Assembly (NCBI GenBank): GCA_017642935.1
Contig: JAEPOK010000001.1
Span: forward strand, 806,001 to 870,000
Reading direction: 5' to 3'
Length of the DNA: 64,000 nt
Source of the DNA: Hyphomicrobiales bacterium
GTDB lineage: Bacteria; Pseudomonadota; Alphaproteobacteria; Rhizobiales; MH13
Shown here piece after piece: positions 1-64,000 of this stretch (positions are counted from its first letter, which is position 1; each line of letters opens with the position of its first letter). The notes under the pieces were generated by a model. The model did not search any database, was not told where the DNA came from, and worked only from the letters and a program-made list of their open reading frames with translations. A program made the translations under genes and the position numbers.

Positions 1-1
1 C

Positions 2-229
2 TATAGCGGCCAGTGGCGCGATCCACGCAATGACACGATGGTGCCGCTGACTGGCCAACGTGCGGGGTCGCAGCTCTCTTTTACCTTTGCCGGCGATGAT
101 CCGGATACCGGCGAGCGTCTGACGGGTGTTCTCGTTTGGACCTTCCGCCAGAACCAGTTCAGCCTCGAATCTTACGTGCAGACACCGGAACGCCGGGTGG
201 CCGTGGGTGAGCTGGTCTTCGACCGCTAG
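2..229 (+). CDS. C-terminal end of an unrecognised protein (5' truncated by window edge)
   Basis: An open frame enters from the window edge with no upstream stop and ends at TAG 227-229, giving at least 75 residues. An internal ATG at 38 is probably not the start. The visible part is hydrophilic, with alternating polar and hydrophobic residues (for example LTGVLVWTF and FSLESYV), suggesting beta structure. No membrane segment, motif or family is recognised. It lies upstream of the RpiR regulator, separated by a 140-base regulatory spacer, so it is probably a separate transcription unit. No function is proposed. Confidence 0.55.
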   Translation, partial: YSGQWRDPRNDTMVPLTGQRAGSQLSFTFAGDDPDTGERLTGVLVWTFRQNQFSLESYVQTPERRVAVGELVFDR

Positions 230-273
230 CAAGCGTGCCTCGTCCGCCTGGGCAACCCGCGCCAAACCACAAT

Positions 274-347
274 GGTGCAAATCCCATTCTTGCAAAAACA
301 CTTGCAATGAAAATCTAGGTATGCAAGAAAAATTGCATAAACCTAGA
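274..347. promoter_or_regulatory. Putative RpiR-family operator region with TGCA half-sites and a long inverted repeat
   Basis: Just upstream of the RpiR gene is an imperfect palindrome: left arm TCTAGGTATGCAA at 314-326, six-base A-rich centre, right arm at 333-347 that matches it apart from two extra bases. Additional TTGCAA words lie at 290-295 and 302-307, and a GTGCAA near 275-280. Spaced TTGCA words separated by A-rich spacers are what a dimeric or tetrameric regulator would bind. The location suggests autoregulation and control of the following ABC operon. Binding by the adjacent regulator is inferred from position only. Confidence 0.55.
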
Positions 348-369
348 AGGTGGGGTCAATCGGCCAGTT

Positions 370-1206
370 ATGTCGATTATCAGCAGTATCACGCAGAGCC
401 AGGAAAGCCTGACGCCGAACGAACGTCGGTTGGTGAAGGCTGTCATGGACAGCCCGACCAGCGCGGCGCTCGGCACTGCAAGTGATCTTGCAAAGGCAAC
501 CGGTGTGCACGAGGCGACGGCCTCGCGGCTGGCGCGCAAGCTCGGCTATGCCAGTTATGCGGCGTTTCGTGAGGCGTTGCGCGATGAGTTCATCGCCACA
601 CGCGAAACCGCCACGCGGTTTGAAAAGACCATCGAAGAGAACAATTCCGATACGATCCTGGGCAGCTTGGTCCAAGAGGAAATGCAAGCGCTGGGTCGGA
701 TGGAAACTTTCATCTCGGCCGACCAGATCAACACGGTTGCCGAGCAGTTGATGGGCGCGCGCCGGATCTTTGTTTACGGGTCTGGCAACGCAGAAATCTT
801 GGCGCTGTTGATGCTCAAGCGCTTCCGCCGTTTCGGCAAGGACGTGCACAAGCTTGATGCGGATTCACGCAGTCTTGCCGAGCAGGCTGTTGGCATGACC
901 GACGGCGATGTGGTTCTGACATTTGTCTTTCGCCGCGCGCCTAAGGGCTACGCCCCGTTGCTGGAGACCGCGCGCGAAGCCGGCGCCACCAACATCGTGA
1001 TCTCCGGCATCACCGGAACCACGCTCTCCCCCCGACCGGACTACAGTTTGGCAGCCCCCCGGTCCGGCCATCCCGACGCCTTTCAAACGCTCACCGTTCC
1101 GATGGCCATTTGTAATGCTGTTGTCATCGCGGCGGGGCTAACTGCGAAAGAGGAATCCCTGCAGAAACTCGAGAAGCTGGGTCAGCTGATCGAGCGGTTT
1201 GACTAA
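370..1206 (+). CDS. MurR/RpiR family transcriptional regulator with SIS domain
   Basis: The 278-residue product has the RpiR architecture. An N-terminal helix-turn-helix (about residues 1-80, with LTPNERRLVKAVMDSP and the recognition-helix-like VHEATASRLARKLG) is followed by a SIS sugar-isomerase domain (about 120-255, including IFVYGSGNAEILALLML and the later GDVVLTFVFRR). SIS domains of this family sense phosphosugars or related phosphorylated metabolites. The gene precedes an ABC importer with only 28 bases between its stop and the next ATG, so it is probably the operon's local regulator, acting at the palindrome upstream. The effector is unknown; the adjacent histidine phosphatase makes a phosphorylated ligand plausible. 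Confidence 0.9.
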   Translation: MSIISSITQSQESLTPNERRLVKAVMDSPTSAALGTASDLAKATGVHEATASRLARKLGYASYAAFREALRDEFIATRETATRFEKTIEENNSDTILGSLVQEEMQALGRMETFISADQINTVAEQLMGARRIFVYGSGNAEILALLMLKRFRRFGKDVHKLDADSRSLAEQAVGMTDGDVVLTFVFRRAPKGYAPLLETAREAGATNIVISGITGTTLSPRPDYSLAAPRSGHPDAFQTLTVPMAICNAVVIAAGLTAKEESLQKLEKLGQLIERFD

Positions 1207-1234
1207 CCAAACAAAAAACCTATCGGAGGAAAAC

Positions 1235-2356
1235 ATGCGAGTTTTGCAAGCAACGTGCTTCGGCGCGATCGGTATCCTATTGTCTTCTGCCGCGATGGCG
1301 GATGGGCATCTCGACACGCTGTCTGCTGAAGACCTGCTGCCCATGGCGCAGGAAGAGGGCACAGTGACGGTCTACTCTTTCACCAGCCGCATTGGCCGCG
1401 TGGAAGCCGCCTTTGAAGAAGCCTATCCCGGCATTGACCTGCAGGGTTTTGATATCTCCTCGACCGAGCAGATCGCCCGTCTTCGCGCAGAAGCACAGGC
1501 AGGCGTGACCAATGCCGATGTCATTTACATCTCCGATACGCCGGTGGTGCTCACCGAGCTTTTGGAAACCGGCATCATTGGGCCTTATGTGCCGCCGCGC
1601 GTGGCTGACCGCGTGCCCGCTGAATTCCAGTCGCCGCTGTTGGCGCAGCGCCTTTCCACCAAGGTGCTGATGTACAATGAAGAAGCCAATCCGGACGGTG
1701 CGCCGGTTTCCAACCTCTGGGAGTTGACGACGGATGAGTGGACCGGTCGCGTGGTCATGGTCGATCCGCTGCAACGTGGTGACTATCTTGATCTGATGAC
1801 GGAGATCGTTCTGCAATCCGATGCCATGGCAGCGACCTATGAGGACCTTTTCGGCGAGGCTATCGACCTGGATGGCATGGCGAATGCCGGCGAGAAGTTC
1901 ATCGCTGATTTGTTTGCCAACGATTTGATCCTGGTGTCGTCCACCGATGATGTGAACGCCGCGGTCGGTCGGCTTGGCCAGGACAATCCGCCGGTGGGTT
2001 TCACGAGCTATTCCGATCGCCGTGACAATGAAGACGAAGGGTGGGCGTTGCAGGTGGCAAACGATGTTGCGCCGTCTCCTGGCATCATCTTCCCGGCAAT
2101 CGTTGCCTTGGCTGCCGAGCCAAACAATCCCGCGGCTGCGCGCCTCGTCATCGATTTTTTGATGGGTGATGAGAGCGAAACCGGTGGCCCCGGTCTCGCG
2201 CCGTTCTATGTGGCTGGCGACTATGTGACCCGCACCGATATCCCACCGCATCCCGATGCTGTGCCGCTGGAAGACTTCAATGCTTGGCGCATCCAGCCGG
2301 CTGAGACCGCCACGATCCGCGCGGATGTTGGCGACCTGGTGTTGACCCTACAATAA
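1235..2356 (+). CDS. ABC transporter periplasmic solute-binding protein, FbpA-like
   Basis: The 373-residue protein starts at ATG 1235, preceded by TCGGAGGAAAAC, a strong ribosome-binding site. A signal peptide is visible (basic MRVLQ, hydrophobic core, AMA-D cleavage near residue 23). The mature part resembles the iron(III)/phosphonate type of extracellular solute-binding protein: VTVYSFTSRIGRVEAAFEEAYPGI is the typical first strand and helix, followed by RLRAEAQAGVTNADVIYISD. It would deliver a ligand to the permease and ATPase encoded just downstream. The family is used for ferric iron, 2-aminoethylphosphonate, phosphorylated sugars and others, so the substrate cannot be read from sequence. 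Context with sugar-acid enzymes favours an organic ligand over iron. Confidence 0.85.
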   Translation: MRVLQATCFGAIGILLSSAAMADGHLDTLSAEDLLPMAQEEGTVTVYSFTSRIGRVEAAFEEAYPGIDLQGFDISSTEQIARLRAEAQAGVTNADVIYISDTPVVLTELLETGIIGPYVPPRVADRVPAEFQSPLLAQRLSTKVLMYNEEANPDGAPVSNLWELTTDEWTGRVVMVDPLQRGDYLDLMTEIVLQSDAMAATYEDLFGEAIDLDGMANAGEKFIADLFANDLILVSSTDDVNAAVGRLGQDNPPVGFTSYSDRRDNEDEGWALQVANDVAPSPGIIFPAIVALAAEPNNPAAARLVIDFLMGDESETGGPGLAPFYVAGDYVTRTDIPPHPDAVPLEDFNAWRIQPAETATIRADVGDLVLTLQ

Positions 2357-2448
2357 GCCTTCCTCGCAAGATGACCGGTCGGGGATCCAACGCTCCGGCC
2401 GGTCCATGCTACGCTTTCCACGCCGAACATAAGAAGACGAGACCAGCT

Positions 2449-4194
2449 ATGGCCGATGCCGCCATGAGCGGACCGGGACGACGCGTCTATTTTCGCCAGG
2501 GCACCGTGCTCAAAGTCACGGTTCTGGCCATCCTGATCGCGCTCATCGTGCTGCCTTTGTTGCGCACGGTCCTGTTCACGCTCCAGCCTGAAACGATCAC
2601 CGCCTGGTCTGATGTTCTAACCGGACGGCTTTCGGAGAACCTCTTCTACAAGCCGCTGACCAACACGCTGATAATCGGTGTCGTGGTCTCCAGCGCCTGT
2701 GTCCTGATTGGTGGGTTCCTGGCGTGGCTGGTCGTGATGACCAATGTGCCGTTCCGCAAAACTATTGGCGTTATGGCAACGCTGCCCTTTATGATCCCGT
2801 CATTTGCAGCGGCTTTGGCCTGGGGCTCGCTGTTCCGCAATGACCGCGTCGGCGGTCAGGTTGGCTGGCTGCAGGGCTTGGGTCTCGACATTCCCAACTG
2901 GCTTTCCTGGGGGATGGGGCCGACACTCATCGTCTTGACGCTGCATTATTTCTCGCTCGCCTTCACCATTATCGCCGCCTCGTTGGCGACCGTGAACTCC
3001 GATCTTGTGGAGGCCGCGCAGATCGCGGGCGCCAAAGGCGGCAAGATTCTGATGGGCATTATTCTGCCCGTGACCACACCAGCTTTGGTCGCGGCGGGAT
3101 CGCTCTGTTTTGCCGGGGCCGTTTCCAACTTTGCGACGCCAGCGCTGCTTGGCCTGCCTGTTCGTATGCAGACGCTCTCCACCCGCCTGTTCGGGATGAT
3201 CGAAGTGGGGCAAGTGAGCCGCGGCTATGTCATTGGCATTCTCCTGGTGTTGATCTCCGGGGCGTTTCTCTGGGCCGGTAACCGCATCGTGTCGGGCCGC
3301 CGCTCTTACGCCACCATCACTGGCAAGGGCGGTCGCGCCAAACGGTTCGATCTGCGCGCCAGCCGCTGGCCGCTTTTCGCCGTGGCTTTCGTGATCCTGA
3401 TGGCTGCCACGGTTGTGCCGGTGATTGTGCTGATCGCCTCCAGCTTCGCGCCGTCCTCGGCCGACCTTTTTGCCAACTGGACGCTGCATTACTGGATTGG
3501 CGAGTCGAGCCCTGATTTCGCGCAGGGCATTCCTGGCATCATCCACAACAACGACATTGTGCGGGCCTTGCTTGTGACATTAGCTCTGGGGTGTGCCGTC
3601 GCCGTGACCGGCATGTGCGTTGGATTGCTGACTTCTTACACCGTGGCGCGGTATCGTGAGGGGTTGATGTCGGCAGCGATCACGCAGATCAGCTTCTTGC
3701 CCTTGCTCGTGCCTGGCATTGCGTTTGGCGCGGCCTACATTGCCTATCTCGGTGCGCCCATCGGCCCGTTCCCGGCGCTTTATGGCACGTTCGCGCTGCT
3801 GGTGATCGCGGGCACGGCCTATCTGTTGCCCTTCTCGGTTCAGACGGGCCGCGCTGTTATCCAACAAGTCGGCGGCGAGTTGGAAGAAAGCGCACGCATC
3901 ACCGGTGCCAGCTTCTTCCGGAGACTTGCCTCGATCACCGTTCCCTTGGCGGTGCGCGGTCTGGCAGCGGGCGGCATTCTGGTGTTCGTGAAGATCATCC
4001 GCGATCTCTCGCTGGTGGTGCTTCTCTTCACGCCGACGATGCCGGTGCTATCGGTCGTCGCCTATCGCTACGCATCGGAAGGCTTTGCGCAGTTCGCTAA
4101 CGCGATCACGGTCATCATTTTGATGATCTCTATCGCCGCGACACTGATCGCCAATGCCTTGCAAACCAAATCCCAGCCCTGGCTGAAAAATTAG
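2449..4194 (+). CDS. ABC transporter permease, fused two-half FbpB type
   Basis: About 581 residues with roughly twelve membrane segments in two similar halves, each carrying an EAA-type coupling loop (EAAQIAGAKGGKILMGIILP in the first half, ESARITGASFFRRLASITVP in the second). This duplicated arrangement is typical of FbpB/ThiP-type permeases that form the whole membrane channel from one chain. The frame is open from 2371, but the stretch before residue MADAAMSG looks unlike a protein N-terminus, so ATG 2449 (or 2464) is preferred; its ribosome-binding site is weak. It lies between the binding protein and ATPase genes. Confidence 0.88.
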   Translation: MADAAMSGPGRRVYFRQGTVLKVTVLAILIALIVLPLLRTVLFTLQPETITAWSDVLTGRLSENLFYKPLTNTLIIGVVVSSACVLIGGFLAWLVVMTNVPFRKTIGVMATLPFMIPSFAAALAWGSLFRNDRVGGQVGWLQGLGLDIPNWLSWGMGPTLIVLTLHYFSLAFTIIAASLATVNSDLVEAAQIAGAKGGKILMGIILPVTTPALVAAGSLCFAGAVSNFATPALLGLPVRMQTLSTRLFGMIEVGQVSRGYVIGILLVLISGAFLWAGNRIVSGRRSYATITGKGGRAKRFDLRASRWPLFAVAFVILMAATVVPVIVLIASSFAPSSADLFANWTLHYWIGESSPDFAQGIPGIIHNNDIVRALLVTLALGCAVAVTGMCVGLLTSYTVARYREGLMSAAITQISFLPLLVPGIAFGAAYIAYLGAPIGPFPALYGTFALLVIAGTAYLLPFSVQTGRAVIQQVGGELEESARITGASFFRRLASITVPLAVRGLAAGGILVFVKIIRDLSLVVLLFTPTMPVLSVVAYRYASEGFAQFANAITVIILMISIAATLIANALQTKSQPWLKN

Positions 4195-4205
4195 AGGGCA
4201 CACGC

Positions 4206-5270
4206 ATGCTTGAGATCAAAAACATCACGAAGCGTTTTGGCGACGTTGAAGCCGTCAAAGACGTGTCGATCACAGTGCCGGACGGTTCGTTTTTGGTGCT
4301 GCTTGGCCCATCAGGCTGTGGCAAGACCACACTGCTGCGTATGCTGGCAGGATTGGAGCACCCGAGCGAAGGTCAATTGATCTTTGCCGGGCAGACCGTG
4401 TCAGACGGAGACAAGAACTGGACGGTGGACCCTGCCAAGCGCAATTCCGGCCTGGTTTTCCAGTCTTACGCGCTGTGGCCTCACATGTCGGTGCGCGGCA
4501 ATGTGGAATGGCCGCTGAAGGTGGGCCAGATGAGCAAGGCTGAGCGCACCGCGCGGGTTGATGAGGTGCTGGAGCTGCTCGACATCCACCAGCTTGCCGA
4601 GCGCTACCCCAATGAGATTTCTGGGGGCCAGCAGCAGCGCGTGGCCATCGCGCGCACGATTGCCCCCAAGCCCGGTGTGCTGCTCTTTGATGAGCCATTG
4701 TCGAACCTGGATGCCAAACTGCGTGTTGAAATGCGCACCGAGCTGATGCGCTTGCACAGGGCAACAGGCGCGACCACCGTTTATGTGACGCATGATCAGA
4801 TCGAAGCGATGACCATGGCGACCCATGTTGCCGTGATGAACCATGGCCGGCTGCAGCAGTTCGGGACACCCAATGATCTCTTGGAGAACCCCGCGACATC
4901 CTTCGTGGCGACCTTTGTCGGTACGCCGCCAAACAATATGATCCCGGTCGTGAAAAACGGCTCTGGCTACAAGGTCGGTCCCAAGCACATGCCATATGAG
5001 CCACCAAAGGGTTCGCCGGAGGCGCTCGCGATGTTCCGGGCTGAAGCCCTGCATGTTCGCAGCGAGGAAAACACCACGAGCCTGCCGATGGAACTGGTGG
5101 AGATGAGCGCCATTGCCGGGCGCACCATGGTGACGGCACTGCGCGATGGCTTACGGCTCACCGCCATTGTCGATGATGCGCCTAAGGCCGAGATCGGCGA
5201 AACGGTGTATATGGAGCTGCCGCCAGAACCCGCCTGTTGGTTCGGCCAGAATGGCCAGAGGTTGCATTGA
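4206..5270 (+). CDS. ABC transporter ATP-binding protein, FbpC/PotA type
   Basis: The 354-residue ATPase has Walker A GPSGCGKTT at residues 34-42, Q-loop LVFQSYALWPHM, signature ISGGQQQR, Walker B VLLFDEPLSNLD and switch VYVTHDQIEA. After about residue 240 follows a TOBE-like C-terminal domain, as in importers of the CUT1, Fe3+ and polyamine group. It would energise the permease encoded 11 bases upstream. Its stop overlaps the start of the phosphatase gene (TGATG), showing translational coupling. Confidence 0.93.
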   Translation: MLEIKNITKRFGDVEAVKDVSITVPDGSFLVLLGPSGCGKTTLLRMLAGLEHPSEGQLIFAGQTVSDGDKNWTVDPAKRNSGLVFQSYALWPHMSVRGNVEWPLKVGQMSKAERTARVDEVLELLDIHQLAERYPNEISGGQQQRVAIARTIAPKPGVLLFDEPLSNLDAKLRVEMRTELMRLHRATGATTVYVTHDQIEAMTMATHVAVMNHGRLQQFGTPNDLLENPATSFVATFVGTPPNNMIPVVKNGSGYKVGPKHMPYEPPKGSPEALAMFRAEALHVRSEENTTSLPMELVEMSAIAGRTMVTALRDGLRLTAIVDDAPKAEIGETVYMELPPEPACWFGQNGQRLH

Positions 5271-5875
5271 TGCGGCTGCTTCTGGTCCGCCACGGACAGT
5301 CAGAGTGGAACGCATCGCACCGTCTTCAAGGGCAGGCTGACATCAGCCTCTCCGATCATGGTCGTCATCAGGCTGACACGCTGCGGCCAGTGATTGAGGC
5401 AGCGAAACCCTGTCGGGCGATCTCCTCCGACCTTGCGCGAGTGCGTGAAACGGCTGAGCGGATTGGCGCGCAGAACCCGCGTTTCTCCGCCCGCCTGCGG
5501 GAGATCGATGTGGGGGATTGGACGGGTCGCTCTATCGAAGACATCCAGGCCGACGATCCAGACGGGTATTTGGGCTGGCGCGCCGGCACACAGACACCGC
5601 CAGGCGGCGAAAGCTGGGACGTCTTCGCGACACGGGTCTCCAATGTCATTGAAGCTGAAGAAGAGGACCCTTGCGAAAATCTGCTGGTTGTCTGCCATGG
5701 CGGGGTGATCCGCGCGATCCTGCAGCGCTTTCTTGGGCTGCAGCCGGCCAACATCATCCCGGTTGGGCCCGCGAGCCTGACGGCCATGCGCCTTGCCAAT
5801 GGAACCGGAAAGCCCGCCCGGCTGGAGCTCTTCAATTACCGACCCGACACGCTGGAGTTCGAAGCGCCGGACTGA
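5270..5875 (+). CDS. Histidine phosphatase family protein (phosphoglycerate mutase-like)
   Basis: The 201-residue protein begins LLLVRHGQSEWN, the RHG phospho-histidine motif (His8), and carries the second catalytic histidine in LVVCHGGVIRAIL near residue 145, plus the acidic REIDVGDWTG segment. This is a complete histidine-phosphatase superfamily domain, similar in length to CobC/GpmB-type phosphatases. The start at 5270 overlaps the ATPase stop by one base, so it is co-translated with the importer. It may dephosphorylate the imported ligand or a pathway intermediate; the exact substrate is unknown. Confidence 0.9.
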   Translation: MRLLLVRHGQSEWNASHRLQGQADISLSDHGRHQADTLRPVIEAAKPCRAISSDLARVRETAERIGAQNPRFSARLREIDVGDWTGRSIEDIQADDPDGYLGWRAGTQTPPGGESWDVFATRVSNVIEAEEEDPCENLLVVCHGGVIRAILQRFLGLQPANIIPVGPASLTAMRLANGTGKPARLELFNYRPDTLEFEAPD

Positions 5876-6033
5876 TGGTGACGCCCTTAACCAGCTCTCT
5901 CAACCCTCTCGCCAGTCATGCATGGCAGCCTGTGAGAAAGCCTTCTACCGAGTGTGCATCACCGACTTTTTGGTTGATTGCGGCGCTTCTCATCACGGCA
6001 TTTTTGGTCGATGGTGTTCAGATCGTCCCTTGA
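5875..6033 (+). CDS. Possible 52-residue single-span membrane protein
   Basis: An ATG shares its first base with the stop of the phosphatase gene (TGATG), the same coupling seen at the preceding junction. The frame encodes 52 residues: a polar N-terminus followed by a convincing hydrophobic helix (FWLIAALLITAFLV) and a stop at 6031-6033. No family is recognised. The coupled start and membrane segment support a real small gene, but it may be chance, as no homologue can be checked here. Confidence 0.35.
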   Translation: MVTPLTSSLNPLASHAWQPVRKPSTECASPTFWLIAALLITAFLVDGVQIVP

Positions 6034-6074
6034 GCGTTGGGACTTGAAAAGCGCTCAATCCCAAAGGGCCTGCC

Positions 6075-6965
6075 TTGCTTTACGACAAACGCCATCCCGA
6101 CTTCGGTGCTGTGCTTCAACCCAATGCCGAGCTCAAGCAGTTGGCGACTGGCTTTGAGTTCGTCGAGGGACCGGCCTGGCATCCAGACGAGCAGCATCTC
6201 ACCTTCAGCGATATCGCCGGTAACAAGATGTACCGGTGGGCCTATGGAGCCGAGGCGCCAAGCGTGTTTCGCACGCCGAGCAACAAGGCCAACGGCAATA
6301 CCTATGATGCCGATGGGAGGTTGTTAACTTGCGAACACGCAACAAGCCGCGTTGTGCGGATGGAATTGGACGGCCGGGTCGATGTACTCGTCAGCCACCA
6401 TGGTGAGAAAGAACTGAACAGCCCGAACGACATCATCGTCACTCGTGACGGAACGATCTGGTTCACTGATCCGCTGCCGGGTAGGAAACCGTTTTTTGGT
6501 GTGCCACGTGACCAGGAGCTTGATTTTCAAGGTGTCTGGCGATTGCGACCCGGCGAAGAAATTGCCGAGCCCATGCTGACAGACTTCACGCTGCCTAACG
6601 GTCTCTGTACCGATCCCGACGAGAGGGTTCTTTATGTCAACGATACGTCAGCCGGCCACATCCGGCGGTTCGCGTTGGCCAGTGATGGGTCGCTGACCGG
6701 CGGCGAGGTTTTTGCGCGCTTGGAAGGCGAGGGTGAAGGTGTGCCAGATGGCATGAAGACCGATCTGGATGGCCGCGTCTGGTGCACAGGCCCTGGCGGC
6801 GTTCATGTGTTTGCCATCGATGGGACGCCACTTGGCGTGATCAGGGTACCTGAGAAGACCGCCAACTTCACCTGGATAGGACCAGAACGGAGGACGCTTG
6901 TGACGACATCATTCACATCGCTTTACACGCTACCCGTAGCGGTCACCGGCCACCATCTATTCTGA
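6075..6965 (+). CDS. SMP-30/gluconolactonase family lactonase
   Basis: The 296-residue protein is a six-bladed propeller lactonase. It has FEFVEGPAWHPD near the N-terminus, where Glu31 is the expected metal ligand, then NSPNDIIVTRDGTIWFTDP, LPNGLCTDPDERVLYVND and VPDGMKTDLDGRVWCTGPGGVHVF, covering the metal-binding Asn and Asp positions. These enzymes hydrolyse sugar-acid lactones to aldonates. The start is TTG 6075 with AAAGGG just upstream; no in-frame ATG gives the conserved N-terminus. With the aldehyde dehydrogenase downstream it suggests oxidative, non-phosphorylating breakdown of a sugar, in which a lactone is opened here. Confidence 0.88.
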   Translation: MLYDKRHPDFGAVLQPNAELKQLATGFEFVEGPAWHPDEQHLTFSDIAGNKMYRWAYGAEAPSVFRTPSNKANGNTYDADGRLLTCEHATSRVVRMELDGRVDVLVSHHGEKELNSPNDIIVTRDGTIWFTDPLPGRKPFFGVPRDQELDFQGVWRLRPGEEIAEPMLTDFTLPNGLCTDPDERVLYVNDTSAGHIRRFALASDGSLTGGEVFARLEGEGEGVPDGMKTDLDGRVWCTGPGGVHVFAIDGTPLGVIRVPEKTANFTWIGPERRTLVTTSFTSLYTLPVAVTGHHLF

Positions 6966-6995
6966 CAGCCAGCGCGCGAAGATCATTTCTTCATC

Positions 6996-7235
6996 ATGCT
7001 CTACCGGCATGGCTGCGACGCGTTCGACGGCGCTAGGCTTCCAATGCTGCACATCTTTGGGTCGCCTTCGGAACAGGGAGAGGTTGCAGACGCCATCGTT
7101 TACATGGCAAGCCCGCGTGCGAGCTACGTCACCAGCGAATGTCTGTTCCTCGATGGTGGCAGGCTGCAACTGAACTTCAACGTGCCTGTCGATGATGCGG
7201 CCCTTACACCGCACGACGATGAGAGCCGATCTTAG
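6996..7235 (+). pseudogene. Remnant of a short-chain dehydrogenase/reductase (C-terminal end only)
   Basis: About 60 residues from 7050 to the stop at 7235 match the C-terminal end of classical SDR enzymes: a GSPSEQGEVADAIVYMAS segment followed by SYVTSECLFLDGG, the conserved helix and strand that close the Rossmann fold. The cofactor-binding TGxxxGIG and the catalytic YxxxK part are absent upstream, where the SMP-30 gene ends at 6965. It is therefore a deletion remnant of a sugar dehydrogenase, which would have suited this pathway. The 79-residue frame could still be translated, but would not make a functional SDR. Confidence 0.7.
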
Positions 7236-7259
7236 ATCGCCCAACTGGAGATTTTATCA

Positions 7260-8765
7260 ATGCTACACGGCCACCATTTGATTGCGGGTTCTTGGACGGA
7301 TTCTGAAGAGACGTTTGAGAACATGCCGGTGTCGGGCGGGGCGGATCGGTTTGCGGTTGGCACGCCGGAGCTGGTGGGCCGGGCGGTTGAGGCGGCTGAG
7401 GAGGCGTTCGCGTCCTACAGTGCATTGAGCCGTGGTGAGCGGGCTGCGTTCCTGCGCACGATTGCCTTTGAGATCGACGCGCGTGGTGATGCGATTACCG
7501 CGATGGTCGTGAAGGAGACGGGCCTGCCGGAAGCCCGATTGGTGGGCGAGCGTGGCCGCACAGTCGGTCAGCTGCGGCTGTTCGCCGATCATATCGAACA
7601 GGGCGATTACCTTGATCGCCGCCATGATGAAGCGCTGCCTGATCGTCAGCCTTTGCCGCGGCCCGATCTGCGCCTGATGCAGGTGCCGACCGGCCCGGTG
7701 GCGGTGTTTGGGGCGTCGAACTTTCCGCTTGCCTTCTCTGTAGCTGGTGGGGACACGGCCTCGGCGCTGGCGGCCGGATGCCCGGTGGTGGTGAAGGGCC
7801 ATTCCGCACATCCAGGCACCGGTGAGATCGTCGCTCAGGCCATCGAGGCTGCCATCAAGGCCAGCAATCTCCATCCTGGTGTGTTCTCACTGATCCAGGG
7901 CGGCAATCGCTCGGTGGGTGAAGCACTGGTGCAGCATCCGCTCATTCGTGCTGTCGGCTTCACCGGCTCGCTAGGTGGGGGAAGGGCGCTGTTCAATCTC
8001 TGCGCGGCCCGTCCCGATCCGATCCCGTTCTTCGGTGAGCTGGGCTCGGTGAACCCGATGTTCGTACTGCCGAGCGCCATCGCAAATCGCACCGAGCAGA
8101 TCGCATCTGGCTGGGCAGGATCGCTCACCATGGGGGCAGGGCAGTTCTGCACCAATCCAGGAATTGCCATTCTGCTCGATGGTCCGGATGCCGATGCCTT
8201 CATCGCCGCCACCCGCGCCGCGTTGGAACCGCTGCAAGCGCAGACCATGCTCACCGATGGGATGGCGCAGGCCTATGTCGAGGGTCGCGACGCCATCGCC
8301 AAAGCCGATGGTGTCACCGAGATCCTCTCCAAGAGCTGCCCGGGCCGGCAGGCGAGCGCCGATCTTTATGTGGTCTCAGGGGATGATTGGCTGGCCAACC
8401 ATGCGCTGGCCGAGGAAGTGTTCGGTCCGCTGGGCCTTATTGTCCGAGCCAAGGACAGCGAGCAGATGATCGCCATCGCCACGGCGCTCAAGGGCCAACT
8501 GACCGCAACGCTGCACATGGATGATGCCGATAGCGATCTTGCCCAAGCCCTGATGCCGATCCTCACCCGCAAGGCCGGGCGTATCCTCGCCAACGGCTAC
8601 CCGACCGGCGTCGAAGTCGCTGATGCGATGGTCCATGGCGGGCCGTACCCAGCCTCGACCAATTTCGGCGCCACCTCTGTGGGCACGCTCTCCATCCGTC
8701 GGTGGCTGCGACCTATCTGCTTCCAGGCCATGCCGACGAACTTGCTGCCAAGCGATCTGAGGTAG
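7260..8765 (+). CDS. Aldehyde dehydrogenase, 2-oxoglutarate semialdehyde (2,5-dioxovalerate) type
   Basis: The 501-residue protein is an NAD(P)-dependent aldehyde dehydrogenase with the general base in FFGELGSVNP (Glu260) and the nucleophile in GAGQFCTNPG (Cys297). The opening GHHLIAGSW, the FGASNFPLAFSVAGGDTASALAAGCPVVVKGH cofactor region and the ending HGGPYPASTNFGATSVGTLSIRRWLRPICFQ are typical of 2,5-dioxovalerate dehydrogenases. These make 2-oxoglutarate in oxidative pentose and hexarate pathways. It fits downstream of a lactonase and DapA-like dehydratases. The organism-specific substrate is inferred. Confidence 0.88.
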   Translation: MLHGHHLIAGSWTDSEETFENMPVSGGADRFAVGTPELVGRAVEAAEEAFASYSALSRGERAAFLRTIAFEIDARGDAITAMVVKETGLPEARLVGERGRTVGQLRLFADHIEQGDYLDRRHDEALPDRQPLPRPDLRLMQVPTGPVAVFGASNFPLAFSVAGGDTASALAAGCPVVVKGHSAHPGTGEIVAQAIEAAIKASNLHPGVFSLIQGGNRSVGEALVQHPLIRAVGFTGSLGGGRALFNLCAARPDPIPFFGELGSVNPMFVLPSAIANRTEQIASGWAGSLTMGAGQFCTNPGIAILLDGPDADAFIAATRAALEPLQAQTMLTDGMAQAYVEGRDAIAKADGVTEILSKSCPGRQASADLYVVSGDDWLANHALAEEVFGPLGLIVRAKDSEQMIAIATALKGQLTATLHMDDADSDLAQALMPILTRKAGRILANGYPTGVEVADAMVHGGPYPASTNFGATSVGTLSIRRWLRPICFQAMPTNLLPSDLR

Positions 8766-8807
8766 GGGACGCGTTTTGCGCAGCGCCAATCGGGGAAACA
8801 CTAGTCC

Positions 8808-10208
8808 CTAAGGGCGCTGCGATGCGGCCATTGCCTCGTCCAACAGGGGATCGTTGGTCTCGCGCATGATCGCGATCATACGGGCGTGCAGTTCGGCCGA
8901 TGTATCTCGGGCTTCCGGCTTGGCTGCAAGATTGCGGGTCTCAAAGGGGTCGCTGGCAAGATCGAAAAGCTCCGGCTCGTCGCCCATATGCCAGATGTAC
9001 TTTTTCAGCCTGTGTTCGATCATGCGCCATGGCTGCGTTCCCATCCATTCGCCAAGCGGGCGATGGAGCGCAAAAAGCGCGCGATCGGATAGATCGACAG
9101 AGTCACCCGCCAGTACATCGCTCATATCGCGTCCACGCCAATCGTCATGAGCTGGTAAGTCGCATAGTCCGGAAAGCGTCGGGGCGATGTCGATGAGGCT
9201 GAAAGACGTATCGCTGCGGACGTTCTTTGCCACCTTGCCGGGCAGGCGAAAGATCATAGGCACGCGGATCGATTCCTCATACGCCACCATCTTGTGCCAG
9301 AGCCCGTGGGCGCCGAGGTTTTCTCCATGGTCGGACAGGAAAATAATGATCGTGTCCTCCATCACGCCTTCGGCTTCCAGCGCAGAGAGCACGCGCCCCA
9401 GCTGGTCGTCGATCAGCGAGGTGAAACCCCAGTAGACGGCGTAGCTTTTTCGCCAAGCCGCGAAATCCTCGCCGTGATCGAGAAAGAGCTGTCGATAATA
9501 GCTGGTGCGGTTGACCTCCGGCTCTCCAGGCTGGGGCCCGAAGTTCGCCGGTTTTTCGACCTGTCTCGGATCATACATCGAAAAATAGGGTTCCGGGATC
9601 ATGAAGGGCGGATGCGGCCCATTGAACGAGCAGACCTGAAAGAAGGGGCGAGACCGGTCGCGCGTGCGCAAATGATCGATGGCGATGTCGGCGATGTACG
9701 CATCGTTAGTGGTCTCCGGCGGCATCTCCAGCGGCAGTGCGATCGGCGTCGACATGGACGGCGTGCGGTGCGTTCGCACCCTTGGATCATTGAACGTCCA
9801 GCCATCGACCAATCCCTGGTCTACGCACCAGGCGGAATAGTCGGCTGTGCTGTCGCCGCCGTCGCGGTCGGTGAAGCGGCCGATATTATCGTGGCCGAGA
9901 TGCCATTTGCCGGCATAGCTGACTTGGTAACCGCCATCGCGAAACGTATCGAGAAGCTGGCAGGCCTCAAGAGAACTTGTGGCGTTGTCGAGCATGTCGT
10001 TTTCATGCGGATAAAGCCCGGTGAAAACCGCCGCACGCGACGGCAGGCAGAGCGGGCAAGGCGTCATGGCGCGTTCAAAACTTGTGCCTTCGCGCGCCAA
10101 CCAGTCCATGTTGGGCGTCCGGCAGGGCGTTTGCCCGCGATAGCCTAGCGTATCGGGACGCTGCTGATCGGACATGATGAGCAGCACGTTGGGTCGCTTA
10201 TCGGCCAT
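8808..10208 (-). CDS. Sulfatase (type I, formylglycine-dependent)
   Basis: The 466-residue protein begins with the sulfatase strand PNVLLIMSDQQRPD (metal-binding Asp) and carries CLPSR at residues 54-58. Cys54 would be converted to the catalytic formylglycine. The GKWHLGHD motif and the C-terminal metal-binding IIFLSDHGENLGAHG follow in the expected order. It resembles choline-sulfatase and arylsulfatase-like alkyl or sugar sulfatases; no signal peptide is visible, suggesting a cytoplasmic substrate. Its start overlaps the end of the upstream DapA-family gene by 11 bases, so it is the last gene of the leftward operon. No formylglycine-generating enzyme is in the window. Confidence 0.92.
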   Translation of the reverse strand: MADKRPNVLLIMSDQQRPDTLGYRGQTPCRTPNMDWLAREGTSFERAMTPCPLCLPSRAAVFTGLYPHENDMLDNATSSLEACQLLDTFRDGGYQVSYAGKWHLGHDNIGRFTDRDGGDSTADYSAWCVDQGLVDGWTFNDPRVRTHRTPSMSTPIALPLEMPPETTNDAYIADIAIDHLRTRDRSRPFFQVCSFNGPHPPFMIPEPYFSMYDPRQVEKPANFGPQPGEPEVNRTSYYRQLFLDHGEDFAAWRKSYAVYWGFTSLIDDQLGRVLSALEAEGVMEDTIIIFLSDHGENLGAHGLWHKMVAYEESIRVPMIFRLPGKVAKNVRSDTSFSLIDIAPTLSGLCDLPAHDDWRGRDMSDVLAGDSVDLSDRALFALHRPLGEWMGTQPWRMIEHRLKKYIWHMGDEPELFDLASDPFETRNLAAKPEARDTSAELHARMIAIMRETNDPLLDEAMAASQRP

Positions 10209-11136
10209 CGTGACCTTCCTCTATGAATTCGGGGATATTGCGGCGTGCTGCGCCACGAATGCGGGATACCTCTTCGGCGGTGGCGCCCTCATAGGGCCAA
10301 AGGAGTCGAGGCGAGATGTCGGTCCAGCCACCAGCCGCTGCCATCGCCTTATCACAAGCAAAGCCTGGCAGTCCGCGCGCGAGCAGCGGTGCGATGGCGT
10401 CATCGAGGAAGCGTCCGACGCGAACCTCGAGCGAGGCTGCGTTCGCGGGTGGCATGTATTTCCAGGCAACAGCGGCCTTGGGCGAAAGGCAGGCCATGTT
10501 GGAGTAGCTGCCGTGCGCACCCTGTGCTGTGCCAGACGCATAATGGTGGCCGGGTATGAACACCGAGAGGCGGTCGAACACCGGCGCCATAGCCTGATAC
10601 CAGTCAGCCTCGCCACCACCGCATTTCAGGCCAACCAGCGCTGGGTGTGCCATCGCTAAAGACAGCAAGTCGTCAGGCGATAGAACGGTCTTAGCGTGGG
10701 GCGGGTTGTAAAGGACGAGCGGGAGGCCAGTTGCCAGGTGCACGGCCCGTTCCAAAAACCTATGGGCCGTCGGCAGATCAATCGCCGTCCAATCGGGCAG
10801 GGTGACCTGAATAGCGTCAGGCTTGAGCTCAGCCGCGATGGCGATACGCGTCAGGCTTCCCGGTGCCAGGGCATGTGCTGCGCTGATCTGGAACGGAAGT
10901 CCGTGGGCTCGCGCGGATGAGGCCAGGCGCTCCGACATCGCCTGAAAGTCGGCATCGCTTTGCGAATGAAACTCTGATGCCGTTCCGCCGGTGTAAACGC
11001 CGTCACACTTGGCGGCGGCGTAGGCGGCCACCTGATCGTCAATCGCGCCGAGATCCACATGACCGCTTGCATCGACACGACACAGGACCGTTGCCCAGAC
11101 ACCATGGATGGAAGATGTGTCTGAGCGTGTCTGCAT
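10198..11136 (-). CDS. Dihydrodipicolinate synthase family aldolase/dehydratase
   Basis: The 312-residue protein has the DapA-family barrel signature: Tyr143 in LVLYNPPHAK and the Schiff-base Lys171 in ALVGLKCGGG. The carboxylate-binding loop, normally GTTGE, reads GGTASE at 50-55, an unusual variant that may alter substrate choice. Family members act on 2-keto-3-deoxy sugar acids, N-acetylneuraminate or 4-hydroxy-2-oxo acids. It is encoded between the GntR regulator (3-base gap) and the sulfatase (overlap). A role as 2-keto-3-deoxy-acid dehydratase feeding the 2,5-dioxovalerate dehydrogenase is possible but unproven. Confidence 0.85.
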   Translation of the reverse strand: MQTRSDTSSIHGVWATVLCRVDASGHVDLGAIDDQVAAYAAAKCDGVYTGGTASEFHSQSDADFQAMSERLASSARAHGLPFQISAAHALAPGSLTRIAIAAELKPDAIQVTLPDWTAIDLPTAHRFLERAVHLATGLPLVLYNPPHAKTVLSPDDLLSLAMAHPALVGLKCGGGEADWYQAMAPVFDRLSVFIPGHHYASGTAQGAHGSYSNMACLSPKAAVAWKYMPPANAASLEVRVGRFLDDAIAPLLARGLPGFACDKAMAAAGGWTDISPRLLWPYEGATAEEVSRIRGAARRNIPEFIEEGHDGR

Positions 11137-11139
11137 CTG

Positions 11140-11835
11140 CTAGTTCGGCTGTGGCGCGTCTTTGCGCGTCAAAAGATGGGTGCGCATCGCCTCGGCGGCT
11201 GCCGGCGCGTTGCTGTCGCGTACGGCTTCAAAGATCGCTTCATGCTGGGCGATGACGCGTGCATGGATGCTTTCGATGCCTGGACCGTGCTCTGGATTGT
11301 AGAGACCCCATTCAATGAGCGCGCCGTGCAGCGCCTTAGCGACGGAGTTTTGCTGGGTGGCCATCACGCAATGGTGGAAGGCCTGGTCGGCATCGCGAAA
11401 AGCTTTGGCCTGTCCCTTGGCAGCGCGGCAGGCATCGAGCGCTTCTTGCAGAGCTTCGATATCGTCTTGGTCGTGGGTGCGCGCGGCCTCCATGGCCGCA
11501 AAGGTTTCAAGCATCACGCGCAAATCGTAAAACTCGGACCGGCGGGAGGAATCGGCGAGCATCGCCTGCACCATGTCGCCGATCGCCTCCATGGCGCCGC
11601 GTGGTGTCGGCTCAAGCACGATAGGGGCGACGCCGCGTTTCAGCCGGACAAAACCTTTGCGTTCGAGCATCAGCAGAGCTTCTTTCACCGAGGGACGGCC
11701 GACATTGAACATTTCCATCAGCGTGCGCTCGGAGGGCAATTTGCTGCCAGGAGCGTATTCGCCCTTTCGGATGGCATTGAGGATCGCCTCCTCAATTTGC
11801 TCGCTCAACCGCATGCGTCCCAGTGTCGTGTCCAT
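11140..11835 (-). CDS. GntR family transcriptional regulator, FCD (FadR/NanR-like) subgroup
   Basis: The 231-residue protein has an N-terminal winged helix (residues about 8-75, with GSKLPSERTLMEMFNVGRPSVKEALLMLERKGFV, the canonical GntR DNA-binding signature) and an all-helical FCD effector domain. Metal-binding histidines are visible in DADQAFHHCVM and around RVIAQHEAIFEAV and MRTHL. This subgroup senses carboxylic or sugar acids; E. coli NanR is the best known sialic-acid example. It sits between two DapA-family genes in the leftward operon and probably acts on the divergent control region near 12,830-12,870. Confidence 0.92.
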   Translation of the reverse strand: MDTTLGRMRLSEQIEEAILNAIRKGEYAPGSKLPSERTLMEMFNVGRPSVKEALLMLERKGFVRLKRGVAPIVLEPTPRGAMEAIGDMVQAMLADSSRRSEFYDLRVMLETFAAMEAARTHDQDDIEALQEALDACRAAKGQAKAFRDADQAFHHCVMATQQNSVAKALHGALIEWGLYNPEHGPGIESIHARVIAQHEAIFEAVRDSNAPAAAEAMRTHLLTRKDAPQPN

Positions 11836-11848
11836 CGTGCATCCTCAT

Positions 11849-12769
11849 TCAGGCCAATGCTGCAGACTGTCTGCGAGCCTGTGATAGGCCTGAACCGGGG
11901 ACAAGGTCCATTGCCGTATCGAGTATGGCGCGTTGCTGCGATGTCAGTGGCTGAAAAGGTGGTCGGCAGGCGCCCATGGCGATGCCGGTCTGCTCAAGCA
12001 TGTATTTGAGAGCCGGCAGCACACCGACCTGGACCAGAGCGTCGATCAGTGTGTTCGACTGGGCCTGAAGGGCGCGGGCCTCATCCATGTCGCCGTTCTT
12101 GAGGGCCTCGGCAAACGCCAGAATGCGGTTTGCCTGCACATTGTAGGTTGAGCCTATGCCGCCATCTGCGCCGGTTGCGAGTCCCGACAACAACGTTTCA
12201 TCAAAGCCGTGCAGAAGTGTCGCGTGCGGCTGGCGCCGGCGCAGCTGCTCGAACGCATAAAGGTCTGCGCAGGTGTTTTTGACGCCAACGACTTGGGGGA
12301 TTTCGAGCAGGCGGGCAAGCTCGTCCACAGACCAACGCACGCCGGAAAGCGCGGGAAAGTTGTAGATCAGAAATGGCAGGTCGGTTTGCGTTGCCAACCA
12401 ACGGTAATGCGCTTCGACCTCGGCAATTGAATACTGATAGTAGAAGGGCGGAACGGCCGAAATCGCGTGGTATCCAGCCTTTGCCGCCACCTTGGCAAGG
12501 TGGGCTGAAACCGTGGGGTTAGGATCGCCAACCTGCGCAATCATCACGCCCTTGCCGGCACTTGCTTCGACCGAAAGACGCAAAAGCTGTTCTCGTTCGT
12601 CAATCGTCATCAGAAACGCTTCGCCGGTGCTGCCGCCGACGTAGAGACCGGTCAGGCCGTCGGCCAAGTTCCGCTCCACCAAGTCGCCCAAGGGTGTGGG
12701 GGCAAGCGCGGTCCCATCGCTGGTGAATGGCGTGGGCAGAGCAGCGAAAAAGCCAGTCAGGTTTGTCAT
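11849..12769 (-). CDS. N-acetylneuraminate lyase-like DapA-family aldolase
   Basis: From ATG 12769 (GGGAAG upstream; the overlapping ATG at 12772 is also possible) the product is 306 residues. It follows E. coli NanA unusually closely: LYVGGSTGEAF at 43-52, Tyr136 in YNFPALSGVRW and Schiff-base Lys164, against Tyr137 and Lys165 in NanA. The ADGGIGSTYN segment is also shared. It should cleave a sialic acid or related 2-keto-3-deoxy acid to pyruvate and a sugar or aldehyde. It is the first gene of the leftward operon, 13 bases before the GntR gene. No nanE or nanK is nearby, so the true substrate may be a different acid. Confidence 0.85.
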   Translation of the reverse strand: MTNLTGFFAALPTPFTSDGTALAPTPLGDLVERNLADGLTGLYVGGSTGEAFLMTIDEREQLLRLSVEASAGKGVMIAQVGDPNPTVSAHLAKVAAKAGYHAISAVPPFYYQYSIAEVEAHYRWLATQTDLPFLIYNFPALSGVRWSVDELARLLEIPQVVGVKNTCADLYAFEQLRRRQPHATLLHGFDETLLSGLATGADGGIGSTYNVQANRILAFAEALKNGDMDEARALQAQSNTLIDALVQVGVLPALKYMLEQTGIAMGACRPPFQPLTSQQRAILDTAMDLVPGSGLSQARRQSAALA

Positions 12770-12801
12770 CATGCTTCCCGTGTCGAAGACGTGTTCAAGA
12801 A

Positions 12802-12870
12802 ATGCCACGCCAATCAAAGTGGCATGCTATGTTGACAGTATGCTAGGATGATACCTAAGATACGTCAACA
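12802..12870. promoter_or_regulatory. Shared control region of two divergent operons with dyads and a sigma70-like promoter
   Basis: Between the aldolase and TRAP genes lie two dyads: ATGCCAC 12802-12808 with GTGGCAT 12819-12825, and TGTTGAC 12830-12836 with GTCAACA 12864-12870. Inside the second are two GATAC words (12850-12854 and 12859-12863). Read on the other strand the first is GGTATC, close to the GGTATA repeats bound by E. coli NanR. TTGACA at 12832-12837 with TAAGAT at 12856-12861 (18-base spacer) is a plausible rightward promoter that the operator would cover. Binding by the neighbouring GntR protein is inferred. Confidence 0.5.
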
Positions 12871-12905
12871 ATAACGTCCAGTTTGCGCTTCAATGGGAGG
12901 AAGAC

Positions 12906-13901
12906 ATGACACTGAAGAAGACCGTAACGGCTTTGGCAGCTCTATCGATTGGGTTGGCAGCGACGTCAGCGCTTGCACAGGAGCTGCGGTTCTCAACCAC
13001 CGGCAGCGGTTCTGACCCGGATGTGGTCGCGATGAACGTGTGGGAAGAGTATATCGAGGCCAATTCCGACCTTGAGGTGGAAGTGTTCGACAGCGCGTCG
13101 CTGGTCGAACAAGGGCGCCAGGGACAGGCGTTGGCGCGTGGAACCGTGGATGCCGCCTACATGTCGCCAGCTTGGTTCTCAGAAGCTGCCCCGCAATGGG
13201 AGATCTTTGCCACGCCTTATTTGCTAAGCGGCCCAGGGCATATTTGCGCGGTGCGGCAGAGCGACATCTGGGATCAGATGGTCGCGGATTTGCGCGAGTC
13301 GATGGACATCGTCGTTCTCGATGCGGCCTATCAGGGCACGCGCACGCTCAACCTTCGTGAGCAGATGGATGTGATGACGCCGGAAGATCTGGCCGGTCTT
13401 TCGCTTCGCGTTGTGCCGTCGCCGTCCAACATTTTGATGGGTGAAGGTATGGGCGCTGAGCCAACGCCGGTTCCGTTCTCTGAGCTTTACCTTGCCCTTC
13501 AGACGGGCACGGTCGATGCGCAGGAAAACCCACTGACCCTGATTTATTCGCGCCGCTTTTATGAGGTGACCGAGCAGATCGTCACGACCAACCACAAGGC
13601 GCTGATCCAATTTCCGACTTTCTCGGCACGCTCCTGGGCCAATTTGTCTGAAGAACAGCAACAAGTTGTTGCTGACGGGGCAGCTGTGGCCATGGAATCC
13701 TACTCCAACAGCGTGGTCGAACAGGAAGCCTCGCTGCGCGAAGCGCTGGAGGCCGAGGGAATCGTGTTCACCGATCCCGACCGCGATGCGTTCCGCACCG
13801 CCGTTCAGCAGCGGTTCCTGGAGAGTGAGCTTGCTGAAGCTTGGGAAGAGGGCATGTTCGAGCGGATCGCGAACCTGGAGATTCCAGCGTCCTGCCAATA
13901 G
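12906..13901 (+). CDS. TRAP transporter substrate-binding protein (DctP family)
   Basis: The 331-residue protein starts after GGGAGGAAGAC and has a signal peptide ending near ALAQ (residue 24). The mature part is a DctP-type receptor: QGQALARGTVDAAYMSP, then SLRVVPSPSN, in which the Arg normally salt-bridges the ligand carboxylate, and FSELYLALQTGTVDAQENPLTLIYSRRFYEV. The ligand is therefore probably an organic acid. It heads the rightward operon and would feed the Q/M membrane pair encoded downstream. Confidence 0.93.
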   Translation: MTLKKTVTALAALSIGLAATSALAQELRFSTTGSGSDPDVVAMNVWEEYIEANSDLEVEVFDSASLVEQGRQGQALARGTVDAAYMSPAWFSEAAPQWEIFATPYLLSGPGHICAVRQSDIWDQMVADLRESMDIVVLDAAYQGTRTLNLREQMDVMTPEDLAGLSLRVVPSPSNILMGEGMGAEPTPVPFSELYLALQTGTVDAQENPLTLIYSRRFYEVTEQIVTTNHKALIQFPTFSARSWANLSEEQQQVVADGAAVAMESYSNSVVEQEASLREALEAEGIVFTDPDRDAFRTAVQQRFLESELAEAWEEGMFERIANLEIPASCQ

Positions 13902-13949
13902 GCTGGGTTTAGACCCAGCTCGACCGGCGCCGTTGTTGACGGCGCCGGT
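13902..13949 (+). terminator. Tandem hairpins after the TRAP binding-protein gene
   Basis: Directly after the stop are two stem-loops: GCTGGGT/ACCCAGC (13902-13919, loop TTAG) and the perfect 11-base stem ACCGGCGCCGT/ACGGCGCCGGT (13923-13949, loop TGTTG). Only TT follows the second stem, so complete termination is unlikely. Such hairpins commonly stabilise the binding-protein message and lower expression of the membrane genes downstream. Confidence 0.6.
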
Positions 13950-14018
13950 TTCCCGCACGCGCCTCTCCCCTCGGCCCGTGGTTTGTTCCTATGGCAATTG
14001 CATTGAAAGACCTGCCTC

Positions 14019-14579
14019 GTGTCGCTGGACTCTGATGATCAAGATCGCAACAAGACTGGTCGCGTTCCAAGTGCGGGGTCTGAGCGAACCGGTCGCGTGG
14101 CGCACGTCCATCGGGTTTTTGTGCGGGTGGCAACAGCTCTTTCGGCGGCGATGTTCGCCGCGCTTTTCCTTACTTTCGTCGCCCAAATTGTCTGGCGCTA
14201 CGTCCTCAACAATCCTTTGGTGTGGACGTTGGAGGTGGCGGGCCTGTTGTTCGTGACGGTCAGCCTCTTCACAGCCGCGACGCAAATGCGGTTTCGTGAC
14301 CATGTCGCGCTCGATCTGTTGGTCGAAGCCGTGCCAAATGGCCTCGGTCGGCTCCTTCGAGCCCTTTCGTTGATCATCTTCGGCGTGGTCATGCTCTTAT
14401 CGGTGCCTGACACGGTACGCGTCCTTGAGTGGATGTATGGCGAGCGCACATTCGCGTTGCGATTGAACCTCGGCCACCTGTTCGTGCTGATGATCGCGTT
14501 CGTTGTTATCTATGCCCTGCGCGCGTTCTGGGAGGCGTGGGGGCATCTGCGGGGCATCAAAGGGCGCGACGCCCCATGA
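14019..14579 (+). CDS. TRAP transporter small permease (DctQ family)
   Basis: The product is up to 186 residues with four hydrophobic segments, the usual DctQ topology. It includes FVAQIVWRYVLNNPLVWTLEVAGLLFV, a DctQ hallmark, and FRDHVALDLLVEAVP. The start is uncertain: GTG 14019 opens the frame, but the first 25 residues are polar and a later start is possible. Its stop overlaps the start of the large permease gene (ATGATG at 14576-14581), indicating coupling. The protein forms the small subunit of the sodium- or proton-driven importer. Confidence 0.85.
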   Translation: MSLDSDDQDRNKTGRVPSAGSERTGRVAHVHRVFVRVATALSAAMFAALFLTFVAQIVWRYVLNNPLVWTLEVAGLLFVTVSLFTAATQMRFRDHVALDLLVEAVPNGLGRLLRALSLIIFGVVMLLSVPDTVRVLEWMYGERTFALRLNLGHLFVLMIAFVVIYALRAFWEAWGHLRGIKGRDAP

Positions 14580-15865
14580 TGCTCGATCCTCTGCATTGGG
14601 CCGCGCTGTTCTTTGGCCTTCAGATCGTACTGGGCTTGCCTGTGGGCATGGTGCTGATCTCCACCGTGGTCGTGTGGGCACTGGCTGCGGGCGCAGACAC
14701 CAGCGTGATGGCTGAACGGGTCATCTTCGCCTCGGTCGAAAACATCATCGTTATCGCTATCCCGCTGTTCATCTTCACCGCCAAGGTGATGGATCATGGT
14801 GGTATTTCAAAACGGTTGCTCGACTTCTGTCTGGCTTTGGTGGGACACCGACCGGGTGGTCTGGCGCAGGTCAACATCGTCTCCTCGATCATCTTTTCCG
14901 GCATGAGTGGCGATGCCACGTCCGATGCGTCGGGCATCGGCCAGGTACTGATCAAGATGATGCGTGAGGAGGGGCGCTACCCGCCGGCCTATGCGGCTGC
15001 GGTGACGGTGGCATCGTCGTCGATCGGGCCGATCATTCCGCCGTCCATTCCGATGCTGGTCTATGCCTTCTTTGCCGAGGTCTCGATTGGCGCTTTGTTT
15101 TTGGCTGGCATCATTCCCGGGCTCATTATGGGGCTGGCGATGATGGTGCTCGTTGCTGTCCAATCCCGTCGCCGTGGCTTTCCGGTTGAGCCGCGCCTGA
15201 CGAGTGCTGCCATGCTGGCGGCAACGCTTGCCGCTATTGGCCCGTTGCTCATGCCGGTCATCCTTCTTGGCGGCATCTACTCAGGCGTGTTTACGCCGAC
15301 AGAGGCAGCGGCGGCGGCTGGCTCCTATGCCGTTCTCCTATCGGTTTTTCTTTATCGCCAATCGTCCTGGGGTGCTCTTTACAGCGCCCTGGTTGAAAGC
15401 GCGCGTCAGTCCGGCATGGTGTTCCTGCTGATCGGCGGCGGATTCGCACTGAACTACGTGTTCACCGTGGAGCGGGTTACCGACCAGATCACGGACTTCA
15501 TCCTGGCGCTTGAGATCACGCAGCTGCAGCTTTTGTTCGTGGTGCATGGCGCCTTCATTGTCATGGGCATGTTCTTGACCAAAGCACCGATGATGTACGT
15601 GGTCGTGCCGGCCTTGCTGCCAGGATTGGCCGCCGCCGGCATCGATCTGGTCCATTTCGGCGTGCTGATCGTCCTCAACATGATGATCTCGATGATCACG
15701 CCGCCAATGGGCCTGATGGTTTTCATTGTTGGTGGGTTGGCGAAGATTCCGATCGGGCCGATTTTTCGTGAAAGCGTGCCCTTTATGATCACACTCTACG
15801 TCGTCATGATCCTGATCACGGTGTTCCCGCAATTTGTGCTCTGGCTTCCGGGCATGGCGGGGTAG
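14576..15865 (+). CDS. TRAP transporter large permease (DctM family)
   Basis: About 429 residues with some twelve or more membrane segments. The family signatures are present: ISKRLLDFCLALVGHRPGGLAQVNIVSSIIFSGMSGDATSDASGIGQVLIKMM, then SSSIGPIIPPSIPMLVYA and FTPTEAAAAAGSYA. Two overlapping ATG codons (14576, 14579) could start it; the frame is open further upstream, but there it only mirrors the DctQ gene. This is the transport channel of the tripartite carrier whose receptor is DctP above. The sulfatase gene follows after five bases. Confidence 0.92.
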   Translation: MMLDPLHWAALFFGLQIVLGLPVGMVLISTVVVWALAAGADTSVMAERVIFASVENIIVIAIPLFIFTAKVMDHGGISKRLLDFCLALVGHRPGGLAQVNIVSSIIFSGMSGDATSDASGIGQVLIKMMREEGRYPPAYAAAVTVASSSIGPIIPPSIPMLVYAFFAEVSIGALFLAGIIPGLIMGLAMMVLVAVQSRRRGFPVEPRLTSAAMLAATLAAIGPLLMPVILLGGIYSGVFTPTEAAAAAGSYAVLLSVFLYRQSSWGALYSALVESARQSGMVFLLIGGGFALNYVFTVERVTDQITDFILALEITQLQLLFVVHGAFIVMGMFLTKAPMMYVVVPALLPGLAAAGIDLVHFGVLIVLNMMISMITPPMGLMVFIVGGLAKIPIGPIFRESVPFMITLYVVMILITVFPQFVLWLPGMAG

Positions 15866-15870
15866 GTAAG

Positions 15871-17322
15871 ATGGCAATCCGCAACGTTCTGTTGATTGGC
15901 GTGGACCAAATGCGCAGCGATGTCGCTGGTCCAGGGAAGACGGTCCCGGCGGTGACGCCTGCGCTGGATAAGCTCTACGCGCAAAGCGCGAATTTCGCCC
16001 GTGCCTATGCGTCCTGTCCGCTTTGTTCGCCGGCCCGAGCTTCGATGTTCACCGGCGACTACGCCTTCCGCCACGGGATGGGCACCAATTGCGACATGTA
16101 TCATAGCTTGGCGACGGAACTGCCCGATCCGTCACGCTTGCTGCACCGCGTTTTCCAAGATGCCGGGTATCGGACGGGGTTTGTCGGCAAATGGCATGTC
16201 GGCACAACCAAAGGTCCGGCCAGCTTTGGCTTTGAGGGAATGGATCTGGCTGGCTATGGCAATGTCGCCATGTCGCCGGAATTCTTGTCCTACTTGGCGG
16301 ACAACGCTCTTTCTTATTCGGTGGAGCCGACTGTTTTTCTCAATCCCGATCGACAAACCATGCTGGCCGGCAATTGGAACGGGCCTGCAGCCTCAACCCC
16401 ATCCTATTACTTGACCGAACGGACCATCGATCTGCTGTCCGGCTACGCGGACGCCGACGCTCCGTTCTTTGCCACCGTTCAATATTGGGATCCCCACCAA
16501 CCTCATCTCGTGGCCGATGAATTTCGCGGGATCACAGACCGAGCCGCGATCTCGGCTTGGCCGAATTTCGCTGATGATCTCAACGGCAAGCCAAGGCGCG
16601 TTGGCCGCGAGCGGGATGACTTCTATCGATTGCACACTCGATCCGAAGACGAGCTAATCGCCTATATCGGGCACTATTGCGATCATATGGCGATGTTGGA
16701 CGCGCAGATCGGTCGGCTTCTGAGCTGGCTCGATGATAGCGGTCTCGCGGATGAAACGTTGGTTGTGTTCACCTCCGATCATGGCGACATGACCGGCGCC
16801 CATGGCGGCCTGATCGACAAAGGGCTGCTCTACGAAGAAGCGATCAAAATCCCGCTTCTCTTTCGTCATCGAAGCCTCGCGCCCGGCGAGCGTAATCAAC
16901 TCGCCATGAACATGGACATTCTGCCGACGGCGCTCGATTTACTCGACCTCGATTTACCACCTAGGCACGGGATGAGCCTTGCGCCGCAGCTCGAGGATCC
17001 AGAGGTGAGTGGACGCAACCAGATGCTGGTCGAATATCACGGGCTGCGCTTCCTTTATTCGCAGCGCGCTTTGCTTTTTCAGGATGGCTGGAAGTTCATC
17101 TTCACGCCCGGCGATGATGATGAACTGTATAATCTCAACAGCGATCCGGGCGAGATGAACAATCTGGCTGGCGACGCCGCAACAGCCGATGTTCTCGCAA
17201 GGTGCAGGGATAGCATGATTGCCGCGACGGCACGTTTGGACGATCCATTGCGAGACTGTGTGGCCAAGTTCAACGGGCATTGGAACACGGGTTCTGGCCA
17301 ATTTGATGCGACCCGGCTGTGA
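15871..17322 (+). CDS. Second sulfatase (type I, formylglycine-dependent)
   Basis: The 483-residue protein starts RNVLLIGVDQMRSD and has CSPAR at residues 52-56, so Cys52 is the predicted formylglycine. VGKWHVGTTKG and LVVFTSDHGDMTGAHGGLIDKG provide the remaining active-site and metal positions. It is only distantly similar to the sulfatase at 8808-10208, so the two probably act on different positions or substrates. No signal peptide is evident, so desulfation would follow import by the TRAP system encoded immediately upstream. Confidence 0.92.
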   Translation: MAIRNVLLIGVDQMRSDVAGPGKTVPAVTPALDKLYAQSANFARAYASCPLCSPARASMFTGDYAFRHGMGTNCDMYHSLATELPDPSRLLHRVFQDAGYRTGFVGKWHVGTTKGPASFGFEGMDLAGYGNVAMSPEFLSYLADNALSYSVEPTVFLNPDRQTMLAGNWNGPAASTPSYYLTERTIDLLSGYADADAPFFATVQYWDPHQPHLVADEFRGITDRAAISAWPNFADDLNGKPRRVGRERDDFYRLHTRSEDELIAYIGHYCDHMAMLDAQIGRLLSWLDDSGLADETLVVFTSDHGDMTGAHGGLIDKGLLYEEAIKIPLLFRHRSLAPGERNQLAMNMDILPTALDLLDLDLPPRHGMSLAPQLEDPEVSGRNQMLVEYHGLRFLYSQRALLFQDGWKFIFTPGDDDELYNLNSDPGEMNNLAGDAATADVLARCRDSMIAATARLDDPLRDCVAKFNGHWNTGSGQFDATRL

Positions 17323-17461
17323 GCTCGATCGACCTGACTGATATGGCAATCTCTACCTGTGATGGAACAAGGATCAGTTTGCAGGTCCCTTGACAGATCG
17401 CGTGTGGTGCGAGCCAATTGGCGTGGGCCGACGATAGTGTTTGTTTGAGCTGGGCTGCCTT

Positions 17462-18121
17462 ATGGCGAAAAAACCGATCTTCATTTCTCCCGACGCAGAG
17501 GACAACACTGGAGCCAATAAGGAAGGCAGCGATCCAGCGCCAACGCGGCTCTATCGCGACCCTGCCGAGACGACGCCACCCGACTTGCCGTCCCGTGTGG
17601 GCGATGCCACGCGCATTATTGCCTCAGAGCCGGCGAGCCCGGCTGGCGCAGGTGATCGGGTTGGTGATGCCACGCGTTTGGTTGAAACGGTTCCACCAGC
17701 ACCAGAGGTGACGCGTGTTTTGGCCGTAGAGCCCGCACCGGAAGCCAATGAACCCCTGGAATACGCCCAGCCTGCGAACCCAGTCGTTGGTTGGCTCGTT
17801 GTCGTCGATGGGCCGGGGCGTGGAAAAGACCTGTCTTTTGCCGTCGGCATGAACGCCATCGGTCGCGGTGGTGACAATGACGTGGTTGTCGATTTCGGCG
17901 ACGCCGAGATTGTGAGCAATGCACACGCCTACATCGTCTATGACGAAGAGGGGCGGTCTTATCATGCAACACATGCCGGGCAGAACAGCGTTGTGCGACT
18001 CAACGATGAACCCCTCCTGGAGGCCAAGGAAGTGCAAAGCGGCGACCAACTGCGTCTGGGAAGAACCACGTTGCGTTTGGTGACGCTGTGCGGTCCCGAT
18101 TTTGACTGGTCGGGCGACTGA
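17462..18121 (+). CDS. FHA domain protein with a Thr-Arg motif repeat linker
   Basis: The 219-residue protein starts at ATG 17462. Residues 1-105 are an acidic, proline-rich, probably disordered region with four Thr-Arg-hydrophobic motifs (Thr28, Thr50, Thr71, Thr84; two within repeated GDATR words). Residues about 110-210 form an FHA domain: GRGGDN 134-139, S152xxH155 and a QNSVVRLN loop in place of the usual S-x-N-G segment. FHA domains bind phosphothreonine. The gene heads a tight cluster with PP2C and other FHA genes (11-base gap), so it is probably a kinase substrate and adaptor in that circuit. Confidence 0.85.
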   Translation: MAKKPIFISPDAEDNTGANKEGSDPAPTRLYRDPAETTPPDLPSRVGDATRIIASEPASPAGAGDRVGDATRLVETVPPAPEVTRVLAVEPAPEANEPLEYAQPANPVVGWLVVVDGPGRGKDLSFAVGMNAIGRGGDNDVVVDFGDAEIVSNAHAYIVYDEEGRSYHATHAGQNSVVRLNDEPLLEAKEVQSGDQLRLGRTTLRLVTLCGPDFDWSGD

Positions 18122-18132
18122 GCACCGCGACC

Positions 18133-19206
18133 GTGACGGCCATCCCCACCGAGTTCGACGTTGCCAGCGCCATTTGGAAGGGCATGCGCCCCTACCAAGA
18201 GGACAGTCTGTCGACTGATTTTCATGCCGGTTCACCGAACGGCTTTGCCATTGTCGCCGATGGTATGGGTGGTCACGCAGCCGGTGATGTGGCGTCGAAC
18301 TTGGCGACCATTCACGGGTCCGGCGAACTGAAACTTGCCATGCAGCAGCTTGAAGGCAAGGCCGATGGCCTGCCCGAGGCATTGGGTGCTGCCATTGAAA
18401 AGGCCAATGGCGCGATTGCCGAGCGGGTTGGCGCTGACAGCCGGGTTGCCGGTATGGGCACCACTCTGTTGGCGCTCGCAATCAACGAGAACAAACTGTT
18501 TTGGGGCTCAGTTGGCGACAGCCCTTTGTATTTGGTCCGCGACGGCACCCTACGTCAGTTGAACCAGGACCACTCGATGGCACCGGTGATTGCCGCCATG
18601 GTGGAACGCGGCGAGATCACGCCTGATCAGGCCAAGCAGCACCCGGATCGCAATGCGCTGACGTCTGTTTTGATGGGCGAGCGGATCGAGAAACAAGACG
18701 TGCCGGAAACAGCGTTTGAGGTCATGCCGAAAGATGTGCTGATCGCAGCAAGTGACGGTCTGCAATTCCTGCCCGAAGAGCGAGTTTTGGAGCTGGTGAC
18801 GGCCGCGCTGCCGGCGTCCAGTTCAACGCTTTGCGATAAACTGATGGGCGCATTGAAGGAACTCGACGATCCGCACCAGGATAATTGCGCGATCGTAGTC
18901 GTTCAGATGCGCGCTGAAGCGGCAGAGGAGGCTGATGTTGTTGCAGATGAACCTGCTCCACCGGCTCGCGCCGACATTTCCCAAACGCGGATCGTGCCCG
19001 ATCAGCCAGACGCCGAAGCTCAGTCCGATGATGCCGTCCCACTGGTGCAGGATGCACACGAAACAGTGACGGAAGAACCACCGCAACCGGCGCCTGAACG
19101 CAAAGCGCCGTCAGAGTCCGCTGGCAGTTCGGTGATGAATTCCGGCGTCCTATTTTTGGTTGTCGGTCTTGCCGCCGTAGCGGCAGTCGCCTTGCTTCTT
19201 CGCTAA
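18133..19206 (+). CDS. PP2C-family Ser/Thr phosphatase with C-terminal membrane anchor
   Basis: The 357-residue protein begins at GTG 18133. The PP2C catalytic domain (residues about 8-255) has Asp24 in YQEDS, VADGMGGHAAGD with Asp43, GTTLLAL, SVGDSPLYL, S207-D208-G209 and D250-N251, so all metal-binding acids are present and the enzyme should be active. A proline- and acid-rich linker (260-330) includes Thr285-Arg-Ile-Val-Pro. The chain ends in one hydrophobic helix (about 333-356), predicting a tail-anchored inner-membrane phosphatase facing the cytoplasm. It would oppose the kinase encoded at 23599-25314. Confidence 0.93.
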   Translation: MTAIPTEFDVASAIWKGMRPYQEDSLSTDFHAGSPNGFAIVADGMGGHAAGDVASNLATIHGSGELKLAMQQLEGKADGLPEALGAAIEKANGAIAERVGADSRVAGMGTTLLALAINENKLFWGSVGDSPLYLVRDGTLRQLNQDHSMAPVIAAMVERGEITPDQAKQHPDRNALTSVLMGERIEKQDVPETAFEVMPKDVLIAASDGLQFLPEERVLELVTAALPASSSTLCDKLMGALKELDDPHQDNCAIVVVQMRAEAAEEADVVADEPAPPARADISQTRIVPDQPDAEAQSDDAVPLVQDAHETVTEEPPQPAPERKAPSESAGSSVMNSGVLFLVVGLAAVAAVALLLR

Positions 19207-19290
19207 CTTTGATAGGCGCGGGAACTTGGCTTTGAAGAAACAATTTGCATAGGTGTCGCTGTCGGGGCGGCGAATTGCTGGGGGAGCAGA

Positions 19291-20166
19291 ATGGGCAAGG
19301 CGCAAATATCGATATGGCAGGCCGCTTCCGGCGCGGTTTTGCTTTCCGCCTTGGAAATGCGATTGCCGGTTGTTCTCGGCCGACATGGGCCGAGCGACGC
19401 AGGCCGGCTGACCGATGCCGACGGCAAGGAAGTGTTGTTTGGCGCCGGGCTTGCAACACTATCGCGACATCACATGGACATCACCGTTTCTGACACCGGC
19501 GGCGCCTGCGTCATTGACCGCTCGAGCAACGGCGTTCAGCGCAAGATGCCTGGCGAACCCAACAGCCTGCTCGGTAAAGACGGCGTGGACAAATTACCGG
19601 TGGGCAGCCAGCGGCAATATGAGACGGTTGGGTTGGTCATCGAGATCAATCTGCCACATGCCTCGCGGCCATTGGAAGCCGGCGCCACCGGCGAGAAGAT
19701 CTATGCCGTCTATGACAGCGCCAGCGCCGGTCGACCCAAGGCGATTGATCTGACGGACGGTTATCTCTGTCTTATTCGCGATGCCAGTTCCGTGCGTATG
19801 GAACGACAGCCAGGGGCGTCGGCGGCAGAGGTTTTGCAGGGCGTGAAGGAAGCCCGCCAAGTCTGTCTGGCTGTGATCGGCGGCGATGATGACGGGCGGA
19901 CCATCGTCATACCGGGGCAAAACAGAAGCGTGATCTGCAACCGCCGATCGCTGCCGGAAAACACGCCCTTTGCCTTGGCGCACATGGACACGCTTGAAGT
20001 AGGCGGGATGGATTTGCGCATCATGGAGGAGGGCGGCGAGCAGCCGATTGTGTGCGTCAATCCCGATTGCCGGCAGATGAACGCCTACGAGGTCGGCGGC
20101 AACTGCCGCTATTGCGGCACCCGCCTCGGCGATGGCCGCACCCAGAAATTGCCGCTCGGAGCCTGA
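19291..20166 (+). CDS. Degenerate FHA-like protein with C-terminal zinc ribbon
   Basis: The 291-residue protein has an FHA-like N-terminal part: GRHG at 30-33, S58RHH61 and DRSSNGV at 76-82, close to the canonical GR, SRxH and S-x-N-G motifs. The middle (about 130-245) is unrecognised and may be a second FHA-like fold. The end carries four cysteines, 255, 260, 272 and 275 (CX4C-X11-CX2C), a zinc ribbon. The last residues, T284-Q-K-L-P, match the motif repeated in the other proteins of the cluster. It ends two bases before the next FHA gene. A scaffold or sensor role is inferred. Confidence 0.75.
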   Translation: MGKAQISIWQAASGAVLLSALEMRLPVVLGRHGPSDAGRLTDADGKEVLFGAGLATLSRHHMDITVSDTGGACVIDRSSNGVQRKMPGEPNSLLGKDGVDKLPVGSQRQYETVGLVIEINLPHASRPLEAGATGEKIYAVYDSASAGRPKAIDLTDGYLCLIRDASSVRMERQPGASAAEVLQGVKEARQVCLAVIGGDDDGRTIVIPGQNRSVICNRRSLPENTPFALAHMDTLEVGGMDLRIMEEGGEQPIVCVNPDCRQMNAYEVGGNCRYCGTRLGDGRTQKLPLGA

Positions 20167-20168
20167 CG

Positions 20169-22166
20169 ATGCTGACCTATCCCATTTTCTTTCAGGTCCA
20201 ACAAATCTCCGATCTCGGTCAGCCGATCGGCGAGGCCAGAACGCTCAAATGCGAAAGCCCAGGCGAGTTCACGGTCGGCAAGTCGAAAGACTGCGATGTC
20301 CAGTTGGATGGAGCATCGGTTTCGCGCCAGCATCTGGTTCTCATCCTTGGTGAAGATGATGTGCGCGTGCGCGATGAGGACAGCACCAATGGAACGTTCC
20401 TGAACGGAACGCGCGTCGCCGATGCCGACGTGGTTCCTGGCGATCAGATTGAACTGCCGGGATGGCATCTCATTTTGATGGGAGCCGAAAGCGCCCAGGC
20501 TGACCAGACGCCGAAGAGCGATGCCGTTGTTTTGAGCCGGCTGATCACCGGTGATTCAGGCGAGGTGGCCGTCCCGCCGCCAATCGATCCTTACACAGAG
20601 CTTTTTGGCGGCAAGGATGAGGTCGATGTCGAGGCGTTGGCCGCAAGCGGGTTTCCGATCAGCGAGGTGAAATTCTGCGCCGTTGGCGGCGGTCTTGGAT
20701 CGTTTGTTTGGGTCGATCATCTGCGCTGCTACGGCGTTCCAACCGACGACATCGCCGTCGTTGGCACCGAACGCAAATGCTATGAGACCTACAAGCGGTA
20801 CTGCAAAAACAGCCAGATCCCCGACCATGAACGGTTGCGTTCGAACTCGCTCTCGCGACCGGACAATATCTGGGGATTCCCAGGTTACGCCTTGCGTGAG
20901 GTGTTCAAGGGGCAAGCGTCCGGCATCAAGGGCGTTTTCAAGGTCTTCGGTGAGCCGGCGCTTGCTGAAAGCTACACACCGCGCGCCGGCGATGTCTTCG
21001 ACTCCCTGGATCGTGAAGCCAAACGCATCCAATGGGACGCGATGTATCGGCAAGGCCAGGTTCGCCGACTAAGAAAAACCAGCGATGGACGCTATTGCGT
21101 TGCCTATCAGCCTCGCGGTGAGGCGGCGGATGCCGGGCGTCCCAAGATGGCGCTGATCATCGCCGATGTCGTGCATCTGTCGACTGGTTATCCCGCGACG
21201 CGGTTTGTCGATGATTTCCAGGAATTTGTTGCCAACCACCCGGACAAGCGGCCTTTGGTTGCCAACGCCTATGAACCCCACGATCAGATCTACCGCACGA
21301 TCGAACAACGCCAGGAGCCAATTTTCGTTGTTGTGCGTGGGCGCGGTATTGTCGCCAGCCGTATCCTGCAGCGGCTCAGCGAGGCGCGTGCCAAGAACCC
21401 ACAAATCAAGATCATCCAATCCATGCGAAGCGCTCTGGGCGCACGTGACGGCGCGACTTATGGTCGGGCCAAGCGTGCGGTGATCAACAATGTTGAAATT
21501 CAGCCGTTCAATTGGCCGAAAGCGGCCTGGGGCGGCGATCTTCGGTTCGAGTATGAGAAAGCCGACGAGGCGCGCCGTGGTGAGATTCTCTCAACGCTGG
21601 GCGGAACATCCACGGCGCTGCGCTCTGATTGGGTGGCAATCGCCGAGCGCGGCACCGAAGAAGACTGGTATCGCGTTGTCTTTGGATCGATCAAAGAGCT
21701 TGATCCGGTGGAAGGCGCCGAAGACCGGATCCGGGTGTTGATCGAAACACCGGAAAAGCATCGCGAAGAACTCTTCGCTCACTACCTGATCGATTGCACC
21801 GGCTTAATCGCCGACATTCGCCGCTCGCCTTTCATGGCCGATCTTCTCGATACCTACGATCTGCCACGTAATCACGCCTATTCCGTACGTGGCGGTAAGG
21901 CTGAAAAGCGCGGACCGACAGGTTTGCAAGTCACCAATGATTTTGAGATCGGCGGATTGAAAAACGGCAAGGGCAGGGCCTATGCGGCTGGCACGATCAC
22001 CACGGGCGGCCCCTATCTTGCGGTCGATAGTTTTCTAGGCCTGCAATATTCCGCGCTGCGATCAGTCGACCACCTAGTCACTGAGAAGACGCACAAAGTC
22101 CGCGATCTGACACCTCTGCGCTCGATGACCCAATGGCTCAAATGGGCCGTCGGTAGCGCACCTTAG
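20169..22166 (+). CDS. FHA domain fused to a flavoprotein-like oxidoreductase domain
   Basis: From ATG 20169 the product is 665 residues; the frame is open upstream, but that part is another frame of the preceding gene. Residues 1-105 form a full FHA domain (G37, S52-R-x-H55, S72TNGT76). After a linker, residues about 165-665 look like a two-nucleotide-fold oxidoreductase: G173GGLGS178 in a strand-turn-helix, a second VVVRGRG fold near 387-393, D542CTG545, and a C-terminal ITTGGPYLAVDSFLGLQYSA segment like the FAD-closing region of N-hydroxylating or HI0933-like flavoproteins. A redox enzyme controlled by phosphothreonine binding is inferred. Catalytic identity is unknown. Confidence 0.7.
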   Translation: MLTYPIFFQVQQISDLGQPIGEARTLKCESPGEFTVGKSKDCDVQLDGASVSRQHLVLILGEDDVRVRDEDSTNGTFLNGTRVADADVVPGDQIELPGWHLILMGAESAQADQTPKSDAVVLSRLITGDSGEVAVPPPIDPYTELFGGKDEVDVEALAASGFPISEVKFCAVGGGLGSFVWVDHLRCYGVPTDDIAVVGTERKCYETYKRYCKNSQIPDHERLRSNSLSRPDNIWGFPGYALREVFKGQASGIKGVFKVFGEPALAESYTPRAGDVFDSLDREAKRIQWDAMYRQGQVRRLRKTSDGRYCVAYQPRGEAADAGRPKMALIIADVVHLSTGYPATRFVDDFQEFVANHPDKRPLVANAYEPHDQIYRTIEQRQEPIFVVVRGRGIVASRILQRLSEARAKNPQIKIIQSMRSALGARDGATYGRAKRAVINNVEIQPFNWPKAAWGGDLRFEYEKADEARRGEILSTLGGTSTALRSDWVAIAERGTEEDWYRVVFGSIKELDPVEGAEDRIRVLIETPEKHREELFAHYLIDCTGLIADIRRSPFMADLLDTYDLPRNHAYSVRGGKAEKRGPTGLQVTNDFEIGGLKNGKGRAYAAGTITTGGPYLAVDSFLGLQYSALRSVDHLVTEKTHKVRDLTPLRSMTQWLKWAVGSAP

Positions 22167-22179
22167 GGAGGCCAAGAGC

Positions 22180-22638
22180 ATGATTCCCACACTTGCTGGC
22201 CGCATTCAGACCCGGCTTTTTCTGTTTGTTTTTCTTGGACTTCCAATCACCGCGCTTTTTGCCTACGCGCACAATGGCTGGGCCTGGGACTGGGGTCAGG
22301 CGCAGATCTTCTTCTTGTTTCTGACCACGCTTCTTGGCGTCGGGCTGATCCTGGACTCGGTCTACATCTTCATCCAATCAGTGCGTTGGGACCGCGATTG
22401 GCCGTTCGCTTTTCAGTTCTTCTTTTCCATCATCGAGTTCGGCATCGTCGTCGGCCTGATGTTCAGCGATCTGATCCCTTGGCTGCCGATGGCGGGTGGA
22501 AAGGGGGCGATAGAGCTGCAGACTGTCACACTGCACTTTGCGAGCGTGTTCATCCCGTCTTTCCTGGCCCTTTTGGGTCCCCTGTCGGTGTTTTTCATCC
22601 GGTGGCGGTTCAAGGCCGGTCAGTTCGGGAAGCTCTAG
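22180..22638 (+). CDS. Four-helix integral membrane protein of unknown function
   Basis: The 152-residue protein has four strongly hydrophobic segments (about 13-30, 42-65, 78-98 and 118-140) separated by short polar loops with few charges. Start ATG 22180 follows GGGAGGCCAAGAGC. It is 13 bases after the FHA-oxidoreductase gene and 3 bases before the TSUP gene, so it is almost certainly co-transcribed with both. No family is recognised. It could be a membrane partner of the oxidoreductase or the exporter. Confidence 0.75.
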   Translation: MIPTLAGRIQTRLFLFVFLGLPITALFAYAHNGWAWDWGQAQIFFLFLTTLLGVGLILDSVYIFIQSVRWDRDWPFAFQFFFSIIEFGIVVGLMFSDLIPWLPMAGGKGAIELQTVTLHFASVFIPSFLALLGPLSVFFIRWRFKAGQFGKL

Positions 22639-22641
22639 GTC

Positions 22642-23580
22642 GTGAGCCGACTGGTCAAAACCTGGATACCCATTCACCTGGCGCTACTGGCGGCCGCCTA
22701 CGCGCTGTTGTTTTGGCAGTCCTCTCTCACCCTTGATGTCCTGCTCGGCCTTTGGTTCTTCGTGCCTGTCGGCGTGATGGGTGCGATCATCGCCAATGCG
22801 ACCGGTACGGGTGGCGGCGTGGTGTTTGTGCCAGTCTTTGCTGCGTTGCAAGACGGCGGCATTATGGTGCCAGACGCGCTGCTCAGCCTGTTGCCGCAAA
22901 ACGCCAATGAGGGCGTCGCCGTTTCTTTCACCATCCAATGCTTTGGCATGTCGATAGGGGCGTTGACTTGGGCCCATGCCATCTTCGTCAAAGACAGTCT
23001 GGCGTGGGATGAAAAGATTGCGCCGCACACGCTGCTTGCGCTGGCCGCAACACCACTGGCGACTGGCATTCCAGCACTTCTTCTCACCCAGGCCTTCATT
23101 GAGATCGATGGCGCTCAATTGATTGTTTGGTTTAAGTTTTTCTCGCTGGCACTGGGCATAATTCTACTGATTTTCACCTGGGTACAGCGCCATCAATCCG
23201 CTTTAGAACGTAAGCTGACCATCGGACCGGGCGAGCTGTGGGTATTGCTCCTGCTCGGTGCATTGGGCGGGGCGGTCACGGCCTTATTCTCGGTCGGCAT
23301 TGGCGAGTTTTTGGCGATCTATCTCATCCTGCGGCGCTTTCCGACAAAGGTTGCGATTGCGGTGGCCGTTTGGGTCTCGGTGATTTGCGTGTTCACCGGC
23401 TTTTGGGACAATTATTTTGCTGGTCTGGTTCGCCTGGAGATTGCACTGATTGCTGTGCCTGGTGCCATTCTCGGCGGCTTCCTCGCCAAGGGCATTGCTT
23501 CGCTGCTTGGATCGCTGTGGCTGAAAACGGCGGCATCCATATGGATTATCGCGTCAAGCGTCTACCTGCTCGTGACGTAG
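22642..23580 (+). CDS. TSUP (TauE/SafE) family anion exporter
   Basis: The 312-residue protein starts at GTG 22642 and has about eight membrane segments. It has the duplicated TSUP pattern of glycine-rich helices: GAIIANATGTGGGVVFVPVF in the first half and LGALGGAVTALFSVGIGEFLAIYLIL in the second. Characterised TauE/SafE members move sulfite, sulfoacetate or related organosulfur anions. Co-transcription with FHA and PP2C genes is unusual. The two sulfatases a few kilobases away make a sulfur-oxyanion role tempting, but that is inference. Confidence 0.87.
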   Translation: MSRLVKTWIPIHLALLAAAYALLFWQSSLTLDVLLGLWFFVPVGVMGAIIANATGTGGGVVFVPVFAALQDGGIMVPDALLSLLPQNANEGVAVSFTIQCFGMSIGALTWAHAIFVKDSLAWDEKIAPHTLLALAATPLATGIPALLLTQAFIEIDGAQLIVWFKFFSLALGIILLIFTWVQRHQSALERKLTIGPGELWVLLLLGALGGAVTALFSVGIGEFLAIYLILRRFPTKVAIAVAVWVSVICVFTGFWDNYFAGLVRLEIALIAVPGAILGGFLAKGIASLLGSLWLKTAASIWIIASSVYLLVT

Positions 23581-23598
23581 CGTTCGATGCGTTTCGCC

Positions 23599-25314
23599 TC
23601 AAATTCCCTGGAGCTCAAGAGTCGCTTCACAGGTTACGCCCTGGTCAAAGGTGCCTAGCCAAACATCCAACCGTCCGCCTTCGGTGCCATTGAAGGCCTC
23701 GATGTTGGGGATCATCAAGCGTGGTTGCAGCTGGCCGTTGGAGTCATCATCAAAATACCAAATCGTTGTCGGCGTGTTGACGAGCAGCGTGGTGTCGCAG
23801 CTTGCGGTCACCGAAAACTGCAGCCAGCCCGTTTCCGTTGACATCTCCGAGAGGAGCAGCGAAATGCTCGGCGCTTCGGAAACATAGCCGCGACCGGTCG
23901 TGTTGGGACAACTGGCGAGTGGCGCGCCGCCCCCAGCGTTGAGGCGATAGGTTGGTCTATTGGTTTGCAGAAAATTGCCGGTGAGCCCAACCGTGCGGGC
24001 AGCTCTGGCATCGAAGTCCGGGCACCCGACCGGCACTGCGCCACTGCCGTTGCCGGCGGCAGCTAGGTCAGCCAGCGCCTGATCGCGCTCCTGTTCGACC
24101 CTCGACACGTCACTGCGTGTTGCATCGAGATCGGTCTGCAGGGCCTCCACCGATTGGGTGAGCTCAGTGATTGTACCGTTTGCGGTATCCAATTGGTTCT
24201 GCAGAGCGCTGGCGTCGTCCGCGCTCATGCCACCAGCGGTTAAGGCGATGTAGGCTCCGGCGGCGACAGCTATGCCGCCACCGCCAGCCAGAACGCCACG
24301 CAGAAACTTGCCGGAACTGTCAGGGGAAGTCGATGACGCAGCTACTGGAGCGCTTGTTGCAAGCTCGGGCGGCAAAGCCCGCGTGACGGCGGCATCGAGC
24401 TTTTCTAGCCAGGTTTTGGCCGATTGTGGCCGCTCTTTCTGGGAAATCGCCAGCGAACGATCGATGAGCGAGAGAAGCACTTGGTTATGGTCGGCAAACC
24501 GACCTGACAGCGCCTCATAAGGATCCGGCTCTGCTGTCGCAACGCTTTGGATGCGCACGTCGGCGGCGGGCGGCGCCTCGCTTGCGATGGCGTGATACAA
24601 GGTTGCCCCGAGCGAATAGAGATCGCTGGCCGGGCTTTGCTCGGCACCCGTCGTGTAGAACTCGCTGGGCGAATATCCATCGGAGACAACGCGAAACGTC
24701 CCCATCTTGCGTGTTTCGGCGCGGATTTGCTGCCGGGCGGCGCCAAAATCGATCAGGATCGGTCGATCAAATCTGTCGATGCGAATATTGGACGGCTTGA
24801 TGTCGCGGTGCAGTAGCCCGCTCTCATGCAGATAGGCGAGGGCATCCAGAATGCTCCGCGCCATTTCTACGACGGCGGCTGGCGTCAAGCTCTCGGCATC
24901 GGAGTTGATGACGGTCTGCAGATCATGGCCGTGGATGAAGTCCATCGCCATGTAGGCGGTGCCGTTTTCTTCAAACAGGGTTTGAACATGCACCACATTG
25001 GGATGGGAAAGGCCGGCGAGGAGCCGCGCTTCGCGCAAAAACAGATTGCGTGCTGTGCTAAATGAGGCCGCAGTCGACTCGCTGGCGGCACTAACCGAGC
25101 GGCTGGACGAGCGCGCCACAAGGCCAAGCGGGAAGCACTCTTTGAGCGCGACATCGCGATCGAGATTGTCCTTGGCTAGATAGGTTATCCCAAAACCGCC
25201 GGCGGCGATGTTGCGAATGATCTTGTATTGTCCGCCATTTAGCTCAGCCCCGACCGGTAACTCGCCCGGCGGGCCATCCGGCAAGGGACGCGTCAGTTGA
25301 TCGTCGTCTGCCAT
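23599..25314 (-). CDS. Transmembrane eukaryote-like Ser/Thr protein kinase
   Basis: The 571-residue protein has a kinase domain at about 28-300: glycine loop AAGGFG (37-42), Lys58 in VALKE, H169RDIKPSN176 and D189FG191, so it should be active. Thr8-Arg and Thr311-Arg motifs flank the domain. A glycine-rich membrane helix lies at about 338-361, then a predicted coiled coil (368-420) and a cysteine-containing periplasmic domain (about 430-571) of unrecognised fold. The gene is convergent with the TSUP gene (18 bases apart) and lies at the edge of the FHA/PP2C cluster, so it is the likely kinase of that circuit, sensing a periplasmic cue. Confidence 0.92.
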   Translation of the reverse strand: MADDDQLTRPLPDGPPGELPVGAELNGGQYKIIRNIAAGGFGITYLAKDNLDRDVALKECFPLGLVARSSSRSVSAASESTAASFSTARNLFLREARLLAGLSHPNVVHVQTLFEENGTAYMAMDFIHGHDLQTVINSDAESLTPAAVVEMARSILDALAYLHESGLLHRDIKPSNIRIDRFDRPILIDFGAARQQIRAETRKMGTFRVVSDGYSPSEFYTTGAEQSPASDLYSLGATLYHAIASEAPPAADVRIQSVATAEPDPYEALSGRFADHNQVLLSLIDRSLAISQKERPQSAKTWLEKLDAAVTRALPPELATSAPVAASSTSPDSSGKFLRGVLAGGGGIAVAAGAYIALTAGGMSADDASALQNQLDTANGTITELTQSVEALQTDLDATRSDVSRVEQERDQALADLAAAGNGSGAVPVGCPDFDARAARTVGLTGNFLQTNRPTYRLNAGGGAPLASCPNTTGRGYVSEAPSISLLLSEMSTETGWLQFSVTASCDTTLLVNTPTTIWYFDDDSNGQLQPRLMIPNIEAFNGTEGGRLDVWLGTFDQGVTCEATLELQGI

Positions 25315-25595
25315 GGAACCCCGATATCATACTCCGCCCCGAAGAATGGGAAGTATGACCAGACATGCGCGTCCTTGTAAATCCAGCCTGCCTCACCAAT
25401 CCGAGAGACATGGTGAGGTTGACCGCCTGAGGGTTGGCGGTGCGCAATCAGGGTTTTGCGCTGCTGACGGTCATCGGGTTTGGCACGCCAGTCGGCGAAG
25501 GACGTCGCGACTCTCTGTGCTTACACGTATAATCAGGCCATTGACTTCAGGGTTTTCCAAGCGCTTAATCGATTAAGCAAAGCGGAGTTGCCATC
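25315..25595. other. Intergenic region between kinase and LacI-type regulator
   Basis: This 281-base spacer separates two divergent genes. The half next to the regulator holds a promoter and operator (given separately). A TATAAT word occurs at 25528-25533 without a convincing -35 element. The half next to the kinase shows no tRNA-like fold or strong hairpin, and presumably carries the kinase promoter, which I could not place. Confidence 0.4.
25541..25578 (+). promoter_or_regulatory. Promoter overlapped by a perfect 16-base LacI-type operator
   Basis: TTGACT (25541-25546) and TTAATC (25565-25570) with an 18-base spacer form a plausible promoter. Overlapping the -10 element is GCTTAATCGATTAAGC (25563-25578), a perfect palindrome with the central CG typical of LacI-family operators. 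Occupancy would block transcription, giving autorepression of the regulator and repression of the coupled importer operon. The palindrome is seen directly; its recognition by the adjacent protein is inferred. Confidence 0.7.
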
Positions 25596-26579
25596 CTGAC
25601 CAGCATCAAGACCATCGCGGAAAGCTTGGGCGTTTCCTCGGCTACCGTATCCAATGCTTTGACGGGCAAAGGACGGGTATCTGCCGATATGGCCGAACGG
25701 GTGCGCCGACGTGCCGATGAGGTTGGGTTTCGCCCCAGCCTCGCGGCTCGCGCGCTGAAAACTGGGCGCAGTGGCATTCTTGGCTTTGTCATGCCGGACC
25801 TTGCCAATCCACTTTTTCCCAAACTTGCGCAGAGCGTTGAGGTCGCAGCCACAGAGGCTGGTTATGGCGTCTTGATCGCGGATTCGCGCGGCGATGCCGT
25901 TGAACAATCGGCGGCGATTGAGCGCTTGCGCCAGCGCGGCGTCGATGGGCTGGTGATCGTGCCGCATCGTGGCACGCGCCCGAAAATTCAATCGCTTCCG
26001 GCTGCGGTCATCCATACCCCATCTGATCCACTGAACACGGTCTCCTCCGATCATGCCGAAGGCGGCCGGCTGGCTGCGAGGGCTTTGCTTGGCCTTGGCC
26101 ACCGATCCATCCTGATCATCGGTGGGGACCCGGCCTCAGAGGTGCAGCGCGACAGGATCGATGGGATGGTCAGCGTTCTCAACGGCAAAGTGCATCACCA
26201 GACGGCATGGACCACCGACGGCTTTCCACCGATTGCCGCGCATTGGCAGGCTGGTGTGTCTGCCGTGCTTACAACCTCCGATCTGATCGCGCTGCGTGTT
26301 TTGGGCGATGCCTATCAGGCCGACATCAAGGTGCCGCGCGATCTGAGCATCATTGGTTTTGATGATCTGCCGCTTTCCACAGCGGTACGGCCAACACTTT
26401 CTACTGTGTCGCAAGATGTTGGCCAGATCGCCGAAACGGCCGTTGCTTACTTGGATGCCGCGATCACCAAGGATCAACCAAGCCCTGACGAAATTGACCA
26501 ATCCGTCATTCCAATGACCCTCACGCTTCGCGGCTCAACGGCCGCCGCACCCCATCATCAAACTGGAGAACCGTCATGA
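25596..26579 (+). CDS. LacI family transcriptional regulator (probable CTG start)
   Basis: The helix-turn-helix TSIKTIAESLGVSSATVSNAL is the standard LacI N-terminus, followed by the hinge helix (SLAARALKTGRSGILGFVMPD) and a periplasmic-binding-like effector domain through SIIGFDDLPLSTAVRPTLSTV. No ATG, GTG or TTG precedes the conserved N-terminus after the in-frame stop at 25566. CTG 25596 has GGAG eight bases upstream and gives a 327-residue protein. The first TTG, 25626, would delete half the recognition motif. The gene overlaps the following binding-protein gene by four bases (ATGA), so it is part of the operon it regulates. Confidence 0.88.
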   Translation: MTSIKTIAESLGVSSATVSNALTGKGRVSADMAERVRRRADEVGFRPSLAARALKTGRSGILGFVMPDLANPLFPKLAQSVEVAATEAGYGVLIADSRGDAVEQSAAIERLRQRGVDGLVIVPHRGTRPKIQSLPAAVIHTPSDPLNTVSSDHAEGGRLAARALLGLGHRSILIIGGDPASEVQRDRIDGMVSVLNGKVHHQTAWTTDGFPPIAAHWQAGVSAVLTTSDLIALRVLGDAYQADIKVPRDLSIIGFDDLPLSTAVRPTLSTVSQDVGQIAETAVAYLDAAITKDQPSPDEIDQSVIPMTLTLRGSTAAAPHHQTGEPS

Positions 26580-27607
26580 AACATCTATTCCTCACCGCCG
26601 GTGCAGTTGCGCTGGGCCTTTCGGCTGGCCTTTCAGGAGCGCAGGCCCAGGACCGGACCTTGACCATCTCGGTCTATTCCTTTGCGCAGGACGCCTACAA
26701 AGAAGCGCTCTACGATCCCTTTGAAGAAATCTGCGATTGCGAACTGGTCATCGAAACCGGCAACAGCGTCGAACGCATGGCTAAGATCGAAGCTAATGCC
26801 GCCGACCCGGTGATCGATATGGCGGTGATCTCCTCACATGATGCTCTGGCACTTGCTGAGCAAGGCTTGCTGGCGGAAATCGATACCGCTGCGCTTTCCA
26901 ATCACGACCTTCTCTATCCATCAGCGCAGGACCCGCTCGGCAATGGGATGGCCGTTGGCTACACATTCTACGCCAGCTCGATCGTTTACCGGTCCGACCT
27001 TGTGACCATCGATAGCTGGGCCGATTTGCTTTCGCCTGAGTTGGCTGGCCAGGTAGCGTTGCCCAACATCACGGGCACCCAGGGTCCGCTGACCTTGATG
27101 ATGCTGAACGCCGCGCTTGATCAGGACGCCGAAGATTTTTCCGCAACAATCGACTCCATCGGCGCAAGCGCCGACGACATCGTCACCTTCTACTCGCGCT
27201 CCTCTGAGCTCGCGCAGTTGATGCTGCAGGAAGAAGTCATTGCGGCCCCTGTTGGTCGCTTTGCCTGGAGCCGTTTCCAAGACACACCGTTTCCGTTTGC
27301 TTGGGCTGAGCCAGCTGAAGGGCAGGCCGGTGGCATGAACGTGATGATCATGACCAAGGACAATGGCAATGAAGAATTGGCCCTTGAGTTCATGGACTAT
27401 TGGCTTTCAACGGAAGTCCAGACACGCATCGCCAATGCGCGCATCGACAACCCGGCCAACAGCGAAGTGGAAGTGAGCGAGGAGGTTGCCGAAGCGCTGA
27501 CCTATGGTGCTGATCTCATCAACTCGCTGACCATTCTGCCGCCTGAAGACATCATCGCCAATCGCGATGCCTGGGTGGATCAGTGGAACCGCTCAGTCAT
27601 TCAATAG
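26576..27607 (+). CDS. ABC transporter solute-binding protein, polyamine (PotD)-like
   Basis: The 343-residue protein has a clear signal peptide (MKHLF start, cleavage near AQAQ at 25). The mature domain begins LTISVYSFAQDAYKEALYDPFEE, then CDCELVIETGNSVERMAKIEAN and VIDMAVISSHDALALAEQGLL, the arrangement of spermidine/putrescine-type receptors. Its gene starts inside the stop of the LacI gene. Downstream nucleoside hydrolase and adenine deaminase genes suggest the ligand is a purine nucleoside or derivative rather than a polyamine. Confidence 0.87.
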   Translation: MKHLFLTAGAVALGLSAGLSGAQAQDRTLTISVYSFAQDAYKEALYDPFEEICDCELVIETGNSVERMAKIEANAADPVIDMAVISSHDALALAEQGLLAEIDTAALSNHDLLYPSAQDPLGNGMAVGYTFYASSIVYRSDLVTIDSWADLLSPELAGQVALPNITGTQGPLTLMMLNAALDQDAEDFSATIDSIGASADDIVTFYSRSSELAQLMLQEEVIAAPVGRFAWSRFQDTPFPFAWAEPAEGQAGGMNVMIMTKDNGNEELALEFMDYWLSTEVQTRIANARIDNPANSEVEVSEEVAEALTYGADLINSLTILPPEDIIANRDAWVDQWNRSVIQ

Positions 27608-27676
27608 AGATCGATGACGTTTGGTGGCGGGTGCACGCGCCCGCCACCGTTTGATGAGCACTGAGGCAGGGGCCGC

Positions 27677-28498
27677 ATGTTTCAAAACCGTCGGGAAGGC
27701 TTGGCGCTGGCGCTGCCGGCGGCGATGTTCACGCTGCTGGTGTTCCTTGTGCCTGTGGCGATCTTTCTGTCAGTGGCCTTTCGCTTTGACGGCGGCTGGT
27801 CGCTTCAGGGCTATGTTCAGTTCTTTTCCGAGCCGCTCAACCAATCGGTTTTCTTCCGCACGCTGAAGCTTGGGTTTTTGGTTGCCGCGACCTCAGCGGT
27901 GATCGGCTACGCGGCAGCCTTTTGTATCGTCAATTTGGACGGCAAAGCGCGTGGCCAAATCTTCGGACTTGTCGTCTTGCCGCTGATGATTTCACCCGTG
28001 GCGCGAACCTATGCCTGGATAGTGATCTTGGGCCGGACCGGCATCGTCAACGACACAATTGTTGGCCTTGGCCTGTCGGAAACGCCGATCCGGCTCCTGT
28101 TCACCGAGACGGCCGTCTTTTTGGGGCTTTTGCAGCTCTTTCTGCCATTGATGATCATTTCATTGGTCAGCGCCATGGAAAATCTTCCCAAAGATGTGAT
28201 CCCCGCTGCTCGCGTTCTTGGTGCGAGCTGGTTTCAAGTGTTCACGCGGATCATTTTGCCGCTGACCAAGGAGGGGCTCGTGATGGGGGGAACACTGGTC
28301 TTCACCGGGTCGCTGACGGCCTATATCACGCCGGCTATCCTAGGCGGCTCCAAGGTTCTGATGCTGGAAACGCTGCTCTATCAAAAGGTCAATGTCTCCA
28401 ACGATTTCGTCAGTGCCAGTGTGATCGCCATGATCCTCATCGTGATGAGTTTCTCAGCCAACTTGCTGCTGAAACGCATTGCGACGGCGCGGCGCTAG
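27677..28498 (+). CDS. ABC transporter permease, PotB-like
   Basis: The 273-residue inner-membrane protein has six hydrophobic segments, including LALALPAAMFTLLVFLVPVAIFLSVAF at the N-terminus. The coupling loop reads DVIPAARVLGASWFQVFTRIILPLTKEG, the EAA-type motif that contacts the ATPase. It pairs with the next permease (14-base gap) to form the channel. ATG 27677 is the first suitable start; the 69-base spacer before it contains a short GC-rich dyad around 27627-27648. Confidence 0.92.
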   Translation: MFQNRREGLALALPAAMFTLLVFLVPVAIFLSVAFRFDGGWSLQGYVQFFSEPLNQSVFFRTLKLGFLVAATSAVIGYAAAFCIVNLDGKARGQIFGLVVLPLMISPVARTYAWIVILGRTGIVNDTIVGLGLSETPIRLLFTETAVFLGLLQLFLPLMIISLVSAMENLPKDVIPAARVLGASWFQVFTRIILPLTKEGLVMGGTLVFTGSLTAYITPAILGGSKVLMLETLLYQKVNVSNDFVSASVIAMILIVMSFSANLLLKRIATARR

Positions 28499-28511
28499 GA
28501 GGAGACCCAGC

Positions 28512-29291
28512 ATGACCACCCGATGGCCAACATGGATCATTCTCGGCCTAACACTGACTTTTCTGATCGGGCCGTTCCTGATCATCATCTTTGCCGGGCT
28601 GTCGGCGGGCAACTCGCTGGCGTTTCCGCCGCAGGGTCTGTCACTCAAATGGTACCTCAAGGTTTTCACCATTGAGAGCTTCCACGCCAGCTTTGCGCTT
28701 TCGATGTTTTTGGCCGTATTCGGAACCCTGGCCGCCTTGATTATCGGCATCCCGGCCGCCTATGCGCTCAACCGCTATGACATCCCAGGTGCGGAAACCA
28801 TCAAGCTGGCGGTCGCTGCGCCGATCATCGTTCCGGGCATCATCGTCGGCCTTGCGCTGCTGCGGTATCTGGTGGTGCCGCTCGATGTGACGATCACCAT
28901 GGCGCTGTTCGTCGCGCACACGGCGCTGGTGCTTCCCTATGCGGTGCGCGTGGTCTCCTCCAGTTTGCAGAATTTGCGCGTCGACATGGAAGAGGCAGCG
29001 ATCCTGCTCGGCTGTTCGCGGTTGCAGGCTTTCATGAAAGTGGTGCTGCCCAACATTCAAGGCGGCGTGTTGGCGGCGTTTATCTTGGGGTTCGTGACGA
29101 GCTTCAACGAAGTGCCTGTTTCACTGTTCCTGTCCGGTCCGGGCGTGCGCACCATGCCGATCGACATGCTGTCCTACATGGAGATCACCTACGATCCGTC
29201 CGTGGCAGCCTTGTCAGCGTTGCTCGCTTTTCTCTGCGTGGCGATTGTTTTTACCGCCGAGCGCTTTCTAGGTTTCTCCCGCTATGTCTGA
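28512..29291 (+). CDS. ABC transporter permease, PotC-like
   Basis: The 259-residue protein starts at ATG 28512, preceded by the strong site AGGAGGAGACC; the frame is open further upstream without a ribosome-binding site. It has six membrane segments and the coupling loop MEEAAILLGCSRLQAFMKVVLPNIQGG. It is the second membrane subunit, and its last codons overlap the ATPase start (29284) by eight bases. Confidence 0.92.
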   Translation: MTTRWPTWIILGLTLTFLIGPFLIIIFAGLSAGNSLAFPPQGLSLKWYLKVFTIESFHASFALSMFLAVFGTLAALIIGIPAAYALNRYDIPGAETIKLAVAAPIIVPGIIVGLALLRYLVVPLDVTITMALFVAHTALVLPYAVRVVSSSLQNLRVDMEEAAILLGCSRLQAFMKVVLPNIQGGVLAAFILGFVTSFNEVPVSLFLSGPGVRTMPIDMLSYMEITYDPSVAALSALLAFLCVAIVFTAERFLGFSRYV

Positions 29292-30315
29292 TCCTAAAAT
29301 GCCTGATGCCTTTGTTTCCCTGCAAAACCTCACGCTTGCCTATGGCGAAACCATCGCCGTGCCTGATCTCAATCTTGACATCCGCAAGGGCGAGCTGATT
29401 GCTCTTCTTGGCCCATCAGGCTGCGGCAAGACGACGACGATGCGGGCGATCGCCGGTTTGATGCCGGCCAAGACCGGGTCGATCCTGATCGATGGCCAGG
29501 ACATGACACGGGTCGCCGCCAATAAGCGTGGCATCGGCCTGGTGTTCCAGTCCTACGCTTTGTTCCCGCACCTGTCGGCGTTCGAAAACGCAGCCTTTGG
29601 ATTGCGCCTGCAACGGCGATCCGAAGCCGAGATCAAAGACCGCACCCAAGCAGCGCTTGAGCGCGTGGGTCTCACTCATCTGGCCACGCGCAAACCGGCA
29701 GAAATGTCCGGTGGCCAACAACAACGGCTTGCCCTTGCGCGCTCTCTGGTCATGGAACCCAAGGTGCTGTTGCTCGATGAGCCACTGTCCAATCTGGACG
29801 CGCGGCTGCGGCTGGAAATGCGCACCGAACTACAACGCCTGCAAAAAGAAACCGGCATCACCATGGTTTTTGTCACTCATGATCAGAGCGAAGCCTTAGC
29901 ATTGGCGGACCGGGTGGTGTTGATGCGCGATGGCCTGATCGAGCAGATCGGCTCACCGGATGATCTTTACAACAAGCCGGTGACCGCCTTTGCAGCTGAC
30001 TTTATGGGGTTTGAGAACATTTTCGCGATGGATGATTCTACGCTTTCCAGCTCCACCGGTGCTCTGCCGGTGAACTATCAAGCCGATGCCCCTTATCTTG
30101 GCTGGCGTCCTGGCGCAGTCCAGCTTGGAAAGGGCAATCATGAAGCGCGTGTGCGCAGCGTCGCATTTGCTGGAGAGCATCGCGAATATGTTCTTGATAC
30201 GCCGATAGGACCGGTTCGCGCCGATGTTGATGTGACGGCGCCGGCATTCGCGGTCGACGAGACCGTGATGTTCGACCTGCCGCGGGAATCCGCACACAGC
30301 CTGAAGGCGTCCTGA
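29284..30315 (+). CDS. ABC transporter ATP-binding protein, PotA-like
   Basis: The 343-residue ATPase has Walker A GPSGCGKTT at 43-51, Q-loop LVFQSYALFPHL, signature MSGGQQQR, Walker B LLLDEPLSNLD and switch VFVTHDQSEA. A TOBE-type C-terminal domain follows from about residue 240. It powers the PotB/C-like permease pair. Its stop shares one base with the ATG of the nucleoside hydrolase gene (TGATG), tying transport to nucleoside breakdown. Confidence 0.94.
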   Translation: MSDPKMPDAFVSLQNLTLAYGETIAVPDLNLDIRKGELIALLGPSGCGKTTTMRAIAGLMPAKTGSILIDGQDMTRVAANKRGIGLVFQSYALFPHLSAFENAAFGLRLQRRSEAEIKDRTQAALERVGLTHLATRKPAEMSGGQQQRLALARSLVMEPKVLLLDEPLSNLDARLRLEMRTELQRLQKETGITMVFVTHDQSEALALADRVVLMRDGLIEQIGSPDDLYNKPVTAFAADFMGFENIFAMDDSTLSSSTGALPVNYQADAPYLGWRPGAVQLGKGNHEARVRSVAFAGEHREYVLDTPIGPVRADVDVTAPAFAVDETVMFDLPRESAHSLKAS

Positions 30316-31205
30316 TGGGTGTTTGGGTCGATACAGATTTCGGTTTTGACGATCTATGGGCGCTCTTGCTGCTGCGCAGCTATGATATCGCAATTGACGG
30401 CGTGTCACTGGTTGCCGGCAACTCAACGCTTGAAAATGTCACCCGCAACGCGCTGGGCTCACGGCTTGCCTTTGATCTGGAATGGCCGTTTTACAGTGGC
30501 GCGGCGTCACCGCTGAAACGTCCCTTGCAGACCGCAGAACGCGTGCTGGGCCCGCGCGGCATGCAGACGCGCGGCGAGCATTTGCCCGAACCTCCTCAAG
30601 AGGTGTTGCCTCCAGGGGAGTCCGCTATGCTTGGCTGGCTGACCGCGAATGATGGACCTCGCGAGGTGCTTGCCTTGGGACCGCTGACGAACCTCGCGCA
30701 TCTTGCTATCAATGCGCCGGATGCCTTTGCCCGAATAGACCGCCTAGTCTGGATGGGGGGCTCATCGGGGCAGGGCAATCAGACGCCATATGCGGAATTC
30801 AATGCCCACGCCGACGCCGATGCCGTTGACGTTGTGGCAAAGACCGGAGTGCGGCTGGCGATTGTCGATCTGGTTGCTTGCCATAAGGCAACCTATGGCG
30901 AGAAAGACATCCCAACCGGCATGCGGGCGCCGCTAGGCGATCTGATGGGCGGCTACATGGACATCGGCATCAGGCGAGGGCGCGACTGGATGCCGATCTA
31001 TGATCCGCTGGCTGCTTTGGCCTTCGCCCATCCGAACGTCCTGACCTTTGAACCTCAGGCTCTGTCGGTCGATACGAGCTCGGCAGAAACCTATGGTCAA
31101 ACCAGCTTCGAGCCACCTGACGAAAGCCACATTAGCCTGGCAACCGGCGTTGCCTCCGAGGCCGCATCGCTGTGCGTGGATGCCTTGGCGACGGTCACCG
31201 CATGA
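30315..31205 (+). CDS. Inosine-uridine-preferring type nucleoside hydrolase
   Basis: The 296-residue protein begins VDTDFGFDDLWAL, the DTDxGxDD calcium- and ribose-binding motif (Asp6 to Asp13), and has AEFNAHADADAVDVV corresponding to the family EFN segment. It should split N-ribosyl bonds of nucleosides into base and ribose. The position usually reading H-D-P-L-A is Y229-D-P-L-A here, replacing a histidine used for leaving-group activation in some members, so base preference may differ. The gene overlaps both neighbours by one to four bases. Confidence 0.9.
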   Translation: MGVWVDTDFGFDDLWALLLLRSYDIAIDGVSLVAGNSTLENVTRNALGSRLAFDLEWPFYSGAASPLKRPLQTAERVLGPRGMQTRGEHLPEPPQEVLPPGESAMLGWLTANDGPREVLALGPLTNLAHLAINAPDAFARIDRLVWMGGSSGQGNQTPYAEFNAHADADAVDVVAKTGVRLAIVDLVACHKATYGEKDIPTGMRAPLGDLMGGYMDIGIRRGRDWMPIYDPLAALAFAHPNVLTFEPQALSVDTSSAETYGQTSFEPPDESHISLATGVASEAASLCVDALATVTA

Positions 31206-32977
31206 GGGAACCGCATAACCTCATAGATCCTGACCTGCGCCATCGCGCGGTGCTGGCAGCGCAAGGCAAAGCGCCATTCGATCTGTTGATTGAGGGTGGC
31301 ACGCTTGTCGATCCAGTGGTCGGACAGCTGCGTCCGGCTGATATCGGGATCGTTGGTCCGCTGATTGCCAGTGTTCACGCGCCGAGCGAAGCCGGCGCGT
31401 TTGGTGCCGATGCTAGGATTGATGCGACTGGGTTGTTTCTCAGCCCAGGCCTGATCGATATGCACATGCATGTTGAAAGTTCGATGGTACTGCCCGCCGC
31501 CTACAGCAATGCCGTGCTGCCGCGCGGCGTGACGGCGGCTGTTTGGGACCCGCATGAGATCGCCAATGTGGCCGGTCATTCCGGCATAACGTTTGCGCTC
31601 GATGCGGCTAAGGCCGCGAGCCTGCGGTTCCTGCCCTTGGCGCCATCCTGCGTGCCGTCAGCTCCGGGATTTGAATCGACAGGCGCGGACTTTGATGTTG
31701 ATGATCTGGAACGCTTGCTGGCCCGCGACGATGTGCACGGCGTTGCCGAGGTCATGTCGATGCACGCGTTGCTCAAGCGCACACCGCGCATGGCTGGCAT
31801 CGTCCAGGCTGGGCTCGAATCCGGCAAACGCGTCTGTGGCCATGCTCGCGGCCTGACCGGTGCCTCGCTCAACGCGTATGTGGCCTCAGGTGTTCAGACC
31901 GACCACGAACTGACCTCGAACAACGATCTTTTGGCCAAGCTGCAAGCTGGCCTCACCATTGAGCTGCGCGGTTCGCATGATCATTTGCTGCCAGGTTTCG
32001 TTGAGACGCTGAATGCGCTTGAGACGTTCCCGCAAACGCTCACGCTCTGTACCGATGACGTGTTCCCCAATGATCTGCATCGCGCTGGTGGGCTTGATGA
32101 TGTGGTGCGACGTCTTGTGCGTTACGGCTTGCCGCCAATCAAAGCGTTGCAGGCGGCCACGCTCAACGCCGCCACCCAACTCGGCCGCCGTGACCTTGGG
32201 CTGATCGCGCCGGGAAAACGTGCCGACATCGTTCTGTTCGAGAATCTGTCGGATTTTGTTGCCCACAAAGTGGTTCTGAATGGGACGATCGTTGCCGAAC
32301 AAGGCGCAATGTTGAAACGGGACACCACCACAACGTCGCAACAGGCGCTGGAAAACACTGTCAAAACGCCGACCTTCCGGGCGAGCGACTTTGAGATACA
32401 AGCATCTGGCAAGATGGCGCGCATCGCGACCATCAAGCGGCCTCGGTTCACCGCATGGGGCGAGCGCGAAGTGCCAGTGCGCGACGGCCTGGTGGTCTGC
32501 CCGGATGACATGGCGTTGATGGCCGTCGTCAATCGGTACGGTGACAATGCCTCGCCACGCCTTGCTCTGCTGGAGGAGTGGGGAACATGGCATGGCGCGT
32601 TTGCCACCAGCGTTTCGCACGACAGCCATAATCTCACGCTGTTCGGCAGAGGCGCGGAGGACATGGCGCTCGCCGCGAACACTGTTTCTGCCATGCAGGG
32701 CGGCCTTGCCGTGGTAAAGGTCGGTGAGGTCATCGCAACATTGCCATTGCCTGTCGGCGGTTTGATGCGGGATGATGATCTGGCGGCTGTCGCCGAGGAC
32801 TTTGACAGCATTGTCCAGGCGATGGACCAGGTGGTCGCTTGGCAACCGCCCTATCTCGTCTTTAAGGCGTGTTTCGGTGCATCGCTTGTCTGCAATGCCG
32901 GTCCGCATCTCAGCGATAAGGGCGTTGTGGACACGTTTGAAGGTATCCGACTTGAATCGGTGGTTTTGACCGATTGA
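31202..32977 (+). CDS. ade: Adenine deaminase
   Basis: From ATG 31202 (overlapping the hydrolase stop as ATGA) the product is 591 residues, close to the 588 of E. coli Ade. Amidohydrolase metal motifs are visible: PGLIDMHMHVESSM, DPHEIANVAG, HARG, TDHELTSN and CTDDVFPNDL. The C-terminal adenine-deaminase domain follows, with SVSHDSHNLTLFG and GGLAVVKVGEV. It converts adenine to hypoxanthine and ammonia. Directly after a nucleoside hydrolase and importer, it completes a path from imported adenosine to hypoxanthine and ribose. Confidence 0.94.
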   Translation: MREPHNLIDPDLRHRAVLAAQGKAPFDLLIEGGTLVDPVVGQLRPADIGIVGPLIASVHAPSEAGAFGADARIDATGLFLSPGLIDMHMHVESSMVLPAAYSNAVLPRGVTAAVWDPHEIANVAGHSGITFALDAAKAASLRFLPLAPSCVPSAPGFESTGADFDVDDLERLLARDDVHGVAEVMSMHALLKRTPRMAGIVQAGLESGKRVCGHARGLTGASLNAYVASGVQTDHELTSNNDLLAKLQAGLTIELRGSHDHLLPGFVETLNALETFPQTLTLCTDDVFPNDLHRAGGLDDVVRRLVRYGLPPIKALQAATLNAATQLGRRDLGLIAPGKRADIVLFENLSDFVAHKVVLNGTIVAEQGAMLKRDTTTTSQQALENTVKTPTFRASDFEIQASGKMARIATIKRPRFTAWGEREVPVRDGLVVCPDDMALMAVVNRYGDNASPRLALLEEWGTWHGAFATSVSHDSHNLTLFGRGAEDMALAANTVSAMQGGLAVVKVGEVIATLPLPVGGLMRDDDLAAVAEDFDSIVQAMDQVVAWQPPYLVFKACFGASLVCNAGPHLSDKGVVDTFEGIRLESVVLTD

Positions 32978-33351
32978 ACACGGACTTGGGTCATGATGAT
33001 GGCAAGCAACGGACCTGTGATGGGCGTGGGTCTTGAATTCTCATTGCAAGTGGCCGATTCATAGCATCGTCCTCATGACTTGCATGCGACTGGCGCAACG
33101 CGTTTCGGCCTGTGCAAAAAATCCCTTACCGAAGGGTTGATTTCGGTCAGATTCGCGATTACTTCCAGCATTCTGGCGTGTGATCCGTTCGCACGCCCTT
33201 ATTGTGTTGTGCGCGGCCCGTTGGCGGGGTGTCGCCGGAAACCCGTTACCGTAGGAAGGTATCCCTCCCGTGTCGGCTCTTGTTGGAGCGGCGGTGAAAG
33301 GGACGCGCCAACCCGGTGGCAAGGCCCAAAAGGCCGAGTGGCAAAAGGTAG
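32978..33351. other. Intergenic region between ade and secE
   Basis: In this 374-base spacer no convincing gene was found. A small hairpin CCCTT/AAGGG lies at 33123-33136, followed by a weak promoter-like TTGATT at 33137-33142, and GGCC/GGCC dyads occur near 33326-33337. No tRNA-like cloverleaf or TTC loop was found, although tRNA-Trp precedes secE in many bacteria. It must contain the secE-nusG promoter and the end of the purine operon, but neither is sharply defined. Confidence 0.4.
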
Positions 33352-33552
33352 ATGATGGCAAAGACCAATCCCTTCACTTTCATGCAGGAAGTGCGGCAGG
33401 AAGTGTCCAAGGTTGTGTGGCCAACACGCCGTGAGACGACTGTGACGACGATCATGGTCTTCATCATGGTGTTCCTGGCTGCCATCTTCTTTTTGGCTGC
33501 CGATCAGGTTCTGAGCTTCATCGTTGGCCAGCTTCTGGCACTTGGCCGTTAA
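33352..33552 (+). CDS. secE: Preprotein translocase subunit SecE
   Basis: The 66-residue (or 65 from the second ATG, 33355) protein has the short bacterial SecE form. An amphipathic FTFMQEVRQEVSKVVWPTRRETTVTTIMV, containing the conserved W-P-x-R-x-E motif, precedes a single membrane helix (VFIMVFLAAIFFLAADQVLSFIV). SecE clamps SecY in the Sec channel. AAAGG sits just before the ATG pair. nusG follows after 14 bases, the usual order. Confidence 0.96.
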   Translation: MMAKTNPFTFMQEVRQEVSKVVWPTRRETTVTTIMVFIMVFLAAIFFLAADQVLSFIVGQLLALGR

Positions 33553-33566
33553 GGAGGCGCAGATTT

Positions 33567-34097
33567 ATGGCATTGCGCTGGTACATTGTTCACGCCTACT
33601 CGAACTTCGAGAAAAAGGTCGCCGAGTCGATCCGTGAGGGTGCGCAGGCGGCTGGCCTGGATGCGTTGTTCGATCAGATTTTGGTGCCGACAGAGAAGGT
33701 CGTCGAAGTGCGTCGTGGCCGCAAGGTCGATACCGAGCGCAAGTTCTTCCCCGGCTATGTGCTGGTGCGCATGGAAATGACCGATGAGGCCTATCACCTC
33801 ATCAAGAACACGCCGAAAGTGACCGGGTTTCTTGGCTCCGATATGAAGCCGATCCCAATTTCCGATGCTGAGGCCGAGCACATCCTCAACCAGGTGCAGG
33901 AAGGCGTGGAGCGTCCAAAACCATCGATCACGTTCGATGTCGGCGAGCAGGTGCGTGTTTCCGATGGTCCGTTTGCCTCCTTCAACGGTGTTGTCGAGGA
34001 AGTCGATGGCGAGCGTGCGCGTTTGAAAGTTTCAGTTTCGATCTTTGGCCGGGCTACGCCGGTCGAGCTCGAATATGGGCAGGTTGAAAAGCTCTAA
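33567..34097 (+). CDS. nusG: Transcription termination/antitermination factor NusG
   Basis: The 176-residue protein has the NGN domain (ALRWYIVHAYSNFEKKVAESI, then KFFPGYVLVRMEM) and a C-terminal KOW domain (FDVGEQVRVSDGPFASFNGVVEEVDGERARLKVSVSIFGR). It binds RNA polymerase, suppresses pausing, and links it to Rho or the ribosome. Start ATG 33567 follows AAGGAGGCGCAG. Confidence 0.97.
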   Translation: MALRWYIVHAYSNFEKKVAESIREGAQAAGLDALFDQILVPTEKVVEVRRGRKVDTERKFFPGYVLVRMEMTDEAYHLIKNTPKVTGFLGSDMKPIPISDAEAEHILNQVQEGVERPKPSITFDVGEQVRVSDGPFASFNGVVEEVDGERARLKVSVSIFGRATPVELEYGQVEKL

Positions 34098-34182
34098 GGG
34101 CCTTTTCTCCGCCTAACCTCCGCGTGGGAGAGATGGTCTGGTTTCGCCGCCAGGTTCTGATCGCACCACGCAACCCCAACCA

Positions 34183-34199
34183 GCCGCATCTCATGCGGC
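34183..34199 (+). other. Hairpin in the nusG-rplK spacer
   Basis: GCCGCAT and ATGCGGC with a three-base loop form a perfect seven-base stem about 20 bases before the rplK start. It has no T-run. It could mark an mRNA processing site or part of an L1-binding leader, but no specific L1 target motif is recognised. Confidence 0.35.
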
Positions 34200-34218
34200 G
34201 CCATTAAAGGGATGACAC

Positions 34219-34647
34219 ATGGCGAAGAAGATCGCTGGTTACCTGAAGCTTCAGGTGCCTGCCGGTGCTGCCAACCCGTCGCCGCCCATCGGGCCGGCGC
34301 TTGGTCAGCGCGGTTTGAACATTATGGAATTCTGCAAGGCGTTTAACGCCAAGACGCAAGAAATGGAAAAAGGTGCACCGGTTCCGGTGGTCATCACCAT
34401 CTTCCAGGATAAGTCGTTCACGTTCGAGATGAAGACGCCGCCGGTGTCGTTCTTCTTGAAAAAAGCAGCCAAATTGCAAAAGGGCGGTTCTGAGCCAGGT
34501 CGTAGCACGGCCGGTTCGATCACCCAGGCGCAACTGCGCGAGATCGCTGAACAGAAGATGACTGATCTCAACGCGACGTCTGTGGAAGGCGCCATGCAAA
34601 TGGTTGCCGGTTCTGCCCGTTCGATGGGCCTGAAGGTGGAGGGCTAA
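34219..34647 (+). CDS. rplK: 50S ribosomal protein L11
   Basis: The 142-residue protein has the same length as E. coli L11. It carries [39 protein letters not shown] and the C-terminal rRNA-binding [24 protein letters not shown]11 binds the GTPase-associated centre of 23S rRNA and is involved in the stringent response. It is followed after three bases by rplA. Confidence 0.98.
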
Positions 34648-34650
34648 CCG

Positions 34651-35346
34651 ATGGCACGTGTTTCCAAACGGCTAAAGGCCGCAGATGACGGCTTGAATCC
34701 TGATCAGCTCTATCCGGTGGATGAAGCTGTCGCGATGGTCAAAGAACGCGCCAAAGCAAAGTTCGATGAGACCATCGAAGTGGCGATGAACCTCGGCGTT
34801 GACCCGCGCCATGCGGACCAGATGGTGCGCGGCGTTGTGCAGCTTCCCAACGGCACCGGCAAGTCGGTGCGTGTGGGTGTGTTTGCACGCGGTGAAAAAG
34901 CTGACGAAGCGCGCGAAGCCGGTGCTGATGTGGTTGGCGCTGAGGATCTCGTTGAGATCGTTCAGGGCAGCACGATCGATTTCGATCGCTGTATCGCTAC
35001 GCCTGACATGATGGGCCTGGTCGGTCGTCTCGGTAAGGTTCTTGGCCCACGCGGTCTGATGCCGAACCCACGCGTTGGCACGGTGACGATGGATGTCGCC
35101 AATGCCGTCAAAAACGCCAAGGGTGGTGAAGTGCAGTTCCGCGTTGAGAAAGCCGGCATTGTGCATGCCGGTGTCGGCAAGGCCTCGTTCACCGCTGAGC
35201 AGTTGGCCGAAAACGTCAAAGCGTTTGCCGATGCGGTTGCCAAAGCCAAGCCATCAGGCGCCAAAGGCACGTATATGCAGCGCGCGGCGGTGTCCTCGAC
35301 CATGGGGCGCGGCGTCAAAATCGATGTTTCCAGCCTGAGCGCCTAA
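34651..35346 (+). CDS. rplA: 50S ribosomal protein L1
   Basis: The 231-residue protein has the L1 signature: [18 protein letters not shown], then [29 protein letters not shown]1 forms the stalk at the ribosomal E site and in other bacteria represses its own L11-L1 message. The spacing to rplK is three bases, so the pair is translationally coupled. Confidence 0.98.
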
Positions 35347-35720
35347 ACGGCGCAAGGTTGTGGGTGGAGCTTGCTCCGCCAGAAGAAATCGCGGGTTGGG
35401 TTTTTTGATCCGGCCCCGGTAGGGCCGCCGGGCTCCAAAAGCTTCGGCGTCTCTTACCTGTCCGAGATTGCGGGTGCTCTAATCCTTCCTGGGAAGGCGA
35501 GGGGCTTAATCTGGAAATCCTCCAGGCCAGCATGAGACGCGAAGAGCTGAGTTTTGGGATCGTTTGTCGATTCCACAGGTCAGTTCGATCCGTTATCGGC
35601 CATCCTTCGGGCGGTCGGGGCAGGTTTTTGAACGGTGGGTACCGGGTTGCGGTGCGCACTACACTGAAACCGGCCTTGATCTCCTCCTTTGAGGAAGGAT
35701 TGGCCAACTGGAGAGAGACA
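35347..35720 (+). ncRNA. Ribosomal protein L10 leader region (autoregulatory mRNA leader)
   Basis: The 374 bases between rplA and rplJ contain no gene; an open frame running into rplJ from 35532 starts far upstream of the conserved protein. Stems seen are GGTGGAGC/GCTCCGCC (35363-35380), CGGCCC/GGGCCG (35411-35427), CCTTC/GAAGG (35484-35497) and a long-range GCGTCTC (35447-35453) with GAGACGC (35534-35540). The segment TCTTACCTGTCCGAGATTG strongly resembles the rplJ leader as I recall it from rhizobia. In the known L10 leader the L10-L12 complex binds a kink-turn here to limit rplJL translation. Confidence 0.75.
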
Positions 35721-36239
35721 GTGGATAGAGCGGAAAAGCGCGAAATGGTCTCCACGCTGAACGACGTGTTTGCGTCGGCCGGCGTTGTGGTCGTTGCCCA
35801 CTATGGTGGTCTTTCCGTTGCCAAAATGACCGATCTTCGCGCCAAAATGCGTGAAGCCGGTGGCACGGTCAAAGTCGCCAAAAACCGCCTTGCAAAGCTG
35901 GCTCTTGACGGCACGGACGCGGCGCACATTGCCGATCTGTTTGAAGGGCAAACACTGATTGCTTATTCGGACGATCCGGTGGCGGCGCCAAAGGTGGCCA
36001 GCGCATTTGCCAAGGATAACGAGCAACTCGTTCTTCTGGGCGGTGCAATGGGCGCCACACACTTGGACGCCAATGGCGTCAAAGCGCTGGCAACGATGCC
36101 GTCGCTTGATGAACTGCGTGCGAAGATCGTGGGTATGATTCAAACCCCGGCAACGCGTATCGCGCAGGTCGTCAATGCACCGGCTGGTGGGTTGGCACGT
36201 GTGGTCCAAGCCTATGCTGACAAGGGCGAAGCGGCGTAA
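35721..36239 (+). CDS. rplJ: 50S ribosomal protein L10
   Basis: The 172-residue protein begins at GTG 35721, set by GGAGAGAG at 35710-35717 and the conserved N-terminus [33 protein letters not shown] and the L12-binding C-terminal helix are present. L10 anchors the L7/L12 stalk to 23S rRNA. The frame is open further upstream, but that stretch is leader RNA. Confidence 0.96.
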
Positions 36240-36287
36240 GCGGCTTTCACAAACTGATCGAACAGACCTCGTAAGGAACTGAAACTA

Positions 36288-36668
<381 letters not shown>

Positions 36669-36685
36669 GGCCTCGGCCCGCCAAA

Positions 36686-36746
36686 GCGTGGCTGCGACTC
36701 GTGTCGCAGCCACGCCGACCAAACGCTGCGTATTTCAGGCGTTTGG
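36686..36746 (+). terminator. Strong hairpin pair in the rplL-rpoB spacer (attenuator or processing site)
   Basis: A perfect 13-base stem GCGTGGCTGCGAC/GTCGCAGCCACGC (36686-36715, loop TCGT) is followed by a second stem CCAAACGC/GCGTTTGG (36719-36746). No T-run follows, so read-through into rpoB is expected. In E. coli the same position has a partial terminator and an RNase III site that set the ratio of L12 to polymerase. An equivalent role is inferred. The rest of this 299-base spacer shows no gene. Confidence 0.65.
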
Positions 36747-36967
36747 TGTGTGAAGTGTGAAGATGGACCGGCCGGATTTTCCGGGTTTCGGTGCCATCTT
36801 TTTCGCGTCTCTAAAGCCCTTTGTGGCCGGCGAGGCGGATTTAAATGATCGGATGACCTGGCAAACGCTGGCTTAGCAACGGCGGCGCAGCGCTTTCCAG
36901 GTGATCTGATACCGGGCGATCCACCCCCTGAGGTCGCTTCGGTCTTGGGTCCATAAAAGGAGCGGAC

Positions 36968-39900
36968 ATGGCGACTATCGACGTGGCAAATACCTCAACG
37001 ACTTCTGATCTTTCCCGCAAAATGAATACGGTACCGGTGACGAGCTTCTCTGTTCGCTCGCGCCCGCGGCGCATGTTTGGCAACATTCGCGAAGTTGCCG
37101 ATATGCCCAATCTCATCGAAGTGCAGATGGCTTCCTACAATCAGTTCCTAATGGTGGATGAGCCCGAAGGCGGCCGCAACGATGATGAAGGCCTGCAGTC
37201 GGTTTTCAAATCGGTGTTCCCGATTTCTGATTTTGCCGGCACGGCGATGCTGCAGTTCGTGCGCTACGAATTCGAACCGCCGAAATACGATGTGGATGAG
37301 TGCCGCCAGCGCGGGATGACATTCTCTGCGCCGCTGAAAGTGAATCTTCAGCTGATCGTGTTCGATGTCGATGAAGAAACCGGCGCCAAATCGGTCAAAG
37401 ATATCAAAGAGCAAGACGTCTATATGGGCGATATGCCGCTGATGACGACGAACGGTACGTTCATCGTCAACGGCACCGAGCGTGTGATCGTTTCTCAGAT
37501 GCACCGTTCGCCAGGCGTGTTCTTCGATCATGACAAGGGCAAGAGCCACTCGTCCGGCAAGCTGCTGTTCGCGGCCCGCATCATCCCTTATCGCGGCTCC
37601 TGGCTCGACATTGAGTTCGATGCCAAGGACATCGTGCACGCACGTATCGACCGTCGCCGGAAAATTCCAGTGTCATCGCTGCTCTATGCACTGGGTCTCG
37701 ATACCGAGGAAATTCTGAGCACCTATTACACGTCCTCGGTGCACACCAAGACCAAGAATGGTTGGAAGACGGCCTACGATCCGGCGAAGATGGAGGGCAT
37801 GAAGGTCACCCGTGACCTGATCAACGATGCCACCGGTGAGGTTGCTGTTGAGTCCGGCAAGAAGGTCACCCCGCGTCAGGCCAAGCGCGTGGCGGACGAA
37901 GGTTTGAAAAACCTGCGGGTCGAAGCTGAAGACATGATCAGCCAGTATCTGGCTGAAGACGTCGTCAACATGGAAACCGGCGAAATCTACGCTGAAGCCG
38001 GCGAGGAAATCACCGAAGAGCTGATGGAACAGCTGCTTGAGCTTGGCTTCAAGTCGCTCACTCTGCTCGACATCGACCATGTGAACACCGGCGCCTATAT
38101 CCGCAACACGCTGATGGCTGACAAGAACGAAAGCCAAGCTGAAGCGCTGTTCGATATCTACCGCGTGATGCGTCCCGGTGAGCCGCCGACCATTGAAGCG
38201 GCTGAGGCGATGTTCCAGTCGCTGTTCTTCGATCCGGAGCGCTATGACCTGTCGGCTGTTGGGCGCGTGAAAATGAATATGCGCCTTGACCTCGACGCCG
38301 AGGACACGGTGCGCACGCTGCGCAAGGAAGACATTTTGGAAGTTCTGCGCACGCTGCTCGATCTGCGTGACGGCAAGGGCGAAATCGACGATATCGACAA
38401 TCTCGGCAACCGCCGTGTGAGGTCGGTCGGCGAGCTGATGGAAAACCAGTATCGCGTCGGTCTACTGCGGATGGAGCGCGCCATCAAGGAGCGCATGTCG
38501 TCGGTCGAAATCGGCACGGTGATGCCGCAGGATCTGATCAACGCCAAACCTGCGTCTGCCGCTGTGCGCGAGTTCTTTGGTTCCTCGCAGCTCTCGCAGT
38601 TCATGGACCAGACAAACCCGCTGTCGGAAATCACCCATAAGCGCCGTCTTTCGGCGCTTGGACCGGGTGGTCTGACGCGTGAACGCGCAGGCTTTGAGGT
38701 GCGCGACGTGCACCCGACACATTATGGTCGTATCTGCCCGATTGAAACGCCGGAAGGCCCGAATATCGGTCTGATCAACTCGCTGGCAACGTTCGCTCGT
38801 GTGAACAAATACGGCTTCATCGAAACGCCGTATCGCAAGGTGAACGACGGCAATGTGACCGACGATGTCGTGTTCCTGTCGGCGATGGAAGAGGCGCGCC
38901 ACTACATCGCGCAGGCCAACTCGGAACTTGATGATGATGGTAACTTCATCAACGAGTTGGTCGTCTGCCGTCACCAATCGGATGTGATGCTCACCCCGCG
39001 CGAGCGCGTTGATCTGATGGACGTTTCGCCGAAGCAGCTCGTTTCGGTCGCTGCCTCGCTGATTCCGTTCCTTGAGAACGATGACGCCAACCGCGCGCTA
39101 ATGGGCTCGAACATGCAGCGTCAGGCTGTGCCGTTGGTGCGCGCTGAAGCACCGCTGGTCGGTACCGGCATGGAGCGGATCGTGGCGCAGGATTCTGGCG
39201 CTGCCATTGGTGCACGCCGCACTGGTATCGTGGAACAGGTGGACGCGACGCGTATCGTGATCCGTGCCACCGAAGACCTCGATCCAGGTCGTCCGGGCGT
39301 TGATATCTACCGCTTGATGAAGTTCCAGCGGTCGAACCAGAACACCTGCATCAACCAGCGTCCGCTTGTGACGATTGGTGATGAGGTGAAGAAGGGCGAG
39401 ATCATCGCTGACGGTCCGTCGACCGAGATGGGTGAGCTGGCGCTCGGCAAAAACGTGCTCGTCGCGTTCATGCCGTGGAACGGTTACAACTTCGAGGATT
39501 CCATTCTGATGTCGGAGCGCATCGTGAAAGACGATGTGTTCACCTCCATCCACCTTGAAGAGTTCGAGGTGATGGCGCGCGACACCAAGTTGGGCCCTGA
39601 AGAGATTACTCGCGATATTCCGAACGTGTCGGAAGAGGCGCTGAAGAACCTTGATGAGGCCGGCATGGTCTATATCGGGGCTGAGGTCGAAGCTGGCGAC
39701 ATTCTTGTCGGCAAGATCACGCCGAAGGGCGAAAGCCCGATGACGCCGGAAGAAAAGCTTCTGCGCGCCATCTTCGGTGAAAAAGCCTCCGATGTGCGCG
39801 ACACGTCTTTGCGTGTGCCACCAGGTGTGAAGGGGACCATTGTTGAGGTCCGCGTCTTCAACCGTCACGGCATCGATAAGGATGAGCGCGCGATCGCCAT

Positions 39901-41179
39901 CGAGCGTGAGGAAATCGAACGCCTCGGCAAAGACCGCGATGACGAGCAGGCGATCCTCGATCGCAACGTCTACGGTCGCCTCGCCGACATGCTGTCCGGT
40001 AAGGACGGCATTGCCGGACCGAAGGGTTACAAGAAAGGCACGAAGATCACGACTGACGTGCTCAACGAGTACCCGCGGTCGCAGTGGTGGACGTTCGCGC
40101 TCGACGACGACACGCTGATGGGTGAGATCGAAGCGCTGCGCGCGCAGTACGATGAATCCAAGGAACAGCTGGAACAGCGGTTCATGGACAAGGTCGAAAA
40201 ACTGCAGCGTGGTGATGAGCTTCCCCCAGGTGTGATGAAGATGGTCAAAGTCTTCATCGCCGTGAAGCGCAAGATCCAGCCGGGCGATAAAATGGCCGGC
40301 CGCCACGGCAACAAAGGCGTGGTGTCAAAGATCGTGCCGCAGGAAGACATGCCCTTCCTCGATGACGGAACGCCGGTCGATGTGGTGTTGAACCCGCTCG
40401 GTGTGCCATCGCGTATGAACGTGGGACAGATCCTGGAAACCCATATGGGTTGGGCCTGTTCCGGTCTTGGCAAGTCGATCCAGAAGGCGGTCGATGCTTA
40501 CAAGGCTGAGGCCAATGTGGCGCAGCTGGAAGAGCGGATCAGCACGATCTATGGCGATGCCGTTGAGGTCGACAAGCTTTCGGAAGGCGAGATTGTCGGT
40601 CTTGGCAAGCAGCTTTCCAAGGGTGTGCCGATTGGTACGCCGGTCTTTGATGGTGCCCGTGAGCCGGATGTGGCCGAGATGCTGGAAAAGGCAGGTCTCG
40701 ATCGTTCCGGTCAGGTGACCCTCTATGATGGCCGCACTGGCGATCAGTTCGACCGCAAGGTGACGGTTGGGTACAAATATGTGCTCAAGCTGCATCACTT
40801 GGTGGACGATAAGATCCACGCCCGTTCGATCGGACCGTACTCGCTTGTTACCCAGCAGCCGCTGGGCGGTAAGGCGCAGTTCGGTGGTCAGCGCTTCGGT
40901 GAGATGGAAGTGTGGGCGCTTGAGGCGTATGGCGCGGCCTACACGCTTCAGGAGATGCTCACCGTCAAGTCCGATGACGTGGCCGGTCGTACCAAGGTGT
41001 ACGAGGCGATTGTCCGCGGCGAGGACGCGTTTGAAGCTGGCATTCCCGAAAGCTTCAATGTGCTCGTCAAAGAGATGCGGTCTCTTGGCCTCAATGTGGA
41101 GTTGGCGCAGAGCGAGGAAGACGAAGATGATGAGGGCATCATCGACGTTGAAATCCCAACGCAGGACGCTGCCGAGTAA
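36968..41179 (+). CDS. rpoB: DNA-directed RNA polymerase subunit beta
   Basis: The 1403-residue protein starts at ATG 36968 after AAAAGGAGCGGAC. Diagnostic segments are the rifampicin-pocket [11 protein letters not shown] from residue 538, [19 protein letters not shown], and [19 protein letters not shown] near the active site. Positions equivalent to E. coli Asp516, His526 and Ser531 are Asp547, His557 and Ser562, so no classical rifampicin-resistance change is present. It is about 60 residues longer than E. coli RpoB, as is common in alphaproteobacteria. Confidence 0.98.
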
Positions 41180-41191
41180 CGAACAAAGATA

Positions 41192-41226
41192 CCAAGGGGC
41201 AGGGCGCTTTGCGTCCCGTCCCTTGG
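41192..41226 (+). other. Hairpin in the rpoB-rpoC spacer
   Basis: CCAAGGG (41192-41198) pairs with CCCTTGG (41220-41226), and inside it GGGCGC pairs with GCG-T-CCC around a TTT loop, giving a long interrupted stem. The rpoB-rpoC gap is 129 bases, long for this junction. No T-run follows, so it is more likely a processing or stability element than a terminator. Confidence 0.45.
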
Positions 41227-41308
41227 AGCGCGTGAACGATTGAATTGCCCGGGTCTGACGACAAGCCGATAGCGCAAGGCTTGAAGTAGACCCCTTAGGA
41301 GACACGCT

Positions 41309-45517
<4,209 letters not shown>

Positions 45518-45544
45518 GTCGAAGTCTTCTCCAACAAGAATCAA

Positions 45545-45580
45545 GGCCGCTGGAATCAGGTGTGATTCCAGCGGCCTTTT
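45545..45580 (+). terminator. Intrinsic terminator of the rpoBC operon
   Basis: A perfect 13-base stem GGCCGCTGGAATC/GATTCCAGCGGCC with a six-base loop is followed immediately by TTTT. It lies 28 bases after the rpoC stop and is a textbook Rho-independent terminator. Confidence 0.93.
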
Positions 45581-46053
45581 ACCCTCTAGGGTGCCCATTG
45601 ATGCGACGAACTTTTGTTGCGTCTCAGCCGTCGCAAACGCACAGTTTGCAAAGGGTGGATGAGGGCGGAACACGAAGGCTGGCCTTATGATTGCCGCAGC
45701 GGGCGTTTCTGGCCGGAAATTGCCGCAGGGGGCTTGACCAACACCCCTCTGCATCGTATCTCCCGCTCACTTTTGCGGCAGGCCGTGGTTCGCAAAGCCG
45801 ATTAGCTTGTGCCAATTCGCAAGTGGGCTTCGTACCAAACGCTGCTTTGACTGGCTGCAAATTGAAGCATGTCACGATCCGGAGTTCGCTCCTGGTCCTC
45901 TGATTGCAAAGCGCCCGGGGGTTTCCCCAAGGGGCGCTTTGTTTGTTGTCGTTAAGGTACGCGTCTTTTGGCTTTGACCTGGGCGCAATCGATGAGGCGA
46001 AAAGCTGTTGGCCAATTGGGCCAGCGCGTTCGACCAAAAAGGAAGAGGCTTAG
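45581..46053. other. Intergenic region between rpoC terminator and rpsL
   Basis: This 473-base spacer has several open frames on both strands, none with convincing composition or a ribosome-binding site. It should contain the promoter of the rpsL-rpsG-fusA-tuf operon. A candidate is TTGACC 45734-45739 with TATCTC 45757-45762 (17-base spacer); a second, weaker one starts at TTGACT 45847. A terminator-like hairpin at 45907-45941 lies between these candidates and rpsL. No tRNA was found. Confidence 0.45.
45907..45945 (+). terminator. Terminator-like hairpin upstream of rpsL (possible leader attenuator)
   Basis: CAAAGCGCCC (45907-45916) pairs with GGGCGCTTTG (45932-45941), enclosing GGGG-GTTT-CCCC, and T-rich sequence follows (TTTGTTGTCGTT). 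No gene ends nearby, since rpoC has its own terminator 330 bases upstream. It could end a short transcript begun in this spacer, or act as an attenuator for the rpsL operon. Confidence 0.65.
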
Positions 46054-46425
46054 ATGCCAACAATTAATCAGCTGATCCGCAAGCCGCGCCAGGCTCCGGT
46101 CAAGCGTAACAAAGTTCCGGCTCTGGAGCAGAACCCGCAAAAGCGCGGCGTTTGCACCCGTGTCTACACCACCACCCCGAAGAAGCCGAACTCGGCCCTT
46201 CGTAAGGTTGCCAAGGTGCGCCTTGTGAATGGCTTTGAAGTGATCGGTTACATCCCGGGCGTCGGCCACAACCTGCAGGAGCACTCGGTTGTGATGCTTC
46301 GCGGTGGCCGCGTGAAGGATTTGCCGGGCGTGCGTTATCACATTCTGCGCGGTGTTCTGGATACCCAGGGCGTTAAAGACCGTAAGCAGCGTCGTTCCAA
46401 ATACGGCGCCAAGCGTCCTAAGTAA
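46054..46425 (+). CDS. rpsL: 30S ribosomal protein S12
   Basis: The 123-residue protein has [11 protein letters not shown] (Lys43) and [13 protein letters not shown] (Lys88), both wild type at positions where changes give streptomycin resistance. S12 controls decoding accuracy. ATG 46054 follows AGGAAGAGGCTTAG. Confidence 0.98.
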
Positions 46426-46437
46426 GGGTAAGAAGCG

Positions 46438-46908
46438 ATGTCACGTCGTCACGCAGCCGAAAAGCGCGTCGTCAACCCTGATCCCAAGTTCGGTGATCTG
46501 GTTGTCTCCAAATTCATGAACGCCATCATGATTGATGGCAAAAAATCTGCCGCTGAGCGCATTGTTTATGGTGCCTTCGACACCATCGAAACACGCACCG
46601 GTCAGAACCCGTTGGAAGTGTTCCATCAGGCTCTGGGCAACGTGTCTCCATCGGTTGAGGTTCGTTCACGCCGTGTTGGTGGTGCAACCTACCAGGTGCC
46701 GGTTGAAGTGCGCACCGAGCGTCGCCAGGCACTGGCCATCCGTTGGCTGATCGCCGCCGCACGTGGACGCAATGAAAACACCATGGTCGATCGCCTGTCG
46801 GGTGAAATGCTGGACGCTTCCAGCAACCGCGGCACCGCCGTGAAAAAGCGCGAAGACACGCACCGGATGGCCGATGCCAACCGCGCGTTCTCGCACTATC
46901 GCTGGTAA
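46438..46908 (+). CDS. rpsG: 30S ribosomal protein S7
   Basis: The 156-residue protein matches bacterial S7: [40 protein letters not shown], and the [17 protein letters not shown] end. S7 nucleates assembly of the 30S head and contacts E-site tRNA. It is 12 bases after rpsL. Confidence 0.98.
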
Positions 46909-46944
46909 TTTTGAACCGTTTGGTTCGCTAAGGAGCATCCCCCC

Positions 46945-49035
46945 ATGGCACGCGACTACGTCATTGAGGACTATCGCAATTTCGGCATCATGGCTCACAT
47001 TGATGCTGGCAAGACGACGACGACCGAGCGCATCCTGTATTACACAGGCAAGTCGCACAAAATCGGCGAAGTGCATGATGGCGCTGCCACCATGGACTGG
47101 ATGGAACAGGAACAAGAGCGCGGCATCACGATCACGTCCGCTGCGACCACCACGTTCTGGGAAGGCCGTGACGGCAAGAAGCGTCGCTTCAACATCATTG
47201 ATACGCCAGGCCACGTTGACTTCACCATTGAAGTTGAGCGTTCGCTGCGCGTGCTCGATGGCGCGATTGCACTCCTGGACGCCAATGCCGGCGTCGAACC
47301 GCAGACCGAAACCGTGTGGCGCCAGGCTGACAAGTACCACGTGCCGCGTATGATCTTCGTCAACAAGATGGACAAGATCGGTGCTGATTTCTATCGCTCC
47401 GTCGAGATGATCGAAGAGCGCCTGGGCGCAACACCTGCCGTCGTTCAACTGCCGATCGGTTCCGAGAACGAGTTCGCCGGTGTCGTTGATCTCATCGAGA
47501 TGAAGGCGTTGGTTTGGAAGTCTGAAAACCTTGGCGCTGAGTGGGATGTCGTTGACATCCCGGCTGATTTGCAAGAGCGCGCCGAAGAGTTCCGCGAGAA
47601 ACTCATCGAGACCGTCGTGGAAGTCGATGATGAAGCCATGGACGCCTATCTTGAAGGCACCATGCCGGACAACGACACCATTCGTCGCTTGATCCGCAAG
47701 GGTACGTGTAACGTTGATTTCTTCCCTGTGTTCTGTGGCTCTGCTTTTAAGAACAAGGGCGTCCAGCCGCTGCTCGATGCTGTGGTTGATTATTTGCCTA
47801 GCCCGGTCGACATCCCCGCCATCAAAGGTATCGATGTGAAGACCGAAGCTGAGGCGGACCGCAAAGCATCTGATGATGAGCCGCTTTCGCTTCTGGCGTT
47901 CAAGATCATGAACGACCCGTTTGTTGGCTCGCTAACCTTCTGCCGCATCTATTCGGGCGTGCTGGAGCAGGGTTCGACGCTGCTGAACTCGGTGAAAGAC
48001 AGGAAAGAGCGTGTTGGCCGTATGATGCTGATGCACTCCAACAGCCGTGAAGACATCAAGATCGCCTATGCGGGCGACATTGTTGCCATCGCTGGCCTGA
48101 AGGAAACAACAACGGGTGACACGCTGTGTGATCCGCAAAGCGCTGTTATTCTTGAGCGTATGGAATTCCCTGAGCCGGTCATCGAGATCGCAATCGAGCC
48201 TAAAACCAAGGCTGATCAGGAGAAGATGTCCATCGCTCTTAACCGTCTGGCGGCTGAAGATCCTTCTTTCCGCGTGAAGGTCGACCATGAATCAGGTCAG
48301 ACCATCATTGCCGGTATGGGCGAGTTGCACCTCGACATTCTGGTTGATCGCATGAAGCGTGAGTTCAAGGTTGAGGCCAATATCGGCCAGCCGCAGGTGG
48401 CCTATCGCGAAACCATCACCAAGACCGCTGATGTGGACTACACCCACAAGAAGCAGTCGGGTGGTTCGGGTCAGTTTGCCCGCGTGAAGATCACAATCGA
48501 GCCGGGCGAGGCCAATTCCGGTTACGTGTTCACCGACACAGTGGTCGGCGGCAATGTGCCCAAGGAATACATCCCAGGCGTTGAAAAGGGCATTGGCTCG
48601 GTCATGTCTTCGGGTCCGATTGCCGGCTTTCCTATGCTCGACATCACTGCCACGCTGACCGATGGCGCCTACCACGATGTGGACTCCTCGGTTCTTGCCT
48701 TTGAGATCGCTGGTCGTGCCGCGTTCCGCGAAGCTGTTCAAAAGGCTGGCCCAAAACTGCTTGAGCCGGTGATGAAGGTCGAGGTCGTAACCCCGGATGA
48801 GTATGCCGGATCGGTGATGGGCGATCTCAACTCTCGCCGTGGTCAGATCCAGGGCACCGAGACCCGTGGTGTTGCCACGGTGATCAACGCCTTCGTGCCG
48901 CTGGCCAACATGTTTGGCTATGTGTCAGCGCTGCGATCCTCCACGCAGGGCCGCGCGCAGTACACCATGCAGTTTGATCATTATGAGCAGGTTCCGCAAG
49001 CAATCGCGGAAGAAGTTAAGTCCAAATACGCTTAA
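46945..49035 (+). CDS. fusA: Elongation factor G
   Basis: The 696-residue translocase has GTPase motifs [17 protein letters not shown] and NKMD, followed by domains II-V, including the switch-adjacent [12 protein letters not shown] and the domain [16 protein letters not shown] loop. It drives tRNA-mRNA translocation on the ribosome. ATG 46945 follows AAGGAGCATCCCCCC. Confidence 0.98.
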
Positions 49036-49098
49036 CCCAAGCGTTCTTGCGACCCCCAAGATTAACACGACGTCAGTCGAGATTACGGAGAGCCTAAG

Positions 49099-50274
49099 AT
49101 GGCGAAAGAGAAGTTTGAGCGTAACAAGCCGCATGTGAATGTTGGCACGATTGGTCATGTTGACCATGGCAAGACGACGTTGACGGCGGCGATCACGAAG
49201 TATTTTGGCGATTTCAAAGCCTATGATGAGATCGATGGTGCGCCTGAAGAGCGCGCGCGCGGTATCACCATTTCGACCGCTCACGTTGAGTATGAGACGG
49301 ACAACCGTCACTACGCCCATGTCGACTGCCCAGGCCATGCTGACTATGTGAAGAACATGATCACCGGTGCTGCGCAGATGGATGGCGCGATCCTGGTGTG
49401 CTCGGCTGCCGATGGCCCGATGCCGCAGACCCGCGAGCACATTCTGCTGGCCCGTCAGGTCGGTGTGCCGGCGCTTGTCGTGTTCATGAACAAGGTTGAC
49501 CAGGTCGACGATGAAGAGCTGCTTGAGCTCGTCGAAATGGAAATCCGTGAGCTGCTCTCGTCCTACGACTTCCCGGGCGATGATATCCCCATCATTGCCG
49601 GTTCGGCTCTGGCCGCTCTGGAAGGCAAGACGCCTGAGATCGGTGAGACCAAGATCCGCGAACTGATGGAGCAGGTAGACAGCTACATCCCACAACCTGA
49701 GCGTCCGGTGGACCAGCCGTTCCTGATGCCGATCGAAGATGTGTTTTCGATCTCCGGCCGCGGTACGGTTGTGACCGGTCGTGTGGAGCGCGGTGTGGTG
49801 AATGTGGGCGACGAGATCGAAATCGTCGGCATCCGCGACACCCAGAAGACGACCTGCACGGGCGTTGAGATGTTCCGTAAGCTGCTTGATCGCGGTGAAG
49901 CGGGTGACAATATCGGTGCGCTGCTGCGCGGTGTCGGCCGTGAAGATGTTGAGCGTGGCCAGATCCTCTGCAAGCCGGGTTCGGTGACGCCGCACACCAA
50001 GTTTGTGGCTGAGGCTTACATCCTGACGAAGGAAGAGGGTGGCCGTCACACGCCGTTCTTCACCAACTACCGTCCGCAGTTCTACTTCCGCACGACCGAT
50101 GTGACCGGCATCGTGACGCTGAAGGAAGGCACCGAGATGGTGATGCCGGGCGACAATGTTGAGATCAATGTTGATCTGATCGTGCCGATTGCGATGGAAG
50201 AGAAGCTGCGCTTCGCTATCCGCGAAGGCGGCCGCACCGTCGGCGCAGGCGTCGTCTCAAAAATCGTCGAGTAG
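49099..50274 (+). CDS. tuf: Elongation factor Tu
   Basis: The 391-residue GTPase has [17 protein letters not shown] and NKVD, plus domain II and III signatures such as [13 protein letters not shown] and [20 protein letters not shown]. It delivers aminoacyl-tRNA to the ribosome. Only this copy is in the window; many alphaproteobacteria have a second one near secE, which is absent here. Confidence 0.98.
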
Positions 50275-50284
50275 ACAGACTTAT

Positions 50285-50321
50285 AGCGCGCGGTGCGCCA
50301 CATGGTGGCCGCGCGCTTTTT
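50285..50321 (+). terminator. Intrinsic terminator after tuf
   Basis: AGCGCGCGG (50285-50293) pairs with CCGCGCGCT (50309-50317) and the loop contains a CCAC/GTGG stem. A run of five T follows. It separates the rpsL-tuf operon from the S10 operon, whose first gene starts about 60 bases later. Some read-through is likely. Confidence 0.88.
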
Positions 50322-50382
50322 CGTTCCCTCGTGAGGCTCCAAGGGTGGGGCGTCACACAGAAGATAGGCAGAAGGTTCGGCC

Positions 50383-50697
50383 ATGAACGGACAGAACATT
50401 CGAATTCGGTTGAAAGCGTTCGACCATCGTGTCCTCGACACGTCGACCGTTGAAATCGTTTCGACCGCCAAGCGGACGGGTGCGCAGGTGCGCGGTCCCA
50501 TCCCGTTGCCGACGCGGATTGAAAAATTCACGGTCAACCGCTCGCCGCACATCGACAAGAAGAGCCGCGAGCAGTTCGAGATCCGCACGCATAAGCGGCT
50601 TTTGGACATCATCGACCCGACGCCACAAACAGTGGACGCGCTGATGAAGCTCGATTTGTCCGCTGGCGTGGATGTGGAAATCAAGCTGGGCGGCTAA
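50383..50697 (+). CDS. rpsJ: 30S ribosomal protein S10
   Basis: The 104-residue protein has [21 protein letters not shown] and [35 protein letters not shown], the S10 core. S10 is in the 30S head and is also NusE in transcription antitermination. It opens the S10 operon. Confidence 0.98.
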
Positions 50698-50752
50698 AGC
50701 CGTCAGCTTTCAAGAAACAAGCGTTTGAAACGCGATTAGAAGGACGAGACCC

Positions 50753-51472
50753 ATGCGGTCAGGACTTATCGCACAGAAGGTGGGCATGACCCGCATCTTC
50801 GCCGAGGACGGGCGTCATATCCCCGTGACGGTTTTGAAGATCGACAATTGCCAGGTGGTTGGCCACCGCACCATGGAAAAGAATGGCTACACGGCCATGC
50901 AGCTGGGTTGCGGCCTGGCGAAGGTGAAGAACACGACCAAAGCTGAGCGCGGCGCATTTGCCAAAGCAAATGTCGAGCCGAAGCGCAAAGTCGTCGAGTT
51001 CCGCGTGTCAGAAGACAATTTGGTTGATGTCGGTGCTGAGTTCACCGCCGATCATTTTGTTCCTGGCCAATATGTGGACGTGTCCGGCACGTCGATCGGT
51101 AAAGGGTTTGCCGGTGCGATGAAGCGGCACAATTTCGGCGGCCTTCGCGCATCGCACGGCGTGTCGATTTCGCACCGTGCGCATGGTTCTACCGGTCAGT
51201 GTCAGGATCCCGGCAAAGTCTTCAAAGGCAAGAAGATGGCCGGCCAGATGGGCAATGAGCGCGTGACCACGCAGAACTTGAAAGTGGTCAAGACTGACGT
51301 CGAGCGCGGCCTGATCATGGTTGAAGGCTCGGTGCCTGGCGCCAAGGGCGGCTGGATCATGGTGCGTGACGCCGTGAAAAAGTCTCTGCCTGGCGACGTG
51401 CCAACTCCAGGTGCCTTCCGCGCACCGGCTGGCGCTGCAACGGAAACTGCGCAAGTTGAGGAGGCCGTCTAA
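50753..51472 (+). CDS. rplC: 50S ribosomal protein L3
   Basis: The 239-residue protein has the L3 core ([19 protein letters not shown], then the central loop [46 protein letters not shown]). It extends to the peptidyl-transferase centre and starts 50S assembly. The Ala-rich C-terminal tail is lineage-typical. Its stop overlaps the rplD start by one base. Confidence 0.98.
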
Positions 51473-52092
51473 TGGATATCAAGGTCACCAAACTTGACGG
51501 TAAGGCTGCCGGTAAGGTCGCAGTGTCTGATGAGGTGTTCGGTCTTGAGCCGCGTGCCGATCTGCTGCAGCGCATGGTTCGCTATCAACTCGCCAAGCGC
51601 CAGACCGGCAACCACAAGACCAAGCAGCGTGCCGAGATCAATCGCACGGGCGCAAAATTCGGCAAGCAGAAGGGTGGCGGGCGTGCTCGTCACGGTTCGC
51701 GCCGCGTTGGTTCGTTCGTTGGTGGTGGTAAGGCGCACGGTCCCGTCGTTCGCTCGCACGCCCATGATCTCCCCAAGAAGGTTCGCGCTTTGGCCCTTCG
51801 TCATGCGCTTTCGTCGAAAGCTCAGACTGAGAACCTGATCGTGGTTGAAAGCTTTGCCGATGTGGAAGCCAAGACCAAAGTGGTCGCTGGCGTTCTCGGT
51901 GAGCGCGGCCTGACCAATGCGCTGTTCATTGATGGTGCTTCGGTGAATGACAATTTCGCCAAAGCTGCCCGCAACCTTCCCAATGTGGATGTGCTGCCGG
52001 TGCAGGGCATCAACGTCTACGATATTCTGCGTCGTAACACGCTGGTCCTTTCCAAGGATGCGGTCGATGCGCTGGAGGCGCGCTTCAAATGA
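51472..52092 (+). CDS. rplD: 50S ribosomal protein L4
   Basis: The 206-residue protein has the exit-tunnel loop sequence [14 protein letters not shown]-like region ([28 protein letters not shown]). In E. coli L4 also represses the S10 operon. It overlaps rplC by one base and rplW by four. Confidence 0.98.
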
Positions 52093-52385
52093 GCTCGAAC
52101 CCAAAACTCTATGACGTGATCGTCTCACCGGTGATCACTGAGAAATCGACCATGGCGTCGGAAAACGGTCAGGTGATGTTCAATGTGTCGCCGACCGCCA
52201 CCAAACCTCAGATCAAACAGGCTGTGGAAGCTCTGTTTTCGGTCAAAGTGAAGGCTGTGAACACGCTGGTCCGCAAGGGCAAGGAAAAGCGCTTTCGCGG
52301 CATGATTGGTCGCCAGTCCGACGTCAAAAAGGCGATCGTGACGCTCGAAGATGGCCAGTCCATCGACGTGACGACCGGTCTTTAA
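52089..52385 (+). CDS. rplW: 50S ribosomal protein L23
   Basis: The 98-residue protein has [24 protein letters not shown] and the [18 protein letters not shown] loop. L23 lies at the tunnel exit and docks trigger factor and signal recognition particle. It starts inside the end of rplD. Confidence 0.98.
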
Positions 52386-52407
52386 GGCGAAGTAAGGATT
52401 TAGAACA

Positions 52408-53247
52408 ATGGCATTGAAGACATTCAATCCGACATCGCCGGGACGCCGCCAGTTGGTTGCCGTCGACCGTTCGGCCCTGCACAAGGGCAAGCCGGTCAAG
52501 CAGCTTACCGAAGGTCTGTCGTCGAAGGGCGGTCGCAACAACACCGGTCGCATCACGGTGCGTCGTCGTGGTGGCGGCGTGAAGCGCACCTACCGCATCA
52601 TCGATTTCAAGCGTCGCGAGAAGCTGGGTGTTTTCGGTACGGTCGAACGTCTTGAGTACGATCCCAACCGCACGGCGTTTATTGCACTGGTTACCTACGA
52701 TGATGGCGATCAGGCCTACATCCTGGCGCCGCAGCGTTTGGCCGAAGGCGACAAGGTCGTTTCCGACACCAAGGCCGATGTTAAGCCGGGCAACGCCATG
52801 CCGCTTGCGTCTATGCCGGTCGGTACGATCATCCACAATGTGGAGCTGAAGATCGGAAAGGGCGGTCAGATCGCACGCTCAGCTGGCGCCTATGCTCAGC
52901 TGGTTGGTCGCGACGGCGCCTATGCCATTGTGCGTCTGCAATCAGGTGAACAGCGTCTCATTCATGGCCAGTGCTTTGCATCGGTCGGTGCGGTTTCCAA
53001 TCCCGACCATATGAACACCAATCTCGGCAAAGCCGGTCGCGCCCGTTGGCTCGGTCGTCGCCCGTCGGTTCGTGGTGTGGTTATGAACCCGGTCGATCAC
53101 CCCCATGGTGGTGGTGAAGGTCGGACTTCAGGTGGCCGTCACCCTGTGACGCCGTGGGGTAAGCCAACCAAAGGTAAGCGGACCCGCTCGAACAAAGCGA
53201 CCGACAAATTCATCATTCGCTCGCGCCATCAGCGCAAGAAGAAGTAA
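52408..53247 (+). CDS. rplB: 50S ribosomal protein L2
   Basis: The 279-residue protein shows [23 protein letters not shown], and the C-terminal [34 protein letters not shown] with the conserved histidine near the peptidyl-transferase centre. L2 is needed for subunit joining and activity. Confidence 0.98.
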
Positions 53248-53257
53248 CGGAGCTCCC

Positions 53258-53536
53258 ATGTCACGTTCGGTATGGAAAGGCCCGTTTATCGACGGGTACA
53301 TTTTAAAGAAGGCCGATAAGGCGCGCGAAAGCGGTCGCAACGATGTGATCAAGATCTGGTCGCGCCGCTCGACCATCTTGCCGCAGTTCGTCGGTCTGAC
53401 CTTTGGCGTCTACAACGGCCAGAAGCACATTCCGGTTTCGATCTCGGAAGACATGATCGGCCACAAGTTCGGCGAGTTCGCGCCCACGCGCACCTATTAC
53501 GGCCACGCCGCCGACAAGAAGGCAAAGAGGAAGTAA
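53258..53536 (+). CDS. rpsS: 30S ribosomal protein S19
   Basis: The 92-residue protein has [16 protein letters not shown] and the [27 protein letters not shown] core through [10 protein letters not shown]19 pairs with S13 in the 30S head. It lies ten bases after rplB and one base before rplV. Confidence 0.98.
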
Positions 53537-53537
53537 G

Positions 53538-53918
53538 ATGGGCAAAGCATCGCGTGAACGCTCGCTTGCTGACAATGAAGCACAGGCGGTTGTCCGTCGT
53601 CTTCGCATCAGCCCGCAGAAGCTGAACTTGGTCGCTGCGATGATCCGCGGCAAGAAGGTCGATAAGGCGCTGGCCGATCTGACCTTCTCGCGCAAGCGCA
53701 TCGCTGTGGACGTGAAAAAGGCGCTGGAATCGGCCATCGCCAATGCGGAAAACAATCATGATCTGGACGTCGACAATCTTGTCGTTGCCCAGGCGTTCGT
53801 CGGCAAGGCGCTGGTGATGAAACGCTGGCAGCCGCGTGCGCGCGGTCGCGTCGGTCGGATTCAGAAGCCGTTTTCGAACCTGACGATCGTTGTTCGCGAA
53901 GTTGAGGAGGCCGCTTAA
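53538..53918 (+). CDS. rplV: 50S ribosomal protein L22
   Basis: The 126-residue protein has [31 protein letters not shown] and the tunnel hairpin region [26 protein letters not shown]22 lines the exit tunnel, where macrolide-affecting changes occur. Its stop overlaps the rpsC start by one base. Confidence 0.98.
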
Positions 53919-54655
53919 TGGGCCAGAAAGTCATCCCCACAGGCTTGCGCCTGGGCATCAACCAGACGTGGAACTCGCGTTGGTTTGCTGACAACGATTA
54001 CGCCAAGCTGCTGCATGAAGATCTGAAGATCCGCAAGTTCATCACTGAGAAGCTGCCGACCTTCGTGAAAAGCGACGGTGGCCGCAACAAGGGTGGTGCT
54101 GATCCGGCGATCTCAAAGATTGTCATCGAGCGTCCTTTGAAGAAATGCCGGATTTCGATCCACACGGCCCGTCCAGGTTTCATCATCGGGCCAAAAGGCG
54201 ACAACATCGAGAAATTGCGCCGCGCAATTTCGAAGATGACCGACAGCGAAGTGCATCTCAACATTGTTGAAGTGCGCAAGCCTGACACTGACGCAACACT
54301 GGTTGCTCAGTCTATTGCTTCGCAGCTGGAGCGTCGCGTTGCTTTCCGCCGTGCCATGAAGCGCGCCGTGCAGAACGCCATGAAAGCTGGCGCTCTTGGT
54401 ATCCGGATCAACTCCGGTGGTCGTCTTGGTGGCGCTGAGATTGCGCGTGTCGAGTGGTACCGCGAAGGCCAGGTGCCGCTGCACACGCTGCGCGCCGATG
54501 TCGATTATGGCACCGCTGAAGCCAAGACCGCTTACGGGATCATTGGCATCAAGGTTTGGATCTACAAAGGCGAGATCATGGAACATGATCCGCTTGCGTC
54601 AGAACGCCGTGCTTTGGAAGCCTCCGGTGGTGGTGGCGGGCGTCGCCGCGACTAG
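53918..54655 (+). CDS. rpsC: 30S ribosomal protein S3
   Basis: The 245-residue protein has the KH domain ([26 protein letters not shown]) and [37 protein letters not shown]3 forms part of the mRNA entry helicase. A Gly/Arg-rich tail ends the chain. Confidence 0.98.
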
Positions 54656-54664
54656 GGCGCAAAG

Positions 54665-54749
54665 AGTTCGCTCGGCCGACCGAACTTGGCGGCTGAGCTT
54701 GCATGACCAGAAATTTGAGGATGTGCCTTGCGTCCGTGGCTTCCACGGA
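54665..54749 (+). other. Hairpins in the rpsC-rplP spacer
   Basis: In this 124-base spacer AGTTCG (54665-54670) pairs with CGAACT (54681-54686), and TCCGTGG (54733-54739) pairs with CCACGGA (54743-54749) around CTT. No T-run follows either. Most bacteria have only a few bases at this junction. Confidence 0.45.
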
Positions 54750-54779
54750 GACCGGGCATGAGAAACAGGAACGAAGACG

Positions 54780-55193
54780 ATGCTTCAGCCGAAACGTACC
54801 AAGTTTCGCAAACAGCATAAGGGCCGCATCAAGGGCGCGGCGAAGGGCGGCACGACGCTGACCTTCGGTGCCTTTGGCCTGAAAGCTCAAGAGCCTGAGC
54901 GTGTGACTGCACGCCAGATCGAGGCCGCTCGCCGTGCCATGACGCGTCACATGAAGCGTGCTGGACGTGTTTGGATTCGCATCTTCCCCGATGTGCCGGT
55001 GACCAAGAAGCCGACCGAAGTGCGTATGGGTAAGGGTAAAGGCTCTGTGGAATACTGGGCCGCAAAAGTGAAGCCTGGCCGGATCATGTTCGAGATTGAT
55101 GGTGTGTCGGAAGATGTGGCGCGCGAGGCTCTTCGCCTTGCTGCGATGAAGCTTCCGGTGAAAACCCGTTTCGTTCAGCGTATCGGCGAATAG
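54780..55193 (+). CDS. rplP: 50S ribosomal protein L16
   Basis: The 137-residue protein has [19 protein letters not shown] at its start and the tRNA-site segment [34 protein letters not shown]16 supports A-site tRNA and late 50S assembly. Confidence 0.98.
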
Positions 55194-55211
55194 CGGCAGG
55201 AGACCAGAGAG

Positions 55212-55415
55212 ATGAAAGCGCAAGACGCAGCCCTCATGACCCCTGACCAGCTTGTAGACGAGTTGGTGAAGCTGAAGAAAGAGCAGTTCAATCTGCGCTT
55301 CCAGCGCGCCACGGGTCAGCTTGAAAACACCGCGCGGTTTCGGCAGGTTCGCCGGTCCATCGCGCGTATCAACACTGTGCTGAACGCCAAGCGGCGCGAA
55401 GCGGCGAGCGCCTAA
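55212..55415 (+). CDS. rpmC: 50S ribosomal protein L29
   Basis: The 67-residue all-helical protein has [45 protein letters not shown], the L29 signature. It is found near the tunnel exit beside L23. Confidence 0.97.
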
Positions 55416-55439
55416 GCGTTCGTCACGAGGAGAGACACT

Positions 55440-55700
55440 ATGCCAAAACGCGTTCTGCAAGGCACCGTGGTGAGCGATAAGACAGACAAGACGGTCACCG
55501 TGCTTGTCGAGCGTCGCTTCACACACCCGCTGCTGAAGAAGACCGTGCGTCGGACTAAGAAGTACCACGCGCACGATGCTGACAATGCCTTCAAGACCGG
55601 CGACATCGTTCTTATCGAAGAATGCCGTCCGCTCTCGAAGTCGAAGAATTTCATGGTTCTGGCCGATGAGTCGCGCGCGCTGATGGCGTCGCACGGTTAA
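55440..55700 (+). CDS. rpsQ: 30S ribosomal protein S17
   Basis: The 86-residue OB-fold protein has [41 protein letters not shown], the S17 core. It binds the 5' domain of 16S rRNA early in assembly and ends the S10 operon. Confidence 0.98.
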
Positions 55701-55735
55701 TCGCTCAGCTCTATTTGTAAGAAAGGCATACGGCC

Positions 55736-56104
55736 ATGATTCAGATGCAAACAAACCTCGACGTCGCCGATAATTCCGGCGCTCGCCGTGTTATGTGCAT
55801 CAAGGTCCTGGGCGGCTCCAAGCGTAAGTACGCTGGCGTGGGCGACATCATTGTCGTCTCCGTGAAGGAAGCCATCCCCCGGGGTCGGGTAAAAAAGGGT
55901 GATGTGATGAAGGCGGTCGTTGTACGCACCGCCAAGGACATCCGTCGTCCCGACGGTTCGGTTATCCGTTTTGATCGCAACGCTGCTGTTCTGGTGAACA
56001 ACAACAAAGAGCCGATCGGTACACGTATCTTTGGCCCGGTGCCGCGCGAGCTGCGCGCCAAGAGCCACATGAAGATCATCTCGCTTGCACCGGAGGTGCT
56101 GTAA
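55736..56104 (+). CDS. rplN: 50S ribosomal protein L14
   Basis: The 122-residue protein matches E. coli L14 in length and sequence ([65 protein letters not shown]). It forms an inter-subunit bridge. It is the first gene of the spc segment. Confidence 0.98.
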
Positions 56105-56106
56105 CC

Positions 56107-56424
56107 ATGGCTGCTAAGATCAAAAAAGGCGACACCGTTGTTGTGCTCGCTGGCCGCGACAAGGGTCGCTCGGGCCAGGTCATGCAGGTGATGCCGCGCG
56201 AGAACCGCGCTTTGGTGCAGGGTGTGAACCTGGTGAAACGTCACCAGCGCCAGACCCCGAACTCCGAAGGTGGCATCATCACCAAGGAAGCGCCGATCCA
56301 GCTTTCGAACGTCGCTCTGCGCGACCCGAAAGATGGCAAGCCGACGCGCGTCCGTTTCCAGATTCAAGACGACGGCACCAAGGTGCGCGTCGCCAGCCGC
56401 TCGGGAGAAGCGATCGATGGCTGA
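56107..56424 (+). CDS. rplX: 50S ribosomal protein L24
   Basis: The 105-residue protein has a KOW motif ([37 protein letters not shown]). L24 initiates assembly at the tunnel exit. It overlaps the rplE start by eight bases. Confidence 0.98.
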
Positions 56425-56971
56425 TTACACACCCCGCATGAAGTCGCTCTATGAGAGCGAGATCAAGGGCAAGCTGAAGGAAGAGTTTTCCTACGCGAAC
56501 CCGATGCAGATCCCTGCGCTGGATAAGATCGTGCTGAACATGGGCGTCGGCGAAGCTGTCGGTGATTCCAAGAAGGTGCGCACCGCTGCTGAGGACCTCA
56601 CAGCGATCGCCGGTCAAAAGGCTGTCGTCACGCATGCTCGCAAGTCGATTGCCGGCTTCAAAGTGCGTGAAGAGATGCCGCTCGGCGTGAAGGTGACGTT
56701 GCGCAAGACGCGCATGTACGAGTTTCTGGATCGCCTGGTGACGATCGCGCTTCCGCGCGTGCGTGACTTCCGCGGCCTGAACCCGAAAAGCTTCGATGGC
56801 AACGGCAATTACGCCATGGGCATCAAAGAGCACATCGTGTTCCCCGAGATCGACTATGACAAGGTTGATCAGGTTTGGGGTTTCGACGTGATCGTTTGCA
56901 CCACGGCGGACAATGACGATGAAGCGCGAGCCCTGCTCAAGCACTTCAATTTCCCGTTCCGTACGAACTGA
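56417..56971 (+). CDS. rplE: 50S ribosomal protein L5
   Basis: From ATG 56417 the protein has 184 residues, with [35 protein letters not shown] and the [35 protein letters not shown] signature. L5 binds 5S rRNA and contacts P-site tRNA. The frame is open upstream from 56270, but that part mirrors rplX. Confidence 0.98.
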
Positions 56972-56997
56972 CGCGTTTTTCAAAGGATAGATGACAG

Positions 56998-57303
56998 ATG
57001 GCTAAGAAAAGCGCCGTTGAAAAGAACAACCGCCGCCGCAAATTGGTCGACCAGTATGCTGCTCGGCGCGCTGAATTGAACGCAATCGTTCACGACAAGA
57101 GTGCAAGCCCGGAAGAGCGCTTCAATGCGACGATGAAGCTGGCGCAGTTGCCGCGTTCATCGTCGAAGACGCGCATTCGCAACCGCTGCAACGTAACCGG
57201 CCGCCCGCGCGCTTACTATCGTAAGCTGGGTATGTCGCGTATCGCGCTGCGTGAGTTGGGCCTTCGGGGCGATGTCCCCGGCCTCGTGAAATCAAGCTGG
57301 TAG
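56998..57303 (+). CDS. rpsN: 30S ribosomal protein S14
   Basis: The 101-residue protein is the long, zinc-free form: there is no CxxC pair, and the core reads [42 protein letters not shown]14 is in the 30S head. Confidence 0.97.
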
Positions 57304-57317
57304 GAGGATCTTCAACG

Positions 57318-57716
57318 ATGGCGATGACAGATCCGATTGGTGATATGCTGACGCGCATTCGTAATGCGCAGATGCGGAACAAAACAAGCGTTATTGCGCC
57401 AGCTTCCAAGCTGCGCGAGCGCGTTCTGCAGGTTTTGGCGGACGAAGGTTACATTCGCGGCTATTCGCGGACAGAGCTTGGTGACGGCAAATCCGAAATC
57501 AGCATTGAGCTGAAATATTTCGATGGTGCGCCGGTGATCCGCCGCATCGAGCGCGTGTCCAAGCCGGGCCGCCGCGTTTACGCTTCTGTGCGCAACATTC
57601 CGACCGTTAACAACGGGCTGGGTGTTTCGATCCTGTCGACGCCGAAGGGCGTGATGGCGGATCATCAGGCACGCGAAGAAAATGTTGGTGGCGAGGTTTT
57701 GTGCCAGGTCTTCTAA
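57318..57716 (+). CDS. rpsH: 30S ribosomal protein S8
   Basis: The 132-residue protein has [27 protein letters not shown] and the C-terminal [27 protein letters not shown]8 organises the 16S central domain; in E. coli it represses the spc operon. GGAGG at 57303-57307 supports ATG 57318. Confidence 0.98.
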
Positions 57717-57772
57717 GCAGGTCCATCAAGGATTTGGCTTAGGGAAACCGGCCCAAGAAAAGGAAGAGATTG

Positions 57773-58306
57773 ATGTCTCGTATCGGTAAGAAACCGGTCG
57801 CGCTGCCAAGTGGCGTCACGGCCAACATCGACGGTCAGACCGTCTCGGTCAAAGGCCCGAAAGGCGAGTTGGCTGTCACGGTGGTTTCGGAGTGCGACGT
57901 TGCTCTGGGCGACGACGGTATCGAAGTCAGCCCGCGCGGCCAGGACAAGCGTTCACGCTCCATGTGGGGCATGTCGCGCACGCTGGTGAACAACATCGTG
58001 GTCGGCGTCTCGGAAGGCTTTGAGAAGAAGCTGGAACTGAACGGCGTTGGTTACCGCGCCCAGGCGCAGGGATCGAAACTGACCCTGGCGCTCGGCTATT
58101 CCAACGATGTGATCTACGATTTGCCGGACGGCGTGTCCGTGGCTGTGCCAAAACCGACTGAGATCGTGCTGTCGGGTATCGACAAGCAGCGCGTCGGCCA
58201 GGCGGCAGCGGAAATCCGCAAGTTCCGTCCGCCCGAGCCCTACAAAGGCAAAGGCATAAAATATGCGGAGGAGTACATTTTCCGCAAAGAAGGCAAGAAC
58301 AAGTAA
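57773..58306 (+). CDS. rplF: 50S ribosomal protein L6
   Basis: The 177-residue protein starts at ATG 57773 after GGAAGAG. It has [25 protein letters not shown] and the [17 protein letters not shown] end, the L6 signature. L6 is near the factor-binding site of the 50S subunit. Confidence 0.98.
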
Positions 58307-58388
58307 GGCATTTGGGTTGCCGCTTTTGGCCGTCCCAAACTGCTTGGGAGACGTCCGTGCGGTGCTCCACTTCTAAAAGGCAGAAACA

Positions 58389-58748
58389 ATGGCACACAAA
58401 ACATCCACCGAGCGACGCCGCGAGCGCGTGCGTCGACAGGTTCGCAAAGTTGCAAACGGTCGTCCGCGTCTTTCGGTGTACCGTTCCGGTCGTCACATCT
58501 ATGCGCAGATCATCGATGATTTGGCTGGCCGCACCGTGGCTGCCGCCTCGTCTTTGGAAAAAGACATGCGTTCCAGCCTGAAAACCGGTGCTGACACCAA
58601 TGCCGCGGCCGAGGTTGGCAAACTGGTTGCATCGCGCGCCAAAGAAGCTGGCGTTGAAAATGTCGTCTTCGATCGTGGCGCCTATCGCTATCATGGCCGG
58701 GTGAAGGCACTTGCCGATGCGGCCCGCGAAGGCGGCCTGAACTTCTAA
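58389..58748 (+). CDS. rplR: 50S ribosomal protein L18
   Basis: The 119-residue protein has [18 protein letters not shown], and the [26 protein letters not shown] ending typical of L18. It binds 5S rRNA together with L5. An 82-base spacer with TTTGGG/CCCAAA (58314-58342) precedes it. Confidence 0.98.
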
Positions 58749-58757
58749 CGTTAAGCG

Positions 58758-58806
58758 AGGGCGTTTAAGCGCCCGAAACTCTCAGTGGCTCTGTGCCTTT
58801 GGCACA
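58758..58806 (+). other. Two hairpins in the rplR-rpsE spacer
   Basis: The 152-base spacer holds GGGCG-TTTAAG-CGCCC near 58759-58774 and TGTGCC-TTT-GGCACA at 58792-58806. Neither is followed by a T-run. The remainder, to the GGATAG before rpsE, shows no gene. Confidence 0.45.
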
Positions 58807-58900
58807 ACCGCAATTTCCTCCCGATCAGTTTAGTCGCTGATCGCACTTAGCAGCTGGCTCCATCTTGGGGTCCCTGCAAGACAAACACTAGGATAGACAC

Positions 58901-59458
58901 ATGGCACAGCGCCCATCTCGTGATCGTCACAATCGCGACGAAGAAAAAAGCGAATTCGTCGACAAGCTGGTTCACATCAACCGCGTTTCAAAAACGGTGA
59001 AGGGCGGTAAACGCTTTGGTTTCGCCGCTCTCGTTGTTGTCGGAGACCAGAAGGGCCGTGTCGGCTTTGGCCACGGCAAGGCGCGCGAAGTGCCTGAGGC
59101 GATCCGCAAGGCAACCGAATCGGCCAAGCGTGGCATGATCCGTGTGCCGCTGCGCGAAGGCCGCACGCTGCACCACGACGTTAAAGGCCGCCACGGCGCC
59201 GGCAAAGTTCTGCTGCGCGCAGCACCGGCAGGTACCGGCATCATTGCCGGTGGCCCGATGCGTGCCGTTTTTGAGACGCTTGGCATCCAGGATATCGTTG
59301 CCAAGTCGCAAGGCACGTCGAACCCTTACAATATGGTCCGCGCAACCTTCGACGCTCTGCGCGAAGAAGACAGCCCCCGTTCAGTGGCGGCACGCCGCGG
59401 CCTGAAAGTCTCGGTCCTCCAGGCACGACGTGGCGATGTCGCTGCGGTTGACGCCTAA
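58901..59458 (+). CDS. rpsE: 30S ribosomal protein S5
   Basis: The 185-residue protein has the double-stranded RNA-binding fold ([53 protein letters not shown]) and [44 protein letters not shown]5 affects decoding accuracy and spectinomycin response. Confidence 0.98.
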
Positions 59459-59487
59459 GCGATCGATCAAGAGCAAGGAAAAGAACG

Positions 59488-59679
59488 ATGGCACAGTCCA
59501 AGACCATCACGGTTGAGCAGATCGGAAGCCCGATTGGCCGTCAGCCTGACCAACGCGCCACGCTTGTCGGCCTTGGTCTCAACAAGATGCGCCGCCAGCG
59601 CACGCTGGAAGATACCCCAGCGGTGCGCGGCATGATCGACAAGGTGCGCCATCTGGTGCGCGTCGTCGACGACAAGTAA
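59488..59679 (+). CDS. rpmD: 50S ribosomal protein L30
   Basis: The 63-residue protein has [55 protein letters not shown], a complete bacterial L30. It follows rpsE after 29 bases. Confidence 0.97.
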
Positions 59680-59685
59680 CACGCC

Positions 59686-59708
59686 AAGGTCGCCAAGAAG
59701 GCGGCCTT
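59686..59708 (+). other. Hairpin in the rpmD-rplO spacer
   Basis: AAGGTCGCC pairs with GGCGGCCTT (one G-U pair) around AAGAA, seven bases after the rpmD stop. Only TTTG follows, so it would be a weak terminator at most, or a processing site. Confidence 0.45.
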
Positions 59709-59783
59709 TGCTTCGTCTAAAAGCGAGCGGCGCGGGCAGGGCAGATTGCCAAAAATCCCCGTCGCGCAAGTGGAGACAGACCC

Positions 59784-60293
59784 ATGAAACTCAATGAACT
59801 TTCCCCCAAGCCAGGCTCTGCAAAAACGAAAAAACGCGTTGGTCGCGGTATCGGTTCGGGCAAGGGCAAGACGTCTGGTCGCGGTGTCAAAGGCCAGAAG
59901 GCGCGTTCCGGCGTTGCCATTAAGGGCTTTGAAGGCGGCCAGATGCCGATGTATCGCCGCCTGCCCAAGCGCGGCTTTAACAACATCTTCTCCAAGGCCT
60001 ATTCGGAAGTGAATGTCGGCCGGATTCAGCAGGCCGTTGATGCCGGCAAGATCGACGCCAAAGCCAAGCTCGATGCTGCTGCTCTCGTTGATGCTGGTGT
60101 TATCACCAAGCTTGAAAAAGATGGTGTGCGGCTGCTTGGTAACGGAGAGTTGAAAGCTGCCATCGAGATCAGCGTTGCCGGTGCCTCAAAAGGGGCCATC
60201 GCAGCGGTTGAAAAGGCTGGCGGCAAGGTCCACATCGAAGAAACCAAAGAAGCGTCCGGCAAAGCCGGGGCGAGCAAAGCCGCCGCAGAGTAA
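59784..60293 (+). CDS. rplO: 50S ribosomal protein L15
   Basis: The 169-residue protein has the Gly/Lys-rich N-terminus ([24 protein letters not shown]) and [17 protein letters not shown]. Its Ala/Lys/Glu-rich tail is longer than in E. coli L15 (144 residues). L15 is a late 50S assembly protein. Confidence 0.97.
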
Positions 60294-60305
60294 ACACCAG
60301 CCGTC

Positions 60306-60328
60306 GTGGCCCGTCAGAGGCGGGCCAC
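60306..60328 (+). other. Perfect hairpin in the rplO-secY spacer
   Basis: GTGGCCCG pairs with CGGGCCAC around a seven-base loop, 12 bases after the rplO stop. No T-run follows. It could adjust expression of secY relative to the ribosomal proteins by message processing. Confidence 0.5.
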
Positions 60329-60372
60329 CGTCGCGTTGGTAGCCGCGGTTTGGCCAAAGGAATTGAAGACGC

Positions 60373-61707
60373 ATGGCATCAGCAGCTGAGCAGCTAGCTT
60401 CAAACTTCTCCCTCAAAGCGTTCGGTAAGGCCGAAGAGCTCAAAAAGCGCATCTGGTTCACGCTGGGTGCGCTTTTGGTCTATCGGTTGGGAACCTACAT
60501 CCCGATGCCTGGTATCGAGCCGGATGCTTTTGCTGCGGCTTTCAACCAGGCAGCGCAGGGCGTTGTTGGCTTGTTCAACATGTTCACTGGCGGTGCCGTG
60601 GAGCGCATGGCGGTGTTTGCGTTGGGCATCATGCCCTACATCACCGCCTCGATTATCATTCAGCTGATGACGACGGTGTCGCCGAAGCTTGAAGCCTTGA
60701 AGAAAGAAGGCGAGGCGGGCCGCAAGGTCATCAACCAGTACACGCGCTACGGCACGGTGTTTCTGGCCGCGATCCAGGCCTACGGCATTTCGGTTGGTCT
60801 GGAATCCTCCGGCACGATCGTCACCGATCCGGGCTGGTTCTTCCGTCTGACGACCGTCATCACGTTGGTTGGCGGCACGATGTTCCTGATGTGGCTCGGT
60901 GAGCAGATCACGGCGCGCGGCGTCGGTAATGGTATCTCGCTGATTATCTTTGCTGGCATTGTTGCCGAGCTGCCCCGTGCGTTGGCACAGACGCTTGAAC
61001 TGGGTCGTCAGGGCGCCATTGGCACCGGAATCATTCTGACCATCATCGTTCTGGCAATCGTCGTGATTGCGTTCATCGTGTTCGTTGAGCGTGCCCAGCG
61101 CCGGCTTCTCATTCAGTATCCCAAGCGCCAGGTCGGCAACCGGATGACGCAGGGCGAAAGCTCACACCTGCCGCTGAAGCTGAACACCGCTGGTGTTATC
61201 CCACCGATCTTTGCGTCCTCGTTGCTGCTCTTGCCGGCGACGCTGGCGGGCTTCTCTGATGGCACAGAAGCGACCGGGTGGATCACCACGCTCACGGCCC
61301 TACTTGGCCACGGGCAGCCGGCCTACATGCTGCTTTATGCGGCTGGTATCATCTTCTTCGCGTTCTTCTACACGGCTATCGTGTTCAACCCGGCTGATAC
61401 CGCCGACAATCTGCGCAAGCATGGCGGGTTCATCCCCGGCATTCGTCCCGGTGAACGCACGGCGAACTATATCGATTTTGTGTTGACGCGGATCACGGTG
61501 GCCGGTGCGGCGTATCTGACCATCGTATGTCTCATACCCGAATTCCTCATTTCCTATTCGGGCGTTCCCTTCTATTTCGGAGGCACATCGCTTCTCATCG
61601 TGGTCTCGGTGACCATGGATACCGTTCAACAGGTGCAAGGGCATTTGCTTGCGCACCAGTATGAGGGGCTGGTGAAGAAGTCGAAACTCCGGGGGAAACG
61701 TAGATGA
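60373..61707 (+). CDS. secY: Preprotein translocase subunit SecY
   Basis: The 444-residue protein has ten membrane segments and SecY signatures ([26 protein letters not shown]; the cytoplasmic [22 protein letters not shown] and [18 protein letters not shown]). It forms the Sec protein-conducting channel with SecE (33352-33552). Its end overlaps the adk start by four bases. Confidence 0.98.
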
Positions 61708-62288
61708 GATTGATCCTTCTTGGACCGCCAGGTGCGGGCAAGGGAACCCAGGCCGCGCGCCTTGTTGAGACCTATAACATTCCGCAGCTTTCCACCGGCG
61801 ATATGCTGCGTGCGGCTGTGGCAGCCGGCACCGAAACGGGCCTGAAGGCGAAGGCGGTCATGGAAGCCGGTGATCTGGTGTCCGATGAGATCGTCAATCA
61901 GATCGTTTCGGATCGTATCTCTGAGCCCGATTGCGCGCGCGGTTTCATCTTGGATGGCTATCCGCGGACGCTTCAGCAGGCGGATGCGGTTGAAGAGATC
62001 CTGAAGAAGAAGGGCCGCCGTCTGGATGCCGTTCTTGAACTGGTCGTTGATGACCGGGCCTTGGTGGGACGGATTGTCAAACGCGCCGAAGATGCCAAGG
62101 CGGCCGGTCAACCGGTGCGCAAAGATGATACGCCCGAAGTGTTCGATGAGCGCTTGCGGGCCTATTACAAAAGCACCGCGCCGCTGACCGGCTACTATTA
62201 CGCCAAAGGCAATCTGAAGACGGTGAACGGCATGGCCTCGATCGACGAGGTCACCGCTGAGATCAACTCGGTCTTGAAGGCGCTTTAG
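61704..62288 (+). CDS. adk: Adenylate kinase
   Basis: The 194-residue enzyme has GPPGAGKGT (residues 7-15), [11 protein letters not shown] and [16 protein letters not shown]. It is the short form, lacking the zinc-type LID insertion, as is usual in alphaproteobacteria. It interconverts AMP, ADP and ATP and is co-translated with secY (ATGA overlap at 61704-61707). Confidence 0.98.
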
Positions 62289-62321
62289 GGCGCAAAAATT
62301 GGACCAAAAGTGCGAATTTCC

Positions 62322-62348
62322 GAGGCGCTGCGCTGGTGGCGCCTCTTT
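62322..62348 (+). terminator. Weak terminator-like hairpin after adk
   Basis: GAGGCGC (62322-62328) pairs with GCGCCTC (62339-62345) around a ten-base loop, followed by TTTCG. It begins 33 bases after the adk stop. With the promoter-like element just downstream, it suggests that the spc segment partly ends here. Confidence 0.55.
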
Positions 62349-62373
62349 CGCGTAGGAATGCAAGTTCGACCTG

Positions 62374-62540
62374 TTGACAAATCGTCAATCAGGCAATAAC
62401 CGCATGTCTCTTCCCGACAAAAAGTCTGGCGGCGTCTTTGTGGCGAACCAGTTGTCCTATGAAGAACCCGCACGGGCCGGCCTCCACCGGACGCGGTTGA
62501 GCCTCGTTGTGAGGCACCCTCGCTGAGGGCAGGTTTTTTG
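62374..62540 (+). promoter_or_regulatory. Probable internal promoter and structured leader of the rpsM-rpsK-rpoA segment
   Basis: TTGACA at 62374-62379 is a consensus -35 element, with AT-rich CAATAACC about 16-17 bases later as a poor -10. The leader then has GCCTC/GAGGC (62501-62515), CCCTC/GAGGG (62517-62529) and TTTTTT (62534-62539), a terminator-like arrangement 40 bases before rpsM. In other bacteria S4 controls this operon through an rpsM leader; whether that holds here is unknown. The rest of the 291-base spacer shows no gene. Confidence 0.45.
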
Positions 62541-62579
62541 GCGTGACGCATGTCGTGCCCTGTTAGATGGAGAAGTGAT

Positions 62580-62948
62580 ATGGCCCGCATTGCAGGCGTC
62601 AATATTCCTACGAACAAACGCGCGATCATCGCGCTTCAGTACATTCATGGCATCGGCGCGGCAAAAGCTGCTGAGATCATCGAAAAAGCTGGCATCGATC
62701 CGAGCAAACGGGTCAACGAGCTGGCGGATTCTGACGTGATCCAGGTGCGCGAGATCATCGACCGCGACTACATGGTCGAAGGGGATCTGCGTCGCCAGAC
62801 GAGCATGAACATCAAACGCTTGATGGATTTGGGCTGCTATCGCGGTCTGCGCCATCGTCGTGGCTTGCCGGTGCGCGGTCAACGTACCCATACCAATGCC
62901 CGCACCCGCAAGGGTCCGGCTAAGGCGATTGCCGGCAAGAAGAAGTAA
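62580..62948 (+). CDS. rpsM: 30S ribosomal protein S13
   Basis: The 122-residue protein begins [26 protein letters not shown] and has [22 protein letters not shown], the S13 signature. The start is ATG 62580 after GGAGAAGTGAT; an upstream in-frame ATG at 62550 lacks a site. S13 touches P-site tRNA. Confidence 0.98.
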
Positions 62949-62955
62949 CAGGTAG

Positions 62956-62973
62956 GCGCGGGCCAATCCGCGC
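62956..62973 (+). other. Hairpin in the rpsM-rpsK spacer
   Basis: GCGCGG pairs with CCGCGC around GCCAAT, eight bases after the rpsM stop, followed by TTTGCC. The 112-base spacer also contains dyads of GGAGCC with GGCTCC. It probably permits read-through. Confidence 0.4.
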
Positions 62974-63060
62974 TTTGCCTTCGGTGGAGCCAACCGGGCT
63001 TTCACGGGTGCCATGTGGGCTCCGGGCAACGGTTGGCGGTGAGATCGACAAAGGACCAAA

Positions 63061-63450
63061 ATGGCTAAAGAAGCTGGACGCGTTCGCCGCCGCGAACGCA
63101 AAAACATTACGTCGGGCGTGGCGCATGTGCGCTCGTCCTTCAACAACACCATGATCACCATCACGGACGTGCAGGGCAATGCGATCTCCTGGTCGTCTTG
63201 CGGCACGATGGGTTTCAAGGGCTCGCGTAAATCGACCCCTTATGCGGCACAGGTTGCCGCGGAAGACGCTGCCAAGAAAGCTTCCGAACACGGCGTGAAA
63301 ACGCTGGAAGTTGAAGTCTCCGGTCCAGGTTCGGGCCGTGAGTCGGCACTGCGCGCGCTCCAAGCTGCTGGGTTCACGATCACATCGATCCGCGATGTGA
63401 CGCCGATCCCGCACAATGGATGTCGTCCGCCGAAACGGCGCCGGGTGTAA
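63061..63450 (+). CDS. rpsK: 30S ribosomal protein S11
   Basis: The 129-residue protein has [46 protein letters not shown] and the [17 protein letters not shown] end of S11. It lies on the 30S platform near the mRNA exit. Confidence 0.98.
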
Positions 63451-63477
63451 GGGGCAGACGCCTCAACATCATCATCG

Positions 63478-63514
63478 GCTTGGACAAACGGGTGGCGGCA
63501 TCCACGGTCCAAGC
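63478..63514 (+). other. Hairpin in the rpsK-rpoA spacer
   Basis: GCTTGGAC (63478-63485) pairs with GTCCAAGC (63507-63514), and GTGG/CCAC (63492-63505) forms an inner stem. TTTCCCTTC follows. The gap to rpoA is 135 bases, long for this junction. Confidence 0.45.
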
Positions 63515-63585
63515 TTTCCCTTCAGGCGCATGGCTGGCCCCCCAATTCCAGCCGTTGGATGCGCAAGACCCAAAGGGGTGCACCC

Positions 63586-64000
63586 ATGATTCATAAGAAC
63601 TGGCAGAACCTGATTAAACCGAGCAAACTTGAAGTGAAGACCAGCGAAGACGGTCGGATCGCTCAAGTTATTGCTGAACCGCTTGAGCGTGGCTATGGCC
63701 TGACGCTTGGTAACGCACTGCGCCGTATCCTGCTCTCGTCCATCCAGGGCGCGTCGGTGACCGGCATGCAGATTGATGGCGTGTTGCACGAGTTTTCGTC
63801 CATTCCGGGCGTGCGTGAAGACGTCACCGACATCGTGCTCAACGTCAAAGAGATCGCGCTGCGCATGGAAGGCGAGGGCCCCAAGCGCATGATCGTGCGC
63901 AAGCAGGGCCCAGGCATCGTGACCGCCGGTGATATCCAGACGGTGGGCGATGTTGAAATTCTGAACCCTGATCACGTGCTTTGCACGCTTGATGAAGACT
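63586..64000 (+). CDS. rpoA: DNA-directed RNA polymerase subunit alpha (3' truncated by window edge)
   Basis: The first 138 residues are present, starting at ATG 63586 after AAAGGGGTGCACCC. The alpha N-terminal dimerisation domain is clear: [57 protein letters not shown]. The C-terminal domain lies beyond the window. S4 (rpsD) is not between rpsK and rpoA, as is normal for alphaproteobacteria. Confidence 0.98.

Follow-up and report, generated by a model that had tools for sequence, protein, structure and literature searches.

The seven genes at positions 17462-25314 of the window, by which we mean the whole 64,000-nucleotide stretch of DNA that was analysed, are best read as a single module, built on a flavoenzyme with a fused FHA domain (FHA-OX) and a four-helix membrane protein (TM152), for redox chemistry at the membrane under the control of phosphorylation. 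We assign this reading a probability of about 55%. That the functional module itself is real and recurs beyond the genus is well supported, and the data suggest a widespread phosphorylation-controlled redox system. The direct support comes from gene content, conservation, the near-perfect co-occurrence of FHA-OX and TM152, the predicted fold and the intact motifs, and it is from these that we infer catalysis, substrate, phosphosites, direction of regulation and export.

Gene content and layout of the locus

The original prediction had placed a kinase, a PP2C phosphatase, three FHA or FHA-like proteins, a four-helix protein and a TauE/SafE exporter at this locus, and both the open reading frames and Pfam agree with this gene content. 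All seven reading frames are intact; six run rightward and the kinase gene is convergent with them, which places it outside that operon. The last four rightward genes (FHA291, FHA-OX, TM152 and TSUP) are separated by gaps of 2, 13 and 3 bases. The kinase, PP2C, FHA and TauE domains of the locus pass the curated Pfam cut-offs.

The first gene, FHA1 (17462-18121, forward strand), encodes an FHA domain (Pfam E 2.9e-7) preceded by a linker that carries four TR[ILV] motifs. Shuffling gives an expectation of only 0.09 copies of the motif, none of 20,000 shuffles reached four, and FHA1 orthologues carry a TRIV/TRVV motif at the N-terminus. It is followed by the gene for a Stp1/IreP-like Ser/Thr phosphatase of the PP2C type (18133-19206, forward strand; PP2C_2, E 7e-11), with intact metal-ligand motifs (QED, DGMGGH, GDS, SDG, DN) and one transmembrane helix as a C-terminal membrane anchor. 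FHA291 (19291-20166, forward strand) is adaptor-like and joins an FHA domain to a C-terminal CxxxxC...CxxC zinc ribbon that is common to its orthologues; its FHA domain scores slightly below the cut-off (18.6 versus 20.7 bits), but it retains GRH, SRHH and SSNG.

Downstream of FHA-OX and TM152, the TSUP gene (22642-23580, forward strand) encodes what its family assignment predicts to be a TauE/SafE-type anion exporter (TauE E 9e-14; PF01925 at 52.2 bits versus a curated cut-off of 32.6). The last gene (23599-25314, reverse strand) encodes a Hanks-type Ser/Thr kinase (Pkinase E 1.4e-32) with GGFG, ALK, HRD and DFG all intact, one transmembrane helix (residues 340-358) and a C-terminal extracytoplasmic domain.

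A predicted flavoenzyme with a built-in FHA domain and its co-occurring membrane partner

FHA-OX (20169-22166, forward strand) is an uncharacterised flavoenzyme with a built-in phosphothreonine reader, in which an N-terminal FHA domain (residues 35-96; Pfam E 8e-17) is fused to a predicted FAD/NADPH flavoprotein (residues 163-648) whose catalytic part matched no Pfam or NCBIfam family. For this 665-residue protein, profile searches confirmed the FHA domain and structure prediction gave a flavoprotein fold. In the model used, which was built from 38 sequences (pLDDT 82) and replaces an earlier one from 13 sequences (pLDDT 73), the oxidoreductase part takes the fold of a flavin-dependent N-hydroxylating monooxygenase (Z about 24). 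It aligns with PvdA, SidA, DesB and DfoA at Z 22-24.6 over 387-405 residues, with 9-14% identity. Thioredoxin reductase, FNR and lipoamide dehydrogenase, all two-dinucleotide-binding flavoproteins, rank further down the Foldseek and VIA lists.

A sequence-based search of solved structures gave no significant match, and FHA-OX did not match PF13434, the N-hydroxylating monooxygenase family, at E <= 1; a distant 445-residue relative from Chloroflexota scores 21.4 against the PF13434 cut-off of 21.3. The FAD, NADPH and ATG-type (DxTG) motifs of N-hydroxylating monooxygenases are present in FHA-OX. Across its family, GxG (G173/G175) and DxTG (D542-T544-G545) are invariant and RGxGIVAS (RGRGIVAS at 390-397) is nearly so. 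FHA-OX therefore resembles PvdA, SidA, DfoA and DesB in predicted fold (about 390-405 residues) and in its FAD/NADPH and DxTG motifs, but differs from them in its low identity, its position outside PF13434, the fused FHA domain and the co-occurring membrane partner. The modelled fold is well supported as that of an NADPH/FAD enzyme; as for reaction and substrate, we infer an FAD- and NADPH-dependent flavoenzyme that is most likely an N-hydroxylating or class B monooxygenase.

TM152 (22180-22638, forward strand) has four predicted helices and matched no Pfam or NCBIfam family. In a 16-row alignment, G7, R8, R12, G20, G55, Y62, W70, D71, D73, W74, P75, E86, W142 and R143 are invariant. A haem cytochrome b was considered and ruled out on the missing histidine pair (H119 is conserved to only 85%). 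Its link to FHA-OX is best seen in cyanobacteria, where FHA-OX was found in 47 of 292 genomes: 46 of these 47 also carry TM152, which elsewhere among the 292 gave just one marginal match (hypergeometric P 4e-53, a naive value uncorrected for shared ancestry). The two genes lie apart in 8 of the 43 genomes checked, and all three genomes with two copies of FHA-OX also have two of TM152. Together the two proteins were found in about one sixth of the cyanobacterial species sampled and across five phyla, which gives a context to two conserved families that Pfam does not cover. FHA-OX may dock on TM152 as its membrane partner, and TM152 could serve as an anchor or as the supplier of a membrane-soluble substrate or electron acceptor.

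It is possible, though doubtful, that FHA-OX is instead an NADPH-dependent reductase of the YpdA or FNR kind that delivers electrons to a disulfide or to the pool in the membrane, in which case TM152 would be its quinone or acceptor partner. The bacillithiol disulfide reductase YpdA matches the model as strongly as the monooxygenases do (Z 24.7, VIA-align), and ferredoxin-NADP reductases are among the top VIA-align matches; the oxidoreductase sequence has no match to any monooxygenase family, and a co-occurring membrane partner would suit such an enzyme. However, the YpdA alignment covers 319 residues, compared with the 387-405 of the N-hydroxylating monooxygenases, no cysteine is invariant in the FHA-OX family alignment, and TM152 offers no conserved histidine pair for haem.

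A core cassette with a variable shell

The co-occurrence of the gene set, which had been proposed as a check, was borne out: an order-wide sample yielded the module in six further genomes from three other families of the same order. In the eight alphaproteobacterial loci, window included, the FHA-zinc-ribbon protein, the FHA-flavoprotein and the four-helix protein are each present in 8/8, followed by FHA1 (6/8), TSUP (5/8), the kinase (5/8) and PP2C (2/8); FHA1, TSUP and the kinase recur in different families and gene orders. A secreted vWA-TM-FHA protein is a further member in five of the eight loci. It is missing from the window, where Pfam found no vWA domain among the seven proteins, and for this reason had been missed before.

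Beyond alphaproteobacteria, the core extends to Cyanobacteria, Chloroflexota, Rhodothermota and Actinomycetota, such that the cassette of FHA-flavoprotein, four-helix protein and FHA-zinc-ribbon protein is found, whole or in part, in five phyla. FHA291 orthologues occur in alphaproteobacteria, cyanobacteria, Chloroflexota and Rhodothermota and are adjacent to the enzyme in four phyla. Actinobacterial FHA-OX homologues have no fused FHA domain. TSUP was seen in alphaproteobacterial versions only, with none near the cassette in other phyla.

The module is absent from the congeners G003 and G004, where homology ends at the sulfatase end. In a class-wide sample of 385 alphaproteobacteria, full-length FHA-OX was found in its own genome only, and a family search added G001; this apparent rarity is a sampling effect, given the six further genomes of the order-wide sample. 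The enzyme tree follows phyla and unites the alphaproteobacterial enzymes in one clade (100/100), on which ground a recent transfer from cyanobacteria or Chloroflexota was dismissed.

The idea of one functional unit stands insofar as the set recurs in other families, but its heart is the three-gene cassette and not the kinase-PP2C-FHA trio; kinase and PP2C are the module's variable shell. One could go further and argue that only FHA291, FHA-OX and TM152 work together and that kinase, PP2C, FHA1 and TSUP are independent neighbours. The low count of PP2C in alphaproteobacteria, the presence of a kinase near the cassette in only 7/31 cyanobacterial loci and one locus (L153) with the three-gene cassette by itself would fit this. 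We consider it unlikely, since, across phyla, the neighbourhood of FHA-OX out to three genes is enriched in kinase genes (18/281 versus 7/443, P 6.5e-4), the alphaproteobacterial counts of FHA1, TSUP and kinase hold over various families and gene orders, a kinase and an FHA protein adjoin an actinobacterial enzyme (L109), and a Rhodothermaceae locus (L009) has PP2C upstream of the cassette together with the FHA-zinc-ribbon protein. PP2C was also found at L157. The kinase and PP2C counts nevertheless imply that phosphorylation control may be optional or use distant genes.

The proposed circuit and its relation to known systems

In the module as we picture it, the transmembrane kinase would produce phosphothreonine, with the TR[ILV] motifs in FHA1 as probable targets, and the membrane-anchored PP2C would strip the phosphates off again. 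The FHA domains of FHA-OX and FHA291 could then bind the phosphothreonine, whereby the enzyme would be recruited, released or switched. The alphaproteobacterial additions, TSUP and often the vWA-TM-FHA protein, would perhaps export an oxidised anion or sense outside conditions. As in the original prediction, the kinase may sense the periplasm and the circuit may control anion export. Tentatively, and at somewhat less than even odds, we propose a two-protein redox machine spread across phyla, in which the FHA-flavoenzyme and an obligate TM152 carry out a new reaction, with their own FHA-zinc-ribbon adaptor and wired to the Hanks kinase of the respective lineage; it would represent an undescribed class of phosphothreonine-gated membrane oxidation.

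Few enzyme outputs of bacterial Hanks-kinase signalling are known. Control of metabolism or transport by Hanks kinases and FHA proteins is exemplified by OdhI/GarA acting on 2-oxoglutarate dehydrogenase and by the ABC transporter Rv1747. FHA-OX differs from these in its enzyme class, in carrying the FHA domain on the enzyme itself, and in the additional adaptor and membrane partner. As enzyme, partner, kinase, phosphatase and adaptor come as one compact set of genes, the pathway's output can be tested directly. The system had been put forward as not previously described, and in the open-access papers searched we likewise found no description of an FHA/kinase/PP2C/flavoprotein/zinc-ribbon system.

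To our knowledge, neither TerY-P nor KKP includes a flavoenzyme or a TM152-like partner. The TerY-P triad consists of vWA, kinase and PP2C, and KKP is a kinase-phosphatase module (PMC11341870). Like both, the module has a kinase and a PP2C, to which its alphaproteobacterial relatives add a vWA protein; unlike in TerY-P, this vWA domain sits in the secreted vWA-TM-FHA protein. A role in phage defence, as a kinase-phosphatase module, would agree with the patchy presence within the genus and with PADLOC matches of the kinase domain to the PD-T4-6 and MAD6 profiles. We regard it as very unlikely: the matches listed lie mostly in the kinase domain, the other module proteins have no PADLOC match, none of the flanking genes scanned is a defence gene, and the enzyme tree follows phyla.

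Two papers describe a type VI secretion (T6SS) threonine phosphorylation pathway in which a transmembrane Hanks kinase, a PP2C and an FHA protein are encoded together and form a phosphothreonine-FHA switch (PMC3953482, PMC5995506). The module resembles this PpkA-PppA-Fha set in encoding the same three parts, but its FHA domain is fused to a flavoenzyme and its genome has no sheath gene. No VipB/TssC was found in the whole 98.8%-complete genome, although an E. coli control genome gave a match, and this supports the original view that the locus is not a T6SS locus. For the zinc-ribbon adaptor, TM152 and TSUP we know of no counterpart in that pathway. A degraded T6SS locus, in which the pathway would have survived the loss of the tss genes, is scarcely credible and was rejected: the matching signalling parts, including the outer domain of the kinase, stand against the missing sheath gene, a TagH (TIGR03354) score of 20 bits versus a cut-off of 120 for FHA-OX with no match for FHA1 and FHA291, and the presence of the core cassette in Cyanobacteria, Chloroflexota and Actinomycetota, with every gene of the locus intact. 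The zinc ribbon of FHA291, the fold of FHA-OX and the repeated TR[ILV] motif of FHA1 are additions to the original prediction.

The gene block and its alphaproteobacterial relatives

All seven genes of the original prediction are present in the window: FHA1 (17462-18121, + strand), a PP2C phosphatase (18133-19206, +), the FHA-zinc-ribbon protein FHA291 (19291-20166, +), the FHA-flavoprotein FHA-OX (20169-22166, +), the membrane protein TM152 (22180-22638, +), TSUP (22642-23580, +) and a kinase (23599-25314, −). The six rightward genes are separated by 11, 84, 2, 13 and 3 bases, while the kinase gene, 18 bases downstream, is convergent with them and therefore lies outside their operon. The FHA domains of FHA1 and FHA-OX, PP2C, TauE and Pkinase all score above the Pfam cut-offs; FHA291 (291 aa) scores slightly below the FHA cut-off and keeps the signature residues GRH, SRHH and SSNG. 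Kinase and phosphatase each have complete catalytic residues and one membrane helix. The rpoB of this genome is ~79% identical to that of Sinorhizobium, in line with an alphaproteobacterium. Its sole other Pfam FHA match (L003:1375-2436) has a fusion partner resembling adenylate/guanylate cyclase.

Upstream, a TRAP transporter (DctP, DctQ, DctM) followed by a sulfatase (12906-17322) is kept in congeners. In two of them (G003, G004), homology ends at 17313-17317, and the module thus sits in a variable region whose left edge is the end of the sulfatase; FHA-OX is absent from congeners G002-G004. The sister genus (G001, locus L125) has the kinase, FHA291, FHA-OX, TM152 and TSUP, plus the first part of a vWA-like protein, cut off where the contig stops. 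Full-length FHA-OX occurred only in the window's own genome in a class-wide sample of 385 genomes, and in six further genomes, from families f200, f187 and f175, in an order sample of 297. Across eight alphaproteobacterial loci, FHA291, FHA-OX and TM152 were each found in 8/8, FHA1 in six, TSUP and kinase in five each and PP2C in two. The genes are thus neighbours in related genomes, as their proposed membership in one unit would have it, and the module is real and conserved. One locus, L157, unites PP2C, a PAN-domain kinase, FHA1, vWA-FHA, TM152, FHA-OX and FHA291. The secreted vWA-TM-FHA protein (~510-580 aa) also occurs in L152, L154 and L155, and partially in L125, and is absent from the window. 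In L156, a Na+/H+ exchanger-type transporter with a fused C-terminal FHA domain (6499-8163) adjoins the cassette.

A core cassette across phyla

Profile searches found FHA-OX in 47/292 cyanobacteria, 5/246 actinobacteria, 1/198 genomes of the Rhodothermaceae phylum sample and, at full length, 3/251 Chloroflexota (in every case counting the genome around which the sample was drawn); these are the groups that a genome scan with FHA-OX had reached. TM152 adjoins the enzyme in most loci, with an FHA291 orthologue (FHA plus zinc ribbon) upstream. The Rhodothermaceae locus L009 reads PP2C, FHA-ZnR, FHA-FHA-OX, TM152. The actinobacterial enzyme is without FHA and adjoins a soluble kinase; in L109 a separate FHA protein is also beside it. 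Within three genes of the enzyme, kinase genes are over-represented (18/281 vs 7/443 farther away, P 6.5e-4; actinobacteria alone, P 0.015). In the enzyme tree, alphaproteobacteria (100/100), actinobacteria (100/100) and cyanobacteria (99/94) form single clades. This pattern agrees with an ancient spread, followed by losses or by transfer inside phyla, rather than with a recent arrival in the window.

Strong TM152 matches occurred in 46 of the 292 cyanobacteria, all within the 47 with FHA-OX, and one marginal match (E 8.6e-4) fell outside; three genomes with two FHA-OX carry two TM152. The naive P of 4e-53 for this co-occurrence ignores shared ancestry. Since the two genes are non-adjacent in 8/43 genomes, physical linkage alone does not account for the match.

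Cyanobacterial L121 (8679-10886) holds an in-frame fusion of TM152 with an FHA-OX that lacks its C-terminal end, which could be natural or the result of decay; that genome has a second, intact FHA-OX. The Hormoscilla GM7CHS1pb copy (L018:8932-10548) is spread over several frames and appears broken, and Calothrix has one split (L017) and one intact copy (L043). Between the FHA-ZnR and TM152 genes of cyanobacterial L086 lies a putative CPA2-type antiporter (11868-13130). The TM152 homologue of Chloroflexota L106 (8039-8866) carries a long extra segment at its C-terminus, with a zinc ribbon at the far end, and no separate FHA-zinc-ribbon gene was seen at that locus.

The flavoenzyme and TM152

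The catalytic part of FHA-OX matched no Pfam or NCBIfam family, and a sequence search of solved structures gave no relative. An AlphaFold model from 38 sequences (pLDDT 82, pTM 0.77; low-quality stretches 108-138, 226-228 and 261-268, among them a linker and part of a conserved motif region, so that the model does not define the active site) resembles the N-hydroxylating flavin monooxygenases PvdA, SidA, DesB and DfoA (Z 22-24.6 over 387-405 residues) and YpdA (Z 24.7 over 319 residues). The motifs GxG (173-175), RGRGIVAS (390-397) and DxTG (542-545) vary little or not at all, and the family alignment holds no invariant cysteine. Because of these fold matches, motifs and the lack of an invariant cysteine, we regard FHA-OX as an FAD/NADPH enzyme, more likely a monooxygenase than a reductase, its fold and cofactor use being predicted from the model. 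Distant FHA-less relatives of 430-450 aa occur in Chloroflexota and actinobacteria. Flavoproteins of this size, distantly related to the catalytic part and with slight Pfam coverage, lie at L116:5615-6952, L117:8800-10077, L082:727-2076 and L084:733-2070.

Conservation in TM152 peaks in an N-terminal TPTLxGRWQTR, a WDxDWP loop joining helices 2 and 3, and a C-terminal RWRFxGG. With the four predicted helices, these stretches would share one side, most simply the cytoplasm, and this face may be a docking surface for FHA-OX. A haem in TM152 was considered and rejected, as no conserved histidine pair supports it.

Known systems and signalling

The kinase, PP2C and FHA logic is like that of the T6SS threonine phosphorylation pathway (PMC3953482, PMC5995506); there the output is a secretion machine, whereas here it would be a flavoenzyme. 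The predicted lack of type VI secretion genes agrees with our not finding the VipB sheath gene in the ~98.8% complete genome, and no module protein qualified as a TagH-type FHA protein. No paper on the module or the flavoenzyme pair was found in the open-access literature, so that, as far as searched, the module is undescribed, as had been proposed.

The FHA1 linker contains four TR[ILV] motifs (0.09 expected; 0/20,000 shuffles as high), one or two of which are kept in 5/5 orthologues examined, e.g., NEPTRIVQRPG. These motifs are the best candidate kinase phosphosites, which FHA domains would read. Kinases adjoining the module in L157 (2861-6571) and L152 (16380-19499) continue past the kinase domain with PAN domains and Sel1/TPR repeats, which is uncommon as an output or sensor layout.

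Follow-up and report, generated by a model that had tools for sequence, protein, structure and literature searches.

The window, the whole 64,000-nucleotide stretch of DNA that was analysed, carries a compact cluster of signalling, membrane and enzyme genes around an open reading frame that joins an FHA domain to a predicted flavoenzyme:

17441-18121, plus strand: FHA protein with a disordered-looking N-terminal tail holding four T-R-[ILV] motifs; the likely start is the ATG at 17462.
18133-19206, plus strand: PP2C Ser/Thr phosphatase.
19291-20166, plus strand: degenerate FHA protein (PF00498 E 0.0026, below the cut-off) with a C-terminal zinc-ribbon Cys pattern.
20169-22166, plus strand: gene of the FHA-flavoenzyme, 665 aa, with homologues of 35-55% identity in other phyla.
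22180-22638, plus strand: uncharacterised four-helix membrane protein (4-TM protein), 152 aa, a conserved partner by gene adjacency and alignment.
22642-23580, plus strand: TauE/SafE-type permease (PF01925).
23599-25314, minus strand: Ser/Thr protein kinase.

Elsewhere in the window, the block of rpoB, rpoC, EF-G and EF-Tu at 36968-50274 is an ordinary housekeeping region.

The frame at 20169-22166 is single and intact over 665 codons. Its parts are given below, where NMO stands for the flavin-dependent N-hydroxylating monooxygenases and residue numbers are those of the encoded protein:

20271-20456, plus strand: FHA domain, residues 35-96 (PF00498 and alignment).
20652-22112, plus strand: predicted NMO-like FAD/NADPH region with two dinucleotide domains, residues 162-648 (AF2 model, Foldseek, VIA, hhalign).
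20685-20702, plus strand: putative FAD-binding GGGLGS (173-178), its three glycines invariant in 15 homologues.
20811-20891, plus strand: SQIP..RSNSxSxPDNIWGFPGYA (215-241), counterpart of an NMO segment, with Gln216 at the place of SidA Gln102 (merged alignment).
21336-21359, plus strand: putative NAD(P)H-binding RGRGIVAS (390-397), from alignments.
21501-21536, plus strand: QPFNWPKAAWGG (445-456), counterpart of NMO SPFVNEIFNP by alignment, in a low-confidence loop of the model.
21792-21803, plus strand: DCTG, equivalent to the ATG motif of NMOs (alignments).
22005-22061, plus strand: GGPYLAVDSFLGLQYSALR, counterpart of NMO SHGLSDTLLSxxAxRA, with Gly624 replacing SidA Ser469 (alignments).

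A complete FHA domain ahead of a region of about 500 residues had been proposed from the letters of the sequence, and this is borne out, with PF00498 matching residues 35-96 at 61.8 bits against a gathering cut-off of 20.7 (E 8e-17). FHA domains contact phosphothreonine through Arg, Ser and Asn residues. In the alignment, the contact positions Ser52, His55 and Asn73 are kept in the window protein, and the usual Arg is Lys38 here and Arg in most homologues. The region of about 500 residues that follows has no direct match among Pfam or NCBIfam models, and none to PDB sequences, even when searched as a profile.

The motifs from which this region had been read as a two-domain FAD/NAD(P) enzyme, namely GGGLGS (173-178), VVVRGRG (387-393), DCTG (542-545) and TTGGPY...GLQYSA, are all present and in the order claimed. 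They are not a product of chance, because motif residues (G173, G175, G177, R390, G391, G393, D542, T544, G545, D620, S621, G624 and L625) are invariant in 15 homologues. Altogether about 80 columns are invariant among these 15 members, including both dinucleotide turns, and they cover most of RSNSxSxPDNxWGxPGYA, QPFNWPKAAWGG and VDSFLGLQ, with slight deviation in the actinomycetes.

Structure prediction offers a view of the fold itself. The AF2 model is of moderate confidence only (pLDDT 74.6, pTM 0.67), with the conserved loops 225-269 and 423-457 badly modelled, and displays Rossmann-type beta-alpha-beta units at 164-199 and 385-419. AF2, Foldseek and VIA agree on a dinucleotide fold, in which an NAD(P) Rossmann domain is inserted into an FAD Rossmann domain. 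Foldseek matches SidA, PvdA, KtzI, DesB and DfoA across residues 162-648 (best E 8e-17), with a TM-score on the target of ~0.6-0.7 for the NMOs. With VIA, YpdA reaches Z 22.9 (317 residues aligned, 3.6 A), DfoA Z 21.4 (386 aligned, 3.8 A), DesB Z 21.2 and PvdA Z 21.0, the last three with 383-386 residues aligned; since these values lie within ~2 units of each other, the fold class is clear and the nearest subfamily is not set by Z alone. The original prediction had suggested two comparisons, of which that with NMOs proved the right one, in Foldseek as in hhalign. HI0933-like proteins are not among the best 50 fold-search matches listed, an absence that does not in itself exclude them. Model and alignments thus support a FAD/NAD(P) flavoprotein fold with two dinucleotide-binding domains, for which cofactor binding is predicted.

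The 4-TM gene lies directly downstream of the enzyme gene in 18 of 22 loci and a kinase gene no more than about 5.5 kb from it in 13 of the 22 (five Pfam-confirmed), both counts being minima because several of these loci stop at contig ends. In ten loci, spread across actinomycetes, Chloroflexota and a cyanobacterium, the 4-TM start overlaps the enzyme stop as NTGA; in the window, the two genes are separated by 13 bases. A separate FHA protein is encoded upstream in many of the FHA-bearing loci. Invariant residues of the 4-TM protein fall in P-x-L-x-G-R-x-Q-x-R, Y, W-x-x-D-W-P, E and W-R. Its AF2 model has a pLDDT of 87.8, and a search for PDB counterparts gave none by Foldseek and weak VIA matches, with Z at most 6.7. 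A DsbB or cytochrome b-type identity was rejected, as the protein has neither an invariant His or Cys pair nor a PDB fold match. At L086 593-1420, the 4-TM protein is extended by a Pro/Gln/Ala-rich tail of ~130 residues ending in a zinc-ribbon-like Cys motif, which suggests a cytoplasmic C-terminus. A TauE/SafE-type permease gene comes after the 4-TM gene in the window, in L040 (11276-12268) and in L041 (7396-8334), the last two being among three relatives from the same order, and this position hints at an exported product or a link to sulfur.

Profile comparisons allow the enzyme family to be placed more closely. Against four genuine NMOs from related genomes, hhalign aligned 409 columns at E 6e-6 and, with a larger alignment, 260 columns at a score of 45 and E 6e-5; these E-values are those of single comparisons, and the hhalign probability of the NMO match is only 65-68%. 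As controls, YpdA scored 26.5 (E 0.018) and thioredoxin reductase (TrxR) 23.5, with a maximum of 22.7 in 15 column shuffles, which leaves TrxR at the shuffle level and YpdA slightly higher. The gathering score of PF13434 is not reached, the window protein giving no match and the best of 15 members E 0.038; likewise, TIGR04018 (YpdA) is absent from the NCBIfam matches of the window protein. An FHA-free Chloroflexota family (L088, L089, L091; ~425-480 aa) forms a bridge, matching the enzyme family in hhalign at E 2e-21 over 419 columns. Its members exceed the cut-offs of Pyr_redox_2 or Pyr_redox_3, and one barely exceeds that of Lys_Orn_oxgnase. The bridging family itself is nearer YpdA (hhalign score 99.7) than NMOs (66.6), which makes the flavoprotein superfamily secure and the NMO label a best estimate. 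No 4-TM protein, FHA domain or kinase was found near the bridging-family genes. Fold, controlled profile comparison and bridging family together uphold the two-domain FAD/NAD(P) assignment.

The proximity of the bridging family to YpdA also lends itself to the chief competing interpretation, in which an FHA-controlled flavoprotein reductase, YpdA or FNR-like, would draw electrons from NADPH and hand them to a quinone, a disulfide or the 4-TM protein. In VIA, YpdA, FNR and TrxR structures come near the NMOs (Z 18-23), and the enzyme is often paired with a membrane protein. In contrast, direct profile comparison prefers NMOs to YpdA and TrxR, no histidine or cysteine pair is invariant in the 4-TM protein, and the enzyme retains the NMO-type SQIP...PGYA and QPFNW segments and has no invariant cysteine in the 15-homologue alignment. 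The last two features speak against a reductase but stop short of excluding it, and we regard it as unlikely, with perhaps one chance in several.

Residue equivalences with SidA, taken from an alignment through homologue L047 and from the merged alignment, offer a greater level of detail on the probable chemistry. SidA Gln102 is a FAD/NADPH contact (PMC7359926) and Arg279 contacts the NADPH 2'-phosphate (PMC7347517); their counterparts Gln216 and Arg420 are invariant. The substrate residues of SidA are lost: Lys107, which contacts the substrate carboxylate and is essential (PMC7347517), corresponds to Glu221, and Ser469 to the invariant Gly624. Asn293 and Asn323 of SidA align near Asn448 and Ser/Thr481, in a region that is gapped and of low confidence. 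Given this pattern, the enzyme probably uses NADPH and is unlikely to act on ornithine or lysine. Hence the enzyme should not be classed as an ornithine/lysine hydroxylase, its substrate is probably other than free ornithine or lysine, and small-amine hydroxylation is not assured. SsDesB, a diamine hydroxylase, is also without Lys107, Asn293 and Ser469 (PMC10696468). A siderophore role was considered and rejected, a full-length PF13434 enzyme being absent from the window genome (the best match is partial, E 1.7e-5) and no siderophore genes having been noticed beside the module.

The replaced substrate-contact residues, together with the signalling gene neighbourhood, would also suit a non-catalytic redox or nucleotide sensor, whose flavin domain would sense NADPH or O2 and whose FHA domain would relay that state to the kinase. 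With many of them away from the cofactor sites, the ~80 invariant residues point instead to a catalytic pocket, and we consider a pure sensor improbable.

Relatives of the enzyme region, at 35-55% identity, occur in three same-order genomes, cyanobacteria, Chloroflexota, one Rhodothermaceae bacterium and actinomycetes; the family is rare, yet present in five bacterial groups. Four clear matches were found among 101 relatives, the window genome counted (a fifth is marginal, E 4e-4). The window genome is the sole carrier among 385 genomes sampled from its class, and 400 sampled from the Chloroflexota phylum yielded three full-length members, including that of the genome at the sample centre. Fusion to the FHA domain is seen in every member outside the actinomycete branch apart from L042, which encodes the domain separately, directly upstream of the enzyme gene. 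A FastTree phylogeny with the bridging family as root places the FHA-less actinomycetes as the first branch (clade support 0.97), which leaves two histories for the domain, a single gain after this divergence or a loss in the actinomycetes. Two cyanobacterial enzyme genes (L018 7375-9469, L019 7932-9581) are split into several frames, and the adjoining L018 4-TM gene is intact.

The actinomycete members without FHA might be taken to mean that the fusion is incidental and the enzyme an ordinary housekeeping one. Against this stand the retention of the domain over most of the tree, its survival as a split-off upstream gene in L042, and a kinase gene adjoining the enzyme in two of the three actinomycete loci that have no fused FHA, which leave such an explanation very little room. 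An assembly or gene-fusion artefact can be dismissed, the identical fusion being present in independent genomes of several phyla. A phage or mobile-element origin was likewise set aside after no match among viral contigs or phages, as was a defence system, the enzyme having no PADLOC match and the kinase matching many generic PD-T4-6 kinase models.

The window genome concentrates its phospho-signalling genes at this locus. The 3.74 Mb assembly (98.8% complete) holds one PF00069 (Pkinase) match, one PF13672 (PP2C_2) match and three FHA matches; all of them but one FHA domain lie within this 8 kb cluster. Related genomes encode homologues of the degenerate FHA protein next to the flavoenzyme. 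The motif T-R-[IVL]-[IVL] occurs 8 times in the accompanying FHA and PP2C proteins from the window (17462-18121, 18133-19206) and from the same-order relatives L039-L041, where composition shuffles lead one to expect 0.39, and 0 of 5000 shuffles reach 8; as the motif was noticed before testing and some copies look duplicated, this count is a lead rather than proof. These repeats, located in unstructured-looking FHA and PP2C tails, are a candidate phosphorylation or FHA-docking motif. The conserved module of 4-TM protein, FHA proteins, PP2C and Ser/Thr kinase makes phospho-control far more plausible than the fusion alone would.

Our preferred reading, to which we assign a probability of roughly 0.55, is that of a phospho-recruited, membrane-anchored, flavin- and NADPH-dependent monooxygenase with a fold of the N-hydroxylating type. 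It builds directly on the FHA domain, the modelled FAD/NAD(P) fold, the kept cofactor-contact residues, the gene partners and the stop/start overlap; beyond these, we infer FAD and NADPH occupancy, monooxygenase chemistry, a complex with the 4-TM protein and phospho-dependence. The neighbouring kinase would phosphorylate threonine residues, perhaps those of the T-R-[ILV] motifs in the FHA and PP2C tails of the cluster, and the FHA domain of the enzyme would dock on phosphothreonine, so that the enzyme is recruited to, or released from, a membrane complex anchored by the co-encoded 4-TM protein. NADPH would reduce FAD, and the C4a-hydroperoxyflavin formed with O2 would oxygenate an amine (or sulfur) substrate, with the PP2C phosphatase resetting the switch. 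More tentatively, the locus as a whole may be a so far undescribed phospho-regulated membrane oxidation system, in which a closed kinase/phosphatase/FHA circuit has as its dedicated output the FHA-fused flavin monooxygenase, which would be bound to the novel 4-TM protein and oxidise a membrane-delivered or protein substrate.

If the monooxygenase reading holds, flavin-dependent oxidation would be switched in cis by phosphothreonine binding. The only detected kinase-domain protein and PP2C_2 phosphatase of the genome appear dedicated to the flavoenzyme, and having one of each allows the output of such a bacterial kinase to be tested without redundancy. The locus also adds a flavoenzyme family, unannotated and spread over five bacterial groups, and offers a first way into a conserved 4-TM family that has no known fold match.

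Among known enzymes, the NMOs (SidA, PvdA, KtzI, DesB; PF13434) resemble the window family in the order of FAD, NADPH and substrate domains, in the Gln102/Arg279 counterparts and in motifs that match end to end. Unlike them, the family falls below the Pfam model at ~12% identity, has lost Lys107 and Ser469, and has an added FHA domain, a 4-TM partner of its own and no siderophore context that was noticed. With the bacillithiol disulfide reductase YpdA it has the core two-dinucleotide fold in common (Z 22.9), whereas YpdA is far shorter (~320 residues) and a weak profile match, and the window family has no invariant Cys. FHA domains in cis with effectors are already known, as in the PDB proteins Rv1747 (an ABC transporter) and FHA-GGDEF, the effector there not being a flavoenzyme. 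In the open-licence literature searched, no description of an FHA-flavoenzyme fusion was found, nor of an NMO-like flavoenzyme that bears a fused FHA domain and has this set of partners. FHA control of an oxidative enzyme is known in trans: the regulators OdhI and GarA, with PknG, are separate proteins that act on 2-oxoglutarate dehydrogenase (PMC9769921). Both systems pair FHA and a Ser/Thr kinase with an oxidative enzyme, the control being a proposed one in our case, and here enzyme and FHA domain form a single protein.
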